From Massilia sp. PAMC28688 (GTDB taxonomy: Bacteria; Pseudomonadota; Gammaproteobacteria; Burkholderiales; Burkholderiaceae_D), in NCBI RefSeq assembly GCF_019443445.1, contig NZ_CP080378.1, positions 4,960,001-5,024,000 of the forward strand: a stretch of DNA of 64,000 nt. The letters are read 5' to 3'. The notes under the pieces are model-generated. The model did no database searches. It saw only the letters and a program-made list of their open reading frames with translations, and had not been told where the DNA came from. Both the position numbers and the translations under genes were made by a program. Shown piece by piece: positions 1 through 64,000 of the stretch; the first letter of the stretch is position 1; each line of letters opens with the position of its first letter.

Positions 1-590
1 ATGCCCGGGCTGTGCATGTCGATCAGGAGGAAGGAAATGCCCTCCTGCTTGCGCACGGTGCTGTCGGTGCGCACCAGGCAAAAGATCATGTCGGCGTGCT
101 GGGCCAGCGTGGTCCAGGTTTTCTGGCCATTGACGATGTAGTGGTCACCGTCGCGAACGGCGGTGGTCTTGAGCGAGGCCAGGTCGGAACCGGCGCCGGG
201 CTCGGAGTAACCCTGGCACCACCAGTCTTCGCAGGACAGGATGCGCGGCAGGAAATGTGCCTTCTGCTCGTCGTTACCGAACGCCATGATCACCGGCGCC
301 ACCATGTTCACGCCGAACGGCAAGATGGCCGGGGTGCCGGCACGCGCGCATTCTTCATCAAAAATATGGCGCTGCACGGGCGTCCAGCCGGGGCCGCCAA
401 ACTCGGCGGGCCAGCCGGGCGCGACCCAGCCCTTTTCGGCAAGGATCTTATGCCAGCGCACGTAATCTTCCTTGGACATGCGCAGGTGACTGCGCACTTT
501 TGCCTGCAGGTCCGGCGGCAGGTTGGAATCGAGAAAAGCACGCGCCTGGTCGCGAAATGCCAGGTCCTCGCTCGAGTAATGTAGGTCCAT
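1..590 (-). CDS. acyl-CoA dehydrogenase, C-terminus cut by window edge
   Basis: N-terminal 196 residues of an acyl-CoA dehydrogenase, an FAD flavoenzyme that makes the alpha,beta-double bond in acyl-CoA thioesters. The start ATG at 590 gives MDLHYSSEDLAFRDQARAFL, the usual helical N-terminus. It is followed by a GWVAPGWPAEFGGPG segment, WWCQGYSEPGAGSDLASLKT (the flavin/substrate loop with Glu-Pro-Gly-Ala-Gly-Ser-Asp) and NGQKTWTT, all hallmark motifs. The wording is closest to the large-subunit/pimeloyl-CoA type rather than the short-chain type. The catalytic Glu region and C-terminal helical domain lie beyond the window. Substrate chain length cannot be told from this fragment. Confidence 0.93.
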   Translation of the reverse strand, partial: MDLHYSSEDLAFRDQARAFLDSNLPPDLQAKVRSHLRMSKEDYVRWHKILAEKGWVAPGWPAEFGGPGWTPVQRHIFDEECARAGTPAILPFGVNMVAPVIMAFGNDEQKAHFLPRILSCEDWWCQGYSEPGAGSDLASLKTTAVRDGDHYIVNGQKTWTTLAQHADMIFCLVRTDSTVRKQEGISFLLIDMHSPG

Positions 591-690
591 TCAGTCTCCT
601 AGTTGTCCGCCGCCGAAAAATAGCACGACCGTTCAGATTGATTGTACCCACGGTCAGGGTGATGGTCAACATGGACCTCCGCGCACGCAA

Positions 691-715
691 AAAAGCCCGC
701 ACAGGCGGGCTTTTT
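691..715 (-). terminator. rho-independent terminator (bidirectional)
   Basis: AAAAGCCCGC, a short loop, then GCGGGCTTTTT: a GC stem flanked by A-tract and T-tract. It sits just past the stop of the PEP-CTERM gene and just upstream of the acyl-CoA dehydrogenase start, so on the minus strand it ends the PEP-CTERM transcript. The A-tract on the other side would let it act in both directions. Confidence 0.85.
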
Positions 716-733
716 AAGACGGAACTGCGGGAC

Positions 734-1180
734 TTACTTGCGGCGGCGGGTCAGCGCGCCGGCGCCGAGCAGGCCAGCGAGCATCAGCAGGCCGGTTGCA
801 GGCTCAGGGACGGCAGCAGGGCCGATGGCGTTGACACCCGCAGTCACATCAGCTGCAATGGCGGTACCTGGAACGACCAGGCCGTTGGTGTTGGCCGCAG
901 CTGCTGCAGCTGCCGAAGGAGCTGGGGTGCCGCTGAAGGCTTTCTGCGAGAGCAGCATGGTGGACGTGGCGCCATTGTCGCCCATGCGCGTGTGGCCAGT
1001 GTAGCTGAACTGGCCAGCCGACATACCCTGGAACGCATCCGATGGACCGGCTTGTGCAGCCGAACCAGCGTTAAAGGAGAAAGCCGGTTTAGGCGCGTCC
1101 GCAGTTGGACCCACCAGACCTGCGTTGGCGAGTGAAGCAGTAGCGAAAAGCCCTGCAAAAAGAATGTGTCGAACGACCAT
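734..1180 (-). CDS. PEP-CTERM sorting domain protein
   Basis: 148-residue secreted protein. It has an N-terminal signal peptide (MVVRHILFAGLFATASLANA) and ends in the PEP-CTERM signal: VPEPATGLLMLAGLLGAGAL followed by TRRRK, i.e. motif, hydrophobic helix and basic tail. Family knowledge: such proteins are processed at the membrane by exosortase (EpsH/XrtA type) and are often exported with exopolysaccharide. The middle is Ala/Gly-rich with no recognised domain. The start at 1180 is preceded by AGGAGGGTTTC, an excellent ribosome site; longer upstream starts lack one. Single-gene unit with its own terminator. No exosortase gene is in this window. Confidence 0.88.
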   Translation of the reverse strand: MVVRHILFAGLFATASLANAGLVGPTADAPKPAFSFNAGSAAQAGPSDAFQGMSAGQFSYTGHTRMGDNGATSTMLLSQKAFSGTPAPSAAAAAAANTNGLVVPGTAIAADVTAGVNAIGPAAVPEPATGLLMLAGLLGAGALTRRRK

Positions 1181-1290
1181 GAAACCCTCCTGATATATTT
1201 TGGTGTTGTTAATAGTGCACTGAGTAATCATCCTAACATTAATAAAAAAATAGCCCTGCACGATTGAAGCTAGCCTGCGTTAGCGCAAAA

Positions 1291-1323
1291 AAAAGGGGTT
1301 TCCCCTATGAGAAACCCCTCTTT
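1291..1323 (-). terminator. rho-independent terminator after prc
   Basis: Stem AGGGGTTT / AAACCCCT with A-tract on one side and CTCTTT on the other, lying 63 nt past the prc stop on the minus strand and before the PEP-CTERM promoter region. Confidence 0.8.
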
Positions 1324-1385
1324 CTGCAGAGCCCGTCTGCAATCACCCAGCGCAAGCTGTGTGATATCTACAACAACATTTTTTG

Positions 1386-3557
1386 CTACCGGGCCTTATT
1401 ATTCATATAAGGCATCAGGCGCAGCGCGAGCCGGTTGTCGGTCTTGACCATGTCCACCGCATCGGCCAATACATTGGCCGCTTCCTGCAGCATCACATCC
1501 TTGGCTTCCTTGGCCGCCTTTTCCGCAGCCAGCTCGGCCGCCAGGTTGCGCTCGTCTGCCTGCAGGCCGTCGTCCTGTCGCGCCTTGGCAGCGGCGACCT
1601 TGGCGCGGGCGCTGTCACCGGCAACGGCAGCCTGGGCATTCAGGCGCTGCTCGCGGGCCTTGTCACGCGCTTCCTGGGCATCACGCTCCTTGCGGCGCAC
1701 GGCTTCATTGAGCGATACCGAGTTTTCCTTGCGCAACTTGCGGAACATGGCCAGGTCTTCCTGCAGGTACTGGAAGTCCTTGTCCTTGGCAATGCGTGCC
1801 TCGTGCTTTTTCTGCAGCGGGGCAATGAGCTCCGTCAAGTCGCCGGCCGGAACAAACACGGCCGGCTTGATGACCGTGTACGGCAGCGCATTGTCATAGC
1901 TGGATTCGCCAAAGTTTTCCATGTCCGACATGACCGGCAACTTGATGTCGGGCGTCACGCCGCGCAGCTGGGTCGTGCCGCCGTTGATGCGGAAGAACTG
2001 GGCCACCGTGAGCTTCAGCTCGCCATAGCGGTTCTTGTCGGTGGGCGGCGCAAAGCGGTTCAGGTCCACCATCGATTGCACGGTACCCTTTCCAAAGCTG
2101 GGCTCGCCAATGATGATGCCGCGGCCATAATCCTGCAGGGCAGCAGCAAAAATCTCCGACGCCGACGCCGAACCACGGTTGATCAGGACGCCGACCGGAC
2201 CATCCCAGGCCAGGCCAGGCACGGCGTCATTCTCGATTTCCACCCTGCCTTCGGCCGAGCGCTGCATGACCACCGGTCCCTTGTCGATGAACAGGCCCGT
2301 CAGCTCTACCGCCTCGGTCAGCGAGCCGCCGCCATTGTTGCGCAGGTCAATCAGGACATTGTCCACCTTGGCTTTCTTGAGCTCGGCCAGGATGCGGGCC
2401 ACGTCGCGCGTGGCGCTCTTGTAATTCTTGTCGCCGCGGCGGCGGGCTTCGAAATCCTGGTAGAAGGTGGGCAGGGAAATCACGCCCACGCGCCGCTTGC
2501 CGTTGCCATTAGGCACTTCAATAATGCTTTTCTTGGCGGCCTGTTCTTCCATGCTGATCTTCTTGCGCACCAGCGAGACCGTATTGTGCTTGCCGTCAGG
2601 ACCGGCATCGGCCGGCAAGATGTCCAGGCGCACCACGGAATCCTTGGCGCCGCGAATCAGCTGCACCACATCGTCGATGCGCCAGCCGAGCACGTCGACG
2701 AAGGGAGCATCGCCCTGGGCCACGCCCACGATGCGATCACCGACCTTGACTTTGCCCGACAGGCCGGCCGGGCTGCCCGGCACCACTTCGCGGATGACGG
2801 TGTATTCGTCACGCGACTGCAGCACGGCGCCAATGCCTTCCAGCGACAGGCGCATGGCAATATCGAAATTATCGGCCGAGCGCGGTCCCAGGTAGTTGGT
2901 GTGCGGCTCGATCGAGGTGCCGTAGGCATTCATGAAGAGCTGGAACACGTCCTCATTGTCCACCTTGGCCACGCGGGTAGCGTAGTTTTCATAGCGCTTG
3001 TCAAGCGTTTCGCGGATGGCTTTCTCGTCCTTGCCGGCCAGTTTCAGGCGCAGCCAGTCATTCTTGACACGACGGCGCCACAGGTCGCGGATTTCGTCTT
3101 CGTTCTTCGGCCAGGCTGCCTTTTCGCGGTCGAGCTGGAAACTTTCGTCCACCGTGAAGTCGTGCTTGACGTTCAAAAGCTCGCGCGCATACTTGATGCG
3201 CTGGCTGAAACGTTGCTGATACGCGTTATAAATCGTGAACGGCAGCGCCATGTCTTCGTTGCGGATGGCGTCGTCGAGCTTGGTGCGCACTGGCGCGAAC
3301 TGGTCGATATCGGCTTGCAGGAAGAACAGCTTTTCGCCGTCCAGCGATTCAAAATACTTGTCAAAAATCTTGAGCGACATGGCGTCATCCAGCGGGACGG
3401 CCTTGTAGTGATGGCGTACCAGCAGCATGGCTGCCTTGTACGCGGCCTGGGGCTGGGACGCTGAGGGCTTGAGCGTGACAAACTTGTCGGCAGGCGCAAT
3501 TGCCGCTTCGCTCGTGAAGGCAAACGCCATTGCCACCATCAACATGCACTTCTTCAT
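1386..3557 (-). CDS. prc: tail-specific (carboxy-terminal processing) protease
   Basis: 723-residue periplasmic S41 peptidase of the Prc/Tsp type, which degrades proteins with nonpolar C-termini and, in enterobacteria, processes PBP3 and murein hydrolases. The order matches the family: signal peptide (MKKCMLMVAMAFAFTSEAAI), an alpha-helical N-terminal domain, a PDZ domain (EGIGAVLQSRDEYTVIREVV to IRGAKDSVVRLDI), the protease core, and a long charged C-terminal domain rich in Lys, Arg and Ala. Catalytic residues visible: the middle Ser of GSASASEIF and the Lys of GEPSFGKGTVQS 25 residues later, the same spacing as E. coli Ser452/Lys477. Start chosen at 3557 because GGAGAAAATACG precedes it; the in-frame ATG 21 codons upstream has no such site. 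Length is as expected for the family. Confidence 0.95.
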   Translation of the reverse strand: MKKCMLMVAMAFAFTSEAAIAPADKFVTLKPSASQPQAAYKAAMLLVRHHYKAVPLDDAMSLKIFDKYFESLDGEKLFFLQADIDQFAPVRTKLDDAIRNEDMALPFTIYNAYQQRFSQRIKYARELLNVKHDFTVDESFQLDREKAAWPKNEDEIRDLWRRRVKNDWLRLKLAGKDEKAIRETLDKRYENYATRVAKVDNEDVFQLFMNAYGTSIEPHTNYLGPRSADNFDIAMRLSLEGIGAVLQSRDEYTVIREVVPGSPAGLSGKVKVGDRIVGVAQGDAPFVDVLGWRIDDVVQLIRGAKDSVVRLDILPADAGPDGKHNTVSLVRKKISMEEQAAKKSIIEVPNGNGKRRVGVISLPTFYQDFEARRRGDKNYKSATRDVARILAELKKAKVDNVLIDLRNNGGGSLTEAVELTGLFIDKGPVVMQRSAEGRVEIENDAVPGLAWDGPVGVLINRGSASASEIFAAALQDYGRGIIIGEPSFGKGTVQSMVDLNRFAPPTDKNRYGELKLTVAQFFRINGGTTQLRGVTPDIKLPVMSDMENFGESSYDNALPYTVIKPAVFVPAGDLTELIAPLQKKHEARIAKDKDFQYLQEDLAMFRKLRKENSVSLNEAVRRKERDAQEARDKAREQRLNAQAAVAGDSARAKVAAAKARQDDGLQADERNLAAELAAEKAAKEAKDVMLQEAANVLADAVDMVKTDNRLALRLMPYMNNKAR

Positions 3558-3686
3558 CGTATTTTCTCCGGGCCGAATTCTTATGGTTACTTGTGGACTG
3601 ATTCTAACAGCACTGACCATGCCGCATAGTTAGCTTGCTCCTGTTCACTTAAGATCAGCTTAGGCAATTTCCACCAGTGTGGGCCA

Positions 3687-4244
3687 CTACATTACATTCT
3701 GAAACAGTTGCGGCGTGCCGCGCCAGGCCAGCCATGCCAAAGGCGTAATAATGAACAGATAAGGCCAGGAGCGGGCCGCGATGCGCCAGTCGATGGCCGA
3801 GGGCCAGAAGGACAGGAACTGGGGCGCCAGCAGCAGGGCCAGCAGCAAGTCGGCGGGCTCGAAGCGCCAGCCTGGGCGGGTGCGCCACCATGCCACGGCC
3901 AGTGGGATGACGATAAGCACCAGCGGCGCCAGGGCAGCGGGCGCGGCGTTATACCAGCGCACCCGCGTGAGCGTGACGGAGCCGAGTTCCCAGTGACGCC
4001 CCTTGCGGCGCGGAATGATGGTCAGCGAAGCCGGGGCGGCGCCGCTCAGCCAGCCAACCACGGCGTGGGCCAGCTCGTGGCACAGGGTGCCGGCCACAGT
4101 AAACACAAAAAAGACAGGATGGGCGGCGGCCAGGTAGCGGATCACCAGGGCCAGCGCTGCCGAGGGGAGCAGGTACAAGGCGATATCGCTGTGCTGGCAC
4201 AGCAGCGCCGGAGCGTGCGAGCGGCAGGTGGCGGCGAAGTCCAT
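3687..4244 (-). CDS. membrane metallopeptidase-like protein with HELAH motif
   Basis: 185-residue polytopic membrane protein. TLCHELAHAVVGW carries HExxH at about residue 60 inside a hydrophobic helix, as in M50 site-2-type peptidases. An NAAPAALAPLVLIVI segment follows, where an Asn-Pro-like second metal site would be expected. Around four to five membrane segments can be seen; there is no PDZ domain. It lies 15 nt downstream of the thymidine kinase stop, so the two are probably co-transcribed. The family is short and poorly characterised; a substrate cannot be proposed. It could also be a non-peptidase relative, since the third metal ligand is not obvious. Confidence 0.7.
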   Translation of the reverse strand: MDFAATCRSHAPALLCQHSDIALYLLPSAALALVIRYLAAAHPVFFVFTVAGTLCHELAHAVVGWLSGAAPASLTIIPRRKGRHWELGSVTLTRVRWYNAAPAALAPLVLIVIPLAVAWWRTRPGWRFEPADLLLALLLAPQFLSFWPSAIDWRIAARSWPYLFIITPLAWLAWRGTPQLFQNVM

Positions 4245-4259
4245 GGCCGCACTATACAG

Positions 4260-4811
4260 TTACTGGGCGTAAAAACAGCGTCCGCAAGCTTGGCGATAGC
4301 GCTCGTTGCCGCCGATGCTGACCTGTTCGCCTTCGCGGATGCGCCTGCCCTGCTCGTCCACCCGCACGTTCATGGTGGCTTTTTTGCCGCAGGTACAGAT
4401 ATTCTTGAGTTCCTCGATATCGTCGGCCAGTGCCAGCAGGTAGGCCGAGCCGGGAAAGGGTTCGCCCCGGAAATCGCTGCGCAAGCCATAGCAGATCACG
4501 GGCACGCCGCGCACCTGGGCCAGCTGGTGCAGCTGCTGGACCTGGGCCGTGGACAGGAACTGGGCTTCATCGACCAGCACGCAGGCCACTTTTGGCGCTT
4601 CGTCCAGGAAATTGGTGCCGGCGTCGAAGGTATCGACCTGGCGCTGCGGGCCCAGGCGCGATGTAACCTTCCCCACGCCGTAGCGGCTGTCAATGGCCGC
4701 CGTGTACAGGCGCACCTGCTGGCCCTGCTCTTCATAATTGTGCGCCACCTGCAGCAGAGCCGTCGATTTACCGGCGTTCATCGCCGAATACCTGAAATAA
4801 AGTTTTGCCAC
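4260..4811 (-). CDS. tdk: thymidine kinase
   Basis: 183-residue type II thymidine kinase; phosphorylates thymidine (and deoxyuridine) with ATP in the nucleotide salvage pathway, cytosolic. P-loop YSAMNAGKST near the N-terminus, the DEAQF segment (VLVDEAQFLS) with the catalytic Glu, the lasso region YGLRSDFRGEPFPGS that holds the base, and a zinc site made from CTCGKKA and CGRCF. Start is GTG at 4811, preceded by AGGAAACAGCA; the next ATG would remove the P-loop. Length is normal for E. coli-type enzymes. Confidence 0.96.
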   Translation of the reverse strand: MAKLYFRYSAMNAGKSTALLQVAHNYEEQGQQVRLYTAAIDSRYGVGKVTSRLGPQRQVDTFDAGTNFLDEAPKVACVLVDEAQFLSTAQVQQLHQLAQVRGVPVICYGLRSDFRGEPFPGSAYLLALADDIEELKNICTCGKKATMNVRVDEQGRRIREGEQVSIGGNERYRQACGRCFYAQ

Positions 4812-4858
4812 TGCTGTTTCCTGAACCGTTTCGAGCGCGAATTATAACAAGTGCAAGC

Positions 4859-7045
4859 TTACTGGCCCGGGTGATACTGGCGCTCCAGGTTGCGCGCAAT
4901 GTCTTCCTTGTAGAACAGCACATCCTTGAACTGGCCACGGCTGTACATCGCAGCCTGGTCGGCGAAATGCGGCGAGCCGGGCTGGCTGTTATTGCCGCCG
5001 GCCAGGATGCTCTTGGCCTTGATGCGGGGGCCAAATTCCACCACGGCCACAAAACTATTGCCGCGGTCGCCATAAATACGCTTGGTCGTCTGCTTGGCCG
5101 ACATGCCGAACGAAGCCAGCGAGCCCCATACGGCCGACGGGAAGGCCACCGGCAGGCTCGGTTTGCTGTCATCGTACTGCTGACGCACGTCGCCGCTCAG
5201 GCGCTGGAAGCGGTTGATCTCGCCCCATGGCGTTTGCCAGGTGCCGAAGTCCTTTTCCAGCCTGGCACTGGCACGGGCCAGGGCCTGCAGGCGATCCTGG
5301 CCCGTGATCGAGGTCTGGATGAAATCGATGACCGGCACATCGGCCGCCTTGGCCGCCGGCTTGGCCGCTGCGACCATCTCCTGGCCCCAGTAAATGGCCA
5401 GCGACGTGGGCACCGACGTGACCGCGTAGCGCAGGTCCCAGCCGCGCAAGGCCTTCACCTGCGGCGCCAGGCTGGCCTTGAGCGGATCGCCCGCCGATAG
5501 CGCGTCGTAGTCCCTGGCCAGTGCCGGCACCATGGGCTCGAAGGCGGTGAGGTAATTGTCGTAGGCGGCGGCAATCAGGCTGTCAAGCGTGAAGTCACGG
5601 CCGTTTTCCAGCACGCGCAGGGCGTGCAGGCCGCGCGCGTTTTCCGGCAGCGACCACATATATTTAGGATAGTCCTGCTCGCGCGGGCTGCTTGCGCCCG
5701 CGGCCCGGAACGGCCAGTTGTTCGTATTCTGGATCCAGCCGCTGGCCGGATTGAACAGCGTGATGGTGTCCTTGATCGCGTGCAGTCCCTGCCACTCGGT
5801 AGCCGGATTGCTGCCATCGACCGGGCGCTTCCAGTTGAACGAAGGGTCGCGCCGCGGAATGAAGTTACCGTGGAAGTAGGCGATGTTGCCGTCGCCATCG
5901 GCGTACACGGTGTTGTTGGAGGAGTTGGTCCGCAGCTGCATGGCCTTGACGAACTGCTTGTAGCTGCGCGCCTTGGTGCGCGACCAGGACTGCTGCAGCG
6001 CCCGAAGGGGCTCTTCCATCATCTTGACCGCCACCCACTTGCCGTCCACGCTGCGCACGATCGGACCGTGGTGGCTGAAATACGTCATGACGGTCTTGCT
6101 GTCCATGCCGTTGGCAGTCTTGTACGGCAGCGTGATGGGCACGGCGCGCAGGGCCCGCTCGCCCTTGCCGTACTTGTAGAATAGCTTGCCGTCGCGCTCG
6201 ACGATGGTCTCGAGATATTCGTCAATCACGTCGCCGCCACCGGAAGTATGCATCCAGCCCGCCTTGTCGTTGAAACCCTGGTAGATGAAGAACTGGCCCC
6301 AGGTCACGGCGCCATAGGCGTTGAGCCCCTCTTCGCTCACCATGTGTACTTCTGGACGGAAGTAGAACGAGGTGTGGGGATTGATCAGCAGCAGAGCCTT
6401 GCCGGACTTGCTCAGTTTGGGCGCAATGGCAAAGCCGTTCGAGCCGCGCGGCTCGGGGTCAAAGCCAGTGCCGCGCGACGCCTGCTTCGGCTTCATGCCG
6501 TAAAAGGCTTCCAGCTCGCCCAGGTCGATTTCCTCGATATCGCCGCCGATGCTGCCTTCGCTGAACGCGAGCGCCATCCACGGCTCGAAGCGGGTGATGA
6601 GCTTTGGCTTGACCTGGGGATGGGTGAGCAGATAGTAGTTCAGGCCATCGGCATAGGCATTCATCAGCTTTTTGAGCCATGCCGGGCTCTGTGCGTACTT
6701 GGCCTTCATGTCGGCCGGCGTGATGTACATCTTCATGCGCAGATCGCGCCAGATTTCGGCTTCGCCCTCCACTTCGGCCAGGCGGCCCATGGCGTTGATG
6801 TAATTGAGCTCGACCCGATTGAAGTCGTCTTCCGCCTGGGCGTACATGAGACCGAAGACGGCATCGGCATCGGTCTTGCCAAATACGTGGGGCACGCCCC
6901 ATTTGTCGCGCATGATCGTCACGCGCTTGGCCGCAGCCTGCCAGCGCGCGTGTTCGGCAGACGGCTGGGCGATGACCGGGGCGGCAGCGGCGCCCGCGGC
7001 GGCGCAAACGAGGACAGTGGATGCAAGCAAGCGGCTGTGGAACAT
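4859..7045 (-). CDS. penicillin acylase family protein (Ntn hydrolase)
   Basis: 728-residue secreted precursor of the penicillin/acylhomoserine-lactone acylase family. Family enzymes fold as one chain, cleave themselves, and use the new N-terminal Ser of the beta chain to hydrolyse amides. Here the signal peptide is MFHSRLLASTVLVCAAAGAA and the predicted nucleophile is Ser202 in EPRGSNGFAIAP. Before it, RDKWGVPHVFGKTDADAVFG and QAEDDFNRVE are typical alpha-chain motifs; after it come NPHTSFYFRPEVHM and NTVYADGDGNIAYFHGN. Close relatives include PvdQ/QuiP and aculeacin acylase types, so AHL quorum quenching or antibiotic-lipopeptide deacylation are both possible; substrate cannot be read from sequence. 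RBS GGAGTCGCC precedes the ATG. Confidence 0.9.
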   Translation of the reverse strand: MFHSRLLASTVLVCAAAGAAAAPVIAQPSAEHARWQAAAKRVTIMRDKWGVPHVFGKTDADAVFGLMYAQAEDDFNRVELNYINAMGRLAEVEGEAEIWRDLRMKMYITPADMKAKYAQSPAWLKKLMNAYADGLNYYLLTHPQVKPKLITRFEPWMALAFSEGSIGGDIEEIDLGELEAFYGMKPKQASRGTGFDPEPRGSNGFAIAPKLSKSGKALLLINPHTSFYFRPEVHMVSEEGLNAYGAVTWGQFFIYQGFNDKAGWMHTSGGGDVIDEYLETIVERDGKLFYKYGKGERALRAVPITLPYKTANGMDSKTVMTYFSHHGPIVRSVDGKWVAVKMMEEPLRALQQSWSRTKARSYKQFVKAMQLRTNSSNNTVYADGDGNIAYFHGNFIPRRDPSFNWKRPVDGSNPATEWQGLHAIKDTITLFNPASGWIQNTNNWPFRAAGASSPREQDYPKYMWSLPENARGLHALRVLENGRDFTLDSLIAAAYDNYLTAFEPMVPALARDYDALSAGDPLKASLAPQVKALRGWDLRYAVTSVPTSLAIYWGQEMVAAAKPAAKAADVPVIDFIQTSITGQDRLQALARASARLEKDFGTWQTPWGEINRFQRLSGDVRQQYDDSKPSLPVAFPSAVWGSLASFGMSAKQTTKRIYGDRGNSFVAVVEFGPRIKAKSILAGGNNSQPGSPHFADQAAMYSRGQFKDVLFYKEDIARNLERQYHPGQ

Positions 7046-7077
7046 GGCGACTCCTGTGGATTGTGGCGGGATGGCGC

Positions 7078-7848
7078 TCAGGCGATGCCCAGGCGCGCCT
7101 TCAAATCATTGTTTTCCTGGGTAAGCGCGTCGACCTTGTCGCGCAGGACGGCTACCTGGGCGCGCAGCTCCGCTTCGGCGTCTTGCGGCACTTCCTTGGG
7201 CGGGCGGCTCGCCGCCTTTTGCTCGCGCACCTGGCGCGCCGCCTGCTGCAGTTCCTTGCGGCCGCCGGCCACCGCCGCGATCTGCACTTCTTCCGGCAGC
7301 GAAGCGACATTGGCAGCGGCGTTGATGGAGATGGTCCCGGCGCGCACCGCCTCCACCAGCTGCGGCGTGGCCGCTTTCTGGATCCGTTCGATCTGGCTGA
7401 TGGTATTGCTCGACACGCGCGCGGCCTTGGCCACGTCTTCGCGGGTGTTCCATGGGGGCGGCTCGGGCAGCTGCTTTTCTTCTTCGGCCGCTGGCGATTC
7501 CGGTTCCGCGGCGCGCTGGGCCACGCGCGCGGTGACGATATCCTTTTTTCGCAGCGCCAGGACGCCGCGCTGATAATCGGACACGCTGCGGCGCGCCAGG
7601 TGGTTGTCGATCACCCACAGCATCACATCATCGAGCGAAGCGAAATTGCTGTTCTGAACCGTACGGAACTCGATGCCGTGCTTGGTGCAGATATCGTAGC
7701 GGTTGTGGCCATCGATCAGCACATCGCCCCACAGCACGAGCGCATCGCGGCAGCCTTCGGCCAGCAGGCTGCGCTCGAGGGCGGCGTATTCGTTATGAGT
7801 CAGGGGGTCGATGAAGGAACGCAGTTCCTCGTTGATGGTGATGTTCAA
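7078..7848 (-). CDS. orphan ParB/Srx-like DNA-binding protein
   Basis: 256-residue protein with a ParB N-terminal-type fold: PLTHNEYAALERSLLAEGCR, LVLWGDVLIDGHNRYDICTK and WVIDNHLARRSVSDYQRGVL. A helix-turn-helix region follows (TREDVAKAARVSSNTISQIE), then a C-terminal coiled coil (LRAQVAVLRDKVDALTQENN). ParB proteins use this domain as a CTPase/nuclease-related fold. There is no parA beside it and it is not at a replication origin, so it is more likely a regulator or a relic of a plasmid/phage protein than the chromosomal partition protein. The start appears to be TTG at 7848 with AAGGACACGAA just upstream; the acylase gene follows on the same strand after 32 nt. Confidence 0.75.
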   Translation of the reverse strand: MNITINEELRSFIDPLTHNEYAALERSLLAEGCRDALVLWGDVLIDGHNRYDICTKHGIEFRTVQNSNFASLDDVMLWVIDNHLARRSVSDYQRGVLALRKKDIVTARVAQRAAEPESPAAEEEKQLPEPPPWNTREDVAKAARVSSNTISQIERIQKAATPQLVEAVRAGTISINAAANVASLPEEVQIAAVAGGRKELQQAARQVREQKAASRPPKEVPQDAEAELRAQVAVLRDKVDALTQENNDLKARLGIA

Positions 7849-7970
7849 TTCGTGTCCTTGTAAGTACTGCGGCGCCGCGCGCTGGCTGCGCCGCCACGAA
7901 TGCTACACGATTGAACCATCCCGGGAAAGTGGCCGGACCGGCACGCGCCTGTGGTAAAATTCCGCGCGCT

Positions 7971-8057
7971 GCCCGGATGGTGAAACTGGTAGACACCCGA
8001 GACTTAAAATCTCGTGCTCGTAAGGGCGTGCCGGTTCGATTCCGGCTCCGGGCACCA
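7971..8057 (+). tRNA. tRNA-Leu (anticodon UAA)
   Basis: 87-nt gene with encoded CCA. Acceptor stem GCCCGGA pairs with TCCGGGC, then A and CCA. The anticodon stem CGAGA/TCTCG encloses CTTAAAA, giving anticodon TAA (UAA in RNA), which reads UUA and UUG. A long variable arm (TGCTCGTAAGGGCG) marks a class II leucine tRNA, and the T loop GGTTCGATTCC is canonical. TAAAAT at 7954-7959 could be its -10 box. No duplicated 3' end of this tRNA was noticed downstream, so no integrated element at this site is supported. Confidence 0.97.
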
Positions 8058-8152
8058 GCGCTTGTACAGTAGAAGCCAACGCGGCAGACCAATCGACGCC
8101 GCGTGCCAGTGCGCGCCCCCCAGTTTTCACTACGACGTCCCGCAAGTTCCCC

Positions 8153-8899
8153 ATGACGCGCATCCTGCCGCCTTCCAGTTTCCATAGCTCCCAGCTCCTG
8201 CGCTGCCTCGCTGACCTCGACCTGTTGCCAGGGACGGAGCCGGTGAGCGACTTTGCGCAAGGGCTGGGACAGTGGCTGCACTTTACGGACGCAATTGCAC
8301 TGTCGTCGGTGCTTGATGCCGGCCTGGGCGCCATACCGTCACAGGGCCAGGCGCAGCTGGCAGAAACGGCTGCGCGCCTTGCCACTGAATTTGAACGCAT
8401 CCAGTCGTTCATGACCGCATCGATCATCAAAAGTTGCTCCCCTGGCGGCGCCAAATCGCATATCAAATGGCCGCTTCCCATTGAGGGCGAGGTGTCGTAC
8501 GTTCCGTACCGGCGGTTCTACGAAGCGCACCAGCGCGACATGGAACTGAGCGTCGAGCCGCTGCGCGTGAATCTGCGCGCCGCGCTGGCCCGGGCAACGC
8601 CAGGCTTGCGCAAGCTCGCTGAACTGGACGTGGTGATGGATAAATTCCTGCGCCCGCGCGAGGCCCAGCTGCTCGCCAGGGTGCCAATGCTGCTGCAAAA
8701 GCGCTTCGATGCCTTGTACGCCGCCCATTTGGATCATCTTTCTGTCAGCGGACAGCCCGACAGCCCGGCAGCATGGATGCAGCCCGACGGCTGGCTGGCG
8801 AGCTTCTGCCAGAACCTGCAAACCCTTCTGCTGGCCGAAGCAGACCTGCGCCTGCAACCGAGCGCCGGACTACTGGACGCCCTCCTTCAAAAACCATGA
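8153..8899 (+). CDS. DUF3348 family protein, first gene of ZorAB/MotAB-like operon
   Basis: 248-residue soluble protein, no signal peptide or membrane segment, matching the DUF3348 family (FAQGLGQWLHFTDAIALSSV, VPYRRFYEAHQRDMELSVEP, LRKLAELDVVMDKFL). Members occur upstream of DUF802 and OmpA genes in Burkholderiales, exactly the arrangement here. Function unknown. The mid and C-terminal parts are helical. Its stop overlaps the next start as ATGA, so the two are translationally coupled. By position it could be a cytosolic partner, adaptor or effector of the membrane complex encoded by the next two genes. The ribosome site before its ATG is weak. Confidence 0.85.
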   Translation: MTRILPPSSFHSSQLLRCLADLDLLPGTEPVSDFAQGLGQWLHFTDAIALSSVLDAGLGAIPSQGQAQLAETAARLATEFERIQSFMTASIIKSCSPGGAKSHIKWPLPIEGEVSYVPYRRFYEAHQRDMELSVEPLRVNLRAALARATPGLRKLAELDVVMDKFLRPREAQLLARVPMLLQKRFDALYAAHLDHLSVSGQPDSPAAWMQPDGWLASFCQNLQTLLLAEADLRLQPSAGLLDALLQKP

Positions 8900-11175
8900 A
8901 TAAACATCTGTTCAACCTTGCTTTCTTTATCGGTGCCGCCGCGGTTATCTGGGTCGGTATCGGTTTTCTGGACTCCAGCACCCTGGCAATGACCATGACG
9001 GCGCTGATCTTCCTGGTCTACCTCGGCGGGGCGGTCGAATTGCACCGCTTTCGCAAAGCCAGTGGCGGCCTGACTGCGGCGCTGGTGGCAGTTCCTGACG
9101 ACATGACGGACTTGAATACATTCCTGGCAGGCGTCGACAACTCCTTGCAGCACCCCGTACGCCTGCGTATCGAGGGCGAGCGCGCCGCCCTTCCCGGCCC
9201 TGCGCTGACGCCTTACCTGGTTGGCCTGCTGGTCATGCTGGGCATGCTGGGCACCTTCCTCGGCATGGTGGTCACGCTCAAGGGCGCGGTATTCACCCTG
9301 GAAAAAACGGCCGATCTCGAAGCGATGCGCTCGGCGCTGGCGGTGCCCGTTCAGGGACTGGGCCTGGCGTTCGGCACATCGGTCGCCGGCGTAGCCGCAT
9401 CGGCCATGCTGGGACTGATGTCGGCCCTTTGCCGGCGCGAGCGCATGCAGGCGGGCCAGCTCCTCGACGCCAGGACGGCGACGGTCTTGAACCGCTTCTC
9501 GCACACCCGCCAGCGAGATGAGACGTTCCGCGCACTGCAGACGCAATCTGCCGCGCTTCCACAAGTGGTCGACAAGCTGCAGGCGATGATGCAGCAGATG
9601 GAAGCGATGAGCGGCCAACTCAACCAGCGCTTACTCGACAACCAGGACCAATTCCACCGCAGTGCCAGCGAGACCTACACGGAACTTGCGCGCTCGTTCG
9701 ACAGTTCAGTGCGCGAAACGCTGGCCATGAGCGCGCAGCTGAACCAGCGCCTGCTGGAGAACCAGGACCAATTCCATAGCGGTGCCAGCGAGACCTATGC
9801 GACACTGGCACGCTCGGTCGACAGCTCCTTGCGTGAAACCCTGGCACAGAGCGCCCATGCCGTGGGCGACAGCGTGCGGCCGGTGCTCGAAACGGCGATG
9901 CAGGCGATGGCTCAAGAAGCGCGCGCAATGCATGAGCGCACCGCCAGCAGCGTGCAGCAGCAGCTCGATGGCCTGGCCGAGCGCTTCAGCGACGCCACCG
10001 GGCGCGTGGCGGCAACCTGGGAAACCGCCCTGGACAAGCAGGAGCAGGCAAATCGGGGCCTGACCGCCGAGGTGGCGCACGCCCTGGAAGCATTTGGCGC
10101 GTCGTTCGAGCAGCGCGCCAGCACCCTGGTTGCCAACGTGGGTGACGCATACGTCCACATGCAGGCCGAACAAGCGGAGCGCGATCAGCAGCGTCAGCAA
10201 GCATGGACGGGTTCACTCGAATCGATGGCGGCTGCGCTGACTCGCTCATGGCAGGACAGCGGCGCGCAGGTGATGGAGCAGCAGCGCGATATCTGCGCCG
10301 CAGTCACGCACGCCGTGGGCGAACTGGCGGCCCAGGTACGGGCAGATGCCGACGCGTCGCTGGGCGATACGGCCCGCCTCCTGGCGACAGCCGAAGACCT
10401 GATGCGCTCGCGCATTGCCGCCGAAGCGCAATGGCTGGATCAGCATCGCGAGCGCATGGACCAGCTCACTGCCCTGCTGCAATCCGAACTGGGCGCGCTG
10501 CGCGATCAGGAAGCGGCGCGCGGCGACGCTGCCGTGGCGCGCATGGGCGAGCTGCAGTGCGCAGTCACCACCCATCTGTCCACGCTGGGCACGGCCCTGG
10601 AAGCACCTATCACCCGCCTGATCGACACCGCCGCCGAGGCGCCGCGCGCAGCCGCTGAAGTCATTGCCCAGCTGCGCCAGGAAATGTCGCACAGTGTGGC
10701 GCGCGACAATGCCCTGCTCGAAGAACGCAGCCGCATTCTGGAAACCCTCAACACGCTGCTCGACGATATCCAGCATGCCTCGCACGAACAGCGCGCGGTG
10801 ATCGACGCGCTGGTGGCGTCGTCCTCAGCCAAGCTTGATGCGGCCAGCGAGACGTTCTCCGCCAACGTCGCCGGCGAAGCGGGCAAGCTGTCCGACATTG
10901 CCGCCCACGTGACCAGCAGCGCGGTCGATGTGGCAAGCCTGGCCGACGCATTTGGCGTGGCGGTGCAGTCGTTCAACGACGCGAATGAGAAGCTGGCCTC
11001 CAACCTGGAGCGCATTGAGATTGCGCTGGACAAGTCCATGACCCGCAGCGACGGGCAGCTGGCCTACTACGTCGCGCAGGCACGCGAAATCATCGATCTG
11101 TCCATGAGTTCCCAGAAGCAGATTGTGGACCAACTGCGTCACCTGCCGGCACTGCAGGCGGAAGAAAGCAATTGA
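8896..11175 (+). CDS. DUF802 protein: MotA/TolQ/ZorA-like channel with long stalk
   Basis: 759 residues. Four N-terminal membrane helices: two near residues 5-50, then PYLVGLLVMLGMLGTFLGMV and GLGLAFGTSVAGVAASAMLG. The GxLGTFLGxV and AFGTSxxGxxAS patterns match the TolQ/ExbB/MotA fold and most resemble ZorA of Zorya defence. From about residue 220 to the end it is a long, mostly helical cytoplasmic tail with repeated Gln/Ala/Glu heptads and an internal 40-residue tandem duplication. Known relatives form pentamers around a dimer of a MotB-type protein and conduct ions; the next gene supplies that partner. Start at 8896 is fixed by the ATGA overlap with the DUF3348 stop. Its stop overlaps the next start as TGATG. 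Confidence 0.85.
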   Translation: MNKHLFNLAFFIGAAAVIWVGIGFLDSSTLAMTMTALIFLVYLGGAVELHRFRKASGGLTAALVAVPDDMTDLNTFLAGVDNSLQHPVRLRIEGERAALPGPALTPYLVGLLVMLGMLGTFLGMVVTLKGAVFTLEKTADLEAMRSALAVPVQGLGLAFGTSVAGVAASAMLGLMSALCRRERMQAGQLLDARTATVLNRFSHTRQRDETFRALQTQSAALPQVVDKLQAMMQQMEAMSGQLNQRLLDNQDQFHRSASETYTELARSFDSSVRETLAMSAQLNQRLLENQDQFHSGASETYATLARSVDSSLRETLAQSAHAVGDSVRPVLETAMQAMAQEARAMHERTASSVQQQLDGLAERFSDATGRVAATWETALDKQEQANRGLTAEVAHALEAFGASFEQRASTLVANVGDAYVHMQAEQAERDQQRQQAWTGSLESMAAALTRSWQDSGAQVMEQQRDICAAVTHAVGELAAQVRADADASLGDTARLLATAEDLMRSRIAAEAQWLDQHRERMDQLTALLQSELGALRDQEAARGDAAVARMGELQCAVTTHLSTLGTALEAPITRLIDTAAEAPRAAAEVIAQLRQEMSHSVARDNALLEERSRILETLNTLLDDIQHASHEQRAVIDALVASSSAKLDAASETFSANVAGEAGKLSDIAAHVTSSAVDVASLADAFGVAVQSFNDANEKLASNLERIEIALDKSMTRSDGQLAYYVAQAREIIDLSMSSQKQIVDQLRHLPALQAEESN
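9607..9846 (+). repeat. tandem 120-bp repeat inside the DUF802 stalk
   Basis: Two in-frame copies, 9607-9726 and 9727-9846, each coding 40 residues. Copy 1 begins MSGQLNQRLLDNQDQFHRSA and copy 2 MSAQLNQRLLENQDQFHSGA; both continue SETY..LARS.DSS.RETLA. The nucleotide copies have diverged at many third positions, so the duplication is not recent, and the exact 40-codon period keeps the coiled-coil phase. Confidence 0.9.
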
Positions 11176-11810
11176 TGGACGAGCTGGATGCAAGCGAGCA
11201 GACGGCGCCCATCTGGGCCGTCTTTGGCGACCTGATGTCAGGCTTGCTGGGTGCCTTCGTGCTGGTGCTGGTGGCCGTGGTGGGCGTGCAGATGGAGCTG
11301 ACGTCGAGCCTGCAGGAAGAAGTCAAGAAGCGCCACGCAGAAGAGCAGCGCCGCATGACGCTGGAAAAGGCGCTGGCGATTCCGCTGGCGAGTGGGCGCA
11401 TCACCTTGAACAATGGCCGCATCGGCATCAGCGGCCAGGTGCTGTTTGCGCAAAATTCGGACCAGTTGCAACCCGACGGCCGCGAGCTGCTGAATAGCCT
11501 GGTGACGCCGCTGCGTGCCTATCTCGCCGCGCGCGATGAAATGCTGATGGTCAGTGGCTTCACCGACGACAAGGCGATCCGCAATGGGCCGTTTGCAGAT
11601 AACTGGGAACTGTCGGCGCAGCGCGCGCTGACGGTGACGCGCACGCTGGTCGAGCAAGGGATGCCGTCGTCGATGGTGTTTGCCGCGGCATTCGGCGCCG
11701 AGCAGCCGGTCAAGCCCAACACGGATGACGCCGCGCGCGCGCTCAACCGACGGGTGGAGATGGCGCCTGTCCCAAAATCCGCCTCTGCCAAAGCGCCGGG
11801 CAATGACTGA
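11175..11810 (+). CDS. OmpA-family MotB/ZorB-like anchor protein
   Basis: 211 residues. A short cytosolic N-terminus leads into a single membrane helix, PIWAVFGDLMSGLLGAFVLV, with Asp19 at its start. This is the position of the ion-binding Asp in MotB and ZorB (FxDLM..L). A charged linker follows (EEVKKRHAEEQRRMTLEKAL). The C-terminal OmpA domain has SGFTDD, NWELSAQRALTVTRTL, FGAEQPVKPN and ALNRRVEM, the peptidoglycan-binding signature. Expected to anchor the DUF802 channel to the wall in the periplasm. Start taken as ATG at 11175 (TGATG junction); a TTG one codon earlier is possible. Confidence 0.88.
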   Translation: MDELDASEQTAPIWAVFGDLMSGLLGAFVLVLVAVVGVQMELTSSLQEEVKKRHAEEQRRMTLEKALAIPLASGRITLNNGRIGISGQVLFAQNSDQLQPDGRELLNSLVTPLRAYLAARDEMLMVSGFTDDKAIRNGPFADNWELSAQRALTVTRTLVEQGMPSSMVFAAAFGAEQPVKPNTDDAARALNRRVEMAPVPKSASAKAPGND

Positions 11811-12585
11811 TCCTGCCCCACCGGTTATGGACGCTGCCGGCAGCGCCGCGCAGGAAGATATTGCTGCCCTGCTGGCAAACCTGAAGGATCAGGGTGGGCC
11901 ACAATTCGATGGGCCGGGATGGCACTATCTCGACGTACTGTCACGGCGCGCGTCTCACCATCAGGGAAGCGCACGGGGTTTGCTGAAAGCGAAGCTTGCA
12001 CAAGCGGCAGCGGCGTTTGCCCAGCGCTTCGCGCAGGCGCGCGCTGACGCACAGGAAGTGCTCGATGGTGCATGCCTGCGCTATCCGCACGCCGCTACCC
12101 AGCTACGCGGCCTGTACGCAAGCAGCGACTACAAGGGTCTGCGCCATCTTGTCGCGTCGCTCGGTGTGCGTGAGCAGGGCCTGGCTCTGGCCGGATTGGT
12201 GTCGCAACTTGAGCCTGCCCTCATCATGACGGCGGGACAAGGGCCGACAACAAGGATCAGCACCCGTGGGACGGCATCCTTGCCACCGGTTGAGCTCAAG
12301 ACCGTGCGCGACGCGCGCGCCACGTGGGCCAGGCTGAGTGTCGACAGGCAGCTGTCAATGGCGATGCAACAGGCGCCGAAAAACGCTGGTCCCATCAACT
12401 CGCACATGCTGGTGTTGCGGGCCCTGGCAATGATGCAGTCAATCTCGCCGGACTACATGAACCGCATGGTTTCTTACGTGGACACCTTGCTTGCACTGGA
12501 TCCGGGCGAAATTGAAGTGCCCGTCAAACGAAAGCGCGCGGCACCTGCCAAGGCGGGCAAGCCAGCGAGGGCGGCAAAGAAGTGA
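11803..12585 (+). CDS. DUF2894 family protein, last gene of ZorAB/MotAB-like operon
   Basis: 260-residue soluble protein of the DUF2894 type. N-terminal QEDIAALLANLKDQGGPQFD is followed by a helical middle, a TVRDARATWARLSVDRQLSM segment, and an NSHMLVLRALAMMQSISPDYMNRMVSY region. The tail is very basic and Lys/Ala-rich (KRKRAAPAKAGKPARAAKK). No enzyme motif is visible. It starts 8 nt inside the OmpA gene stop, so it belongs to the same transcript. Family members are only known from this gene neighbourhood. The basic tail could contact nucleic acid or acidic lipid; that is a guess. Confidence 0.8.
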   Translation: MTDPAPPVMDAAGSAAQEDIAALLANLKDQGGPQFDGPGWHYLDVLSRRASHHQGSARGLLKAKLAQAAAAFAQRFAQARADAQEVLDGACLRYPHAATQLRGLYASSDYKGLRHLVASLGVREQGLALAGLVSQLEPALIMTAGQGPTTRISTRGTASLPPVELKTVRDARATWARLSVDRQLSMAMQQAPKNAGPINSHMLVLRALAMMQSISPDYMNRMVSYVDTLLALDPGEIEVPVKRKRAAPAKAGKPARAAKK

Positions 12586-12671
12586 TGCCATCAATTTGAT
12601 CGGTGCCAAAAGACGGCGATACGCAACGCTGCACGTTTGACTGCGATATATTCGCCTTCTAATATGAAAGT

Positions 12672-12995
12672 ATGCACCGATCCAGCGACAACGATATCAA
12701 TGCGCAATCGGCGACTGCGGAGTCGCGTGTCGAGGCACGTCTGGTTTCGATAGAATCGAAAATGGATGTACGTTTTGCGGAGTTGAAAACCGACATTGAG
12801 CGGGTAAAGGCAGAAGTCGACCGCGGCAATGCCGATACAATCAAGTGGGTGGCCGGCATCGTCATCAGCGCCGTGGCGCTCGGCCTGACTGTCATGACGT
12901 TCGTACTAAACAACGCGGTGCCCCGCGCCACCACAGCGGCGCCTGCCCCTATTGTCATCACAATTCCATCGGCCGAGCCGGCAGCGGGTCGATAA
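12672..12995 (+). CDS. small coiled-coil membrane-anchored protein
   Basis: 107 residues. Residues about 15-52 form a heptad-rich helix (ARLVSIESKMDVRFAELKTD), followed by one membrane helix (WVAGIVISAVALGLTVMTFV) and a short Pro/Ala-rich tail. The layout resembles DUF1640/XhlA-like proteins, which are small helical membrane anchors. No function can be assigned. It is 87 nt downstream of the DUF2894 gene on the same strand, with no terminator evident between, so it could be read through from that operon. Confidence 0.6.
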   Translation: MHRSSDNDINAQSATAESRVEARLVSIESKMDVRFAELKTDIERVKAEVDRGNADTIKWVAGIVISAVALGLTVMTFVLNNAVPRATTAAPAPIVITIPSAEPAAGR

Positions 12996-13069
12996 GCAAG
13001 CGTCGAAGTGAAGGCTGGATGACGCTGGTCAGTGCGCGTTGTTGACGAGGCCCGAAACCCACTATCACC

Positions 13070-13222
13070 GTTGACCCAGTTGCGCAGCGTCTGGTCGCTC
13101 AGGCCAAGTTCCTTGGCCACCGCCGAATTGGTCTCCCCGGCAACAACCCGCTTGACGGCGGGCTCCCTGAACTCGGTGGTGAATGCCGGTTTTGGTATTT
13201 TCTTCATTTCAGTTTCTTCCAA
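13070..13222 (-). pseudogene. IS3-family transposase OrfA remnant
   Basis: Reads MKKIPKPAFTTEFREPAVKR, then VVAGETNSAVAKELGLSDQT and LRNWVN. This is the helix-turn-helix N-terminus of an IS3-type OrfA, which binds the element's ends. The match stops abruptly after the recognition helix at about 13070; OrfB and any inverted repeats are missing. What follows in frame does not resemble a transposase. A decayed, non-functional insertion sequence fragment. Confidence 0.8.
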
Positions 13223-13318
13223 AGTAACGTTATTTTACGTCACCTGTGGAAGACTAAATTTCAGGGGAAGCCCACATTCTTGGCGCGACAGACGTGGGCA
13301 CTGGCACGTTACTCTTAT

Positions 13319-13774
13319 TCAGCTAAGCTGTTGAACCCACCGATTAAGCACTCCCGCGAAATAGTCGGCAAGACGGTCTTCGACATGCGCCGCGTCCCAA
13401 ACTGCAGCGCGCTCCAATCCAACTTCTTCACCAGCAATCGCAGGTACAATCTCGCCGGAGGCGGCGTTGTATATCGAAATCTCGCCCGTGATTGCGTCGC
13501 GCAGGAAGTACAGGCGCTCGCGCTGAAAAACGTGCTCAAGGTTCCGCCAATCCACAACTCGCCAGCGACCGCTTTTAACGGCACTGTTCATCACCGACAA
13601 CGTGAAAGCGACTTTTGATTTATAAATCGCCTCGACTTCGAATGCCGCACCGGGCTTAGCAAGAAGGTCGTAGAAAGCCATTTCGGATCTGCTTATCACC
13701 CTACCAAAAGCGCGCGATCCATCACGCAACTCAATCTCCACTAGCTGACCAATTTTCATGCGCTGCGCGGCCAT
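13319..13774 (-). CDS. Imm26-like immunity protein (orphan)
   Basis: 151 residues. The opening KIGQLVEIELRDGSRAFGRV, then SEMAFYDLLAKPG, is the pattern of the Imm26 family, immunity proteins of polymorphic toxin systems. The rest (FQRERLYFLRDAITGEISIY, AVWDAAHVEDRLADYFAG) is compatible but weaker. No toxin gene lies next to it; an IS3 fragment is 97 nt away, so it may be an orphan left by rearrangement. Start is uncertain between 13774 and the Met five codons later (13759); neither has a strong ribosome site. Confidence 0.6.
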   Translation of the reverse strand: MAAQRMKIGQLVEIELRDGSRAFGRVISRSEMAFYDLLAKPGAAFEVEAIYKSKVAFTLSVMNSAVKSGRWRVVDWRNLEHVFQRERLYFLRDAITGEISIYNAASGEIVPAIAGEEVGLERAAVWDAAHVEDRLADYFAGVLNRWVQQLS

Positions 13775-13885
13775 CTCAACACCACTGTTGAGATCTATGA
13801 GCCTGATTCCGGCTGTGGGCGGATGTCACGGCGTGTAGGAATTTCGACCCTCCGAATTGGGTGATTGAAGGGACAAATCGTGCTT

Positions 13886-14671
13886 TCAAGGCTTGCGCCC
13901 CGGCGTCTTGACTTCCACCAGATCAATTTCAAACAGTAGCGGCCACAGTTTGCCGGTGACGAACAAACGCTTGCCCTTGCTGTCATAGGCGATGCCGTTG
14001 AGCACGGCGTCGACCGGGGTGGATGCCTGGGCTGGCCCGCGCAGCAGGTTCTTGAGCACGATCCATCCCACCACCTTGCCATTGAGCGGATTGATCCGCG
14101 CAATGACATCAGTCCCCCACACGTTGGCATAAATTTCGCCGTCAACCCACTCCAGCTCATTCAAACGGTTGATGGGATTGCCGTCAGCGATCACTTCAAA
14201 GCGGCGCACCTCTTCCATCTTGTCGTTGAGAACGCGAATGTACGAGCTGCCATCGCTCATGTACAGCTGGGTGCCATTGCTGGTCAGGCCCCAGCCTTCG
14301 CCGCTGTAGGTGAAGCGCTTCTTTTCCTTGAAGGTCTTGCCGTCATATACCATGCCGACCTGCGAGGTCCAGGTCAGGCCGACGATGTCCCCGTTCACTT
14401 CCGCGATACCTTCACCGAAGTACTTCGACGCCAGGTCGTGTTGCTTGAGCACCCTGCCCGTGGTCAGCTCCACCTTGCGAATCGACGAGCGCCCGTTCAT
14501 GCCGGTGCCTTCATACAGGAAACCGTCGCGATAGAACAAGCCTTGCGTAAACGCTTCCGGATCGTGGGGATACGTATTCTTGACCACGTAGGAATACACG
14601 GGAATGGCAGCCTGCACCGCAGGCGCTCCCAGCGACGTACACAGCAGCACAGACGCTGCAATTTTTCTCAC
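13886..14671 (-). CDS. glutaminyl-peptide cyclotransferase (beta-propeller type)
   Basis: 261-residue secreted enzyme of the plant/bacterial-type glutaminyl cyclase family, which converts N-terminal Gln of peptides to pyroglutamate. Signal peptide MRKIAASVLLCTSLGAPAVQ; then HDPEAFTQGLFYRDGFLYEG, GEGIAEVNGDIVGLTW, GEGWGLTSNGTQLYMSDGSS, NRLNELEWVDGEIYANVWGT and LNGIAYDSKGKRLFVTGKLW, the conserved blades of the five-bladed propeller. The start is GTG at 14671 with CCGGAGTGTGAT before it; upstream in-frame starts would spoil the signal peptide. Acts in the periplasm or outside. Confidence 0.9.
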   Translation of the reverse strand: MRKIAASVLLCTSLGAPAVQAAIPVYSYVVKNTYPHDPEAFTQGLFYRDGFLYEGTGMNGRSSIRKVELTTGRVLKQHDLASKYFGEGIAEVNGDIVGLTWTSQVGMVYDGKTFKEKKRFTYSGEGWGLTSNGTQLYMSDGSSYIRVLNDKMEEVRRFEVIADGNPINRLNELEWVDGEIYANVWGTDVIARINPLNGKVVGWIVLKNLLRGPAQASTPVDAVLNGIAYDSKGKRLFVTGKLWPLLFEIDLVEVKTPGRKP

Positions 14672-14871
14672 ATCACACTCCGGCAAAGTTATGCGAACGC
14701 TCGCATGATACTGGAATTGCAGCCAGGGGCGAAAATCCCATGCCCGCCACCATCGGCCACCACAGCCACTGTTCACGCCGTGCAACACATGCGCGACCTT
14801 TCATTCCTGCATGATGCAGCGCAAGCAATGGACGATGTCTCAGCGTACAGTCGTCGCAGGAGGATTCAATC

Positions 14872-15102
14872 ATGGACGAGCTGGATTTTTTTGAAGAGCA
14901 GCAGGAGCTTGGGGTGAGCGCGGAGGAAACCATGCGCTTGCGGGTGGCGTTTGGCGACAATGTCGCGCAGCGTTACCTCGCCCTGCGCGGCGTGGTCGGC
15001 GAGCGCGCCCAGGAGGCGGTGCTGGAGCGCCACGCCAGCCGCCAGGCCGAACGCCTGGCGCGGGTGGTGATCGCGCAGGCGTGCAGCCAGCCGCAGACTT
15101 AA
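14872..15102 (+). CDS. small hypothetical protein
   Basis: 76 residues, helical and charged (MDELDFFEEQQELGVSAEET, then MRLRVAFGDNVAQRYLALRG, ending in Gln/Ala-rich sequence). No signal peptide, membrane segment or recognised domain. It is supported as a gene by an exact AGGAGG eight bases before the ATG and by its tidy stop, which overlaps the stop of the convergent PEP-CTERM pseudogene. Function unknown. Confidence 0.6.
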   Translation: MDELDFFEEQQELGVSAEETMRLRVAFGDNVAQRYLALRGVVGERAQEAVLERHASRQAERLARVVIAQACSQPQT

Positions 15103-15551
15103 GCGGCTTTTCGGCGGCGCAGACCGGCCATCGCGGCCATGCCACCCAGCAGCGCCAGCGGCGCAGGCTCCGGCACCGGCGACGGCACGGTCGGCATAGT
15201 CCAGTGGATTCCATCCACCGGCACGTTTGCCAAGAAGCGCAGCAGCTCGCCTGACGCGCCGTGGCGCGTCCGCCCACCAGCCGGCGTTCACCATTGCCCA
15301 GGTCACCAAACCGTACCATCTGCGCTTCTGCGCCGGACATGCCGTACACACCCCCCAATGGTGTTGAATTCATAGAAGGCAACGACCTTGGTATCTTCAT
15401 CCTGGATGAAGTATCCGTCCACGCCATCGCCATCGTTGAAGCTTCCCGAAAAATCGTATTGCACATACCCCGCTGACGCACTCAGCGAGAGCGTGGCTGC
15501 GGCAGGGAACATCGCCAATGTTGCCCTGAACATGTGGACCCCGGTTTTCAT
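15099..15551 (-). pseudogene. PEP-CTERM protein gene broken by two frameshifts
   Basis: The pieces lie in three frames. The N-terminus (from 15551) has a signal peptide and GYVQYDFSGSFNDGDGVDGY to AFYEFNTIGG. It then shifts near 15350, at a run of six C, into VYGMSGAEAQMVRFGDLGNG ERRLVGG. It shifts again near 15260-15270 into ASGELLRFLANVPVDGIHW and the sorting tail VPSPVPEPAPLALLGGMAAM AGLRRRKAA. Read together, the product would be a normal PEP-CTERM protein of about 150 residues. As written no intact product is possible, so it is a pseudogene or carries base-calling errors. Confidence 0.75.
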
Positions 15552-15597
15552 GTGGGAACCGGGTTCTTAAGCCTGGCCGACAACCCAGCGTGGCACA

Positions 15598-18111
15598 TCA
15601 CGCGCGCTGGGCCAGGGGCGCCGCCATGTCCGCTGGCCTTACTGTGGCAAGCACTGCCGTGAGCTCGGTGGTCTTGGCCGGCTTGGCGAAGTAAAAATCG
15701 AAGCCGGCGGACACCGACGTTTCACGCGAATACTTGTTACCGTAGCCGGTCAGGGCAATCAGGGTGGCCGCCGCCGTGGTGGGCGCTGCCCGCAAGCGGC
15801 GCGCCAGTTCATAGCCATCCATGCCCGGCAAGCCAATATCGAGCACGCATACGTCGGGGCAAAATTCGGCCGCGCGCTCCAGTGCATGCAGCGGATCGTG
15901 CTCGACCGCGACGGTATGGCCTTCCAGTTCCAGCAGCATTGCCAGCGCATGGGCGGCATCCTGGTTGTCGTCCACCACCAGGATGCGCAGCAGGGCGCCG
16001 GGCTCGCGCCGCGCGTGGGCGTCGCCCGCCGCCGGATTTTCCTGTTGCTGGTGGCGCTGCAGATAGACGGAAAACGTGGCGCCCTCGCCCGGCCCTTCGC
16101 TGGCCACGGTGACATGCCCGCCGTGCAGCAGTACCAGGCTGCGCACCAGCGCCAGCCCCAGGCCCAGGCCGCCCTGGGCCCGGTCCGACGACCGCTTTTC
16201 CTGAGTAAAGAGTTCAAAAATATGGGGCATCAGCTCGGCATCGACGCCGATGCCATTGTCGCTCACATGCATCTCGACCATGCCGGCGTAGCGGCTCACG
16301 GTCAGGGCAATCTTGCCGCCCGGCGGCGTGTATTTGGCCGCATTGTGCAGCAGGTTGGTCAGCACCTGCACCAGGCGCTTGCGGTCGCCCAGCACCAGTA
16401 CTTCGCCTTCAGGCGGCGCGCTGACGCGCAGCGAGTGCTGGCGCTCGTTCATCAACGGCTGGGTTTGCTCCAGCGATTCGACAACCACCTGGTGCATGTC
16501 CACCACCTGCTTGTCCAGGGTAACCAGGCCGGTATTTACGCGCGACACGTCAAGTAGATCGTTGATGAGGCTGGTCATGTGGTTGACCTGGCGTTCGATG
16601 ATGACGCTCGACTGCTTCACGCGCGCCACATTGTCAGGCGCCATGCCCAGCAGGTGGGCCGCGGACCGGATGGGCGCCAGGGGATTGCGCAATTCGTGCG
16701 ACAGCATGGCCAGGAACTCGTCCTTGTGACGGCTGACTTCACGCAGTGATTCTTCGGCCCGCTTGCGGGCGCTGACATCGATCGACACCCCGCGGATACA
16801 GGTCGCGCCACCATCGGCACCACAGACGACCGTCGCGCGCACCTGCAGCCACACCAGCTGGCCATTGTCCGGACGGCGCAGGCGGACCACGTCGCCATAG
16901 GTGCCGCCAGTGGCCAGGGCAGCCAGGCGTTCCTGCTCCAGCCGCGCCAGGTCTTCCGGCTCCATGGCGTTCCACACGGCGGCCATGTCGCTCCAGGTGG
17001 CACCGAACAGTTCCGGTGCATTGTCGGAAAAATCGACCTTGTTGGTGACCAGGTCCCAGTCCCATACCACCATGCCGGCCGCCTTCATGCCCTGGCGCAG
17101 GCGCAGTTCGCTGCGCTGCATGGCCTGGCGCGCCAGCGAGCGCTCGGTGGTGTCGTAGCCCTGCACGAAAATGCCGTCCACCCTGCCGCCCAGAAAGATG
17201 GGCTGGTAGACAAAGTCCAGATACGCCTGGTGCGGGCGGCCGTCGGCGCCCGGCAGGGTAATCTGCTGATCGGTGGCCTTGAACGGCTGGCCGGAGGCAT
17301 ATACCTGGTCGAGCAGCTCATAAACACCCTGACCGGCGATGTCCGGCACGGCAGCGCGCACCGGCTTGCCGACCAGTTCGCGATGGCCCACCAGCGCCTG
17401 GTAAGCGGCGTTGGCGAACTCAAACACGTGTTGCGGCCCGCGGAGGATTGCCATGAAGCCGTGCGCCTGGTCGAACAGGGCCCGCAGCCGCTCGCCTTCT
17501 GCCTCGCGCTGCGCGTGCAATGCCTGCTCGGCCTCGATCCGTTGCCGCGTTTCTATCGATTCCTGCAGCTGGGCCTGCTCACGCTGGCGGATCTGGTCCA
17601 CCAGCGCGCGGTTCATGTCCTCCAGCTCGGCCCTGGCGCGCTGCTGGGCCGTCACGTCGGTACACAGCACCAGCACGCCCTGTACCCCGGCCTCGTCCTC
17701 GATGGGACTGTAGCCATAGGTCCACCAGACATCTTCGCGCTGGCCATGGCGGGTAACGGGCACCAGCTGGTTTTCGTTCCAGGTGGGGCCGCCGCCGGAC
17801 ATGACCTTGTGAATCTGCGGTCCGATGATGGGCCAGATCTCTTCCCAGCATGCGCGGCCCGGCTGGCCCAGGGCCGCGGGGTGGCGCTCCGGCCCCATGG
17901 TCGCGCGATAGGCGTCGTTGTAGAACTGGATCAGGTCCGCCCCCCACCACAGGAACATGGGATGGCGCGACGACAAGATGAGCCGCACGGTGCTTTTAAG
18001 CAGCGCTGGCCACTGCGCCACCGGGCCGAGCGGCGTTGCTGTCCAGTCCTTGGCACGCATCAGGGCACCAAGTTCACCACCGTTGGACAGAAAATTGAAA
18101 TTCGCTTGCAT
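15598..18111 (-). CDS. hybrid histidine kinase with PAS sensors and receiver
   Basis: 837 residues, no membrane segment, so a cytosolic sensor. Order: N-terminal PAS-like domain ([20 protein letters not shown]), coiled-coil linker, a second PAS ([20 protein letters not shown]), a third PAS/PAC ([20 protein letters not shown]), then HisKA with phospho-acceptor His472 in [16 protein letters not shown]. HATPase_c follows ([45 protein letters not shown]), then a C-terminal receiver with Asp758 in [13 protein letters not shown]. Domain order is typical of betaproteobacterial hybrid kinases. Start at 18111 is chosen because the extra upstream residues do not look like PAS sequence; AGGTTCTTC precedes it. 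No response regulator or output gene is adjacent, so the signal and target are unknown. Confidence 0.93.
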
Positions 18112-18260
18112 GAAGAACCTGGACGAGATAAACGACGATAACGAGCTGGGCGAGCGAGCCACTCCGGTACGGCGCGGGCCGCACTCAGAATATTAACATT
18201 GGCGTTTGCACAAAGGCAGCGTTATCGGCATCCGGCCAGGGCGGGAGTGGCAAATCTGCA

Positions 18261-18698
18261 TTAGCGCGACAGATCCCTCCCGGCACTGGCCCCGCCCACC
18301 GGCCGGCGCGGCACGAAGGGGGTGCGCGCCGATGGCACCTCGGTAAAGGCCAGGTAGGTCGCCAGGCAAAAGGTGGACCAGCCCTTGCCGACCGGGCGCG
18401 CCGTACGTCCACGCAGGGTGGGAACGTAGGGGCGCTTGCTCAATGCCGGCAGCGGCGGCTCGGGGGCCAGCGCGGGCGGCTCCAGGGGCAGGCCCCTCGC
18501 ATCGGCCAAAAATCCCAGCACATTGTTTTCCACGTCGTAGAAAACGCCGTCCTCGAACCAGCCGATGTGATCGCCCTTGAGCGAGAACACCGACAGCCCG
18601 AACACCCAGCCAACCGTGTTGCCTGCCAGGTTGCGGATACAGAATTCGTCCAGAATCGCACCGGCACAGCCAATTTCGTCATATACCCAAGTAGCCAA
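18261..18698 (-). CDS. putative 4-fold beta-flower protein
   Basis: 145 residues. The N-terminal 75 hold short repeated strands with Gly-Trp and Asp turns: FCIRNLAGNTVGWVFGLSVF, LKGDHIGWFEDGVFYDVENN, VLGFLADARG. This resembles the 4-fold beta-flower domain, a small propeller-like fold of unknown role. The C-terminal half is Pro/Arg-rich and low complexity. No signal peptide. Two TTGTAAC direct repeats lie 47-62 nt upstream of the start. Family call is tentative. Confidence 0.5.
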   Translation of the reverse strand: MATWVYDEIGCAGAILDEFCIRNLAGNTVGWVFGLSVFSLKGDHIGWFEDGVFYDVENNVLGFLADARGLPLEPPALAPEPPLPALSKRPYVPTLRGRTARPVGKGWSTFCLATYLAFTEVPSARTPFVPRRPVGGASAGRDLSR

Positions 18699-18744
18699 GT
18701 TACCCCCTCCGACGCCTACGTCAAAATGATGAGCAAATTTTAAC

Positions 18745-18760
18745 TTGTAACATTTGTAAC
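18745..18760. promoter_or_regulatory. direct repeat TTGTAAC, possible regulator site
   Basis: TTGTAAC at 18745-18751 and again at 18754-18760, a 9-bp period, AT-rich against a GC-rich background, between divergently oriented genes. The octamer ATTTGTAA inside it recurs at 26794 and in both halves of the inverted repeat at 53511-53546. Binding protein unknown. Confidence 0.3.
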
Positions 18761-18948
18761 CGGGCGCACGGTTGAGTTCGCCCTGCTGCCTGCAGGCGAC
18801 CGCACGCTTCCCCTTGCATCAGTATCACTGCTTTATGACCGCTCAGGGCTGAAAAAGTGCGCCCTGTCGCAAAGATGCTACCGGCGCCCCCCCGATCGTT
18901 AAAATAGTTTCACTTACTCATTAATTCATCCACCCAGAAGGACATGAC

Positions 18949-19566
18949 ATGCGCACTCCCCTCCTTATCGCCCTCATGCTGACCAGCACCATGACCATTG
19001 CCGCCGAACAGACGCGCAACGTCGCGCCGTTTTCCGCCATCGAAGTGCGGGGACCTGTGGACATGGTGGTCCAGGTAGGCAAGCCGCAGTCGATCCAGCT
19101 CAAAGGTGAGGACAAATTTCTCGCGCGCCTGCAAACCACCGTGGTCAACGGCAAGCTGATCATTTCTTTCCCCAAGAACGAGGAAAACATCAAGGGCGAC
19201 AACAAGATCCTGCTGGCCATGCCCGCCTTGACGGCCTTTCACCTGGAAGGTGCCGGCTCGGCCGAGCTGAACAATATCCAGGGCAACAGCGTCGATCTCG
19301 GCTTCCAGGGCGCTGGACGCCTGGTCGCCAACGGCAAGGTCGGGCAGCTCAAGCTGGTGGCGCAAGGCGTGGGCGATGTCAACACCAAGGCCCTGCTGGC
19401 CAGGCAGGCCACTGTGCGTTTCGAAGGAATTGGTGCTGTGAAAGTGCATGCCAGCGAACGGCTTGATGCCAATGTGCAAGGCATGGGTTCGCTCAACTAC
19501 TACGGCAATCCGCGCGTTGTGAACAAGCAGGTGGAGGGTATTGGCACGGTCAAGGCCGGCAACTGA
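18949..19566 (+). CDS. GIN-domain (DUF2807) protein
   Basis: 205-residue exported protein with signal peptide (MRTPLLIALMLTSTMTIAAE) and a head-GIN domain: APFSAIEVRGPVDMVVQVGK, DNKILLAMPALTAFHLEGAG SAELNNIQ, then repeated GxG-containing strands (FQGAGRLVANGKV, AQGVGDVNTKALLA, GIGAVKVHASERL, QGMGSLNYYGNP). The family forms a right-handed beta-solenoid in the periplasm or surface; function is not established, with suggestions of adhesin-like or polymer-binding roles. RBS AGAAGGA precedes the ATG. Confidence 0.85.
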   Translation: MRTPLLIALMLTSTMTIAAEQTRNVAPFSAIEVRGPVDMVVQVGKPQSIQLKGEDKFLARLQTTVVNGKLIISFPKNEENIKGDNKILLAMPALTAFHLEGAGSAELNNIQGNSVDLGFQGAGRLVANGKVGQLKLVAQGVGDVNTKALLARQATVRFEGIGAVKVHASERLDANVQGMGSLNYYGNPRVVNKQVEGIGTVKAGN

Positions 19567-19577
19567 TGTCCCTGCAG

Positions 19578-19600
19578 GCGGGTCCCGCCATGGGACCCGC
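19578..19600. terminator. hairpin between convergent genes
   Basis: Perfect 9-bp stem GCGGGTCCC / GGGACCCGC with a 5-nt loop, between the GIN gene and the convergent sugar-dehydrogenase gene. There is no T-tract, so it may stop transcription from both sides only weakly or with Rho. Confidence 0.5.
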
Positions 19601-19609
19601 GCGCCGGGC

Positions 19610-20755
19610 TTACTCGGGAACGATGCGCATCAGGCGCCCGTTCGCTTCGTCCGTGATCAGGTACAGGTGACCGTCCGGCCCCTGGCGCACATCGCGCACG
19701 CGCTGGCCAATGGCCAGGCGTTCCTGGGTGAGGACATTGCCACCCTTGTCGAGTGCGATACGGCGCACGTCCATGCTGGCCAGGCCGCCACTGAACAGGC
19801 TGCCGCGCCACTGCGGGAAGTGTGAGCCGGTGTAATACGCCAGGCCCGAGGCGCCCGGAGATGGCACCCACGCAATTTTAGGCGCGGTCATGCCCGGCAC
19901 TTCCGGCTTGCCGATCGGCTCGGCCGTGCGATAGTCGGCCCCAAAGCTTTGTAGCGGCCAGCCGTAATTTTGACCGCCCTGCACCAGATTGAGTTCATCG
20001 CCACCACGCGGACCATGTTCGGTGGCCCAGATGCGGCCCGCTGCATCGCGCACCATGCCCTGGATGTTGCGGTGGCCGTAGCTGAAGATTTCCGGCAAGG
20101 CACCGGGGCGCGCGGCCAGCGGATTGGCCGCCGCAGGTTTGCCCGTATCGGTCAGGCGCAGGATGGAACCCTGGTGGCTGCCCAGGTTCTGGGCCTGGTC
20201 ACGTGCCAGCATGCCGCCGATCTGGCGCGGCGGATTGCCGCCATCGCCAATACTCATCAACAGCGTATTGTCAGGCATGAACAGCAGGCGCGAGCCGAAA
20301 TGCTCGGTCCCGCTCTTGTCAGGCTGGACCTGGAACAGCGTCTTGATGCTGTGGAGTTTTTTGCCGTCAAAGATGCCCTGCACCAGCGTGGTCCGGTTGG
20401 CGTTGGCAGTACCGGTGGACAGGGTCATGTAGACGCGCACATTGCGCTTGTCGGCCGGATGGACGGCGATGTCGAGCAGACCACCCTGCCCGCTGGCAAA
20501 CACGGAAGGCAATCCTTCCATCGGGACTGCCGAAAATTTCTTGCCAGACAGCAGATGCAGGGTGCCGCTCTTGGAAGTGACCAGCAGGCGACCGTCCGGC
20601 AGCCAGGCCATGCCCCACGGATGGTTGACGCCGTCCGCGATGGGGACCGCACGCCAGCCCTTGGCCGCCGGCGGCGCATCGCTAGGTTGCAGTGCGGCGC
20701 TCGCTGGCGCGATGAGGAGGCTGGCAAGGCAGGCGGCTACGGTGGTGCGCAACAT
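19610..20755 (-). CDS. PQQ-dependent sugar dehydrogenase-like protein
   Basis: 381-residue periplasmic protein of the soluble aldose dehydrogenase/YliI family, a six-bladed beta-propeller that oxidises sugars using PQQ. Signal peptide MLRTTVAACLASLLIAPASA; conserved HPWGMAWLPDGRLLVTSKSG, GQGGLLDIAVHP, GTEHFGSRLLFMPDNTL, IFSYGHRNIQGMV, WATEHGPRGGDELNLVQGG QNYGWP and VPSPGASGLAYYTGSHFPQW. Start 20755 follows GGAGAAGACC. Whether the cell makes PQQ cannot be judged from this window. Specific sugar unknown. Confidence 0.88.
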   Translation of the reverse strand: MLRTTVAACLASLLIAPASAALQPSDAPPAAKGWRAVPIADGVNHPWGMAWLPDGRLLVTSKSGTLHLLSGKKFSAVPMEGLPSVFASGQGGLLDIAVHPADKRNVRVYMTLSTGTANANRTTLVQGIFDGKKLHSIKTLFQVQPDKSGTEHFGSRLLFMPDNTLLMSIGDGGNPPRQIGGMLARDQAQNLGSHQGSILRLTDTGKPAAANPLAARPGALPEIFSYGHRNIQGMVRDAAGRIWATEHGPRGGDELNLVQGGQNYGWPLQSFGADYRTAEPIGKPEVPGMTAPKIAWVPSPGASGLAYYTGSHFPQWRGSLFSGGLASMDVRRIALDKGGNVLTQERLAIGQRVRDVRQGPDGHLYLITDEANGRLMRIVPE

Positions 20756-20865
20756 GGTCTTCTCCGAAGAAATGATGGACAAGCTGGCATGCTACCGGAT
20801 TCAAAGGCGACAAGCGAGCGCCGCCCATTCCCGCGTGCGCGTATTGACCGCGCCGCCTGGCCCGT

Positions 20866-22137
20866 TCAGTGCTGGTAGGCGCCGATGTCGAACCCGGTCC
20901 CGTGGTTGCGCGGCTGGTCGGCAAAGTCGTAGTGCAGCGCGTGCATGTCGCTGCCGCGCCCGACGGCAGGCGAACTGACCGATGGCTTCAGGTTGGGCAC
21001 CCCGGACCGGCTATAGGCATGCAGCAAAGGATCGGACGTGACCGTACCGCTGTGCCCGAGCCCATTATTGAGTTTCCAGTTGTAGCTGCTGTTGGCATAC
21101 ACGAGGTTGTTGCGGTAGCTGTTGTTGCGCCCCGTTCTGCCCTGCTCGGAAATGCCCATCCGATTGTCGAACACAATATTGCTGACCACCTGGATGCGGT
21201 CGGCAGGACCGGAGGTGTGATAGTAGTCGCCGCCCCCGACGATGATGCCGGTATTGGAGGCGGCCACGGTATTGTTGGCGATGATCACATCACGCGCATC
21301 GTGCCACAAGTGAATGGCGCCCTCCGCCACGCGGTACACGACATTGTTCTGGATGCTGCCGGAGGTGCTCAAGTAGATGCCCTGCACATAGCGGCAGCCG
21401 GCAGGGCCGATATCGTGCACCAGGTTGCCAATGACGTTGGACTGGATACCCTTGAAGTAGCTGTCCACCCCGATGGCCGAACCGCCGCCGCTCGTGCACT
21501 TGCTCTTGTCGGCAATATGATGGACCCAGTTGCCGCGGATATTGTCGTACGAGCCGCCGTTATAGATGCCCACGGTCCAGCGCTTGCCGCTGCGGGGCGC
21601 GGAACCGTCCACATGAAAGCCGACAATGTCGACATAATTGCCCCGGTTGTCCCAGCCATGCTTGGCGTTCGACTTGGCCGGCGGCACGATCACGGCGCCC
21701 CAGCGCGTAGTGGAGACATAGTAAATGCGCCCGCCCGCATGGCCACTGGCCGTGGTCTTGAAGCTGCCATCGTAGGTGCCGGGAGCAACGAACACGGTGG
21801 TGTCGGGCTGGGCCTTGCGTGCGGCTTGCGCAATCGAGCGCAGGGGCGCCGCCGACGTGCCGGGATTGCCGTCGCTGCCCCCAGGGGCCACGTACAGGTG
21901 GTGGCGCGTTGCAGGCACGGCAGTTGTGGCACGCGCGCCCATGCCAGGCCCGCCGGTGCGGGCGGCTGCGCCATAGCCGCGCAGGGTAAAGTCGGCGGGA
22001 GTGGCCTGCCCATGGCGGGCAGCCGCCGCTTGCTGCGCCGCATGAAGGCTGTCCGGGCCAGCCAGCAGCAAGAGCGCGCTGCCGGCGAGTACGAGTTTCA
22101 AAGAATTTTCCGCGTTAAAACTGAGTCGCTTCTGCAT
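20866..22137 (-). CDS. secreted right-handed parallel beta-helix protein
   Basis: 423 residues. After a signal region, the motif HHLYVAPGGSDGNPGTSAAP LRSIAQAARKAQPDTTVFVA PGTYDGS is the DUF1565-type opening of a parallel beta-helix. Helical coils follow: NAKHGWDNRGNYVDIVGFHV, GGSYDNIRGNWVHHI, NVIGNLVHDIG, QNNVVYRVAEGAIHLWHDAR, VIIANNTVAASNTGIIVGGG. The fold is shared by polysaccharide lyases, epimerases and phage spikes, and catalytic residues are not evident. A carbohydrate-active role is likely but unproven. The start at 22137 is preceded by GAAGGGAACC. Confidence 0.8.
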   Translation of the reverse strand: MQKRLSFNAENSLKLVLAGSALLLLAGPDSLHAAQQAAAARHGQATPADFTLRGYGAAARTGGPGMGARATTAVPATRHHLYVAPGGSDGNPGTSAAPLRSIAQAARKAQPDTTVFVAPGTYDGSFKTTASGHAGGRIYYVSTTRWGAVIVPPAKSNAKHGWDNRGNYVDIVGFHVDGSAPRSGKRWTVGIYNGGSYDNIRGNWVHHIADKSKCTSGGGSAIGVDSYFKGIQSNVIGNLVHDIGPAGCRYVQGIYLSTSGSIQNNVVYRVAEGAIHLWHDARDVIIANNTVAASNTGIIVGGGDYYHTSGPADRIQVVSNIVFDNRMGISEQGRTGRNNSYRNNLVYANSSYNWKLNNGLGHSGTVTSDPLLHAYSRSGVPNLKPSVSSPAVGRGSDMHALHYDFADQPRNHGTGFDIGAYQH

Positions 22138-22336
22138 TAAAGGTTCCCTTCTTTCTGAGGTAAATGAGAAGGGTTTGAGGCAGATCAACTGCGATGGTTC
22201 AACGTTTAGCGGAGAAAATTTCTAGCAAGTATCAGACCTATACTGCTCATTTCGGCTTAGAAATCAAACACTTGCATGCAACTTGTGGTGCGCCGCACTG
22301 TCCTATGGGGGAGCCAGATGAATCGGAGAGTGACGG

Positions 22337-22708
22337 ATGAGAGATTACAAGGACTTGAAATCAGCATTACACGAAGGCGAACATTACGCAGGTCTGATCC
22401 TTGGCAAGGAAGGCCGGCCTGACTATCACCTGGTGCTGTTGCCGGGTGAGGCCCAGGAGGTGTCGTGGTGGGCGGCATGCGAATGGGCACGCGGCACGGG
22501 CGGGGAGCTGCCATCGCGCCGCGAACTGGCGCTGCTGTACGCCAACCTGCGCGAGCAATTCGAGCGCCTGTGGTACTGGTCCAGCGAACCGCAGGAACCG
22601 CGGGCGCACCTGGTATGGGGCCAAAATTTCACCAGCGGCATCCAGACCATGTATGGCCGCCCTTTCCGCGGACGGGCGCGGGCAGTGCGCCGTCTTGCGG
22701 TCGACTAG
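22337..22708 (+). CDS. DUF1566-like protein
   Basis: 123 residues, soluble. YAGLILGKEGRPDYHLVLLP followed by SWWAACEWARGTGGELPSRR ELALLYANL and YWSSEPQEPRAHLVWGQNFT matches the DUF1566 pattern (W..A..WA...GG..PSR.E...LY, then W.S.......W...F..G), related to formylglycine-enzyme/C-type-lectin folds seen in phage and surface proteins. Stand-alone copies are common in Oxalobacteraceae; role unknown. GGAGAGTGACGG before the ATG supports the start. Confidence 0.7.
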   Translation: MRDYKDLKSALHEGEHYAGLILGKEGRPDYHLVLLPGEAQEVSWWAACEWARGTGGELPSRRELALLYANLREQFERLWYWSSEPQEPRAHLVWGQNFTSGIQTMYGRPFRGRARAVRRLAVD

Positions 22709-22835
22709 TGCGCTGGTGCGGCGCCGGTGTGTGTCCCACCGTACAGAGCAAAGCGCGCTGCTCAGGTATTGTCGGGGCTAACTACTTCACGTAGCGCCGT
22801 AATAACAACAACAGTCATCACCATAGAGGAATAAC

Positions 22836-23030
22836 ATGAGTAACATGATCGTCAGCCTCATCATCTACCTGGTCGTGTTTGGCCTGATCTGGTGGCTTGT
22901 CACCCTGCTGCCGCTGCCCGCACCGGTGGCGCAGATTGTCCGCGTCCTGTTTGTCATCCTGCTGATCCTGATCGTGCTGGCCGTCTTTGGCATCATCCCC
23001 AACAGCTATCTGCCACGACTCAATATGTAG
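22836..23030 (+). CDS. Thivi_2564-type small membrane protein
   Basis: 64 residues with two membrane helices: IVSLIIYLVVFGLIWWLVTL and IVRVLFVILLILIVLAVFGI, joined by a short LPAPVAQ turn. This matches the small Thivi_2564 family found widely in proteobacteria; no function is known. AGAGGAATAAC precedes the ATG, and a strong terminator follows the stop directly. Confidence 0.85.
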   Translation: MSNMIVSLIIYLVVFGLIWWLVTLLPLPAPVAQIVRVLFVILLILIVLAVFGIIPNSYLPRLNM

Positions 23031-23053
23031 TGCCTGTCAGCCGGCACTGACTG

Positions 23054-23089
23054 CGGGGCGCAAGGGTTATACCCTGGCGCCCCGTTTTT
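23054..23089 (+). terminator. rho-independent terminator
   Basis: Stem CGGGGCGC / GCGCCCCG with an inner GGG/CCC pairing and a run of five T. It ends the small membrane protein transcript and separates it from the MBL gene. Confidence 0.9.
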
Positions 23090-23129
23090 ACAAAGACCGC
23101 CCCTTTCCACCCGCACGGGCCGCCAGCGC

Positions 23130-23135
23130 TATAAT
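23130..23135 (+). promoter_or_regulatory. -10 box candidate for the MBL gene
   Basis: TATAAT in the context CGCTATAATCGG, 29 nt before the MBL start codon and after the upstream terminator, so the gene is likely transcribed on its own. No convincing -35 box is seen 17 nt upstream. Confidence 0.5.
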
Positions 23136-23163
23136 CGGCACATCGATCCCTTGGCGGCCAATT

Positions 23164-24030
23164 ATGCACGCACAGCACGCACAGCAAGCACAGATCCAGG
23201 CATTTTTCGACCAGGCCACCGCTACCGTGACCTACGTCGTCCACCAGGGCCGGGGCAGTGCCTGCGCCATCATCGATCCGGTCCTTGACTATGAGGCCGC
23301 ATCGGGCCGCACTGCCACCGTGTCGGCCGATCGCGTGATCGCTTATGTCCGCGAACACGGCCTGCGGCTGGACTGGCTGCTGGAAACCCATGCCCATGCA
23401 GACCACCTCTCAGGGGCCCCTTACATTGCCTCGCGCCTGGGCGGGCGCACCGGCATTGGCGAAGCCATAGGCAAGGTGCGCAAGTCGTTTTCCGCCGTGT
23501 TCCCGCACCACGGCAGCCTGGGCGAATTCGACCATTTGTTCGCGCCCGACGAGCAGTTCGCCATTGGCGGCCTGACGGCGCGCGCCATTCACGTACCAGG
23601 GCACACGCCTGCCGACATGGCCTTTCACATCGGCGACGCGGTCTTTGTGGGCGACACCTTGTTCATGCCGGACGTGGGCACCGCGCGCTGCGACTTCCCC
23701 GGCGGCGACGCGGCCGCGCTATACCAGTCGGTGCGGCGCATCCTGGAACTGCCGGCCGACACGCGCCTGTTCATGTGCCATGACTACCCGCCGGCCGGAC
23801 GCGGGCCGGCCTGGGAGAGCACCGTGGCGGCCCAGCGCGCGCACAATATCCATCTCCGCGACGGGATCAGCCAGGACGACTTTGTGGCCATGCGCACCAG
23901 GCGCGACGACACGCTCGCCATGCCGGCGCTGATTCTGCCGGCAATCCAGGTGAACCTGCATGCCGGCCGCCTGCCGCCGCCCGAGGGCAACGGCGTGCGC
24001 TATCTGAAAATTCCCCTCAACGCGCTGTAG
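23164..24030 (+). CDS. MBL-fold hydrolase, persulfide dioxygenase-like
   Basis: 288 residues. Metal motif THAHADHLSGAP (HxHxDH), then GHTPADMAFHIGDAVFVGDT LFMPDVGTARCDFPGGDA and LFMCHDYPP supply the remaining His/Asp ligands. The TARCDFPGG segment is diagnostic of the ETHE1/Blh persulfide dioxygenase group, non-haem iron enzymes that oxidise glutathione persulfide to sulfite. The long spacing after HDYPP is usual in the Blh subgroup, often controlled by BigR. No BigR or rhodanese gene is beside it here. The stop overlaps the convergent peptidase gene by 14 nt. Confidence 0.85.
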   Translation: MHAQHAQQAQIQAFFDQATATVTYVVHQGRGSACAIIDPVLDYEAASGRTATVSADRVIAYVREHGLRLDWLLETHAHADHLSGAPYIASRLGGRTGIGEAIGKVRKSFSAVFPHHGSLGEFDHLFAPDEQFAIGGLTARAIHVPGHTPADMAFHIGDAVFVGDTLFMPDVGTARCDFPGGDAAALYQSVRRILELPADTRLFMCHDYPPAGRGPAWESTVAAQRAHNIHLRDGISQDDFVAMRTRRDDTLAMPALILPAIQVNLHAGRLPPPEGNGVRYLKIPLNAL

Positions 24031-25480
24031 CACTCGCCGCGCCGGCGGCCAGCGCGGGATCGGTCCAGCGGCCAATGGGCTGCTCCAGGTTGGCCAGGTA
24101 CCACGTCAGCGATGACATCAGCGCCACGTGGCGCTTGAGGTTTTGCGGGTCCACCTTGTCCAGCGTATCGGCAGCCGTGTGATGGTAGTGAAAATAGTCG
24201 GAGCTGTCGATCAGGGGCGTAAAGCTTGGCACGCCGGCCAGCTCCAGGCCGCGCAGGTCGCCGGTGCTGAGCGCATCGGCGCGCTGCAGGGCACCGGCGC
24301 CGATGGGTTCGAGCACGGCCTGCAGGGGCGCGAACAGCTTGTTGGCCGGCTGCGGCGCGCTCGAACGCATGCCGAACGGCCGCCCGGCGCCGCCATCGCT
24401 TTCAATGGCCGCGAAGTGGCGCGCCACATGGTCCCGGTTCGCGTCCAGGTAGACCTGGGCGCCGCGGCCACCGTTTTCTTCATTGGCCCATGCGATAAAG
24501 CGAATGGTGCGGCGCGGACGGTAGTCGAGCCGTTTGAGCGTTTCGATCACCGCCATGCTGCTGGCAATGCCGGCCGCGTCGTCATTGGCACCGGTTGCCA
24601 GGTCCCACGAATCAAGATGGCCGGACACGATCACCACCTCCTCGGCCTTGTCGGTGCCGGGCCAGTCGGCAATCACATTGAAGCTGTCGGCGTCGGGCAG
24701 TATCTGTGGCGTGAGCGTGAGCTTCATGCTCAGCGGGCCGCGCGCGGCCAGGCGCGCCATGAGCAGCGCGTCTTCCACCGCCACGGAAGCGGCGGGAATG
24801 CGCGCGCCGTCCTGCAAGCCGCTCGCGCCGGTATGGGGCAGGCGGAAGTTGGCGCCGCCGGCGGAACTGACGAGCACCGCCGCCGCCCCCATCTCGGCCG
24901 CCATGCGGGTGCCGGCGCCGCGATAGCGCGTCACCTGCCCGTAGGCCTGGCCAGCCAGGCCGCGATCGGCCATATGCTGGTCAAACGGCACATTGAACAG
25001 GACAATGCGCCCTTTTACTTCGGCGGCGCGGGCCTTGAGTTCATCAAAATTGCGCACCACGATGACCGGCGCCGTCAATCCCGTGGCCGGGGTGGCGCCG
25101 GAGCCGCCCAGGGCGGTCAGCACCACCTTTTGCGTGATGCCTTCCGGGCGCCCGCGGTACTCCACCAGTTCGGCCGCTTCAGCCCCGCGCACCCAGTGCG
25201 GCACCTTCACCGGCTGCAGCGTCACCTTCGCGCCCAGCTTGCGCATGGCGTCGGCCACCTGCGCCACCGCCGCTGCCTCGCCGCGCGAACCCGACAGGCG
25301 CGGCCCGATCAGGTCCGTCATGTCGGCCAGGCGTTCATAGGCATACTCGCTTTTGAGCGCAGCATCACGGATCTTGACCAGCGCCGCCGGGTCATTGCCA
25401 GGCGACGCTGCAAGGGCATTGCCGGCCAGGGCGGCGGCGAGGATAGTGGCGAGTACAGTAAGCTGGGGCAAACGTGGCAT
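24017..25480 (-). CDS. M28-family zinc metallopeptidase
   Basis: 487-residue secreted aminopeptidase/carboxypeptidase-type enzyme. A signal peptide (QLTVLATILAAALAGNALAA) is followed by a PA-like insert (residues about 120-260), then the co-catalytic zinc site: VSGHLDSWDLATGANDDAAG, AWANEENGGRG with the general-base Glu pair, IESDGGAGRPFG, and DSSDYFHYHHTAADTLDKVD as last ligand. These are the five M28 ligands. The relatives are periplasmic or extracellular peptidases of the glutamate carboxypeptidase/PGCP type. Start at 25480 chosen to leave a normal signal peptide; the upstream ATG adds a Cys/Arg-rich leader. Confidence 0.9.
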   Translation of the reverse strand: MPRLPQLTVLATILAAALAGNALAASPGNDPAALVKIRDAALKSEYAYERLADMTDLIGPRLSGSRGEAAAVAQVADAMRKLGAKVTLQPVKVPHWVRGAEAAELVEYRGRPEGITQKVVLTALGGSGATPATGLTAPVIVVRNFDELKARAAEVKGRIVLFNVPFDQHMADRGLAGQAYGQVTRYRGAGTRMAAEMGAAAVLVSSAGGANFRLPHTGASGLQDGARIPAASVAVEDALLMARLAARGPLSMKLTLTPQILPDADSFNVIADWPGTDKAEEVVIVSGHLDSWDLATGANDDAAGIASSMAVIETLKRLDYRPRRTIRFIAWANEENGGRGAQVYLDANRDHVARHFAAIESDGGAGRPFGMRSSAPQPANKLFAPLQAVLEPIGAGALQRADALSTGDLRGLELAGVPSFTPLIDSSDYFHYHHTAADTLDKVDPQNLKRHVALMSSLTWYLANLEQPIGRWTDPALAAGAASATAR

Positions 25481-25549
25481 GCGGCGAATCCTTGGTAGCT
25501 GTCGACAGGGACAACAAAGATAGCGCATTTGCCGTGATTTTGCTCGCCT

Positions 25550-26683
25550 TCAGGCCGCGACCAGCCTGACGCAGGTGATTTCCGACGGGGCCCCGAAGCG
25601 CTTGGGTGGCCCCCAGTATCCGGTGCCGCGGCTGGTGTACACCCACAGCTGGCTCAGGCGATTCAGGCCTGCGGTAAAGGGCTGCTGCAGCGGCACAAAC
25701 AGGTTCCAGGGGAAGAACTGGCCGCCATGCGTGTGGCCCGACAGCTGCAGGTCGAACCCCGCGTCGGCCGCGGCAGGTGCGGTGCGCGGCTGGTGCGCCA
25801 GCAGGATGCGCGCGCTGACCGGCCGGCGCACGCCTGCCGCCGCCGCGCGCGGGTCGCTGCGATGGGACGGATCGAACATATGCGCCGTGAAATCGGTGAC
25901 GCCGGCGATCATCAGGGCTTCGCCGTCACGCTCGCACACCACGTGTTCATTGAGCAGGACCGTGACCCCGAGGCGCCGCAGCTCGGCGATCCAGGCATGG
26001 GCGCCGGAATAGTATTCGTGATTGCCGGTGACGAAAAAGGTGCCGTCCGGTGCATCGAGCCGCGCCAGCGGTTCGGTATGCAGGCGCAGGCGCTGCACGC
26101 TGCCGTCGACCAGGTCACCCGTAATGGCGACGGCATCGGGCTTGAGGCCATTGACGCGCGTGACGATGGCGTTCAGGTAGCCGCGCTTGATGGTCGGCCC
26201 CACATGGATATCGGAGATCTGGGCGATCATGTAGCCCTGCAGCGCCAGGGGCAGACCGGCAATGGGCACCTCCACTTCCACCACGCGCGCCACCCGCCGC
26301 GCATTGACATAGCCGACCAGGGTGACGGCCAGTGCCAGCAGGGGCACCGCGGCGGCGGTCGCAAAATCGATGGCCGCGCCGCGCGCCCCGAGCAGGGTCG
26401 CGATGAGCAGTCCTGCGTCACGCAACACGGTCAGCACCAGAAGCGAGGAAAAGAATCCCATCGCCACCAGCCCCATCCAGGCCAGTTGGTCCGAACCGCG
26501 GTGCCTGCGCAGGCGCGAGCCCAGCAGGCCGGCAGGCACCAGCAGCGCCAGCACCGCCAGCAGGATCACGCCGGCGGCCAATCCCACCGGGCCCACGCCA
26601 AGCGCCGGCAACAGGCGCACGCCGATATACAAATGAAGCAGTGCGAGAAGTGACAGTACGGTAATCAGGAAGCGAACAGGCAT
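25550..26683 (-). CDS. membrane metallophosphoesterase (YaeI/YkuE-like)
   Basis: 377 residues. The N-terminal 150 contain four or five membrane helices (FLITVLSLLALLHLYIGVRL onward). The C-terminal calcineurin-type domain has QISDIHVGP, ITGDLVDG, VTGNHEYYSG, LLAHQP and LSGHTHGGQ, the complete dimetal site. Relatives act on UDP-diacylglucosamine or phospholipid-like substrates at the membrane, though this branch is uncharacterised. Start at 26683 directly precedes the first helix; the longer open frame upstream lacks a ribosome site. Confidence 0.9.
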   Translation of the reverse strand: MPVRFLITVLSLLALLHLYIGVRLLPALGVGPVGLAAGVILLAVLALLVPAGLLGSRLRRHRGSDQLAWMGLVAMGFFSSLLVLTVLRDAGLLIATLLGARGAAIDFATAAAVPLLALAVTLVGYVNARRVARVVEVEVPIAGLPLALQGYMIAQISDIHVGPTIKRGYLNAIVTRVNGLKPDAVAITGDLVDGSVQRLRLHTEPLARLDAPDGTFFVTGNHEYYSGAHAWIAELRRLGVTVLLNEHVVCERDGEALMIAGVTDFTAHMFDPSHRSDPRAAAAGVRRPVSARILLAHQPRTAPAAADAGFDLQLSGHTHGGQFFPWNLFVPLQQPFTAGLNRLSQLWVYTSRGTGYWGPPKRFGAPSEITCVRLVAA

Positions 26684-26907
26684 GGCAGTCCAGTGCAGTG
26701 ATGCGACCTTGCCTACATGGGGTGGCCGGCGGAGTCTGCAAGTGTGGCATACGCCGCGGCGGGGCGGCGCAGGCTTGTTACAGACTGCGCCATATTTGTA
26801 ATATTCTGTTATCACTAATGAGATTCCTCGGGGGCGCGGCTATAGTTCACCCATGCCCCAGCGCTAAGTTGATCATTCCGATCTCGGTTGAGGCCAAAGG
26901 AAACGCC

Positions 26908-27405
26908 ATGTTCAATACCAAATTCGTAGGTGCATTCATCATCGCCGCGACGGCCGTCTCCTCCTCGGCCATGGCCAGCGACCGCGGCGTCAATACCGCC
27001 GTTGGCGCCGTCGTGGGCGCAGCGGTTGGCCACAGCACCGGCTATCGCAATGGTGCGCTGGTCGGCGGCGTCATCGGCGCGGCAGTCGGCAACTCGATCA
27101 AGACAGACCGTCACCGTGACAACCGCCACGGTTATTACGACAACCGCTATCACGACAATCGCCATTACGACAACCGTCACTACGATAATCGCCACTACCG
27201 CGGCTATCGGGACAGCCGCTACCGCCAGGCGCCCGTGTATGTCCAGTCGCGCAGCTATTACGCGCCGGCGCCCGTCTACTACCACGCCGCGCCGCGCTAC
27301 TACGAGCCGCGCGTGGTGTATGTACAAAAGCGTGGCCACCGTCACCATCGGGGCCATCACCGTGGCCATGGGCGCGGCCACGGTCACGGCCGCGGTCACT
27401 GGTAA
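26908..27405 (+). CDS. glycine-zipper protein with His/Tyr-rich repeats
   Basis: 165-residue exported protein. Signal peptide (MFNTKFVGAFIIAATAVSSS), then a glycine zipper 2TM region (NTAVGAVVGAAVGHSTGYRN GALVGGVIGAAVGNSI) expected to insert in the outer or inner membrane. Next are tandem DNRH(Y) units at about residues 70-92, and a C-terminus of His/Gly/Arg repeats (HRGHGRGHGHGRGHW). His-rich tails often bind metal; this is an inference. AAAGGAAACGCC before the ATG sets the start, and a strong terminator follows. Confidence 0.85.
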   Translation: MFNTKFVGAFIIAATAVSSSAMASDRGVNTAVGAVVGAAVGHSTGYRNGALVGGVIGAAVGNSIKTDRHRDNRHGYYDNRYHDNRHYDNRHYDNRHYRGYRDSRYRQAPVYVQSRSYYAPAPVYYHAAPRYYEPRVVYVQKRGHRHHRGHHRGHGRGHGHGRGHW

Positions 27406-27423
27406 GCCCACCGACTCCCCTTG

Positions 27424-27450
27424 AACCTGGCTTTATGCCAGGTTTTTTTT
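27424..27450 (+). terminator. rho-independent terminator
   Basis: Stem AACCTGGC / GCCAGGTT with loop TTTAT and a run of eight T after it. Ends the glycine-zipper transcript, so the kinase operon that begins 54 nt later must have its own promoter. Confidence 0.92.
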
Positions 27451-27503
27451 CGCCCCCCGCTATACCTGTGCGGCGGCAGCTGCCGTCGTCCACGGAGACA
27501 GGG

Positions 27504-28520
27504 ATGCAGGCGCGCGATGTCATTACACTCAAGGCAGGCAGCTACCGGCTGGACGAGGTCCTGGCCAGGTCCGCGTACGGCGTCGTGTGGCGGGCCCACA
27601 CGGGGAACGGAGAGGAGGTTGCCGTGAAATTCATCAACTGCGCATTGATGGAGCAGGCACCCGCGCCCCTGCGGGAACGCTGGGTCGACAGCGCCGCCAG
27701 GGAAATCGCCTTTCTCCGCTCGCTGCAACCGTGGGACGAACGCCACATCGTGCGCCTGCTCGACAGCGGCAATCATGCCGGCCTGCCGGTCATGGCGCTG
27801 GAACTGATGGCGACCGACCTTGCGCGTCAGCCGGCGGCCAACGCCAGCGCGGCGGACCTGGGACGCATCCTGCTCTGGATGGGCAGCGTCAACCAGGCAC
27901 TGGCCAAGGTGCATCAGTACGGATGGCTTTACCTGGATCTCAAGCCTGCCAACGTCCTGCTCACCACCGACCAGCAGGCGCGCCTGGCCGATTTTGGCAC
28001 CAGCCGCCTGCGCAGCGCAGGTGCGCCGCTCAGCTACAGCGGCACCGCGAGCTGGCAAGCCCCCGAGCAGTTTTTCCCGGCGCCCGATGGCAGCTATGCC
28101 ACCGTCGCAGGCACCGACTACTTCGCGCTCGGCGCCCTGTTCTACTACCTCGTGACAGGCGGTGGCCAGCTGCGCTTTTGCCAGGACTGCGGTCAGGCCC
28201 ACCGCGAACTGCAGCAAGGCGCATCGGCCGCCATCCTCGCGCGCAATGCCGGCCGCCTTCCCGCCACCTTGCAAGGCGATGAAGCGGCGCGGTTCGCCGC
28301 CGCCGTCGACCGCATGGGCGGCGCGGGCGGGAGCACGGCGCCCGCAGTATCGCGCCCTGCGCTCCGGCTATTGCAGGCGCTCCTCAACGCTTCACCGTCT
28401 GCCCGCCCGCGTCACGCACTGGACATCAGCCGCATGCTGGCAGACATTCGCGCGGCCATGTGCTGGACGCCGCCCCTGCCACCTGCCGGGCACCGTGCTG
28501 CCGCGTGGAGCCTGGCATGA
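27504..28520 (+). CDS. Ser/Thr protein kinase, first gene of kinase-SEDS-FHA operon
   Basis: 338 residues, a Hanks-type kinase domain without a visible membrane helix. Lys of VAVKFIN binds ATP; the catalytic loop reads WLYLDLKPANVLL, so the usual His-Arg of HRD is Tyr-Leu but the catalytic Asp, Lys and Asn are present; the metal motif is DFGTSR and the APE-like motif is APEQF. It should therefore be active as an RD-less kinase. The C-terminal 90 residues contain a short Cys pair (CQDCGQ) and no sensor domain. Its stop overlaps the SEDS gene start as ATGA. GGAGACAGGG precedes the ATG. Confidence 0.88.
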   Translation: MQARDVITLKAGSYRLDEVLARSAYGVVWRAHTGNGEEVAVKFINCALMEQAPAPLRERWVDSAAREIAFLRSLQPWDERHIVRLLDSGNHAGLPVMALELMATDLARQPAANASAADLGRILLWMGSVNQALAKVHQYGWLYLDLKPANVLLTTDQQARLADFGTSRLRSAGAPLSYSGTASWQAPEQFFPAPDGSYATVAGTDYFALGALFYYLVTGGGQLRFCQDCGQAHRELQQGASAAILARNAGRLPATLQGDEAARFAAAVDRMGGAGGSTAPAVSRPALRLLQALLNASPSARPRHALDISRMLADIRAAMCWTPPLPPAGHRAAAWSLA

Positions 28521-31036
28521 GCCGGCGCCGCATGACGGCCATCGGGCTTGCCCTGCTCTGTCTTTTGCAGCTGCTGTGCCTTTGGCGCGCACCCGCCGTG
28601 TTTTATCCGGCCGCGGTCAGCGTGGCGCTCGCGCGCGGACAGTCCGTCACGCTGGGCCGCGCGGAGCTGGCTGCGCCGCAGGCGGCCGCTCGCCACCTGC
28701 GGCTGCGGCGCGACGCCGGGGGCAACTGGTGGGTTCGCAATATCAGCGCCGGCAGGCAAGTCACCCTCGTCCACGGGGACGTGGCGCGGCGCATGGGCAG
28801 TGCGCCGCTGCATGCCGGCCAGTGGTTCCAGATCGGGGCCAGCCGCTTTGTCGTCGGCACCGCAGATGATCGTGGCGTGGCGTTCACCGGCGCCGGCCAC
28901 CGCTGGAATTACGATGGCGCCCTGCTGCGCCGCGATGGCAGCGCCCTGCCGGCCTGCCCCGGCACGGGTATCGCGAAACGCATCCTCGCCCTGTGGAACC
29001 GCGCCGCTCCGCATGCCCTGAGCCTTGCAGCGCCGCTTGCCTTTGGCGGCAATCTCCACTGCGGCAACCGGCTCGGCGTGCCGGCCCTGGCCGGAGGCAG
29101 CGCAGTGTTGGCACGCATCGATGGCCGCCTGCTGCTGTCCAACGCGGGCGGCAGCGAATCCCAAACGCCGCTGCTGCTGGCGGCCGGCAGCGAAGGCGCG
29201 GATCTGGCCCAGCGTGAAGAGCGGCTGCAGGGCGTAACCACCATGGTGGCGGGACGCACGCGGCTGTCCTTGTCGCTGGCAGGCGACAAGCTTGTGCTGC
29301 GCCCTCGCGGCCAGGTGGCCCTGTTCACGGAGCAGCAGGTGCGCCTGCCTGCGCAGGTGAGCTGGGAATGGCAGCGCCGTGGCATGTGGAGTGTGCCTGC
29401 AGGCGCGGCGTGGTGGCTGGTGTGCGCCTTGTGCATGCTGCTGGCGGCCGTGCATGCGCGTGCCTGGCTGCGCGGGTCCTGGCCCCACAGGCGCGGGGCA
29501 TCTGCCATGCTGCCGCTGGCGGCAAGTGGCACCGCGCTGATTGCCGTCTTTGGCGTGGGTGCCCTGCTGCTGCAAAAATCCGGCGCCAGCGTGGGGGCCG
29601 GCATCTCGCTGCTGCTCTCCTGGGCCGCCCTGTGGAGTTTCTTGACCGTGGACCGCAAACCGGCGCTGGCCACTTGCGCTGCGGTGCTGCTGCTCGCAGC
29701 CGGCCTGCTGTCCCAGCTCGAACTGGGCCTGGGCGCGATGGAAGCATCGTGGCTGCGCCATTTCCAGAAGACCGTCGCCCTGCTGGCGATCGGCCTTGGC
29801 ATGGGTGCCTGGCTTCGGCTCCGGCTTGCAGGCGCCGCCACACAGCCATCGCAAACAAGCCTTGAGTGGATCCTGGCCGCCCTGGCGGCAGCGGCCATCG
29901 GCGCGCTGGCCCTGCAGGTCATGTTCGGCAACGAGACGGGCGTGTTCGACCTGCAGCCGGTGGAATTTGCCAAGCTGGCGCTCGCTGCCCTGACCGCCCA
30001 CTGCATTGCCATTGGCCTGGGCTGGCACCAGGCGCTGCCGCACCCGGCCAGTGCCCTGGTGCGCTGGCTGCGGCTGGCCGCGCCGGCCCTGCTCTTTGTC
30101 GCCCTGCTCGCAGTAGCGCTGCTGCAGGTGGATGATTATTCGCCGCTCCTGCTGCTGCTGGTGTGGGGCGCGGCCATGGCGCTGGCATGGTCGCTGGCCG
30201 CGCGCCACCTCCCGGTGGCCGGCGCCCTTGCCGTGGCCGCCGCTGCCGGCATTGCCGTCATCGTGTGGATGCGCATGAGCGCAGGCGACCCGATGGACCA
30301 GGATGGCCTTTATGGTGACCGCTTCGCCGTCTGGCTGGACCCGGCCCGCCACCCGCATACCGGCCAGCAGATGCTGCTGGCCGCGCGCGCCATCGCCGAT
30401 GGCGCATGGTGGGGCGCCGGCAACTGGCTCGGCATCGGCGCGCTGGGCGACAGTGCAGGCGCGGCCCTGGCCATTCCCGCGGTCCAGGACGACTTCGCGC
30501 CCGCGTTTTTCATTCACCGCCATGGTCTCATTGGCGCCCTGGCCCTGTGGATGCTGCAGGCGCTGTTCGTGGCCGGACTGCTGCAGACGGCAGGCCGCGC
30601 CTACCAGGCCAGCCTGGCGGCGCGCGACTTCCGCCAGGCCTGGCTGTGGCGCTTTCGCTGCTTTGTACTGTGCGGCGGCGCCGCCTTTGTCGCGGGCCAT
30701 CTGCTGCTGTCGTGGGGGACCAACCTGGCCATCTTCCCCATCATGGGCCAGCCCATGAGCTTTCTGTCGGCCGGTGGCAGCCACCTGCTGTTTTTCATCT
30801 GCCCCCTGCTAGCGTTCCATGCGGTCAGCGCGCAATCAATCGAGGAGAATTCATCATGCCGGTCTACGTCCAACACGAGGTCCTGGGGAAAGTCAACGAC
30901 GTATTCAATGCCGAAAGCATCTGGCAGGCGCCCGGGCTGGCGCTGTTCTCGCGCCGCCCGCTTTTGCGCGACCTGCTGGAGCGCTCTCCGCGCGAGTTTC
31001 GCGGGCGCGAGGCGACGCGCTGCTTTTCGCATGTGA
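28517..31036 (+). CDS. FtsW/RodA/SpoVE (SEDS)-family protein with N-terminal extracytoplasmic domain
   Basis: Up to 839 residues. One N-terminal helix is followed by about 270 residues of soluble sequence, then around ten membrane helices with SEDS motifs: LQPVEFAKLALAALTAHC, the DDFAPAFFIHRHGLIGAL loop, and FPIMGQPMSFLSAGGSHLLF, the family's P.G..LPF.S.GGS signature. SEDS proteins polymerise lipid II glycan chains with a partner class B PBP. The last 60 residues, after LAFHAVSAQSIEENSS, are Arg/Ser/Ala-rich and lie out of frame over the next gene; they look like shadow sequence. Either a 181-nt overlap is real or a frameshift has removed the true stop. Coupled to the kinase gene by ATGA. Confidence 0.85.
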   Translation: MSRRRMTAIGLALLCLLQLLCLWRAPAVFYPAAVSVALARGQSVTLGRAELAAPQAAARHLRLRRDAGGNWWVRNISAGRQVTLVHGDVARRMGSAPLHAGQWFQIGASRFVVGTADDRGVAFTGAGHRWNYDGALLRRDGSALPACPGTGIAKRILALWNRAAPHALSLAAPLAFGGNLHCGNRLGVPALAGGSAVLARIDGRLLLSNAGGSESQTPLLLAAGSEGADLAQREERLQGVTTMVAGRTRLSLSLAGDKLVLRPRGQVALFTEQQVRLPAQVSWEWQRRGMWSVPAGAAWWLVCALCMLLAAVHARAWLRGSWPHRRGASAMLPLAASGTALIAVFGVGALLLQKSGASVGAGISLLLSWAALWSFLTVDRKPALATCAAVLLLAAGLLSQLELGLGAMEASWLRHFQKTVALLAIGLGMGAWLRLRLAGAATQPSQTSLEWILAALAAAAIGALALQVMFGNETGVFDLQPVEFAKLALAALTAHCIAIGLGWHQALPHPASALVRWLRLAAPALLFVALLAVALLQVDDYSPLLLLLVWGAAMALAWSLAARHLPVAGALAVAAAAGIAVIVWMRMSAGDPMDQDGLYGDRFAVWLDPARHPHTGQQMLLAARAIADGAWWGAGNWLGIGALGDSAGAALAIPAVQDDFAPAFFIHRHGLIGALALWMLQALFVAGLLQTAGRAYQASLAARDFRQAWLWRFRCFVLCGGAAFVAGHLLLSWGTNLAIFPIMGQPMSFLSAGGSHLLFFICPLLAFHAVSAQSIEENSSCRSTSNTRSWGKSTTYSMPKASGRRPGWRCSRAARFCATCWSALRASFAGARRRAAFRM

Positions 31037-32367
31037 CGCTGCTGCTGGCCCAGGAGGAACTCGATGACGACCGCCACCTGACCCGCGGTGCACGCGCAAA
31101 GGAGCTGACCCAGTCGCTCGCCGCGCTGCATCAAAAAGATTTTGGTGACCTGCTGGGCGCTGACGATGTGCGTTACCACGTGGTGGGCACCGAGGCGCTT
31201 GCACCGGGCGAGGTGGAGGTCAAGTTCGGACACGCGGTGTACCTGCCCACGCCGGGCGAACGGACGCTGTACCAGGTCAGCGCGTCGCGCGACGGCGAAG
31301 CATGGCAAGCGGTATGCCCGGTGTACCTGAACCAGCGCCTGGCACTGATCGGACAGGATGCCCACAGCGCCAGCTACGAGGTTCCCGGCTGGCCCTTCGG
31401 CGCGTCCGGCGCCGTCCTGCTGGTGAACGACGGGCCAGACGCGCCGATCGAAGTGCAGGTGCGGCCCAAAGGTGCCTTTAACTGCGCACCGGGGCCGGGC
31501 GGCGTCTACACCATTGCCCGGCCGGGCGCAGTGGACGCCGACGGCACGCCCCTGCAGCTGGAGATCAAGGTCGAGCGCCTCGTGCCAAAGCCGGCGGCTG
31601 CAGCGCCGCACAGCAACGTATGGAAGGCGCGCGCCCCGGTGCCGGTGAGCGACCTGACGGCGGTACCTGTCAGCCACCGTCCGGCGGCCCAGACCGACGC
31701 CACCTTTGCCCCGCTGGCGCAGCAGCGCGTGCGCCTGGTGGCGCTGGCGTTGCCGCGTCTGTCGCGCTATCGCGACACGGGCGCCGTTGGCCTGGACATC
31801 GGGTTCGATACCGGCCTGCAGCTGGCCGGCGAAGACAGCGAACGCGCCATTACCTTCTCGGTCGATGCAGCGGACCAGCTGTGCGTTTCCATGGATGGCG
31901 TGCGCCAGGTGGTCACGGCGCCCGCCACCTTCACACCGGCTGGCCGGGGCCAGGTGGTGGTCGCGGCGGTCGTCCCCGCGATGGCGGACCGTTACTGCGC
32001 CCTGCTGCAGCTGCCGCATGCGCCCGCGGCCGCGGTCACCGGCGGGGCCCGCCTGGTGTTTGGCCGCAGCACGCCGGTGCTGTCGGCCCTGCGGGTGCTG
32101 GACTCGCCGCGCTTTCTGCAGCATGCCGACGGCGTCGGCAGCGCCAGCGCCGACCGCATCGGCCTGTCGCGCAGCGCCTTCAGCTTCGAGGCGGGGGCCG
32201 GCGGCTACCTGATCGTGCGCGCCAGCACCAGCCAGGCCCTGTACCACCTTGACGACAAGCTGCACTTCGTTGCCCGGATCGACCACGCCGAGGCCGAACA
32301 GCCCTACCTGCTGCCCTTCGGCCATCATCTGGTGGCCGGTCACTATGTACTGCGTTTCGACGCTTGA
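30856..32367 (+). CDS. FHA-like protein with novel N-terminal domain
   Basis: 503 residues, soluble. The N-terminal 130 (RPLLRDLLERSPREFRG, FSHVTLLLAQEELDDDRHLT, RYHVVGTEALAPGEVEVKFG) loosely recall the FhaA N-terminal domain of actinobacteria, a tentative comparison. A middle region is beta-rich. The C-terminus has RLVFGRSTPVLSAL, IGLSRSAFSFEAGAGGYLIV and PFGHHLVAGHYVLRF, an FHA-type phosphothreonine-binding layout (GRS..., LSR..F, then strand-rich end). GAGGAGAATTCATC before the ATG is a very good ribosome site even though the upstream frame runs through it. A natural reader of the kinase two genes upstream. Confidence 0.6.
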   Translation: MPVYVQHEVLGKVNDVFNAESIWQAPGLALFSRRPLLRDLLERSPREFRGREATRCFSHVTLLLAQEELDDDRHLTRGARAKELTQSLAALHQKDFGDLLGADDVRYHVVGTEALAPGEVEVKFGHAVYLPTPGERTLYQVSASRDGEAWQAVCPVYLNQRLALIGQDAHSASYEVPGWPFGASGAVLLVNDGPDAPIEVQVRPKGAFNCAPGPGGVYTIARPGAVDADGTPLQLEIKVERLVPKPAAAAPHSNVWKARAPVPVSDLTAVPVSHRPAAQTDATFAPLAQQRVRLVALALPRLSRYRDTGAVGLDIGFDTGLQLAGEDSERAITFSVDAADQLCVSMDGVRQVVTAPATFTPAGRGQVVVAAVVPAMADRYCALLQLPHAPAAAVTGGARLVFGRSTPVLSALRVLDSPRFLQHADGVGSASADRIGLSRSAFSFEAGAGGYLIVRASTSQALYHLDDKLHFVARIDHAEAEQPYLLPFGHHLVAGHYVLRFDA

Positions 32368-32377
32368 GAGGCCCATC

Positions 32378-32839
32378 ATGCTCGACTTTCCTTACAGCGG
32401 CGTAGCGGCGTTTGCCTTCGGACTGGTCGCCACCCTGGTGCTGGCGGCATGGCTGACACCGGCGCGCTGGTGGCGTCGCCTCAATGCGGGCGCCGTCGCC
32501 ATTGTCGTACTGGGGACCTGGGGCCTGGGCAGCCTGGCCCTGTGGCTGATGACCCCGGACGCCAAACAGACGCTGGTGGCAGCGGCGCCCGCTCTGCCGC
32601 CGGCGGCCGTGCCGGCACGCGGCGAAGTCAGCTTCCGTGTACACGAAGCGCTCAACCTGCGCGCGGCCAGGGGAACCGGCGCGGCGCGGATCGCAGTGGT
32701 GCCCGCCGGGAGCCTGGTGACAACCACCGGCGCGCGCGATGGCGACTGGTGGCAGGTGCGCGCCAGCGTCAATGGGCGCACCGTGGAGGGCTGGTCCAGC
32801 AGCCTGTGGTTGCGGCGGGCCGACGAAAGGCCGATGTAG
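32378..32839 (+). CDS. membrane-anchored bacterial SH3 protein
   Basis: 153 residues. Two N-terminal membrane helices (AAFAFGLVATLVLAAWLTPA and AIVVLGTWGLGSLALWLMT) lead to a C-terminal SH3b domain: HEALNLRAARGTGAARIAVV PAGSLVTTTGARDGDWWQVR and EGWSSSLWL. SH3b domains usually bind peptidoglycan peptides, placing this domain in the periplasm. It is 10 nt after the FHA-like gene, so it is the last gene of the kinase-SEDS operon. No catalytic domain. Confidence 0.82.
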   Translation: MLDFPYSGVAAFAFGLVATLVLAAWLTPARWWRRLNAGAVAIVVLGTWGLGSLALWLMTPDAKQTLVAAAPALPPAAVPARGEVSFRVHEALNLRAARGTGAARIAVVPAGSLVTTTGARDGDWWQVRASVNGRTVEGWSSSLWLRRADERPM

Positions 32840-32865
32840 CGCTCTTGCGCCCTGATCGCGTCGGA

Positions 32866-33702
32866 CTACTCGCGCACGAAATGGGCGTAGCCATTGAGGA
32901 CCCCGGATGCCACCGGCACCACGCTGAGCACCCTGCCCTGCCCGTCAATCTGGCGCAGGACGATATCCATCTCCCTGGCCGGCTTGCCCCGCAGTGCCCG
33001 CAGCCAGGTGCGCGGCGCGCGCCAGGCCGACCGCGTTGTGTGGCTGAGCACCCACACAACCTCGCCACTGTCGGGCACAAACATGTCGCTCACTTTTTCA
33101 TTCGGCAGCGAGAGCAGCTTGTGAAAGCGCGGTCCTTGCGCGCCGGCGTTGTATTGCCAGATATCCTGCATCTTGCCGTAGCTGGCCGTCCACAGCAGGC
33201 GCGAGCCTCCGGGAAAGGCCATCCCCGTCACGGGCTGGGTGGTAAACAGCACGCGCCTGGCCGAGGCCGACCAGTACATGGCCGCCACGCCGGCGGGGCA
33301 CTGGGGCGTCTGCACGGTCATGCTGGACGGGTCCACCACTACCTTGCCGCGCAGGTATTCCCCCATCACCATGATGTCACCCGTCCCGGTCACGGGCAGG
33401 TAACTGTTGTGACCGACGAAATAGGCCAGTTCCTGCGGCGTGGGGGCAACTTCCGGGGGGTAGGCCGATTCGTCCAGGCCACAGCGCAGCACGGCCGCCG
33501 CGTGCGCCTTGGCGATGGTCTGTGCGTCGGGCCGCTCGGCCAGGGGACGGCGCGCGCGGCGCTCGTCCTTGATGGGGGCGCGGCCGGCGTTGGCGGCATC
33601 GGCCACAGCCACCGGTTTGCCGTCGGCATAGACCTGCACTTGCTGCGCGCACGCCGCCGGCGCGCACAGCGCCATGAACCAGCCGATCATTCTGCTATCC
33701 AT
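32866..33702 (-). CDS. secreted hypothetical protein
   Basis: 278 residues with a short signal peptide (MIGWFMALCAPAACAQQ). The rest contains beta-propeller-like stretches: YWSASARRVLFTTQPVTGMA, GSRLLWTASYGKMQDIWQYN and VSDMFVPDSGEVVWVLSHTT. No recognised family or catalytic motif. The start at 33702 overlaps the stop of the upstream acetyltransferase gene by 8 nt, so the two are co-transcribed; a second Met four codons later gives an equally good signal peptide. Function unknown. Confidence 0.55.
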   Translation of the reverse strand: MDSRMIGWFMALCAPAACAQQVQVYADGKPVAVADAANAGRAPIKDERRARRPLAERPDAQTIAKAHAAAVLRCGLDESAYPPEVAPTPQELAYFVGHNSYLPVTGTGDIMVMGEYLRGKVVVDPSSMTVQTPQCPAGVAAMYWSASARRVLFTTQPVTGMAFPGGSRLLWTASYGKMQDIWQYNAGAQGPRFHKLLSLPNEKVSDMFVPDSGEVVWVLSHTTRSAWRAPRTWLRALRGKPAREMDIVLRQIDGQGRVLSVVPVASGVLNGYAHFVRE

Positions 33703-34162
33703 GTGCTGCCTCGTCCAGTTGCATGGGATTGAAAAAGATGCCGTTCTTGCACTGCGTGGGCGCTGTGCGCACAAAGCCCAGGCGGCCATACACGGCAACG
33801 GCATAGTTGGAGGCATTGACGGTAAACACGCCGCGATTGCCCCGTTCCCGCGCCTGCCGGCGGGCGTGCTCCCACAGTGCGCGCGCTACGCCCTTCCCGT
33901 GATGCACTTTGTCCACAAACATGTGGTACACATGGCTGTTGCCGCGCAGCGCGATAAAACCGGCCAGCGCCCCGTCGATCTCGGCCGCGTAATAAACAGT
34001 GCCGGCGGCCATGAATCCGCGCAGGCCGGCCTCATCGTTTTCAGCGGTGAAAAACGCGGCCGCATCGGCACTGCCTTCGTGCAGGATGAATTCCAGCGAC
34101 AGCTCACGCATGAGGCTCGCTGCGGCAGGCAGGTCGGCATCGGTCATTGGTCGAATAAGCAT
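33695..34162 (-). CDS. GNAT-family N-acetyltransferase
   Basis: 155 residues covering one GNAT domain. IRPMTDADLPAAASLMREL is strand 1/helix 1, GALAGFIALRGNSHVYHMFV DKVHHGKGVARALWEHAR is the acetyl-CoA loop (HHGKGVARAL equals the Q/RxxGxG/A signature), and GVFTVNASNYAVAVYGRLGF VRT the C-terminal motif. Acceptor unknown. Upstream of, and overlapping, the secreted hypothetical gene. Confidence 0.88.
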   Translation of the reverse strand: MLIRPMTDADLPAAASLMRELSLEFILHEGSADAAAFFTAENDEAGLRGFMAAGTVYYAAEIDGALAGFIALRGNSHVYHMFVDKVHHGKGVARALWEHARRQARERGNRGVFTVNASNYAVAVYGRLGFVRTAPTQCKNGIFFNPMQLDEAAHG

Positions 34163-34238
34163 TTAATAAAGATAACATAGGCGCACCTGATCGGTGTGCC
34201 AGTTGCGCCAGGGCGGCGCCAACCGTAGACTGGCCACC

Positions 34239-35474
34239 ATGCCCAAAGACAGCTTGTCGCTCCCGCTCCAGGTTACCCTGACAACGCCCCTGCGCCACCG
34301 GCGGTTTCGCCAGCTGTGGCTGGCCAACCTCGTGTCCAACCTCGGCACCTGGACCCAGACCTTTGCCGCCGCCTGGCTGATTGCCACCGTGTCCAGCTCG
34401 GCGGCAACGAGCAGCCTGGTCCAGACGGCCACCTACGTCCCCGTGTTCCTGTTCGCACTGGCGGCAGGGGTGGTGGCCGACGCCGTGTACCGGCCTAAGT
34501 TCCTGTTCCTGTGCACGCTGTTCATGGCACTGTGCGCCTGCGCCATGGCGACCGTGGTCCTGGCCGGGCGCGCCTCGCCCGGGCCGGTACTGGCCCTCAC
34601 CTTTTGCCTGGGCGCCGGGTCGGCCTTTATGTGGCCGGCATGGACGGCCTCCATGTCCGGCCTGGTCGAGCCGCACGAAGTCGAGTCGGCCGCCACGCTC
34701 AACAACCTGAGCTACAACGTGGCCGCCATTCTCGGCCCCGCCCTGGGCGGGGTCCTGTTTTCCCGGGTCGGGCCGGGCGCGCTGTTCATCGCCAATGCCC
34801 TGTCATTCCTTGGCCTGCTTGCCGTGTATGGCCTGTGGTGGCGGGAAGGCGGGGCACGCCCGGCACTGGGCCGCCTGATGTTTGCCGCCCGCCTGCGCGA
34901 AGGCTTCGCCACGGCGCTCGGCTGCGTGCGCTACCGCCGCATCCTGCTCAATGTATGCAGCGTGTTCTTCGCCTCCATTGCCTTTGCCGCCTTGCTGCCG
35001 GTGTTCGTCAAGCAGGTGCTGCGCATGAATTCCAGCGTCTTCGGTCTGCTGATGGGCAGCCTGGGGGTGGGCGCGGTGGCGGGCGCCCTGCTGCTGCCCA
35101 CTGTACGCCGGCGCCTGGGCAAGACACGCCTGCTGGGCATGGCGCTGCTGGTGTACGGCGCCATGCTGCTGAGCCTGCCGTTCCTGCGCTCCCTGGCAGT
35201 GATGGTGCCCCTGGTCATCGCTGCCGGCATGGCATGGTCGGCCACGGTGTCAACCCTCAACGCCGCAGCCCAGCTTGCCTTTCCGGCCGCGATCCGGGCC
35301 CGCACGCTCTCCATCTATCTGTTTGTCATGGCCGGCGGCTACACGGCGGGCAGCCTGGTGTGGGGCAGGCTCGCCGACTGGGCCGGGGTGCAGGTGGCGC
35401 TGGCCGCGGCCGGGGCATGCATGGTCGCCAATGGGGTCGCGTTGCTAAGTGGAAAGCAAGAAAGCGCCATCTGA
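34239..35474 (+). CDS. MFS exporter (EntS/MFS_3-like)
   Basis: 411-residue major facilitator transporter with twelve predicted helices. The opening LRHRRFRQLWLANLVSNLGT WTQTFAAAWLI is typical of the enterobactin-exporter-like MFS_3 group, and the helix 5 region (ATLNNLSYNVAAILGPALGG) fits too. Probable small-molecule efflux; substrate not predictable. Start at 34239 chosen over an upstream in-frame alternative because the family begins just before the first helix. Confidence 0.85.
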   Translation: MPKDSLSLPLQVTLTTPLRHRRFRQLWLANLVSNLGTWTQTFAAAWLIATVSSSAATSSLVQTATYVPVFLFALAAGVVADAVYRPKFLFLCTLFMALCACAMATVVLAGRASPGPVLALTFCLGAGSAFMWPAWTASMSGLVEPHEVESAATLNNLSYNVAAILGPALGGVLFSRVGPGALFIANALSFLGLLAVYGLWWREGGARPALGRLMFAARLREGFATALGCVRYRRILLNVCSVFFASIAFAALLPVFVKQVLRMNSSVFGLLMGSLGVGAVAGALLLPTVRRRLGKTRLLGMALLVYGAMLLSLPFLRSLAVMVPLVIAAGMAWSATVSTLNAAAQLAFPAAIRARTLSIYLFVMAGGYTAGSLVWGRLADWAGVQVALAAAGACMVANGVALLSGKQESAI

Positions 35475-35538
35475 TCCGTGCTTTGATTCGCGCGCCCCTG
35501 CGTTATCCTGTCAGGATTGATCATGAATCCGGCCCGCG

Positions 35539-36513
35539 ATGACGTCTCCCATCCTCCACCAGCATTTCGCTCCCCACTTCGACATCGCGGCCTGGTCGGC
35601 GGCGGGCGCGCAGGCCGGCATCCTGACGGAGAACCAGGACAATTTCCTGTTGATCGACACGGCCGGCAGCGCGTCCTTCCTGCGCGAGCAGCGCGTGTGC
35701 GCGGCACCGGTCACCAACTGGCCGCAGGGACACATCCGTGTCGCTGTGCTCGACGGCATGGGCGGGCATGGCTTCGGGCGGGAAGCAGCACAAGCCGTGG
35801 TCCAGGGTCTGCTCGACATTCCCGCCTGCACCAGCGTTGGCGCCCTGAGCCATCATCTGGACCACTTGCATGGACGGCTGCAGGCTCAATTCGGCAAGTA
35901 CACATCCCCCAGCCAGCGGCCCGGCACCACCCTGACCCTGCTGGAAATTCCCCCCGGCCAGCCGGCCCTGCTGTACCACGTGGGCGATTCACGGCTATAT
36001 CAATTGCGCCCGGGAATGGCGCCCCAGCCCCTGACCATCGACCACGTTCCGGCCACGGTCCATGCCATGGATGGCGCCCTGGACGACATGGACTGGTGGC
36101 AACAAGTGCACGGGGAACACCGCTCGCAGATTGCCCAGGCGTTCATCCTGGGCCACGCTTTCGGCCATACCGGGCAGATCAACGATCCGCTGTTTGCCCT
36201 GGCACCGGGCAATTTACCGGCATTTCTGGCGCATCTGCCGGACCGGCGGGTGCTGGCGCTCGATCCGGACAGTGTCTACCTGCTGGCCTCGGACGGTTTC
36301 TGGGCCTGCCCATCGCCCCAGCTGTGGCTGGCACGCTGGCCGGCCCTGCTGGCCCGGCACGGCAGCGCCGCCGCCATGTGCCATGCCTTGTTCGAGGCGA
36401 TGGAAACCGCACCCCCGCCGGATTTGCATCCCGACAATCTGACCGCCATCGTCCTGCGTCCTTTGCGTGCGCATGAGGTAACGGCGCTGCCCAGCGCGAC
36501 CGGGGCGCACTGA
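35539..36513 (+). CDS. PP2C-family Ser/Thr phosphatase
   Basis: 324 residues, cytosolic. All PP2C metal and phosphate motifs are present: ENQDNFLL, VLDGMGGHGFGREAA, GTTLTLLEIP, YHVGDSRLYQL, LLASDGFWACP and DNLTAIVL. In actinobacteria the equivalent enzyme (PstP) reverses PknA/PknB phosphorylation, and here a kinase lies 7 kb upstream and another 4 kb downstream. The FHA gene follows after 68 nt on the same strand. An insertion around residues 170-240 (DDMDWWQQVHGEHRSQIAQA) is longer than in most relatives. Confidence 0.9.
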   Translation: MTSPILHQHFAPHFDIAAWSAAGAQAGILTENQDNFLLIDTAGSASFLREQRVCAAPVTNWPQGHIRVAVLDGMGGHGFGREAAQAVVQGLLDIPACTSVGALSHHLDHLHGRLQAQFGKYTSPSQRPGTTLTLLEIPPGQPALLYHVGDSRLYQLRPGMAPQPLTIDHVPATVHAMDGALDDMDWWQQVHGEHRSQIAQAFILGHAFGHTGQINDPLFALAPGNLPAFLAHLPDRRVLALDPDSVYLLASDGFWACPSPQLWLARWPALLARHGSAAAMCHALFEAMETAPPPDLHPDNLTAIVLRPLRAHEVTALPSATGAH

Positions 36514-36581
36514 TGCACGCTGCAAAGTGCCACGAAAAAATGAAAACGCGTAAGCTTGTCGCATACGCATAGGTTACCGCC

Positions 36582-38090
36582 ATGAATAAATGCAGCAATC
36601 CAGAACATCCCCACTGCACGCAGTGGGTCATGCCGGGCGAGGCGGCCTGTGCCGGCGGCCACGCCCAGGCGGGTCAGGAGCCATCGAGCTTTGAGCTGAT
36701 CACGGCGCTGCGCCGGGCGCGCCCTGGCGTCGCCCCCAGCTACGCCCCCCCGGTGTACCCGGAGGCCAGCGCCACGCGAGCGGTGGCCGACAGCGCGCAC
36801 CTGCATATCAGCGGCTTCGATCCGCGCGCCGCCGGCGGACGCCAGTCGATCAAGGTCGAACTGCGCGGCCTGCCGCCCACCTGCGAGCCGCTAGTGACCA
36901 TGGAAATGCAATCGGCGCTGCTGCCCGAGGGGCGCGCGCGCCACACTTTTTCCCGCACCCTGCGTGGCGACTGGCGTCCCCTGTTCATTGAATTTTCCTC
37001 GCGCGACAAGGAACATGGCCAGTACCACATCAATGTGGAATTGACGTGCCAGAGGGATGGACGCGTCAATCACAAATGGGTATGTACGCTGGTGGTACTG
37101 GTGCCGCGTGCCGATGCTTCGCTGTCCGAGATTCACCAGACATTCCTGGCCTCGCACAAGAATGTACGCGTGATGGCCGATGACGCCTCGATTGCCCGCG
37201 TCAACGCCAGCACGTCCGGCGGGCGACTCGATATCGATGTGCATGCGCGCGACGCTTCGATTGCGCAGCTCAATCTGGACGACAAGCCGGGCAAGGTGGA
37301 CATGGGTTACTCCACCATTGCCTGGGACGAGGACCTGATCGAGATCGACGTTCCCGCCCACGCCACGCCCCATCCGCACCAGAGCGCCATGGCGTGCCTG
37401 GTCAATGCGGCGCCGGACGACGGCCAGCAGCGCCAGGTGCGCCTGTTCGCCATGGCCGAATGCGTGCTTGGCCGCTTCGAACTGTACGACCCGGAAGCGG
37501 ACGTGCTGCTGACCCACTTTGGTGACGATGGCCAGGACCGCGAGGGCCTGACCCGGCGCCTGTCGGGCCGCCACGCCGTGATCCGGCGTGGCGCCTGCGG
37601 CTTTGAAATCGAAGATGTCTCGCGTTATGGCTTGCTGCTGGACGGTGTCTGGCCCGGCAAGAACAAGGCTGTGCCCCTGCGGCAGGGCATGCGCATCGAA
37701 CTGACGGCCAGCATCAAGGACATCGTGGTGCTGGGTGTGACCGCCATGCTGCCCAACGGCGTGATCATGCACCGCCTGGACCAGGGGGCCAGCGCCGAGA
37801 GCTTCTACTTCCTCGAGCCTGGCCGCCATCCTGGCTTCCCGCTGGCGCCCGACAGTGCACTGCAGGCAGCGGCCCTGCCGGTCCTGTTCCACCAGCGTGG
37901 CGGCTTCTGGCACCTGGACCCGGTCACCGGACGCGAAACCGCGCTGACCCCGGCCACCCAGATGGACAAGCTGTGCCAGGTACCGGCGCACACGCGCTTT
38001 GCCGCCGAAGCCTATCCGGAGTGCTGGATTACGCGCTCGCAGCGCCAGCACCCGCAGGCAGCGTCACTGGTGGCCATGTACACCGCCTGA
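36582..38090 (+). CDS. FHA-domain protein with N-terminal Cys/His cluster
   Basis: 502 residues. The N-terminus holds CSNPEHPHC and CAGGH, a possible zinc-binding module. Residues about 60-170 form a beta-rich domain (GRQSIKVELRGLPPTCEPLV). An FHA domain lies near 285-385: VLGRFELYDPEADVL, RRLSGRHAVIRRGACGFEIE and DVSRYGLLLDGVWPGKNKAV, with the SGRH and (D)xSRYG motifs that bind phosphothreonine. The C-terminal 120 residues are unassigned. Adjacent to the PP2C gene, forming a phosphatase-reader pair. A terminator follows. Confidence 0.82.
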   Translation: MNKCSNPEHPHCTQWVMPGEAACAGGHAQAGQEPSSFELITALRRARPGVAPSYAPPVYPEASATRAVADSAHLHISGFDPRAAGGRQSIKVELRGLPPTCEPLVTMEMQSALLPEGRARHTFSRTLRGDWRPLFIEFSSRDKEHGQYHINVELTCQRDGRVNHKWVCTLVVLVPRADASLSEIHQTFLASHKNVRVMADDASIARVNASTSGGRLDIDVHARDASIAQLNLDDKPGKVDMGYSTIAWDEDLIEIDVPAHATPHPHQSAMACLVNAAPDDGQQRQVRLFAMAECVLGRFELYDPEADVLLTHFGDDGQDREGLTRRLSGRHAVIRRGACGFEIEDVSRYGLLLDGVWPGKNKAVPLRQGMRIELTASIKDIVVLGVTAMLPNGVIMHRLDQGASAESFYFLEPGRHPGFPLAPDSALQAAALPVLFHQRGGFWHLDPVTGRETALTPATQMDKLCQVPAHTRFAAEAYPECWITRSQRQHPQAASLVAMYTA

Positions 38091-38112
38091 CAAAGCAAGC
38101 GGCACCTAAAAA

Positions 38113-38136
38113 AAATGCCCTCTAGCGAGGGCATTT
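38113..38136. terminator. bidirectional terminator
   Basis: AAATGCCCTC / GAGGGCATTT with loop TAGC; an A-tract on the left makes it work for the convergent phosphate-binding gene as well as for the FHA gene. Confidence 0.88.
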
Positions 38137-38156
38137 CAGTTTCGTATCCAGTCGGA

Positions 38157-38570
38157 TTACTGCACCGTCAGGATCACTTTCACGCTGTCGTCAACGGCCG
38201 ACTTGTCCATGTAGCCAATCGCGCTGACATCAGCGGCAATGGCTTTCTTCACTTCCGCCGCAGTCTTGAACTCCTTTGGCGCCGTGCCCTTGCCGGTAAA
38301 AACCAGCTTGGACCAGATGGACTTGACCTGGGCCGCGTCCTTCTGCAGCACCTTGGCATAGAACTCGTTGCGAATTGCCACGCCATCTTCGTATTCCACC
38401 GGCTTGAACACGGTCGACTTCCCGAGGAAGAACTGAGCGGCCTGCTCGCTGAACATCCGCGTGGCAGGATTCTTCGGATTGACCACCACCACCAGTTCGG
38501 CCGCCATCACGGGCGCGCTGCCCATTGCGAGGCCTGCGGCCACCATCATCAGTGCAAATGTCTTTTTCAT
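38157..38570 (-). CDS. small PstS-like periplasmic phosphate-binding protein
   Basis: 137 residues with signal peptide (MKKTFALMMVAAGLAMGSAP). ELVVVVNPKNPATRMFSEQA AQFFLGKS, SIWSKLVFTGKGTAPKEF and AIGYMDKSAVDDSVKVIL match the short phosphate-ABC-transporter substrate-binding relatives, about half the length of true PstS. Such proteins usually sit with a porin, as here (10 nt after the porin gene), and are not accompanied by an ABC permease. Ligand unproven. Confidence 0.8.
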   Translation of the reverse strand: MKKTFALMMVAAGLAMGSAPVMAAELVVVVNPKNPATRMFSEQAAQFFLGKSTVFKPVEYEDGVAIRNEFYAKVLQKDAAQVKSIWSKLVFTGKGTAPKEFKTAAEVKKAIAADVSAIGYMDKSAVDDSVKVILTVQ

Positions 38571-38580
38571 GTGGCTCTCC

Positions 38581-39777
38581 TTAGAATACGAAGTCGATGC
38601 CAACGGCAAAAACATTCACCGGGCCTTTGAAGCCTGGCTTCGGATTCACGAAACCGCCATGGCCATCTTCCGGCGTGATGTGGTCAAGCTGTGCCTTGAG
38701 CGCGGCCGAATCCTTGAAGTCCCAGCGTACGCCAATGGCGTGCGTATCGTTCATCGCTGCCTGGCCGGCCAGGGCCGCACCGGCTGCCAGCGGCGCCAGG
38801 GGACCGGTCGACGGCATCGACGGGAAGGTACGCGGACCATCCTGCTTGGCGCGGGCGTAGGAGTAATACGGCGTGAACTTGCCGGCGCGGTAGCCGAACA
38901 TGGCGTAGTACGAGGTCGAATCGGCAGCCACGCGCGAATCGGTGCGGCGCACTGCATATTCACTCTGGATCAGGAAGTTATTGTGATCCATCGTGAAGCC
39001 GGCCGACGTAAACGTGCCTTTGACGTCGGTGATGTCCAGCTCCTGGGCCACGGAGGTAAAGCCAAAGCGGTTCAGGCTGGCCAGCAGGGTGTTGAACGTG
39101 ACACTGTTATTGAGCGTGTATTTGCCGAAGGCGCGGCCCACGCGGAACGTGAACGGACCGTTTTCGACCACCAGGTGCAAGGCCGTGGCAGGCTTGAACG
39201 ATACGGTGGCGTCAGCCGACACGGGCGAATCGACGTTACCCACGGCGACCTGGCCGGTCACGCTGGTGTCGCCGAAGCTTTGCTGGTACAGGAAATCAAT
39301 GCCATCGAGCGCATCAAAGCTGACCTGGCGATAGACTTCAGCTGGCGGACGAATCATGGTGTTGGCATAGCCGACATTGCGGAAGTCCGAAATCATGTAC
39401 ACCGGCGCGCCAATACGGCCCACGCGAATGCTCAGCGAATCGGTAGCCTTGAACTTGGCAAACGCCCAGGCGACTTCGGCGCCAAAGTAACCGCGCGCGT
39501 TTTCGCGGGCCAAGCCCTGTGCGGTGAATGACAGGCTGTCATTGAATTTGGCCGTGGCCTGGATACCAAAAATGGAGTCGACGCTGGAGCGCGGGGATGT
39601 GCCGGCGCCCTTGAGCTGTTGTGGACGCGCGTATTCGGCGTCGTTATTGTCGCTCACGGTGACAGCGGCGGTACCGAAACCGCTGACGGTAACTGTTGGA
39701 CCGTCCGCCGCATGCGAGGTCAGGGCAAAGCCGGCGATCATTGCAGTTACCAGGGTAGAGCGTAGTGGGTGCTTCAT
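38581..39777 (-). CDS. outer-membrane porin
   Basis: 398 residues: signal peptide (STLVTAMIAGFALTSHAADG), then alternating beta-strands (VSGFGTAAVTVSDNN, DSLSFTAQGLARENARGYFG, LSIRVGRIGAPVYMISDFRN) and a C-terminal Phe (VFAVGIDFVF) recognised by the BAM complex. It resembles betaproteobacterial porins that accompany small phosphate-binding-like proteins. Substrate is unknown. Likely first gene of a two-gene operon. Confidence 0.85.
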   Translation of the reverse strand: MKHPLRSTLVTAMIAGFALTSHAADGPTVTVSGFGTAAVTVSDNNDAEYARPQQLKGAGTSPRSSVDSIFGIQATAKFNDSLSFTAQGLARENARGYFGAEVAWAFAKFKATDSLSIRVGRIGAPVYMISDFRNVGYANTMIRPPAEVYRQVSFDALDGIDFLYQQSFGDTSVTGQVAVGNVDSPVSADATVSFKPATALHLVVENGPFTFRVGRAFGKYTLNNSVTFNTLLASLNRFGFTSVAQELDITDVKGTFTSAGFTMDHNNFLIQSEYAVRRTDSRVAADSTSYYAMFGYRAGKFTPYYSYARAKQDGPRTFPSMPSTGPLAPLAAGAALAGQAAMNDTHAIGVRWDFKDSAALKAQLDHITPEDGHGGFVNPKPGFKGPVNVFAVGIDFVF

Positions 39778-40428
39778 TGTTTCTCCTCGATGTATTCAAA
39801 CGTGCTGCAGGGAGAAGTGTGGGCCTACGGCAACTTTTTAGATAGGAAAACCCGTGATAACCAGCGATTTTGTTGTGACAAGGAAACAGAAGCGGGCGTT
39901 GCCACGTGATGGCGTGGTGGATTGTGCAAGCTTGCACATGTCGACTTGTTATGAGCTTGCTAAACTGAAAATAAAGGGAATGCATGGACAGGCGAGCTGA
40001 AGTGAAAGCGCGGGCTGCCCGGAGGCCGGGCCGCTACCTCGGCGCGTCGGTAAACGGAGAGTGATCAGTAAAACGCCAGCAATAGGCACAGGTGGACTAC
40101 GCCCGCCACGGATGGGCGCCCGCGAGAAGGCCGACGCCGGCGCAAAGTGGTCCCTCCCATTCCGAACACAAGGAGACTATGGCCGCTGAGTTTTAAGAAA
40201 GACAAACGCAGCACAACACCGAAGCCATCCAAGCTTGGAAGTCAGTGACAACAGACCGGCGTGGCAGGAACGCACGCATTAAAGAGCGCACATGACAAAC
40301 TCCGCACGTGGCAAAGTCCGACATGGTAAAAAACGCGCGGGGTCAAGAAGCCTCGTGCAACAGGGATATGCCGACAGCTCCGACGGAATTGTCGGCCGGG
40401 CCTGCCCTTGGCGGCCATGTAACGCCCG
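39778..40428. other. 650-nt region without a clear gene
   Basis: Upstream leader of the porin gene on the right-hand side, then sequence of mixed composition with no open frame that looks coding on either strand. A GCCCGG/CCGGGC hairpin at 40017-40031 has no T-tract. A short stretch near 40147-40169 recalls a piece of 5S rRNA loop but the flanks do not fold into 5S. It could hold an unrecognised small RNA or a decayed gene. Confidence 0.4.
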
Positions 40429-40533
40429 CTAATAAGGCAGCAAGACAAGAAAGATGAGCGCCGCTCCCGTCAGCAATATGGCTTGCAAACCAAAAACAAG
40501 TGCCGGAATACGCAGTTCTGGGGGGACATGCAT
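40429..40533 (-). CDS. 34-residue single-helix membrane peptide
   Basis: MHVPPELRIPALVFGLQAIL LTGAALIFLVLLPY: a short polar start and one hydrophobic helix of about 22 residues ending at the stop. GAGGAG lies six bases upstream of the ATG, which together with the strongly membrane-like composition supports a real small protein. It is oriented like the kinase operon to its right, beginning 64 nt past the stop of the kinase-SUMF1 gene, and might be a tail gene of that operon. No relative is recognised. Confidence 0.5.
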   Translation of the reverse strand: MHVPPELRIPALVFGLQAILLTGAALIFLVLLPY

Positions 40534-40596
40534 GATCACTCCTCGCATTGTGGCAGGACACATCACTTAGTCTTCTAATCGGTCACGAAGTTCCCA

Positions 40597-42828
40597 CTAC
40601 AGGAGATTGCGCGCCACCCGGAAGCCGACAATATCATTGCTGAGATTAGCCGCGAACCCATTGCGCAGGGCCGAACGCAGGTAGCGCGGGTTGTAGAGCC
40701 ACGAGCCACCGCGCAGGATGCGCCTGCCCTGGTCACCGCCCTGCTCCCATGCCGACCCGTCGCCTGGGGCAGCTACATAATTATCGTGCACGACGTCCTG
40801 CACCCACTCCCACACGTTGCCGTGCATGTCGTACAAGCCCCATGGATTGGGCGCAAATTCGCCTGCCGGCGTCGTGCCCTTGCGGTAGACGCCTTTTGGA
40901 CTGCCGTTGTAACTGTAATTGCCGTCGTAATTGGCAAGGCCGGGATTGATCTCGTCGCCAAAGCTGAAGGCCGTCCTGGTACCTGCGCGGCACGCATACT
41001 CCCACTCGGCTTCGCTGGGCAGGCGATAGCGCTGACCGGTCTGTTCACTGAGCCAGTCTACATACCGCTGCGCGTCGTGCCAGGTCACACCCACTACCGG
41101 ATGCAGGTCGGTCTGGCGAAACCCGGGCGCCGCCCAATTCACTTCCCCCTCGCCGCGCCAGCCGGTTGCCAGCACGAATTCGCGCCACTGGCCTACCGTG
41201 ACGGGAAAGCGCCCCATGGCCACCGGGCGCTCAATGCCTACCCAGTGCTGCGGTACCTCGCGCTCGAGCCAGGACTGCTGGGCCCCGGCTTCCAGCGCCT
41301 TCTTGCGTTCATGCTCGGGCGATCCCATCTGGAAGCGGCCGGTGGGAATCAGGACCAGTTCCGGCCCGCTGCCCGAGCCGTCGCGGAAGCGGTCGCGCAG
41401 CACGCCCTCGGTATCGGCCACCGGACTGCTTGACGTGGGCAGCAGCGCCTCAAGTTCCGCGACATTGCGCGCCGCCAGTTCCAGGCGCGCGCGTTCCTGT
41501 TCGCTGCGATAGGCCGCCGCGGCGCGCGCCTGCATCGCCTTTTTGTTCCGCTCCTCCTTGTCGAGCCGAGCCTTTTCCGCATCCTGCTCGCGCCGCAGCA
41601 GCAGCTGGCGGCGCAGCGCCTCCTTGCGTTCCAGCCTGGCCTGCTCGGCCACCACGCGTTCGGCTGCTTCCTGCTCGCGGCGCTGCCTCTCGCGTGCCAG
41701 TTGCGCCGCCGCCAGTGCCTCCGACTCGGCCTTGCGGCGTGCAGCCAGCTGCGCCATGCGCTGCTGCTCCTGGGCCCGCGCGGCTGCCTGCTGCGCAGCC
41801 AGTTCCGTGGCCGACGGCTCGCGGGCGCTGCGCAATGCCTCCAGCAAGGCTGCGACCGATGCCGGCCGCGCCTGCGCATCCCACGCGAAACCGCCCTGCA
41901 GCACCTGCCACTGGCGCGCTGTCAATGCCTCCGGCCGGGGCGGCTCATGGCGTTCGCTGCGCAAGCCGTCAAATGGCATGCGGCCCTCCACCATCTGATA
42001 AATCATGACGGCGACCGCATACACATCGAGCGCGCGGCCGGGCTGCCGCTGCAGCGTGCCCGCCTCCGGCGCACGGTAACCGGCGGTGCCGGAATTGGCC
42101 GGCGCCTCCAGGCCAATGCTGCTGGCACTGCTGCGCGCACGCGCGGCAATGCCAAAATCGAGCAGCTTGATATCGCCCTTGAGGGTGACGAACACATTGC
42201 CCGGTTTGATATCGCGGTGGACCAGCCCGTGCCTGCTCCAGGCATAGTCGAGTGCAGCGGCCACCGGCTCCAGCAGCGCCTGGACCCGTTCGAGCGTGAG
42301 CGGGCCTTCCCGCGCCAGCAGACTATCGAGGTCCTCGCCTTCCAGGCATTCCATGATGATGAAGTAGCTGGCCGTGGCCGGGTCCTGGGCCCACTCGTAC
42401 ACGCGCACGATGTGTTCATGCGCCAGGCGCCGCGCCTGGGTGGCCTCTTCCACCAGCAGCTTGGCATGGGTGGCGCTGATTGTCAGCTGCGGCGGCAGGA
42501 CCTTGAGTGCCACCAGTGCACTGTGGCCCAGCTCCGCGTGGGTGGCCAGGTCGGTGGCCTGCCATACCTGTCCCATGCCGCCGTGGGCGAGCAGACGTTC
42601 AAGCCGGTAGCGCCGGTTTTGCGGACCAACCTCCTGTCCCGCCATGAGGCCGATCTCGGTGCCCTGGCGAGGCGCGGCGACTTCACCGGCCGGCGTGGCA
42701 GCGGCGACGGGGGGCGCGTACTCCGCATCCAGGATGGCGTTCTTGCGGCTGTCGAATTCGTGCTGGCTAAGCAGCCCGTCCTCGAACAAGGCGCGCAGTG
42801 TACGAAGCTTGTCGCGTGCCGTTTGCAT
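40597..42828 (-). CDS. SHOCT-Ser/Thr kinase-SUMF1 fusion protein
   Basis: 743 residues. N-terminal SHOCT motif (KLRTLRALFEDGLLSQHEFD), then a full Hanks kinase: LLAHGGMGQVW glycine loop, VALKVLPP lysine, LVHRDIKPGNVFV catalytic loop, LLDFGIAARA and GYRAPE. A coiled coil rich in Arg/Glu/Ala spans about residues 335-480. The C-terminal SUMF1/formylglycine-enzyme-like domain shows LVLIPTGRFQMGSPEHE, GVTWHDAQRYVDWLSEQTG, RLPSEAEWEYACRAG, GNVWEWVQDVV and RRILRGGSWL. The GNVWEWC cysteine is Val, so the domain may bind rather than oxidise. Starts 8 nt after the SPFH gene stop; GGACAG precedes the ATG. Confidence 0.9.
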   Translation of the reverse strand: MQTARDKLRTLRALFEDGLLSQHEFDSRKNAILDAEYAPPVAAATPAGEVAAPRQGTEIGLMAGQEVGPQNRRYRLERLLAHGGMGQVWQATDLATHAELGHSALVALKVLPPQLTISATHAKLLVEEATQARRLAHEHIVRVYEWAQDPATASYFIIMECLEGEDLDSLLAREGPLTLERVQALLEPVAAALDYAWSRHGLVHRDIKPGNVFVTLKGDIKLLDFGIAARARSSASSIGLEAPANSGTAGYRAPEAGTLQRQPGRALDVYAVAVMIYQMVEGRMPFDGLRSERHEPPRPEALTARQWQVLQGGFAWDAQARPASVAALLEALRSAREPSATELAAQQAAARAQEQQRMAQLAARRKAESEALAAAQLARERQRREQEAAERVVAEQARLERKEALRRQLLLRREQDAEKARLDKEERNKKAMQARAAAAYRSEQERARLELAARNVAELEALLPTSSSPVADTEGVLRDRFRDGSGSGPELVLIPTGRFQMGSPEHERKKALEAGAQQSWLEREVPQHWVGIERPVAMGRFPVTVGQWREFVLATGWRGEGEVNWAAPGFRQTDLHPVVGVTWHDAQRYVDWLSEQTGQRYRLPSEAEWEYACRAGTRTAFSFGDEINPGLANYDGNYSYNGSPKGVYRKGTTPAGEFAPNPWGLYDMHGNVWEWVQDVVHDNYVAAPGDGSAWEQGGDQGRRILRGGSWLYNPRYLRSALRNGFAANLSNDIVGFRVARNLL

Positions 42829-42836
42829 CTGTCCGT

Positions 42837-45062
42837 TCAGAGCGCAATCGCCGCGCCGCACTGGGCGCAGAACCGGTCGTTGGGTCCGGCCACATGGCCG
42901 TTGGGGCAGCTGCGCGCAGGCGGCCGGGTGCCTGCCTGCGCGCCCTGGGCCACGCCAATGCCCAGCTCCGACTGGCTTTTGAGCGCCGCCTTGTTGACAT
43001 CGTTCTGCGTGCCTAGCAGTTCCAGCTGGTGGCGGCGGTCCTTGTCCATTTCGGCGTCGCGCCTGGCCTGCTCGTGCTCCACCTGCGCGCGCGCTTCCTG
43101 GAATGCGTGGGCAGGGGTGACACTGTTGGTGGCGGCCACCACGCCCGACAGCGCGGCCAATTGCTCGGCACTCATGCCGGCGTGGACCTGGGTTTTCATG
43201 TAGTCCGCCAGCACCGCCGCATTCGGGCCCGAGGCCAGCGCCACCTTGGCCGTGTCGCTCATGGCGCCAATCGACTCGGCACGCGCAATCTCCACCCGCG
43301 CCACCTCAAGCTCGTGCGCCATGCGCGCGAAATGCTCGTCGCGCGCATGATCGAGACGGCGCAGCTCCTGCTGCCACGCGGCCTCCTGCTCCTGCTGGCG
43401 CAGCTTGTGGCGGCGCTCCTCGGCATCAAGTTCGATCTGGCGCGACTGGCGCGTGTGAATGCCGTCGGCTTCGATCGTGCGCAGCAGCTTTTCGTGCTGA
43501 GCGATTGACTCCGCCTGGGCGCCGCTGCGCCGCATGTCATCAATTTTCTGGGTGACTTCCTCGACGGCAGCCCGGCCGCTGGCGTCCTTGAGCGCATCTT
43601 CGCGCATCAATTCACGCTGGCGGTCCAGCGCCAGCTGCTCTTCCCATTCGGCGATCCGCTCAAGCTCGCGCTTGCGGGCCAGGTTGGCCAGGGCCAGACC
43701 CTGCCAGCGTGCAGTATGCTCCTCGCGCTCGATGTCGTCCTCGCGCGCCTGGGCCGCCTTCTGCTTCTCGTGCAGGCGTGCCAGCTCCGCGCGCTTGCGC
43801 GCCTCGTCTTCGACGCTGAGCGCCTGCGTGATCTTGTTGGCGATCTGCTGCTGCAGCAGCTGGTGCGAAAAGCGCTGCTGCGCCAGCGCTCGCGCTTCGT
43901 TGGCATTGCGCTGCGCCAGTTCAAGCTCGGTACGCATGTGGATCTGGGCCAGGTGACGCAAATGCGCCCACTGCGCCGATTCATCCTGGCGCGCCGCCCC
44001 CTTCTTGGCCAGTTCGTGTTCCAGCTCCGCCACCACTTCGCCGGCACCGCGGTCGATCGCCTGCTGGCGGTTTTTGGAGTCGGCAATGCGGCCATACAAC
44101 TCGATTTCGCGCGCCCGGATGGCGTGCATGCGTTCCTGCTGCTGCAGCGTCATTTCCGCGCGCTCGACACCTTGCTCATTGTGCATCTCCGCACGGCGAT
44201 GGCGCACGCGCGCTTCCTGCTCCTCGCGCCAGATGTCCTGCCATTCTTCTTCGTTGTACAGCTGGTCGAGTTGCTTGGCATGTTCGAGCTGCACGTGACG
44301 CTCGTCCGCCACCAGATACAGGCTGCCGACGCGGGCGCGGTTGGCGTCAAATTTATCGTGCTGCAGCACCAGCGTCTCGACCTGTACCACCGCCAAGCCG
44401 TATTGCGCCAGCCGCATCTTGAGCGAACCTTGCAGGCGCTCGTCGAGCTGGGGCCGCAGGTCGCGGTTGCGCGCCATGTCGCGGATCGGCTGGGACGCGA
44501 TAAACTCGGCGGCCAGCTGGCGCACCGAAGGCGAGAGCAGTTCGCGCAGGTGCTCGCTGGTGACAGTGCCGGGCATGGTCATGAAGTGGCGCGCAAAGGC
44601 ACTGACCTGGTCCACCTTGACGCTGACGGTAAAGCGCGCCGACACTTTGAGATGCTCGGCCGTCTCCAGATCATCGAATGCGAAAGGCACCGCAATGGCG
44701 GAACTGCGGGTGATCAGGATTTCGGCGTGCTGGTCGCGCAGCAGATGATTCAGGCGCGTGAAGAAGCCTTCAATTTCGTATTCCCCCTGCGGCACTTCGG
44801 TTGCCTTGTCCCCTTGCAGGATGTAGGCCCTGGTGGTGGCGGGCACGCGCAACGTCTTGACGAACAGACCTGACAGTTCGCGCACGCCGAAGAAGACCGC
44901 CAGCTCATTGTCGGCAGGGATCCAGCGATTGTCACGGAAAATAGGTTCGCTGCGGGCCGCGCCAAGGGTCAGGCCGCACTGGGCGCAATAGCCCGAATCG
45001 CCGGCATTTTTATGCTCACAGCGCGGGCACTTGACGCCGCCAAATCCAAACATCTGGAACAT
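42837..45062 (-). CDS. zinc-ribbon SPFH-like coiled-coil protein
   Basis: 741 residues. An N-terminal zinc ribbon (CPRCEHKNAGDSGYCAQCG) leads to an SPFH/band-7-like domain at about 40-265 (RVPATTRAYILQGDKATEVP, KVSARFTVSVKVDQVSAFAR, LAQYGLAVVQVETLVLQHDK). A very long helical region (about 270-640) follows, and the protein ends in a second Cys cluster (SCPNGHVAGPNDRFCAQCG). It lacks a membrane helix, unlike HflK/prohibitin. SPFH proteins build ring or cage scaffolds around proteases. It is followed at once by the kinase-SUMF1 gene and preceded by the Lon-like gene after 101 nt, so all are probably one operon. GGAGTTCAGT precedes the ATG. Confidence 0.75.
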   Translation of the reverse strand: MFQMFGFGGVKCPRCEHKNAGDSGYCAQCGLTLGAARSEPIFRDNRWIPADNELAVFFGVRELSGLFVKTLRVPATTRAYILQGDKATEVPQGEYEIEGFFTRLNHLLRDQHAEILITRSSAIAVPFAFDDLETAEHLKVSARFTVSVKVDQVSAFARHFMTMPGTVTSEHLRELLSPSVRQLAAEFIASQPIRDMARNRDLRPQLDERLQGSLKMRLAQYGLAVVQVETLVLQHDKFDANRARVGSLYLVADERHVQLEHAKQLDQLYNEEEWQDIWREEQEARVRHRRAEMHNEQGVERAEMTLQQQERMHAIRAREIELYGRIADSKNRQQAIDRGAGEVVAELEHELAKKGAARQDESAQWAHLRHLAQIHMRTELELAQRNANEARALAQQRFSHQLLQQQIANKITQALSVEDEARKRAELARLHEKQKAAQAREDDIEREEHTARWQGLALANLARKRELERIAEWEEQLALDRQRELMREDALKDASGRAAVEEVTQKIDDMRRSGAQAESIAQHEKLLRTIEADGIHTRQSRQIELDAEERRHKLRQQEQEAAWQQELRRLDHARDEHFARMAHELEVARVEIARAESIGAMSDTAKVALASGPNAAVLADYMKTQVHAGMSAEQLAALSGVVAATNSVTPAHAFQEARAQVEHEQARRDAEMDKDRRHQLELLGTQNDVNKAALKSQSELGIGVAQGAQAGTRPPARSCPNGHVAGPNDRFCAQCGAAIAL

Positions 45063-45163
45063 ACTGAACTCCTGTTAATCAATCAGCACTGCCATATGCC
45101 GCCACTCTGCTTTGATTCTAGCAGGGACGGCCCCTCTTCCGATGCACACGCCGGCGCGCGGGC

Positions 45164-46156
45164 CTAAATGATGCCAATCCGGTCGATCCACGCAACGCTG
45201 GCGCCCTTTGCCCGCAGCGCAGCGGCGAACTGCGCACCGGCGCCCTCTTCCCAGGCCAGCGGCAACAGCACCCGGTCGCCCGCCACCGCCTCGCGCAGGA
45301 TCAGCGCGCACTTCGCGGCCCGTTCTTCCACCGCTTCCACCAAGCCAGCATGCCAGGCGCTGGAACAGCCGCTGGCGATGACGCGCGCGCGCGGCACGAA
45401 TTCGCGTCCACGCGCCAGGCGATCTGCCATCACCAGTGCCAGCTCAAACGAATTGCCAGTAAAACGCGGCTGGGCGAACCGCACGACAGTGCGCCAACGT
45501 CCCACGCCACGGCCATCAAAGTGCCGCGCGCCAGCCAGGACGCGCCGCACCGACTGCAGCGTCACCGCATCAAGCCCGGGCACGGCAATGCTGTCTTCCT
45601 CCTCGCCGCCGGCCTGCTCCACTGGATACACGCTGACCTCCACAAAAGTCAGGCTGTCGTTGGCGCCGCCGCTGTGCAGCGGAAACCAGGCGCGGGCCGC
45701 GGCCACGCTGGCACCATGATCCGGCTGGCCAGTCAGTGCACCGAGAAATTGCAGGCCCCCGGCGCCGCCGGCAATGGCCCCCTGTGGTGCGAAGTCATGG
45801 CCATCCACCCGTCCCAGCTGCCACTGCGCAGACCAGCCGTTGGCATGCACCGGGGCGGGACTGTCCCACACGCCGCGCAGGCGGCGGTCGGCCAGTACAG
45901 CTGCCAGCTCCCAGTCGCGTTCACCGGATGCAGGAACCGGATCGATGCTGATCACGACCTGGTCCCGGCTGTCCAGGCGCGGCTCGGTATGGCGCGCCAG
46001 GCGCACCACGCGCTGCATGTGCGCGGCCAGCGCGGCGTCGGGGACGGCGCATTTCACGTCAGCGCGCCCAGCGCGCGGGCGGCGCGTGGCAGTGACGGTG
46101 GCCACGCGCCCGTCGCCCAGCGTGGTAAGGCATTGCGCCGTGTCTGGGCGGCTCAT
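45164..46156 (-). CDS. Lon (S16)-like domain protein without ATPase
   Basis: 330 residues, soluble. The C-terminal half reads PRFTGNSFELALVMADRLAR, then RARVIASGCSSAWHAGLVEA and VEERAAKCALILRE, GDRVLLPLAW. This follows the Lon protease-domain plan: Ser in a G.S..LAL helix, ATG-like strand, then Lys before the hydrophobic strand. Candidate dyad Ser236 and Lys282, 46 apart (Lon has 43). The N-terminal half repeats the plan loosely (GERDWELAAVLADRRLRG, APVHANGWSAQWQLGRV) without the Ser. It has no AAA domain, so unfolding would have to come from elsewhere. Starts inside the preceding gene's stop (ATGA). The homology is my reading of the pattern. Confidence 0.5.
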   Translation of the reverse strand: MSRPDTAQCLTTLGDGRVATVTATRRPRAGRADVKCAVPDAALAAHMQRVVRLARHTEPRLDSRDQVVISIDPVPASGERDWELAAVLADRRLRGVWDSPAPVHANGWSAQWQLGRVDGHDFAPQGAIAGGAGGLQFLGALTGQPDHGASVAAARAWFPLHSGGANDSLTFVEVSVYPVEQAGGEEEDSIAVPGLDAVTLQSVRRVLAGARHFDGRGVGRWRTVVRFAQPRFTGNSFELALVMADRLARGREFVPRARVIASGCSSAWHAGLVEAVEERAAKCALILREAVAGDRVLLPLAWEEGAGAQFAAALRAKGASVAWIDRIGII

Positions 46157-47151
46157 GGCGTGGCGCGCCGGGTGGCGCAGTGAAGTTCCAGATTGGCCGC
46201 GATGCGGTCCGCGTCGTCCAACAGCGCCGCAGGAGAATGCGCCAGTCGCGCCAGCAGCGACCAGGCCTCGTCCAGCGCCAGCGCCGCCTCTTCGCTGGCC
46301 TGGGCACGGATTGCCTGGCCGGCGGCATCGAGCTTGCGGCCAGGCCCCACCAGGCCGAGCGCCGGCATGGTATTGATTGTCAGCGCCACATGGTCCAGCC
46401 GCTGCAGCAGCAGCTGTTGGCGCTGGAAGTGCCCCTGGCCCTCGGGCAGCGGGAGCTGGCGCAGCGCGCTAGCCAGTGCTGGCAGCTCCAGGAACAGGCG
46501 GCGCAGCGCCAGTGCATCGGCCGCCGCAGGCGCCCTGGCCACCCTGTCCGCACCTGGCGCCGGCAGTACGGCCGGTGTTGACGCGCTCTCGCGCAGGAGC
46601 CGTGCGTAGTCGACCTTCTCGCCCAGGTCCACGGGAATGCAGTCGTCGACCGTGATCCCGAAGCGCTGGTACAGGAGCCGATTGAGGCCAGCGCGAAAAG
46701 CGTCCCATTCCTCCGGCGTGGTGCATGGCGGCAGTTCCAGGTTGCCCTGCGCCAGTTCGCGCTGCACTGCCGTGCCGATCAGGGCAGCGAAATCGTCCTT
46801 TGTGACGCGCTCGCCCCCCTCGCTGACCAGATACAAATCAAAACGCTGCTGTGCCACGCGCGGATCGGGCGCATCGATGACGAAGGAAAGCTGCAGGCCC
46901 AGTTCAGGGGAGGCGGCAAACGGCGCAAACTCGGTGGTGTAGGGGCCCGGATGAAAACACCACGCCTCACCTGCGGGAAAGCGAGCGCCAGGCGCGATGC
47001 GCGACAAAGTGCCCTCGGCATCGCAGCTGACGCCCATGCACGAAGCGGGCACGATGGCGCCCTGCGCCATGCGCAGTGCAAGCGTATCCATTCCCAGCGC
47101 GCCGCCATGGCGGGTGGCGGGGACAGGAGCGCGCTTGAACAAGCCAAACAT
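46153..47151 (-). CDS. SPFH-like protein, partner of the zinc-ribbon SPFH gene
   Basis: 332 residues, soluble. The N-terminal 190 carry LQLSFVIDAPDPRVAQQRFD LYLVSEGG, DDFAALIGTAVQRELAQGNL and FRAGLNRLLYQRFGITVDDC IPVDLG. This order of strand, helix and RFG-strand matches the SPFH domain of the downstream 741-residue protein. The C-terminal 140 are helical (RRLFLELPALASALRQLPL, QRQQLLLQRLDHVALTINTM). No membrane helix. The stop of the 177-residue gene abuts this start and its own stop overlaps the Lon-like gene, so the genes are coupled. SPFH assignment tentative. Confidence 0.5.
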   Translation of the reverse strand: MFGLFKRAPVPATRHGGALGMDTLALRMAQGAIVPASCMGVSCDAEGTLSRIAPGARFPAGEAWCFHPGPYTTEFAPFAASPELGLQLSFVIDAPDPRVAQQRFDLYLVSEGGERVTKDDFAALIGTAVQRELAQGNLELPPCTTPEEWDAFRAGLNRLLYQRFGITVDDCIPVDLGEKVDYARLLRESASTPAVLPAPGADRVARAPAAADALALRRLFLELPALASALRQLPLPEGQGHFQRQQLLLQRLDHVALTINTMPALGLVGPGRKLDAAGQAIRAQASEEAALALDEAWSLLARLAHSPAALLDDADRIAANLELHCATRRATP

Positions 47152-47685
47152 TCAGCGCACCGGTTCGACGGAAAAGCCAGCGCCGTGCTGATGGAAATGC
47201 AGCGCCGGCTCGGTGTCGAATGGCCAGCCGGCCTCGCACTCGCCATCGGCGTCGAGCTGCCCCTCCAGGACCACGTTGCCGGCATCATCGTTTACCCGCA
47301 CGGCGCCACCGCGCAGCAGCTCACGCGCGAACGGCGCGCCCGCGTCGAGCGCCACGATGACGCGCCAGGACTGCTGATCGGGTACAAAATGCAGCGTCCA
47401 CATGCCGTCATCGGTGGCGATGGCATCCAGCGGCGTGTTCCCGGCCGCGACCCGCAGCATGCCCCGGCTGCCCTGCCACGATGCGGCGCGCTGCTGCGAG
47501 AGCGTGCGCAGGCGCCGCAGCGTCAGGGGGGAGGCTTGAAGGGCGGCGCGTTCACCGGCCGTCAGGTGGCGCGTGCCGTCCAGCGCCGCGCGCAGCACAT
47601 CGTCTGCCAGCACCAGCCGGTCCTTGTCCACCCGGCGTCCGAGCAGGAGCCGCTGCTGCAATCTGTAATCGGTTTGCTCTGTCAT
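47152..47685 (-). CDS. hypothetical protein of SPFH/kinase operon
   Basis: 177 residues, no signal peptide or membrane helix. The first half is helical and basic (RLLLGRRVDKDRLVLADDVL), the second half beta-rich (DDGMWTLHFVPDQQSWRVIV ALDAG, AVRVNDDAGNVVLEGQLDA). No family recognised. It starts in an ATGA overlap with the upstream gene and its stop directly abuts the SPFH-like start, so it is surely co-expressed. The N-terminus resembles a short anti-sigma/regulator helix bundle only in general shape; no function is proposed. Confidence 0.6.
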   Translation of the reverse strand: MTEQTDYRLQQRLLLGRRVDKDRLVLADDVLRAALDGTRHLTAGERAALQASPLTLRRLRTLSQQRAASWQGSRGMLRVAAGNTPLDAIATDDGMWTLHFVPDQQSWRVIVALDAGAPFARELLRGGAVRVNDDAGNVVLEGQLDADGECEAGWPFDTEPALHFHQHGAGFSVEPVR

Positions 47686-48959
47686 CGCTCGTTTTCCTTT
47701 TGTGGTACCGCAGCCTGTAGCCGCGCGATCGCCGCGTCGCGCCGTTTGCGCAGGGTTGGCAGTGACACCCCGTCCAGCACCGCCAGCTGCGCCATGGTTG
47801 GCAGTTCGCCGGTGGCCGGATCGCGCCAGTCGGCCGGATAGGTCTCGTCGGCCGGCCCCAGCATCTTCAGGTACACCGCCAGGCGCACCGCCATCGATTC
47901 GGCGGCCAGCAGCCTGCCGCTCCAGCTGTCGACCTGCTGCGCTGCCCGCGCCAACTGCATGAAGCGGGGGGGCAGTGAAAGGCTGGTGGCGGCAAAGCGC
48001 TCGGCATCGCTGCCATCGTCCGGTGCAGGGTCGGGCGCGACGTCTTCCGGCTCCTCCGGCGGATCAGCGGCGACCAGCCGGTCAGGCTCTTCGTTGGCTG
48101 GCGCGTCCAGCACCCGCCACAGGTCTTCCATCCACTGACCTGCCTCGCTGGCATCGGACAGCCATTCCTGGTCGCGATTGGACGACAATTCCTCATAGTC
48201 CCCAATCTCCGCCATCATTTCAGCAATGCGCTCGGGATTGTCCTTGAGGGCGGCGAATCGCTTGGAGCGCGTGTGCAGTGGGCCGGGACCTGCGCCGAAG
48301 TGTTCCAGCGACCCGCTCCAGCCCATCACCCACTCCGGTTTGCACAAGGCGATGGATTTCATCTGGCGCGCCTCGATCGGCATCGCATTGACCTCGCGTC
48401 CGAGTATCGCACCGACCTGCTCACGGTGAGCCTCCCAGTCGCCAAAAAGCCGCGCGATGTCGCTGTAGGCCGTATCGAGCATGCGATAGCCATACATCCG
48501 GTTAGGGCTGCAAGGGCGGCCGCAGGCAACCTGGTAGTTATCCGAATCCACCTTGTCGCGCAGGACCGCAAACATGTCATTGACCTTCTTGCGCAAGATG
48601 GCGTCGCCCCCGGGGGCGTGCCAGAACGGGCCGAGGCGCGCATGTTCGCCGGCCACTGCGGCGCGAAATGCGCTCCAGTCGGGGCGCCGGGCCTGCAGCT
48701 CGAAGAGCAGGCTGAGGGCGAGCTCGGACACGCTCTCGCCATAACTATTACCGGCCGCCTGGGCGCGGGAAGACCGTGCGCCGGCGTGCAGCGTCTCGCT
48801 CACCAGATCGGTATAGAGCGCCAACTGGTCGGCTTCCTGGTCCGGGTCCAGCAGCAGTGCCGGATCGGAACGGGCGAACGCATCCAAAAAGGCGCGTCCC
48901 AAAAGCTTGCGCACTTCTTCCCATCCGTGTTCCTGGTACCGGGTTCCCGGCAGGCGCAT
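47682..48959 (-). CDS. HTH-ended protein, first gene of SPFH/kinase operon
   Basis: 425 residues, soluble. The N-terminal 200 are helical (KLLGRAFLDAFARSDPALLL, MYGYRMLDTAYSDIARLFGD), a Pro/Asp/Glu-rich linker lies at about 300-330, and the C-terminus (GELPTMAQLAVLDGVSLPTL RKRRDAAIARL) is a helix-turn-helix like region 4 of sigma factors or small DNA-binding domains. No family recognised. As first gene it could be the operon's regulator. Start at 48959 chosen because CGAGGACTGT precedes it; the longer frame upstream encodes Cys/Phe-rich sequence that looks non-coding. Confidence 0.55.
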   Translation of the reverse strand: MRLPGTRYQEHGWEEVRKLLGRAFLDAFARSDPALLLDPDQEADQLALYTDLVSETLHAGARSSRAQAAGNSYGESVSELALSLLFELQARRPDWSAFRAAVAGEHARLGPFWHAPGGDAILRKKVNDMFAVLRDKVDSDNYQVACGRPCSPNRMYGYRMLDTAYSDIARLFGDWEAHREQVGAILGREVNAMPIEARQMKSIALCKPEWVMGWSGSLEHFGAGPGPLHTRSKRFAALKDNPERIAEMMAEIGDYEELSSNRDQEWLSDASEAGQWMEDLWRVLDAPANEEPDRLVAADPPEEPEDVAPDPAPDDGSDAERFAATSLSLPPRFMQLARAAQQVDSWSGRLLAAESMAVRLAVYLKMLGPADETYPADWRDPATGELPTMAQLAVLDGVSLPTLRKRRDAAIARLQAAVPQKENER

Positions 48960-49090
48960 ACAGTCCTCGACGTTGTGTTTCTGCCTAAAATAATGCCACA
49001 CAACACAAATTTCCAAGGCGCGCTTGAACACCGTAAACGGCCCCTACTTCCACCGATGCCCCAATATTCCGGCTGTCAATTTCCTCCCGC

Positions 49091-49241
49091 CAGGGTCAGA
49101 CCACTTAAACGTCGAATTTGCAACAGTCGGCTCAGCCAACGCGGCGATTCTCCGAATAACATTCGGGCCCCGGTTTAAGCCTGGAAGAAAATTTTGATTG
49201 ACCACGATCTTGCATGGTCATAACGGATGTGGTCAGACCAC
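49091..49241. repeat. inverted-repeat unit A1 (GGTCAGACC family)
   Basis: Begins AATTTCCT-N5-CAGGGTCAGACCACTT (49078-49106) and ends with GTGGTCAGACCAC at 49229-49241, itself palindromic. The two cores are 137 nt apart. Lies in the 540-nt gene-free stretch between the SPFH operon and the metalloprotease gene. Confidence 0.75.
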
Positions 49242-49284
49242 GCAGGGTGATCACGATTCGATCTGATCAACAATTTCCTACAAC

Positions 49285-49437
49285 CAGGGTCAGACCACTT
49301 TTCCTTGGCTTGTGCAACGATGGATTCGGCTGAAAGGTGTCGAAATCGAATGAAGAGCAAAAAAACTGGCTGACCGCCAAACACAATTCTGATTTTGCGA
49401 AATGTTGCCCGACAGGCCCTCTAGTGGTCTGACCACT
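49285..49437. repeat. inverted-repeat unit A2 (GGTCAGACC family)
   Basis: Same left end, AATTTCCT-N5-CAGGGTCAGACCACTT (49272-49300), and right end AGTGGTCTGACCACT at 49423-49437, cores 138 nt apart. The interior shows no clear identity to unit A1, so only the ends are conserved. Confidence 0.75.
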
Positions 49438-49499
49438 CGATGGGCGTTGTTGCAACACGCGTTCGCGCCCACGCTCCGCTGATCGTCAACCAGACCTGC

Positions 49500-50126
49500 T
49501 CACTCAATACGTTCAATCGCCAGCGTGGCATAAGGACTCTGGGGAACATTGCCGTAGAGCGTGGCCAGCACGTTCCAGAACAGCGGCGAGATCGCCACCT
49601 CGCCGTCGAAACCGTCGAAGTGGTGTGCAAGGCCCAAGGCGTGGCCGAGCTCATGTATCACTGTCTCTTCCGTGATGAAGCAATCACACGGTTCCGCTCC
49701 ATGGCTGTCATGACCGATATTGATAATCGCAGCCTCGATCAGACCATCCTCGTTCGAAGCAATCGGCTCGCCCTGTTGGATCCCGACCGATACGTTAGCC
49801 GCCCTATCTTGATACCGCTCCCCCTTGCCCGGAAGCGTGGCCGTGCCGAAGTTGACCCAGATCGGACTCGCACTCGCAGCCCCGCCCGCGCTCGCGTCGA
49901 GCTGCAGGCGACCGGCGCCCATTTTCCCGTTCAGCGTGTTGATCGCGTCCCGCACCGTCTGCGCGCAGCTTTCCCACCTGGGGTCACTGGGGTGCCGGAC
50001 CCAGATCCGGACCGTGTTGCCGGCCCAGCGAGACGTGGTGGCCGCACCGGCGGCGGCCTTCACGTTGCTTGATTCAAGCTCTCTTCGGATATCCTCATCC
50101 GTGTGGCACCAGGCGATCGTCGTCAT
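49500..50126 (-). CDS. metzincin metalloprotease (matrixin-like)
   Basis: 208 residues. EETVIHELGHALGLAHHFD contains HExxHxxGxxH, the zinc site of metzincins. Upstream strands (NTVRIWVRHPSDPRWESCAQ, ASPIWVNFGTATLPGK, AAIINIGHDS) fit a matrixin/astacin-like core. No signal peptide or propeptide is visible, odd for this group; the product could be exported another way or act in the cytosol. It follows the PBP gene by 78 nt on the same strand and is next to a repeat cluster. Substrate unknown. Confidence 0.78.
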   Translation of the reverse strand: MTTIAWCHTDEDIRRELESSNVKAAAGAATTSRWAGNTVRIWVRHPSDPRWESCAQTVRDAINTLNGKMGAGRLQLDASAGGAASASPIWVNFGTATLPGKGERYQDRAANVSVGIQQGEPIASNEDGLIEAAIINIGHDSHGAEPCDCFITEETVIHELGHALGLAHHFDGFDGEVAISPLFWNVLATLYGNVPQSPYATLAIERIE

Positions 50127-50204
50127 CTACTCGTATATGAAAGCGCAAAGCAGCATGGTAGCCGCGCCCCCATCCCCCGTCCATCGCGAAATCGCGGCGG
50201 CGAT

Positions 50205-53200
50205 TCATTGGCGCCGCGACCCGCTCATCCCCGCTAACACCGATGCCACCACCGGCGCCGCGTGTTCCCCGCCCGTTCCCTCGGAATGGCTCACAAATGC
50301 AGCCAGCGCCAGGCGCCGCTTTTCGCCCGGGATGGTGTCCGGCTCGAGCCAGGCGGTAAACCAGACTGTCGCCAATTCACGCTGACGCCCGTCGTCCATG
50401 GTCACAATGGCCGGCGATGTCCCGGTTTTGCCCGACAAACCGCGCTTCACCTGCGCCAGGGCAGGCGCCTTGAACGCGGCGGCAGCCGTGCCGTCATCCA
50501 CCACGCCTTTCATGCCGGCCCGGATCCGGTCCAGCCGCACGCCCAGTTCCGCCCCTGATGCTGCCTGCGCCTCATCGCCGTCAAGGTCGAGCAGCAGGCG
50601 TGGCGCAATCACCCTGCCCTCGCCAATGGCACCGGCCACCATTGCCATGTGCAGCGGCGTGGCCTGCATGCGCAATCCTATGGCCATCTGGCGCAGCTCA
50701 TGGCGCGTGCGGACCGGGTCGATGCGCGCCCGGCCAGGCTGCAGCGCGTCCCACTGCTGCCAGCGAAAGCCTTCTGGCAGCAGCCCGCCGTCAAGGCGCA
50801 ACTGCCGCTCGAATCCCAGCCGATGCGCCATCGCCACCACCGGCCGCACGCCGTCAAGCGCGCCCGGTTCCAGCGCCCGCAGATCAGGGGCGCCGCCTTC
50901 GGCCTGGCCCAGAAGTGTGCGGTCCGACATTTCACCCAACCACGCGAACCAGGTATTGAGGCTGTGGACCAGCGCCTCGGACAAGCCAAGCCGCCCATCG
51001 CGCGCCCTGTGGTCCAGGTGTCCATCCCGGTAGTTGGTGATCCTGGCCTGGCGCGGTGCCACGGGATAGGTCGCCGCAGCCGTCTGGAAGTCGAACCCCT
51101 TGCGACTGGCCACCCGATTGAGTGCCGGCAGCGCCATCCCTTCCAGAAGAGAGGCCATCTGCTGATCCTCGCGGGCCGCCAGCTCGAGACCGAGCGCAGT
51201 GACGATCTTGAAGGTCGAACCCGGGCTGCGATGCACGCCTCCATCGTGCTGAAGGGCCGGAAGGCGCAAGGGACTACGATCGGGATTGGCACGGTCGAAG
51301 TCGCGCACTTCGTCCCAGTTGCCGGCGGTGACATCAGCGCCACCGCTGCCGGCGGCAGCGAGGATGTCGCCGCTGCCGGTATCGATAATCACCATGCCGG
51401 CGCGGCGCCCGTCCGGAATGGCACGCCCTGCGCTGCAGGCGACGCCGTCCCACTGGCCGCGCCGCATGCCGATGCAATCGAGGGCCTGTTGTGCCGCCTG
51501 CTGCATGGGCAGGTCCAGTGTCAGCCTCGCTTCGTGCGGCTTGCCGTTAAAGGCCGGCAGTCGCGCGAGCATGCCCGCCACACTGCTGGTGTGCTCCGCG
51601 CGCAGACCCAGGAGCGGTGCCAGGCCCGCCCTGGACGCAGCTGGCGTGGGACTGCCAGCGCGCCACATCAGGGTACCGTGTCGGTCACGCAGCACCACCC
51701 CCGCCGGTTCGGCAGCCCGCGCCACTGCGCTGGTGGCGTTCAGAGTCCGCCACCCGAGCTGTCCCCCGGCCACATGAAGATGGCGGTATTGATCGGCAGC
51801 GCCACCGGCCAGCGCCCCCATCGCCAGGGGCGCGACCGTCAGTGTGACACTGCGCCGCCCGCGTGCCACGTCCACGCTCACCTGCTGCACCGAGTCCGGC
51901 GAACGGCACGCACGTCCCGTGCAAGCCGCGCGCGGAGCCTGTGCGAGGCGGCCGCCATCGACCCGCAGCACGCGGCCCACGAGCAGCATGTCCAGACGCT
52001 GTCCCCCGCGTTCCGGCAAATGCACGGTGAGCTGCGCATCGCCATGTGCATCCCCTGGCCAAGCCGCGGCACGCTGCCATGCGGACCACCCTTGCGGCAC
52101 CTGCGCAAACAGCCGCGCCGCCGCCAGGGGAAGCTGTTCGGCAGTGGGCACCGGTACGCCGCCCACGCTTGCCTGCCAGCGCGCTGCCGCAAAGCCCGGG
52201 CGCACCCGCCACGCCAGCAAACGCCGCTCGTTATTGAAAATGCGGACTTGCTCGCGCACATAAGCACCGTCCGCCATCCTGTAAAGACGCTTGAACAGCC
52301 GCGCGGCGTCGTCGTTCTCGGCCAGAACGGGCCAACCGTGCAATGCACTGGCGTGGGCGCGCTCGGGCGCCCGCTGCCAGGCCCCCAGGTCGCGCGGCGC
52401 CACCTCCACCAAGCCGCTCGAACCGAGGCGAACCAGGCCATGCTCGTGCAGCTGCCGGAACATGGCCTGGTCTTCAAGGCTGGCGCGAGCGGCGAGCGGG
52501 ACCTGGTGAGCGCCCGCTGGCAGCGAAGTGGCAACCGGCCGCCCGTGCCTGGGCAGTCCGAAAACCTGAGCACGTGGCGATGGCTCGTCCGTTTTCCGAA
52601 ACGCCTGCACCAACAATTCCCCGCTTGAGGGGCAGTCGCGGCTGGCCCGGCGCTGCACCCGTAGGGCGCCTTCACTTGCGATCAGCCAGCCTTCATTGTT
52701 CAAACCTGGACCAGGTCCATCACTGACCCAACGCGCGTTTGCCGGCTCCCAACGGACTGTGAGCGGTGCATCGCCACTCGCCTTGCCGGAAATTTCCAAT
52801 TGCGGCAGGCCAGCATTCGCCGAGGAAAGTACGGCATTTCGCATTGGCAGCTTTTTCTCTGCCAGGGCGCGCAATGTTTCCCAAGAGTATCCAATCCGCA
52901 CCGGAACAAGTTCTCCGGCGCCGCCGCGCTGCTCGCACAAGTCGATGCGCACCGGTTCTGCCCCATGCATGCCCGTCACCATGACCAATTCTGCGTCCGC
53001 ATGAGAAACGATGTGCGCGCCGGGCTCGCGCGGCACATCGATGACGACGCCCGGCACCACCGGCTGCAGTATGTCCAGTGCGACCGCTGTCGTGGTTTCC
53101 GCGGCGTCGTTCGACGGCCCCACCGCCGCGCTTAGGTGGCGTGCATGACCTGCCAGCAGCAGCGCACCAGCCAGCGCCGCTGCGCTCGCGGCCAGTCCCG

Positions 53201-53315
53201 CCCAGGGAATGGGAATGGCGGGGAGGCGCCGGCCAGCGCGGATATTACGCGCGCGCCGCCACCGCGTGCGGCGCGCGTTCAGCGCCGCCACTGCCCTGCC
53301 CACCCAGTTTTCCAT
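50205..53315 (-). CDS. large penicillin-binding transpeptidase (class B-like)
   Basis: 1036 residues. One N-terminal membrane helix (AGLAASAAALAGALLLAGHA) and about 570 residues of periplasmic sequence of unknown fold precede a transpeptidase domain. Ser700 and Lys703 lie in PGSTFKIVTAL (SxxK), Ser785 and Asn787 in HSLNTWFAWLG (SxN), and Lys963-Gly965 in SGKTGTSP (KTG). No glycosyltransferase domain is seen, so it needs a SEDS or other polymerase; a SEDS gene lacking a PBP partner is at 28.5 kb. It is much longer than FtsI or PBP2 (about 600). AGGGGGACGC precedes the ATG. Confidence 0.87.
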   Translation of the reverse strand: MENWVGRAVAALNARRTRWRRARNIRAGRRLPAIPIPWAGLAASAAALAGALLLAGHARHLSAAVGPSNDAAETTTAVALDILQPVVPGVVIDVPREPGAHIVSHADAELVMVTGMHGAEPVRIDLCEQRGGAGELVPVRIGYSWETLRALAEKKLPMRNAVLSSANAGLPQLEISGKASGDAPLTVRWEPANARWVSDGPGPGLNNEGWLIASEGALRVQRRASRDCPSSGELLVQAFRKTDEPSPRAQVFGLPRHGRPVATSLPAGAHQVPLAARASLEDQAMFRQLHEHGLVRLGSSGLVEVAPRDLGAWQRAPERAHASALHGWPVLAENDDAARLFKRLYRMADGAYVREQVRIFNNERRLLAWRVRPGFAAARWQASVGGVPVPTAEQLPLAAARLFAQVPQGWSAWQRAAAWPGDAHGDAQLTVHLPERGGQRLDMLLVGRVLRVDGGRLAQAPRAACTGRACRSPDSVQQVSVDVARGRRSVTLTVAPLAMGALAGGAADQYRHLHVAGGQLGWRTLNATSAVARAAEPAGVVLRDRHGTLMWRAGSPTPAASRAGLAPLLGLRAEHTSSVAGMLARLPAFNGKPHEARLTLDLPMQQAAQQALDCIGMRRGQWDGVACSAGRAIPDGRRAGMVIIDTGSGDILAAAGSGGADVTAGNWDEVRDFDRANPDRSPLRLPALQHDGGVHRSPGSTFKIVTALGLELAAREDQQMASLLEGMALPALNRVASRKGFDFQTAAATYPVAPRQARITNYRDGHLDHRARDGRLGLSEALVHSLNTWFAWLGEMSDRTLLGQAEGGAPDLRALEPGALDGVRPVVAMAHRLGFERQLRLDGGLLPEGFRWQQWDALQPGRARIDPVRTRHELRQMAIGLRMQATPLHMAMVAGAIGEGRVIAPRLLLDLDGDEAQAASGAELGVRLDRIRAGMKGVVDDGTAAAAFKAPALAQVKRGLSGKTGTSPAIVTMDDGRQRELATVWFTAWLEPDTIPGEKRRLALAAFVSHSEGTGGEHAAPVVASVLAGMSGSRRQ

Positions 53316-53510
53316 GCGTCCCCCTGCTTGCCGCTGCCCGGTGCAGCCTGCACAGCCTTAGCGGAGGGCCGCGCAAAAGCGGCGCAGCCCCGGCACCGTC
53401 GATGCCCTGGCCTGCGCGAATTTCTCGCTTCGTCTGCCTTATAGCGAAAGACGGGCGCGCTATGGCAGGGCAGACTCGAGCCTGGTGGCGACCGCTCTGT
53501 TAGATGCCTC

Positions 53511-53546
53511 GCTTACAAATTCGTTTTACCTGTTTCATTTGTAAGC
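53511..53546. promoter_or_regulatory. perfect 10-bp inverted repeat, possible operator
   Basis: GCTTACAAAT and ATTTGTAAGC separated by 16 nt, in the 303-nt divergent spacer between the PBP gene and the YXWGXW gene; otherwise that spacer shows no gene. AT-rich halves with a spacing of about 2.5 helical turns centre to centre suit a dimeric regulator. T-run absent, so not a terminator. Confidence 0.45.
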
Positions 53547-53618
53547 ACTTGCGTCCATTCCCCTGTGACGGCCCTTCAGTTGCTATATTGAGTCATACGC
53601 CTTTAAGGGAGAATCGAT

Positions 53619-54356
53619 ATGAAACGCAGCCTTACACTAGCAGCAGCACTGACCCTCGGCGCGGCCGCCTTCATGCCGTTGCCGTCGCTGGCCCAAACTG
53701 GCGTTGGCATCACCATCAATTCGGCGCCACCGACCCCACGCTACGAAAGTATTCCAGCACCGCGCGCGGGCTATGTATGGGCGCCGGGCTACTGGAACTG
53801 GAACGGCAATCGCCACGTATGGGTCGCAGGGCATTGGGAAGTAGCGCGCCGTGGTTATGAATACCAGCGTTCCGAATGGGTGCGTGACAATGACCGCTGG
53901 CGCCTGGACCGGGGCGGGTGGTACCAGGTGCCGGACCGGGACGATGACAGCGTCGGCATCGCACCGCCACGGCCGCGCTACGAGCGTGTGCCCCGGGCGC
54001 GTCCCGGCTACGTCTGGGTGCCGGGTTACTGGAACTGGCGCGCCAATCGCCACGAGTGGATTCGCGGCAGCTGGAAGCGTGAACGTCCAGGCTACATGTA
54101 TGAGGCACCGCGCTGGGTGGAGAACAACGGCCGCTGGCATCTGGAAGAAGGCAGCTGGGTGCGCATGCGTGACCGCGACCGCGACGGCATACCCGACCGG
54201 CTGGAACGCCGGGACCTGGACCGGGACGGCGTGCCGGACATGCGTGACCGCGACCGCGATAACGACGGCATCAGAAACCGCAGCGATGCTGACCGCGATG
54301 GCGACGGCGTGCGCAACGAGAACGACCGCTATCCTGACGATTCGCGACGCGATTAA
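53619..54356 (+). CDS. YXWGXW-repeat protein with acidic DxDxDG tail
   Basis: 245-residue exported protein. Signal peptide (MKRSLTLAAALTLGAAAFMP). Two matching blocks follow, PRAGYVWAPGYWNWNGNRHV WVAGHW and RARPGYVWVPGYWNWRANRH EWIRGSW, i.e. YXWGXW-type repeats of unknown role common in proteobacterial envelopes. The C-terminal 60 residues change to DRDRDGIPDRLERRDLDRDG VPDMRD and DRDGDGVRNENDRYPDD, thrombospondin type-3-like Ca2+-binding repeats. AAGGGAGAATCGAT sets the start and a terminator follows. Confidence 0.88.
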   Translation: MKRSLTLAAALTLGAAAFMPLPSLAQTGVGITINSAPPTPRYESIPAPRAGYVWAPGYWNWNGNRHVWVAGHWEVARRGYEYQRSEWVRDNDRWRLDRGGWYQVPDRDDDSVGIAPPRPRYERVPRARPGYVWVPGYWNWRANRHEWIRGSWKRERPGYMYEAPRWVENNGRWHLEEGSWVRMRDRDRDGIPDRLERRDLDRDGVPDMRDRDRDNDGIRNRSDADRDGDGVRNENDRYPDDSRRD

Positions 54357-54376
54357 TCCGGCCGTGCAAGGCAAAG

Positions 54377-54408
54377 GCGTCACCGCGGTCCGGGTGGCGC
54401 TTTTTTTT
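54377..54408 (+). terminator. rho-independent terminator
   Basis: Stem GCGTCACC / GGTGGCGC (one G-T pair), loop GCGGTCCG, then eight T. Ends the YXWGXW transcript just before the RNase H gene. Confidence 0.88.
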
Positions 54409-54424
54409 CGGGTATGCTTTTGCC

Positions 54425-55105
54425 ATGATCGACCCCACCGACCTCTGTTTACTCGCTTTCAAGGCCGAACGCGCGGCCAGCCGCAAGCTCGCCCGGCAAA
54501 CCGGCATGAGCATGGAAGACGCGTTGCGGGTTACGCTCGACAAGGTCGCAGCACCGTGCGGCATCGATTCACTGTTGGCGACGCGCCGCGCAACGCAAGC
54601 ACGCGAGCAGCAGCGCCTGAAGGAACGGCAGGACCGCCTGGCCCTTGCGCGCCTGTCACGCTCCTCGCGCCACCACGACACGACCAGCACTTGGCAAGGC
54701 TGGTTTGACGGCTCCGCCCACCCCAACCCCGGCCGCTGCGCGATAGGGGCGCTGCTTGTGGGACCGGCCGGCGAACGGATGGAAATCTCGCAAGCGGCAG
54801 GCCATGGCAATAGCAGCGAAGCGGAGTACCGGGCCCTGGTGGTCGTGCTGGAGGCTGCTGTGGCGGCCGGTGCGCATAACCTGGCCTTGTATGGCGACAG
54901 CCGGGTTGTCATCGACGATGTGAACGGCACTGACGCCAGCGCGGCGCCGTCGCTGCGCGCGCTGCGCCTTGCGGCACGCGACCTGATTGGCCGGATCGAC
55001 GGCGCCACAGTGCGCTGGCTGCCGCGCCACAAGAACACCGAAGCCGACGCCTTGTCGCAACGAGGCATGGCCGAATGGGTGGGCGCCGCATGCACCGGTG
55101 CGTGA
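54425..55105 (+). CDS. RNase HI-like protein
   Basis: 226 residues. The N-terminal 85 are helical and basic (QAREQQRLKERQDRLALARL). The C-terminal RNase H fold has the four acidic catalytic positions: WFDGSAHPNPG, SSEAEYRALVVVLE, ALYGDSRVVIDDV and KNTEADALSQRG. It resembles the short ribonuclease HI family with an N-terminal extension rather than housekeeping RnhA. Expected to cleave RNA in RNA-DNA hybrids; in vivo role unknown. Start ATG at 54425. Confidence 0.85.
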   Translation: MIDPTDLCLLAFKAERAASRKLARQTGMSMEDALRVTLDKVAAPCGIDSLLATRRATQAREQQRLKERQDRLALARLSRSSRHHDTTSTWQGWFDGSAHPNPGRCAIGALLVGPAGERMEISQAAGHGNSSEAEYRALVVVLEAAVAAGAHNLALYGDSRVVIDDVNGTDASAAPSLRALRLAARDLIGRIDGATVRWLPRHKNTEADALSQRGMAEWVGAACTGA

Positions 55106-55153
55106 TGCGTTAAGATAGCCGTCCGTCTACCCTGCCCCATCGGGCCGTACACC

Positions 55154-56389
55154 ATGAGCAGCGTTCCCGCCGCAGCGCCGGCGCAAGCCGGCAATCTCAA
55201 CTTCGTCCTGGTTTGCATTTTCCTGGACATGCTGGGCGTCGGCCTGATCGTGCCTGTCATGCCCGTGCTGGTGGGCGCATATGTATCCTCGCGCGATGAA
55301 CAGGCATTATGGTTCGGGATCATCGCGGCCGTGTTTGGGCTGCTGCAGTTCATCTTCATGCCAATGCTCGGTGCCATCAGCGACCGCGTGGGACGGCGTC
55401 CCGTGCTGCTCTACTCCATGGCAGGCATGTTCCTCAACTTCGCCATGACGGCATGGGCTCCCAGCCTTGTCTTTATTATTCTCGCGCGCGCCATCGGCGG
55501 CATATCCTCGGCCAGCATGTCCGTGGCCTCCGCCTACGCGGCCGACATCTCCACCCAGGAAAACCGCTCAAAGACCTTTGGCAAGGTCGGCGCTGCATTT
55601 GGCCTGGGCTTTATCTGCGGCCCCATGCTCGGTGGCCTGCTGGGTGAACAAGACCTCAAGCTGCCGTTCATCGTCGCCGCCGTCCTGTCTGCCATTAATC
55701 TCGTTTATGGCTGGCTGTACGTGCCGGAATCACTGCCGGCCGCGCGCCGCCAGCCCTTTGCATTTGTGCGCATCAATCCTTTCGCAGCGCTGATCCGCCT
55801 GGCCCAGCGTGCCGAGATCAGGCCCCTGGTCATCGTGTTCACGCTGGCCACGCTGGCCCAGGTAATGCTGCAGACGACCTGGGTGCTGTATACAACCTTC
55901 CGCTTCAACTGGAGCACGCTCGATAACGGTATCGCCCTGTTTTGCGTCGGACTGGCCGCATCGGTGGTGCAGGCCGGGCTGCTCGCGCCTTTGATCAGGC
56001 ATTTCGGCGAGCCGCGCCTGGCCATCCTGGGACTGGCATCCGGCGCCATTACCTATACCCTCTACGGCCTGGCCACCCAGGGGTGGATGATGTACGTCTT
56101 CATCCTGTGCAACCTGTTGGCCTTTACTGTCGGTCCGGCACTGCAAGGGATGATTTCAAAATCCACCGCGCCCGAGGAACAAGGCGAGGTAATGGGTTCG
56201 CTGCAGTCCATCACCAGCATCGGGCTGGTGGTCATGACACTGCTCGGCACCAGCATCCTTGCGCGGGTGAGCCACTACCCGGCCACCGACTGGCGCATCG
56301 GCACCACCTTCTTCCTGTGCGCGGCGATGCAGGCCGTGGCGATCGTGGTCGCGGCCCGCTACTTCCGGACGCACCACGTCAAGATATAA
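55154..56389 (+). CDS. TetA-type MFS drug:H+ antiporter
   Basis: 411 residues, twelve helices. Motif A between helices 2 and 3, GAISDRVGRRPVLLYSMAG, and the helix-5 ARAIGGISSASMSVASAYAA DISTQENRSKTFG region are typical of the DHA1/TetA (TCR) subfamily. Probable drug or metabolite efflux; resistance phenotype cannot be inferred. It converges on the TonB-dependent receptor gene with 6 nt between stops. Confidence 0.88.
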   Translation: MSSVPAAAPAQAGNLNFVLVCIFLDMLGVGLIVPVMPVLVGAYVSSRDEQALWFGIIAAVFGLLQFIFMPMLGAISDRVGRRPVLLYSMAGMFLNFAMTAWAPSLVFIILARAIGGISSASMSVASAYAADISTQENRSKTFGKVGAAFGLGFICGPMLGGLLGEQDLKLPFIVAAVLSAINLVYGWLYVPESLPAARRQPFAFVRINPFAALIRLAQRAEIRPLVIVFTLATLAQVMLQTTWVLYTTFRFNWSTLDNGIALFCVGLAASVVQAGLLAPLIRHFGEPRLAILGLASGAITYTLYGLATQGWMMYVFILCNLLAFTVGPALQGMISKSTAPEEQGEVMGSLQSITSIGLVVMTLLGTSILARVSHYPATDWRIGTTFFLCAAMQAVAIVVAARYFRTHHVKI

Positions 56390-56395
56390 TCGACT

Positions 56396-58582
56396 TCAGA
56401 ATTTGAGTTCCCAAGTCGCGCGCAGCACTGCCGGCTGGGGCGAGGCCGTGCGACGCTTTTGCAAGCCTGAACCATCGCTGAAAATACTCTCGTTGATGAA
56501 GTCCTGCCCCAGCACATTGACGAGCGCTACGCGCACCTGGTTTTTCGCGTCGACCTTCCACAGGCCGTACATTTCCAGGTCGCGCCGCACTGACGTGAAT
56601 ACCGCCTGATTCTCAGCCACCTGCACAAAGCCGCCGGTGCGCAGCGAGTAGCTGGCACCTGTAGTGAGGCGGCCGGCCTTGTAATCGGCACCGATGGTTC
56701 CGGAGAACGGCGTCTGCTGGTCAAGGCGGCTGTATGGTCCAGGCACGTCGTCAACGGATGACCAGTTGCGGCTCAAGTTTGCGCGCAGGTCGATGGCAGG
56801 CGCTGTCGGCACCAGCAGCTTGACCGGGAATTTGGCTTCAAATTCCACGCCATAGGCTCTGGCGCTGCCGCTGTTGGACGGCATCGATACATAAATGCCG
56901 TCGTCGCCCAGGCGGGTCACGTTGCGCGTCGAATCGGTCAGGCGCCGCGCATATGCGCTGATCGACACCAGGGCACCCTTGTCCATGAAATGCTCGTAAG
57001 CGATATCCAGTCCGGTAGCCAGTTCCGGACGCAGGTTCGGGTTACCGATGAAGTCCGGTTCAGTCGAACTGTTATTGGCCGACGCAAAGCGGCGCGGGAT
57101 CAAGCTTTGCGTATTGGGCGCCTTGTAGCTTCGGTTCACGCCAAGGCGCACCTGGTCACCCTTGGTATTGGGGAGCTTGTACAGCACATTGAGCGTCGGG
57201 CTGAACACTTCGCTGCTGGTTTTGCTGTCCTCGAAGTCGTTGCCGGAGACTTTGGTCGACACGCTCTCCCAGCGCACGCCCAGGTACACCGACAGGCGCG
57301 GCGTGACGTTCCACTCGTCCTGCACGAACGCATTCAGGCGCGTCACGTCGCCGGTGTACTCCTCGTCGCGGTTATCGGGGCGCAGTCCGGGTAGCTGGCC
57401 GGACCCGGGCGGCGGCACGTACCAGACACTGTCACGCTGCAGGCGGGCGTCGTCGCGCGTATTGAACCCCACGTCCCAGCCCATGGACAGGGCATGGCCT
57501 TCGAAGATCGGAGTCGAATATTTGCCAGTCGTGTTGTAGCCACGATCTGTGCCGCGCGACTTCACGTAGCTGTCAAGGCGCACGTCGCCGTCGCGCGCGG
57601 TGTAACCGTCGCGGTAGGAGTCGTTGCGCAGTGCGCCAATCAGTCCACCGACCTTGACGTCAAGCTTGGCGCCACCCTTGATTTTCTTGACCCAGTTCAG
57701 ATCCGTGCGGAAGAACAGGTTCTCATTCGTCATATCCCACTCAAGGTAGGGATAACGGCCCGGCCCGCCCACCACCGGCGTGACCGTGGTTTGCGAGTCG
57801 CGCGCAAAGCGGCCGAAATTGATAAAGGACTGCGACGTCAGCGTGTCGCCATTATCGAACGACCAGTTCAGGCGCGGGCCGATATTGACGCCATCGAAGC
57901 GTCCGTTTTCTCGGAACGCCGTGTTACGAAGCAGGATCACATTGCCTGCGTTGTCGGTGCTTTCTTCGGTCGAAGGCGTGTCGCGGGTGAAGAAGTTATG
58001 CACGCCGTTGACCGACAGCGAATACGACAGCTTGCCCTTACGGTCCGACATCTGCAGGTTATAGGTCGGCGTAAAGGAGCCATCACCGCCGCCAAGACTC
58101 ACTTTCAATTCGCGCTGGGCCGCCTTGATCGCCTTCTTCAGAACGATGTTGATGGTGCCGGCGATGGCTTGCGACGAAAACTCGGCATTGCCGCCCCTGA
58201 TCAGCTCAATGCGTTCGATCGAGTCAGGTGCCAGCGACTCCATCGAAAAGCCAGCTGGCGCGCGTTCGCCATTGAGCAGAACCTGCGTGTATCCATTCCC
58301 AAGGCCACGCATGCGTACTTCGCCGCCGCGCCCGGAGGCACCGGTGACGGTCACGCCTGGCAGGCGCTTGAGCACATCGAGGACATTGGTATCGCCATAC
58401 TTCACGATCTCGTCGCGATTGACGACAATGCGCGACGCAGTGTCATCGCGCCGGGCGTCATACGAATCGGCCGCACCCTTGACCTCCACCTGCTGGATTG
58501 GCGTTTGCTGGGCATGGGCCGCGAGCGCCGACGACAGGGCCGCGGCAAAAAGAGAAAGATGAAAGTGAGAGCGCGAAAGCAT
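56396..58582 (-). CDS. TonB-dependent outer-membrane receptor
   Basis: 728 residues. Signal peptide (LSLFAAALSSALAAHA), plug domain (KRLPGVTVTGASGRGGEVRM RGLG, QVLLNGERAPAG, IERIELIRGGNAEFSSQAIA GTINIVLK) and a 22-strand-type barrel ending in ATWELKF with terminal Phe. Resembles receptors of the OMF/siderophore class; ligand unknown. Start at 58582 follows AGGAATAAC. Several lines in the barrel (VNRSYKAPNTQSLIPRRFAS) fit the FepA/BtuB-type layout. No TonB, ABC or regulator gene is adjacent. Confidence 0.9.
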   Translation of the reverse strand: MLSRSHFHLSLFAAALSSALAAHAQQTPIQQVEVKGAADSYDARRDDTASRIVVNRDEIVKYGDTNVLDVLKRLPGVTVTGASGRGGEVRMRGLGNGYTQVLLNGERAPAGFSMESLAPDSIERIELIRGGNAEFSSQAIAGTINIVLKKAIKAAQRELKVSLGGGDGSFTPTYNLQMSDRKGKLSYSLSVNGVHNFFTRDTPSTEESTDNAGNVILLRNTAFRENGRFDGVNIGPRLNWSFDNGDTLTSQSFINFGRFARDSQTTVTPVVGGPGRYPYLEWDMTNENLFFRTDLNWVKKIKGGAKLDVKVGGLIGALRNDSYRDGYTARDGDVRLDSYVKSRGTDRGYNTTGKYSTPIFEGHALSMGWDVGFNTRDDARLQRDSVWYVPPPGSGQLPGLRPDNRDEEYTGDVTRLNAFVQDEWNVTPRLSVYLGVRWESVSTKVSGNDFEDSKTSSEVFSPTLNVLYKLPNTKGDQVRLGVNRSYKAPNTQSLIPRRFASANNSSTEPDFIGNPNLRPELATGLDIAYEHFMDKGALVSISAYARRLTDSTRNVTRLGDDGIYVSMPSNSGSARAYGVEFEAKFPVKLLVPTAPAIDLRANLSRNWSSVDDVPGPYSRLDQQTPFSGTIGADYKAGRLTTGASYSLRTGGFVQVAENQAVFTSVRRDLEMYGLWKVDAKNQVRVALVNVLGQDFINESIFSDGSGLQKRRTASPQPAVLRATWELKF

Positions 58583-58736
58583 GTTATTCCTGGTGCATGA
58601 TAGGTCGAGGTCGCATTGTCCAGTAAAACACCCGCCAGGTAACGTCTGCCAACATTTATTTTTGATATGCATGTTTTTGCTGGAACTTTACGTTCATTTC
58701 GCGGCAATACTCCATCAGCTGGAAATTTCCTCACTT

Positions 58737-58901
58737 CAGGGTCAGACCACTTATCCTGCAAAATGCAACTATTTCCCTATCGTGTCTCGACTACCAAACT
58801 TTATTAGAAAGTAGACATACCCCACTTCTCACTATCACGGGACGCGGTCGCAACAAGTGCTCACGAGCATTGCTTTTACCCGTTATAAGTGGTCTGACCA
58901 C
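58737..58901. repeat. inverted-repeat unit B1 (GGTCAGACC family)
   Basis: AATTTCCT-N5-CAGGGTCAGACCACTT (58724-58752) at the left and AAGTGGTCTGACCAC at 58887-58901 on the right, cores 151 nt apart. In the gene-free stretch behind the TonB receptor start. Confidence 0.75.
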
Positions 58902-58977
58902 GATGGTAAAGAGTGCACCGCGGATACCAACGTGGCATCGGAAAGCGCAAATTTGTCAGGCGGCCATTGCCAAGAAC

Positions 58978-59142
58978 CAGGGTCAGACCACTTTCGGGAC
59001 GATTTGAAATTATTTCCCTCTCCTTGTGCGAAAGCCGACTTTTGCTCGGTGCAGAGTCGACGACACTGCGCAAACCATCGGCGCAACACTCGACAGATGC
59101 TTTAATCCATTTCTTTTGGCGCGAGTTAGTGGTCTGACCCTG
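58978..59142. repeat. inverted-repeat unit B2 (GGTCAGACC family)
   Basis: CAGGGTCAGACCACTT at 58978-58993 and AGTGGTCTGACCCTG at 59128-59142, cores 150 nt apart. The AATTTCCT box upstream is degenerate here (CATTGCCA). Confidence 0.75.
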
Positions 59143-59223
59143 GCTTAAGGAAACGGTATTGGCGATGGGAATGGCAGGGTGCTGCGGGACGGGAAACTGT
59201 GGTGGCGGGAGGTAACTGGCCGC

Positions 59224-59229
59224 TATAAT
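59224..59229 (+). promoter_or_regulatory. -10 box candidate for psd
   Basis: TATAAT in CGCTATAATGGG, 31 nt before the GTG start. Same context as the -10 box of the MBL gene. No clear -35. Confidence 0.5.
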
Positions 59230-59259
59230 GGGAAATCGTGTCTCTTACAGGCTCCTATC

Positions 59260-60108
59260 GTGTCGCGCATTAAAGTCTTTCCGCAGTATCTGCTCCCGAA
59301 GCAGGGCCTTACCCGCCTGGCCGGCCGCGTAGCCGGCGCCAAGGGCGGCTCGTATACCACCACCCTGATCCGCTGGTTCGTGCAGCAGTATGGTGTCAAC
59401 ATGGAAGAGGCGGCGAATCCCGACATCGCCAGCTATGCCAGTTTTAATGACTTTTTCACGCGTCCCCTGCGCGCCGGTGCCCGCCCCATCGCGCAGGCAG
59501 ACTTTGTCTCGCCCGTCGATGGCGCAATCAGCCAGCTTGGCGAGATCAAGGATCATCAGATCTTCCAGGCCAAAGGTCATGAATTCACCACCACGGCACT
59601 GGTAGGCGGCGATTCCCAGCTGGCGTCGCAGTTCCAGCACGGCAGCTTCGCCAATCTGTACCTCAGCCCCAAGGATTACCATCGACTCCATATGCCGTGC
59701 GATGGCCGCCTGACGCGCATGATTTACGTGCCCGGTGCCCTGTTCTCGGTCAATCCGACCACCGCACGCGGTATCCCCGGCCTCTTTGCGCGCAATGAAC
59801 GGGTGGTGTGCGTGTTCGAGTCGCCCGAACATGGCACTTTCGTCTCGGTGCTGGTGGGCGCTACCATCGTTGGCAGCATGGCCACCGTGTGGCATGGCCT
59901 GGTCAACCCGCCCCGCCCCGGCGAGATGCGCGAATGGCGTTACGACGATCAGAACATCGTCATCAAGAAAGGCGAGGAAATGGGCCGTTTCCTGCTCGGC
60001 TCAACCATCGTGATGCTGTTCAAGAAGGATACCATCCGCTTTAATCCGCAGTGGCAGGCTGAGCGCCCGGTGCGCCTGGGCGAGGTGATGGGAGAGCGCC
60101 CGCGATGA
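59260..60108 (+). CDS. psd: phosphatidylserine decarboxylase proenzyme
   Basis: 282 residues. Makes phosphatidylethanolamine from phosphatidylserine at the inner membrane with a pyruvoyl cofactor formed by self-cleavage at Ser248 of LLGSTIVMLF (LGST motif). Also seen: FNDFFTRPLRAGARPI, VSPVDGAISQ, YLSPKDYHRLHMPCDG and SVNPTTARGIPGLFARNERV. The start is GTG at 59260, giving SRIKVFPQYLLPKQ as in relatives; the longer frame from 59179 adds sequence not found in the family. Its stop overlaps the C13 peptidase start as ATGA. Confidence 0.95.
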   Translation: MSRIKVFPQYLLPKQGLTRLAGRVAGAKGGSYTTTLIRWFVQQYGVNMEEAANPDIASYASFNDFFTRPLRAGARPIAQADFVSPVDGAISQLGEIKDHQIFQAKGHEFTTTALVGGDSQLASQFQHGSFANLYLSPKDYHRLHMPCDGRLTRMIYVPGALFSVNPTTARGIPGLFARNERVVCVFESPEHGTFVSVLVGATIVGSMATVWHGLVNPPRPGEMREWRYDDQNIVIKKGEEMGRFLLGSTIVMLFKKDTIRFNPQWQAERPVRLGEVMGERPR

Positions 60109-61553
60109 TCGATGACGGCGCAGTGCCCGATCCAGTGCTGTCCGCGCCGGCGCCTGCGGTGCCCCATCCTTCGCTCGCGCGCGTTGCGGCCCAGGGCGTG
60201 CGCGCGGCGTTTTTGCTGCCGCTGCGCTGGAACGGCGTCGCGGCCAGCCCTGTCATTCTGGCCGTCCTGCTCATTGCCCAGCTGGCGGCCAGCATCGGCA
60301 TGTCGCGCGTGTATTTCGACACGGATGCGACCTTCAACTGGCGCGCCGTGTCGTCGGGCTGGGGCAGCACGCTGCTGGTCCTGTGGGCGTGCTACACGCT
60401 GCGCGAACAGCCGGACGCAGATGCGGCGCCAGCGCGCGCCCGCGGCGCTGCCGACATGTTCGCGGTGTACCTGGCCCAGTCGGTTTTCCTGTCACTTGCC
60501 ACCGGCGCCTTTTTCGCGGCGCTGATGCACGCGGACGTGGATGCGGAAAAGGTGCCCCAGTGGCTTCGCTGGGGTGTCTATCTGCTGCCGTTTGCATGGT
60601 CGACCGTGGCCACACTGGTTCTGCTGATACGCTCGGGAAGCCGTGATATCGGCAGCCGCGTGCAGGCGGTTTACGCGGTGCTGCTCGGCGTGGCGCTGTC
60701 GTACTTCGCGCCCTCCGCCTCCTTCTGGAGTGAAGCAGAAGCGGCCCAGGGCGACGCGCCGGAACCGGCACCGCTGCAGTTTGACCAGGAACTGGTGGAG
60801 CGGCAGGCCCCATTGCTGGCACAGCGCCTGTCAGCGCTGGCACCGCAGCGCCCTGGCGTCATCGATATGTACACCATCACGTTTGCGCCTTATGAGGGCG
60901 AGGAAGTGTTCCGGCGCGAGAGCCGGATGGTCAGCGAGGTGATGGCACAGCGCTTTGATGCGGCCGGACGCCAGCTGCAGCTTCTCAATCACGAGGACGA
61001 GCTCTCCAGCGCACCTTGGGCCACCCCGCTCAATCTGCGCCGTGCCATCGCCGGCCTGGCCCGGATCATGGACCGCAGCGAGGATGTCCTCTTCATTCAC
61101 CTGACCTCGCACGGCGCGGCAAACGGCCAGCTGGCGGCCAGTTTCTGGCCCCTTGACGTGGCGCCCCTGGTGCCGAAAGAGCTCAAACTGTGGCTTGACC
61201 AGGCCGGCATCCGCCACCGCGTGCTGTCGGTCTCGGCCTGCTACAGCGGCAGCTGGGTCGCGCCCCTGGCCGGGGACGACACACTCGTCATGACGGCCGC
61301 CGATGCCGACAATACCTCGTACGGCTGCGGCAAAAAGTCTGAGCTCACCTTCTTCGGGCGCGCGGTTTTTGATGAGCAGATCCGCACCGAGACGCTGTCG
61401 TTTGAACAAGCCCACGCGGCTGCGCGCAAGGTCATCGCCACGCGCGAAAAGGAGGCGGGCAAGGACGACGGCTATTCCAACCCCCAGATCAGGGTTGGCA
61501 GGAACATCGGCCCCTATCTGGCGCGCCTGCGCGAGCAGCTCGGCAGTAACTGA
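60105..61553 (+). CDS. membrane-anchored C13 (legumain-like) peptidase
   Basis: 482 residues. Residues 40-205 contain about five membrane helices (SPVILAVLLIAQLAASIGM, GVYLLPFAWSTVATLVLLI). The C-terminal domain from about 255 has a C13 fold with His336 in HLTSHG and Cys379 in SVSACYSGSW, the legumain/caspase-type dyad, and TAADADNTSYGCGKKSELTF. In this family cleavage after Asn/Asp is usual. Overlaps psd by four bases (ATGA), so co-translated with it. Substrate unknown. Confidence 0.85.
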   Translation: MIDDGAVPDPVLSAPAPAVPHPSLARVAAQGVRAAFLLPLRWNGVAASPVILAVLLIAQLAASIGMSRVYFDTDATFNWRAVSSGWGSTLLVLWACYTLREQPDADAAPARARGAADMFAVYLAQSVFLSLATGAFFAALMHADVDAEKVPQWLRWGVYLLPFAWSTVATLVLLIRSGSRDIGSRVQAVYAVLLGVALSYFAPSASFWSEAEAAQGDAPEPAPLQFDQELVERQAPLLAQRLSALAPQRPGVIDMYTITFAPYEGEEVFRRESRMVSEVMAQRFDAAGRQLQLLNHEDELSSAPWATPLNLRRAIAGLARIMDRSEDVLFIHLTSHGAANGQLAASFWPLDVAPLVPKELKLWLDQAGIRHRVLSVSACYSGSWVAPLAGDDTLVMTAADADNTSYGCGKKSELTFFGRAVFDEQIRTETLSFEQAHAAARKVIATREKEAGKDDGYSNPQIRVGRNIGPYLARLREQLGSN

Positions 61554-61571
61554 AAAAACACGCTTTTGTGG

Positions 61572-61607
61572 CGCCCGGCGACATGGATGACATGCGGCGG
61601 GCGTTTT
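61572..61607 (+). terminator. probable terminator after the C13 gene
   Basis: CGCCCG / CGGGCG stem with inner ATG/CAT pairing and four T after it. A long loop makes it weaker than the others here. Confidence 0.55.
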
Positions 61608-61700
61608 CGTTTGACGCGCGGCCGTGCGCCATTGATACTTATAATATTGCCTCACTCCAATATCACCATTGTCTGTCCATCATCACAAAGGCCGGCCCAT

Positions 61701-64000
61701 CTTGCATGTCATTTCGTTCTGCCGCTCCCTGCTGCTTTGCGCCGCCCTGCTGTGCGGCGCTTCCGCCGTGCATGCGGTCGACCCGCCCGGCGCCTACACC
61801 TTCCGCAGCTATGGGCCCGACCAGGGCCTGATCAATCAGGCCGTCACCGGGCTGGCCCAGGATAACGACGGCTTCATTTTCGCCTCCACCGAAGACGGCT
61901 TGTTCCGCTACGACGGCAGCCGCTTCGAGCGATTCGGCACCGACCGCGGCCTGCTGGGCGACAGCATTGTGGGCCTTTATTCGGAACCGGGCGGACGCCT
62001 GTGGGTCCTGGCCGCCAAGGGTGCCATGGCATGGGCCGGCACCGCGCCCGATCCCACGGTCAAGGCGATCATCCTGCCTTCGCTGCGGATCGGCTCCATG
62101 TCGGCCACGGCCCGCGGCCACCTGGTGGTGGCGACGGCGCATGGTGTCTACGAGGGCCAGCCGGACAAGCTGGCGCCGGTGGCGGGCCTGCCGAAGCTGG
62201 ACATGGCGGCGGTCTGGATCTCGCTCGATGGCAAGGAGACACTGGTCATGGGCCATGGTGTGCTCTACAAGCGCAGCGGCAGCGGCCCATGGACAGAGCG
62301 CACACTGCGCCCGGGACTGAAGAATGAGCTGGTCCACACGGTCATGAAGGACAAGCAGGGCCGCATCTGGATTCGCGGCCTGCGCTTTTTGCGCCGCCTG
62401 GCGTCGTTCGAGGGAGCGGAGGAAGATCTGAGTGCCCAGCTGCCCGGCTCCTCCGTCCTCAAGGGTCAGCTGGTGCTGGACCCGCAGGGAAAGGTATGGA
62501 CCCCGACCAACATGGGACTGGCGCGTTTTGACGAAGCAGGCGTGTGGACGCTGGCCGACGACGACGGCCTGCCCACCCAGTCGGCCAATGCCATGCTGTT
62601 CGACCGCGAAGGGAACTTGTGGATTTCGTCGGAAGGCGTGCATCGCCTGCAGGGACGCCTGGCCTGGAGCGCACACACGCGCGCGCAAAAGCTGCCCTCC
62701 GATACCGTATGGAGTGTGGCACGCAGTGCCGATGGCACCATGTGGGTGGGCACCAACCGGGGCCTGGCGCGCGGCACCGGCGCGGGCTGGACGGTGGTAC
62801 CAGGCACCGAACAGCGCACCATCTATACCTTCGCGCAAGACAGGGATGGCGTCATGTGGGCAGGCGGGAACAACCCGCGCGCTGCCCGCAACGCGGTGCT
62901 GATGCGCAGCGGCGACGCCTTCCGTTCCATCCCGCTCGACCACCTCGATGGCCCCAGCACCATCAATACCATGGACTTCGGTCCCGATGGCGCGCTCTAC
63001 CTGGGGATGCAGGCGCACGGCCTGCACAAGCTGGTGCGCGACGGCGCCGCTTTCAAGGGCGAGAAGATCACGCTCCCCAACGGCGAGGAAAAAGAGCAGA
63101 TCAACCAGGTCCTGCACGACGCGCGCGGGCGCTTGTGGGTGGCCGGCATGGGCGGCCTGGCTTTTTATAATGGTAAAACCTGGCGCCGCTTCGGCATGGC
63201 CGACGGTCTGCGCGATACCCACGTGGAGGCGCTGGCTGTGGACCAGTCGGGCGACCTGCTGGTGAGCTACTGGAATGTCCATGGGCTGACGCGCTTCACC
63301 ACCAATGAACATGGTGTGCTCAAGGCGACCCAGGTCGACCAGCCGGCAGAACTGGTGGCCGACAATATCTACTCGCTCGGCTACGCAGCCGATGGTGCCT
63401 TGTGGCTGGGCACCGCACAGGGCGTCAAGCGCCTGAAGGACGGCCGCATGCAGCAGTTCGGGCGCGGCGAAGGCCTGCCCAGCGAGGACGCGGCAGCGAA
63501 CGCCTTCTGGCCCGACCCCAATGGCGACGTCTGGTTCGGCATGGCCAGTGGCCTGGCGCACTATCACGCAGCCGCCGCTGTCGGTGCACCTCCCCTGCCA
63601 ACGACCGAGGTGCTGCGGGTGGAAGATGGCGCCGGCAAGACCCTTACCGATCCGGTGCCACAGGTGGGCTGGGCCAACCGCGCACTGACCTTCCGCTTTG
63701 CGGCGCTGAGCTTTACCAATGAATCGCGGGTGCATCCGCAGGTGCGCCTGGTCGGTTTTGAGGATGCGTGGCGCGACACCGACATCCGCGAGGCGCGCTA
63801 TACGGGCCTGCCGCCCGGCCCCTACCGGTTCGAGGTGCGCGCTTCCATCGGCGGCCAGGATTACGGGCCGGTGAGCATGCGCGAGGTGGTGATCATGACG
63901 CCGTGGTGGCGTACGTGGTGGGCAATGGCGGGAGCGGCCGTGGTGGCGGTGGCAATGCTGCTGCTGATCCTGCGCTGGCGCACCGGCTACCTGCGGCGCC
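61701..64000 (+). CDS. beta-propeller/Y_Y_Y sensor protein, C-terminus cut by window edge
   Basis: At least 766 residues. Signal peptide (LHVISFCRSLLLCAALLCGA) from a TTG start at 61701, the only plausible start in this frame after AAAGG; moderate certainty. Then two seven-bladed propellers of ligand-sensor repeats (QAVTGLAQDNDGFIFASTED GLFRYDG, DTVWSVARSADGTMWVGTNR GLARG, NAFWPDPNGDVWFGMASGLA), a Y_Y_Y domain (NRALTFRFAALSFTNESRVH to PPGPYRFEVRAS) and a membrane helix (TWWAMAGAAVVAVAMLLLIL). The output domain (kinase, cyclase or HTH) lies outside the window. TTGACG with GATACT, 17 nt apart at 61611-61639, may be its promoter. Confidence 0.85.

Follow-up and report, generated by a model that had tools for sequence, protein, structure and literature searches.

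Six adjoining genes of Massilia sp. PAMC28688 form the protease, scaffold and kinase arm of what looks like an undescribed, co-inherited envelope-control system. They lie in the window, the whole 64,000-nt stretch analysed here (GCF_019443445.1, NZ_CP080378.1, positions 4,960,001-5,024,000), and are one arm of a locus of about 26 kb, the other parts of which are a third SEDS protein, a class B penicillin-binding protein (PBP), a second kinase, a PP2C-type phosphatase and an FHA-like protein. Sequence or predicted structure shows an ATPase-less S16 protein of two tandem copies, the second with an invariant Ser-Lys pair, lying between two SPFH-type proteins, and a soluble kinase fused to an FGE domain of the binding type. 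The second arm holds the second kinase, the PP2C, the FHA-like protein and the accessory SEDS protein, and the PBP partner sits beyond it, at the distal end of the first arm. The features, in window coordinates, are:

47682..48959, minus strand: gene 1, 425 residues, C-terminal helix-turn-helix (HTH)-like segment recognised by eye
47152..47685, minus strand: gene 2, 177 residues, the most widely detected partner of the S16 gene
46153..47151, minus strand: gene 3 (SPFH'), 332 residues, C-terminal helices, no predicted transmembrane (TM) segment
47067-46606, minus strand: predicted SPFH-type domain of gene 3, residues about 29-182
45164..46156, minus strand: gene 4, tandem S16 protein, 330 residues
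about 46108-45782, minus strand: degenerate S16 copy of gene 4
45706-45167, minus strand: full S16 domain of gene 4, residues 151-330
45449-45451, minus strand: S236 codon of gene 4
45311-45313, minus strand: K282 codon of gene 4
42837..45062, minus strand: gene 5 (SPFH), 741 residues, Band_7 at residues 124-229, CxxC zinc-ribbon motifs near both ends
40597..42861, minus strand: gene 6, 754 residues (743 from the ATG at 42828), with SHOCT (below cut-off), Ser/Thr kinase (85-302), linker and FGE/SUMF1-type domain (499-751)
50205..53315, minus strand: class B PBP, 1036 residues, STFK700, SLN785, KTG963, one N-terminal TM segment
27435..28520, plus strand: second Ser/Thr kinase, 361 residues, no TM segment, non-RD catalytic loop (YLDLKPAN)
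28460..31036, plus strand: SEDS (RodA/FtsW-like) protein carrying an additional TM segment at the N-terminus and a soluble domain of about 260 residues; the ORF runs at its 3' end into the next gene
30856..32367, plus strand: 503-residue protein, no Pfam match over cut-off
32249..32839, plus strand: SH3_3 protein, two hydrophobic segments
35539..36513, plus strand: PP2C-type phosphatase, 324 residues, Pfam match below cut-off, NCBIfam Stp1 at E 3.7e-9, also below its cut-off
36582..38090, plus strand: 502-residue protein, segment around residues 320-400 resembling FHA, seen by eye and in one weak match

The six genes are confirmed as real and conserved, the wider set being one found in soil bacteria. 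All six occur in a single order in 34 of the 35 loci chosen via the S16 gene, the remaining locus having the first five, and genes 1-5 (HTH-177-SPFH'-S16-SPFH) are the part common to all 35, the genes for the 332-, 330- and 741-residue proteins (SPFH'-S16-SPFH) following one another in every one. The family draw gave 40 S16 matches, 37 of them Massilia-type after G049 (S16 match 1.5e-4, internal stops), G191 (7.1e-4) and G001 were left out; 29 of these 37 genomes were examined as loci, those outside the locus count being G000 (the window), G011, G108, G138, G148, G159, G170 and G181, and five named loci (L031-L035), which may duplicate genomes of the draw, were added. Counts of co-occurrence come from related genomes and are uncorrected for ancestry. 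The first-pass annotation had described one six-gene operon joining two SPFH-like proteins, an ATPase-less Lon-like protein and a kinase with a binding-type SUMF1 domain, and knew of no described system with this set. On these points the description is supported, one of the SPFH proteins being assigned by predicted fold only, but it drew the system too narrowly. Both the SPFH and the S16 fold were found, the genes lie together in the loci seen rather than apart in most genomes, and no account of the set was found in the literature searched for it. Hydropathy and Pfam scans gave no TM segment and no ATPase domain in any of the six proteins.

Of the genomes in the family draw, 35/37 that carry a Massilia-type S16 gene also have the SEDS gene, against 0/158 of the rest; within the order SEDS was found in three of 250 genomes (G000, G018 and G330), all three of which also have S16. 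In the order and phylum, surveys with the HTH and S16 profiles scored at most five candidates per genome, so that misses are possible there. The host carries two other SEDS proteins, and that of the locus is thus its third. The PBP gene lies upstream of gene 1 in 33/35 loci. Its motifs are intact in the window and in Chitinilyticum (SxxK being seen in the Chitinilyticum alignment), and the Asp of the VQDDF/VQNDF motif is conserved between the SEDS proteins of the two; neither SEDS nor PBP matched PDB sequences at E<=0.01. In G182 both are missing, from sites about 15 kb apart, and the rest is kept. G001 has the five-gene core; the 60 kb fetched from it lack genes for SEDS, PBP, the FHA-like protein and kinase-FGE, and its genome gave no SEDS match at E<=1e-20. 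Because G001 has the core alone and G182 keeps the rest without the synthase, the core must also act without a wall synthase; the synthase and the kinase-FGE gene are add-ons that some loci lack, and the latter can be swapped for a caspase-FGE gene, as in Chitinilyticum.

The kinase and FGE domains of gene 6 were both recovered, and the region where formylglycine-generating enzymes have their catalytic cysteine pair reads RGG[SA]WLY.PRYLR, with no Cys in the window or in 20 relatives. The nearest solved structure to this domain by sequence is PvdO. DGR-type diversification of the domain was considered and set aside on its conservation, G171 being an exception. SHOCT domains are on record with Band_7 proteins and in a SHOCT-kinase-FGE protein (PMC3581485). 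The 502-residue protein has no Pfam match at E<=10, and a below-threshold match to TIGR03354 (E 0.017) weakly suggests an FHA nature; its gene was found in 29/35 loci, but not in G001 or in five loci covered by short stretches. Linked genes for a PP2C, Ser/Thr kinases, FHA proteins, a SEDS protein and a class B PBP are described for the actinobacterial pstP locus (fhaA, fhaB, pstP, rodA, pbpA, pknA, pknB) in PMC6554272. Here, too, genes for a PP2C, a kinase, a SEDS protein and a class B PBP are linked, except that G106 and G133 gave no PP2C close to the locus, but neither kinase has a predicted TM segment or a PASTA domain match, and the locus differs in its Gram-negative host, in a third, accessory SEDS protein with an extra N-terminal domain and in its SPFH, S16, HTH and FGE parts.

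We propose, as a tentative reading that falls somewhat short of probable, that the locus encodes an SPFH-scaffolded, ATP-independent protease and phospho-signalling module that would control an accessory peptidoglycan synthase. The SPFH proteins would form a membrane-apposed scaffold and hold the S16 protein, which would work as a processing protease without ATP, by analogy with archaeal stomatin and the STOPP protease. The FGE domain may bind a ligand or an envelope-stress cue that toggles the kinase, or SHOCT clustering may do so. Phosphorylation would then activate the dedicated SEDS-PBP synthase at the scaffold site, with the FHA-like protein as its reader and PP2C reversing it. The HTH protein, bound by the 177-residue protein and freed or degraded by the S16 protease, may tune transcription. 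A bolder form of this proposal, which we consider doubtful, is a new envelope-control machine in which an ATP-independent Lon-fold protease, a tandem of a pseudo and an active copy, is caged by the two SPFH proteins, an FGE-receptor phospho-relay links the cage to the third SEDS-PBP synthase, and a sister form has caspase-FGE executioners; since the receptor kinase is swapped for caspase-FGE in the sister form, one scaffold would serve either wall building or cell death. If the main proposal is true, one Gram-negative circuit would join SPFH assemblies and Ser/Thr phospho-signalling to a Lon-fold protease that needs no ATP, and G182 would be a natural example of an extra SEDS-PBP synthase lost as a unit. 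The locus makes testable whether an S16 domain can act as a protease when no ATPase is present, the effect of an SPFH cage on proteases, and kinase switching of SEDS-PBP synthases beyond Gram-positive and actinobacterial cells.

The proposed sister form is that of the distant Chitinilyticum (G330), of another family, in which most parts lie rearranged within about 42 kb beside an integrase: SEDS, STK, 503-residue, PBP, PP2C, zinc-ribbon SPFH, SH3, FGE, S16, SPFH', 177 and HTH. The 503-residue protein is related to a 635-residue ORF there (30.5% identity, E 4.8e-64), and the FHA-like protein was not found at E<=1e-3. The island has three proteins with caspase and FGE domains near the integrase, caspase-FGE standing in place of kinase-FGE, and also carries an SLT-LysM transglycosylase and an M23 peptidase, which fit the peptidoglycan theme of our proposal. 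An alternative reading of the locus, which we judge unlikely but take as the main rival, is biological conflict (phage defence or programmed death), the FGE domain sensing invaders, the fused effectors (kinase here, caspase in Chitinilyticum) killing or arresting the cell and the wall enzymes killing or protecting. The caspase-FGE proteins beside an integrase would fit such a system, as would a distant 177-S16 pair in G856, which has genes for caspase, TIR, TPR-S and endonuclease proteins no more than about 10 kb away, and FGE is C-terminal to signalling or effector domains in predicted conflict systems, namely VMAP ternary systems and DGR-linked STAND loci (PMC7159879, PMC10907252). Unlike those systems, however, the scanned genes of the locus and window, which do not cover every window ORF, gave no Pfam match to MoxR, vWA, VMAP or STAND components, nor any nuclease domain in the locus, and FGE appears mostly conserved rather than diversified: across 20 relatives, the final 52 residues are on average 83% identical to those of the window, a mean that omits four further loci of that set, of which G171 is more divergent there. 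The Massilia-group loci, too, have for the most part the same genes beside them, within reach of the fetched stretches. PADLOC recognised both kinases through kinase models, with a weak PP2C line, and had no match for the four novel families; one S16 query had none among plasmids and phages on record, and no relative was confirmed when viral contigs were scanned with a profile. A search for empty sites met a contig end inside the flanking RNase H gene in G125, and found the MFS gene alone, 2.8 kb from a contig end, in G005.

The envelope-control proposal takes gene 4 to encode a protease, which its fold and conserved Ser-Lys pair make plausible. The 330-residue protein is a tandem S16 (Lon-fold) protein without an ATPase, filled by a degenerate copy followed by one with invariant Ser236 and Lys282. 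Residues 151-330 have the proteolytic S16 fold of Lon, a fold shared with the S16-type domains of Lon, RadA and ComM, but the protein has no AAA+ ATPase and differs from all three in its tandem of degenerate and intact copies; it is an S16-fold protein and is not filed as a Lon protease (LonA/LonB). A Pfam Lon_C search of its own genome missed it even at E<=10, the S16 profile matched no PDB sequence at E<=10 by hmmsearch, and single-sequence hhalign of the family, shallow at Neff about 2-3, gave no match to the host's Lon. In structure comparison the S16 copy matches best with the Lon-like domains in RadA and ComM, which are not known to be proteases, and this counts against our proposal. Perhaps, then, the S16 protein is a ring-forming scaffold of that kind and the assembly structural; we think this improbable, however, as Ser236 and Lys282 are present in 60/60 aligned and 27/27 locus proteins, and a Ser and a Lys align at these positions in the distant, single-copy S16-like protein of G856. 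Ser236 lies before a helix and Lys282 within one, which is where Lon has its Ser-Lys pair, the dyad being matched to Lon via motif and secondary structure, and the GxS motif occurs in 161/161 S16 homologues examined. The degenerate copy illustrates what loss looks like, residue 81, the Ser236 equivalent, being D in 46/60 and S in 0/60.

HflKC-FtsH and prohibitin-m-AAA are SPFH assemblies with a protease, the proteases being membrane AAA+ enzymes, and the first-pass annotation saw here an analogue of HflKC-FtsH with swapped parts. The pairing of SPFH and protease-fold parts is borne out, but with no ATPase domain or TM segment the six genes hold no membrane AAA+ metalloprotease, and the linked SEDS/PBP, second kinase, PP2C and FHA-like genes speak against a self-contained, simple analogue. 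Another near system is the STOPP-stomatin pair, although the STOPP protease has a ClpP/crotonase-like fold and the present protein the S16 fold. In Pyrococcus horikoshii (PH1510/PH1511) an SPFH gene and a Ser-Lys dyad protease gene are co-encoded, the SPFH protein being a substrate that the protease cuts in its C-terminal part (PMC3795559); an SPFH gene adjoins that of an ATPase-less Ser-Lys protein in 35/35 loci here, a likeness at the level of genes, and the available portion of that account has one SPFH protein rather than two and no kinase, HTH or wall genes. The YdjI/PspA operon of Bacillus subtilis also places an SPFH protein without a TM anchor in an envelope-stress setting (PMC8581546), with PspA and YdjG/H partners but no protease or kinase. 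From its sequence, the 741-residue protein is a zinc-ribbon SPFH protein (Pfam Band_7 27.2 bits, cut-off 23.6), and its 570-residue homologue in G001 scores 29.6 bits. For the 332-residue protein the SPFH assignment comes from predicted fold and is moderately supported; hhalign gave no match between the two families, which are shallow (Neff about 2-3).

That two unrelated neighbouring modules (SEDS/PBP/phospho-signalling and SPFH/S16/HTH) were merely linked once in an ancestor is quite improbable, for although G001 has the core alone and the relative layout of the two halves is identical in the 17 Massilia-group loci with >30 kb fetched, Chitinilyticum has both in one island with a different layout, the PBP of the SEDS protein sits in the six-gene arm and is lost together with it in G182, and the SEDS gene never occurs without S16 in the family draw.

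The roles given to genes 1 and 2 in our proposal are sequence impressions with weak Pfam matches, and this too is counted against it. A sigma/anti-sigma reading of the pair was considered, but Pfam did not support it. Gene 1 has no Pfam match at E<=1, and HTH_36 matched one of 13 members of its family at E 0.0098; in the family of G330 the HTH profile was found in 1/43, namely G330. In the family of G856, 18/99 matched S16, these being G856 and 17 weak matches which all begin after query residue 190, in a hydrophobic, Sel1-like part, and are therefore not counted as S16 relatives. The 177-residue protein is the partner of the S16 gene detectable most widely, a distant relative adjoining the S16-like gene in G856 (profile E 8.5e-13), and the N-terminus of gene 1, MRLPG.RYQE, is nearly invariant in an alignment of 13 rows.

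The first-pass annotation had recorded six closely packed ORFs on the minus strand at 40597-48959, which ORF reading of the window bore out; in order they encode an HTH protein (425 amino acids), a 177-amino-acid protein, SPFH' (332), the Lon-fold S16 protein (330), SPFH (741) and a kinase-FGE protein (754). The S16 protein was matched at E<=0.001 in 40/195 genomes of the family draw, comprising 37 of a Massilia type, a distant match in G001, from another genus of the family (E 1.3e-23), and two marginal ones (G049 and G191) that were dropped; named matches lie in Massilia, Telluria, Pseudoduganella, Duganella, Janthinobacterium and Chitinilyticum. That the genes form a set was upheld in relatives: across 35 loci (from 29 of the 37 Massilia-type genomes, G001 and five named loci) genes 1-5 were adjacent in all 35 and all six in 34, in a single order throughout. 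The sixth gene runs into a contig end in G003 and is split in G018, where a large insertion interrupts it; in G171 it was recognised as complete only by reading the ORF; G001 has HTH-177-SPFH'-S16-SPFH only. In 33 of the 35 loci, all but G001 and G182, the HTH gene has a class B PBP gene, PBP1036, upstream of it, 100-309 nt away as measured by match ends. The stretches fetched exceed 30 kb for G001 and 17 other loci, and in all 17 the FHA-like, SH3, 503-amino-acid and second-kinase genes are present and convergent, with SEDS in 16 and PP2C in 15.

Only the 741- and 754-amino-acid proteins have Pfam matches over cut-off. The former matches Band_7, with zinc-ribbon matches below their cut-offs; the latter matches protein kinase and FGE-sulfatase, with SHOCT below cut-off, and its kinase motifs VALK, HRDIKPGN and DFG are intact. 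PvdO is the closest PDB sequence to its FGE domain (E 1.6e-43), which has no Cys at what we take to be the place of the Cys pair in formylglycine-generating enzymes. A hydropathy scan found no transmembrane helix in any of the six proteins, and hydrophobic segments in the SEDS, PBP and SH3 proteins.

The presence of the SEDS gene tracks that of the S16 gene. At E<=1e-20, genome-wide, it was found in 35/195 family genomes, each of them one of the 37 that carry a Massilia-type S16 gene, but in none of the remaining 158 (Fisher P 1e-36, a statistic that ignores ancestry); among 250 genomes of the order it was found only in the window's own genome, G018 and G330 (Chitinilyticum aquatile going by the source listed for its S16 protein, and from another family), all three with the S16 gene. 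The host's other two SEDS proteins score 337.9 and 331.5 bits against 72.7 for the locus protein, which is therefore a third. Its soluble N-terminal part (window 28460-31036, residues about 49-312) looks FHA-like by eye, a likeness without Pfam support. The two Massilia-type genomes lacking a SEDS match are G091, whose S16 gene is on a 10-kb contig, and G182, which has only a possible SEDS relic of 16 residues between the kinase and 503-amino-acid genes and whose 59 kb of fetched sequence shows no sign of the PBP gene. As both are absent from G182, from places about 15 kb apart, the locus SEDS and PBP apparently belong together; as G182 retains the six genes and those for the second kinase, 503-amino-acid, SH3, PP2C and FHA-like proteins, its case suggests that the rest of the locus functions without them.

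Searches of open-licence PubMed Central full texts, aimed at the six-gene set or its parts, yielded no description of the set. There are partial precedents: STOPP-stomatin pairs an SPFH protein with a Ser-Lys protease (PMC3795559), the actinobacterial pstP locus provides a phospho-switch on a SEDS/PBP pair (PMC6554272), and SHOCT has Band_7 proteins as its most frequent partners and a kinase-FGE protein as a single case (PMC3581485), which suggests that the 754-amino-acid kinase may dock on the SPFH assembly. On these precedents we propose that an S16 processing protease would be held within an SPFH cage to which a ligand-gated kinase would be docked, the SEDS-PBP synthase being an optional output. 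It is possible instead that the S16 protein forms a non-proteolytic ring, because its structural matches are led by the RadA and ComM Lon-like domains.

Beyond the family, with up to five candidates scored per genome, the HTH profile matched at least 5/349 genomes of the order and at least 2/398 of the phylum, and a more diverse S16 profile at least 3/398 of the phylum, the window's own genome included in each. In G330 an island next to a tyrosine integrase spans about 42 kb and holds HTH, 177, SPFH', S16, SH3, zinc-ribbon SPFH, SEDS, STK, PBP and PP2C genes, a 635-amino-acid homologue of the 503-amino-acid protein, and genes for an FtsK-type ATPase, FGE, a sigma-70/FGE fusion, an M23 peptidase, an SLT-LysM transglycosylase and three proteins that combine caspase and FGE domains; the island gave no match to the FHA-like protein. 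The window and G330 SEDS proteins align at 33% over most of their length, keeping the Asp of the VQDDF/VQNDF motif, and the PBPs at 36%, keeping STFK, SxN and KTG. Directly after the Chitinilyticum S16 gene (fetched stretch L083, 2069-6193) are an FtsK/SpoIIIE-type ATPase, several short proteins and an FGE protein, a set we take to be reminiscent of type VII-like sets. One ORF (stretch L084, 8621-9676) encodes sigma-70 regions 1.2 and 2 together with an FGE domain, and is either a real fusion or a product of recombination. In G856, a genome labelled no more closely than by the shared phylum, a 177-like gene (profile E 8.5e-13) directly precedes an S16-like gene (E 3.5e-11) whose product has a single S16 copy and a weak Sel1 match, along with a stretch that looks hydrophobic by eye; against the wrong neighbours the profiles gave E 0.02 or worse, and the ORF at the HTH position was unrecognisable by the HTH profile (E 0.16). 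The 177-S16 pair is thus the most widely detectable, SPFH' with SPFH next, and judged by this spread of sequences in G001, G330 and G856 the outer layers are the FGE effectors, the phospho-signalling genes and the wall synthase.

The caspase-FGE proteins and integrase of the G330 island, and the TIR, TPR-S and caspase-PDZ genes close to the G856 pair (stretch L092, 178-17279), where a DNA/RNA non-specific endonuclease gene also lies, leave room for a role in cell death or defence. Within the Massilia group, however, the FGE end is conserved (its last 52 residues average 83% identity to the window across 20 loci of the Massilia-type set L031-L054, which numbers 24; G171 is more divergent), chromosomal flanks are shared, and a search of plasmid, phage and viral records with one query or profile gave no relative, all of which speak against a fast-evolving sensor there.

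Some features of the window are more local. A porin-like and phosphate-binding-like gene pair (38157-39777; names by eye) lies between the two convergent arms and occurs in 5/35 loci, doubled in some; the porin-like ORF had no Pfam match at E<=0.01. Between PBP and HTH, a 208-amino-acid metzincin-like ORF (49500-50126), with weak zinc-protease matches, was not seen in any of the 35 related loci compared. The palindromic repeat GTGGTCTGACC has 11 matches at <=1 mismatch against 0.93 expected and forms clusters at 49094-49436 and 58740-59139, possibly copies of one repeat element, and one cluster occupies the gap upstream of the HTH gene.
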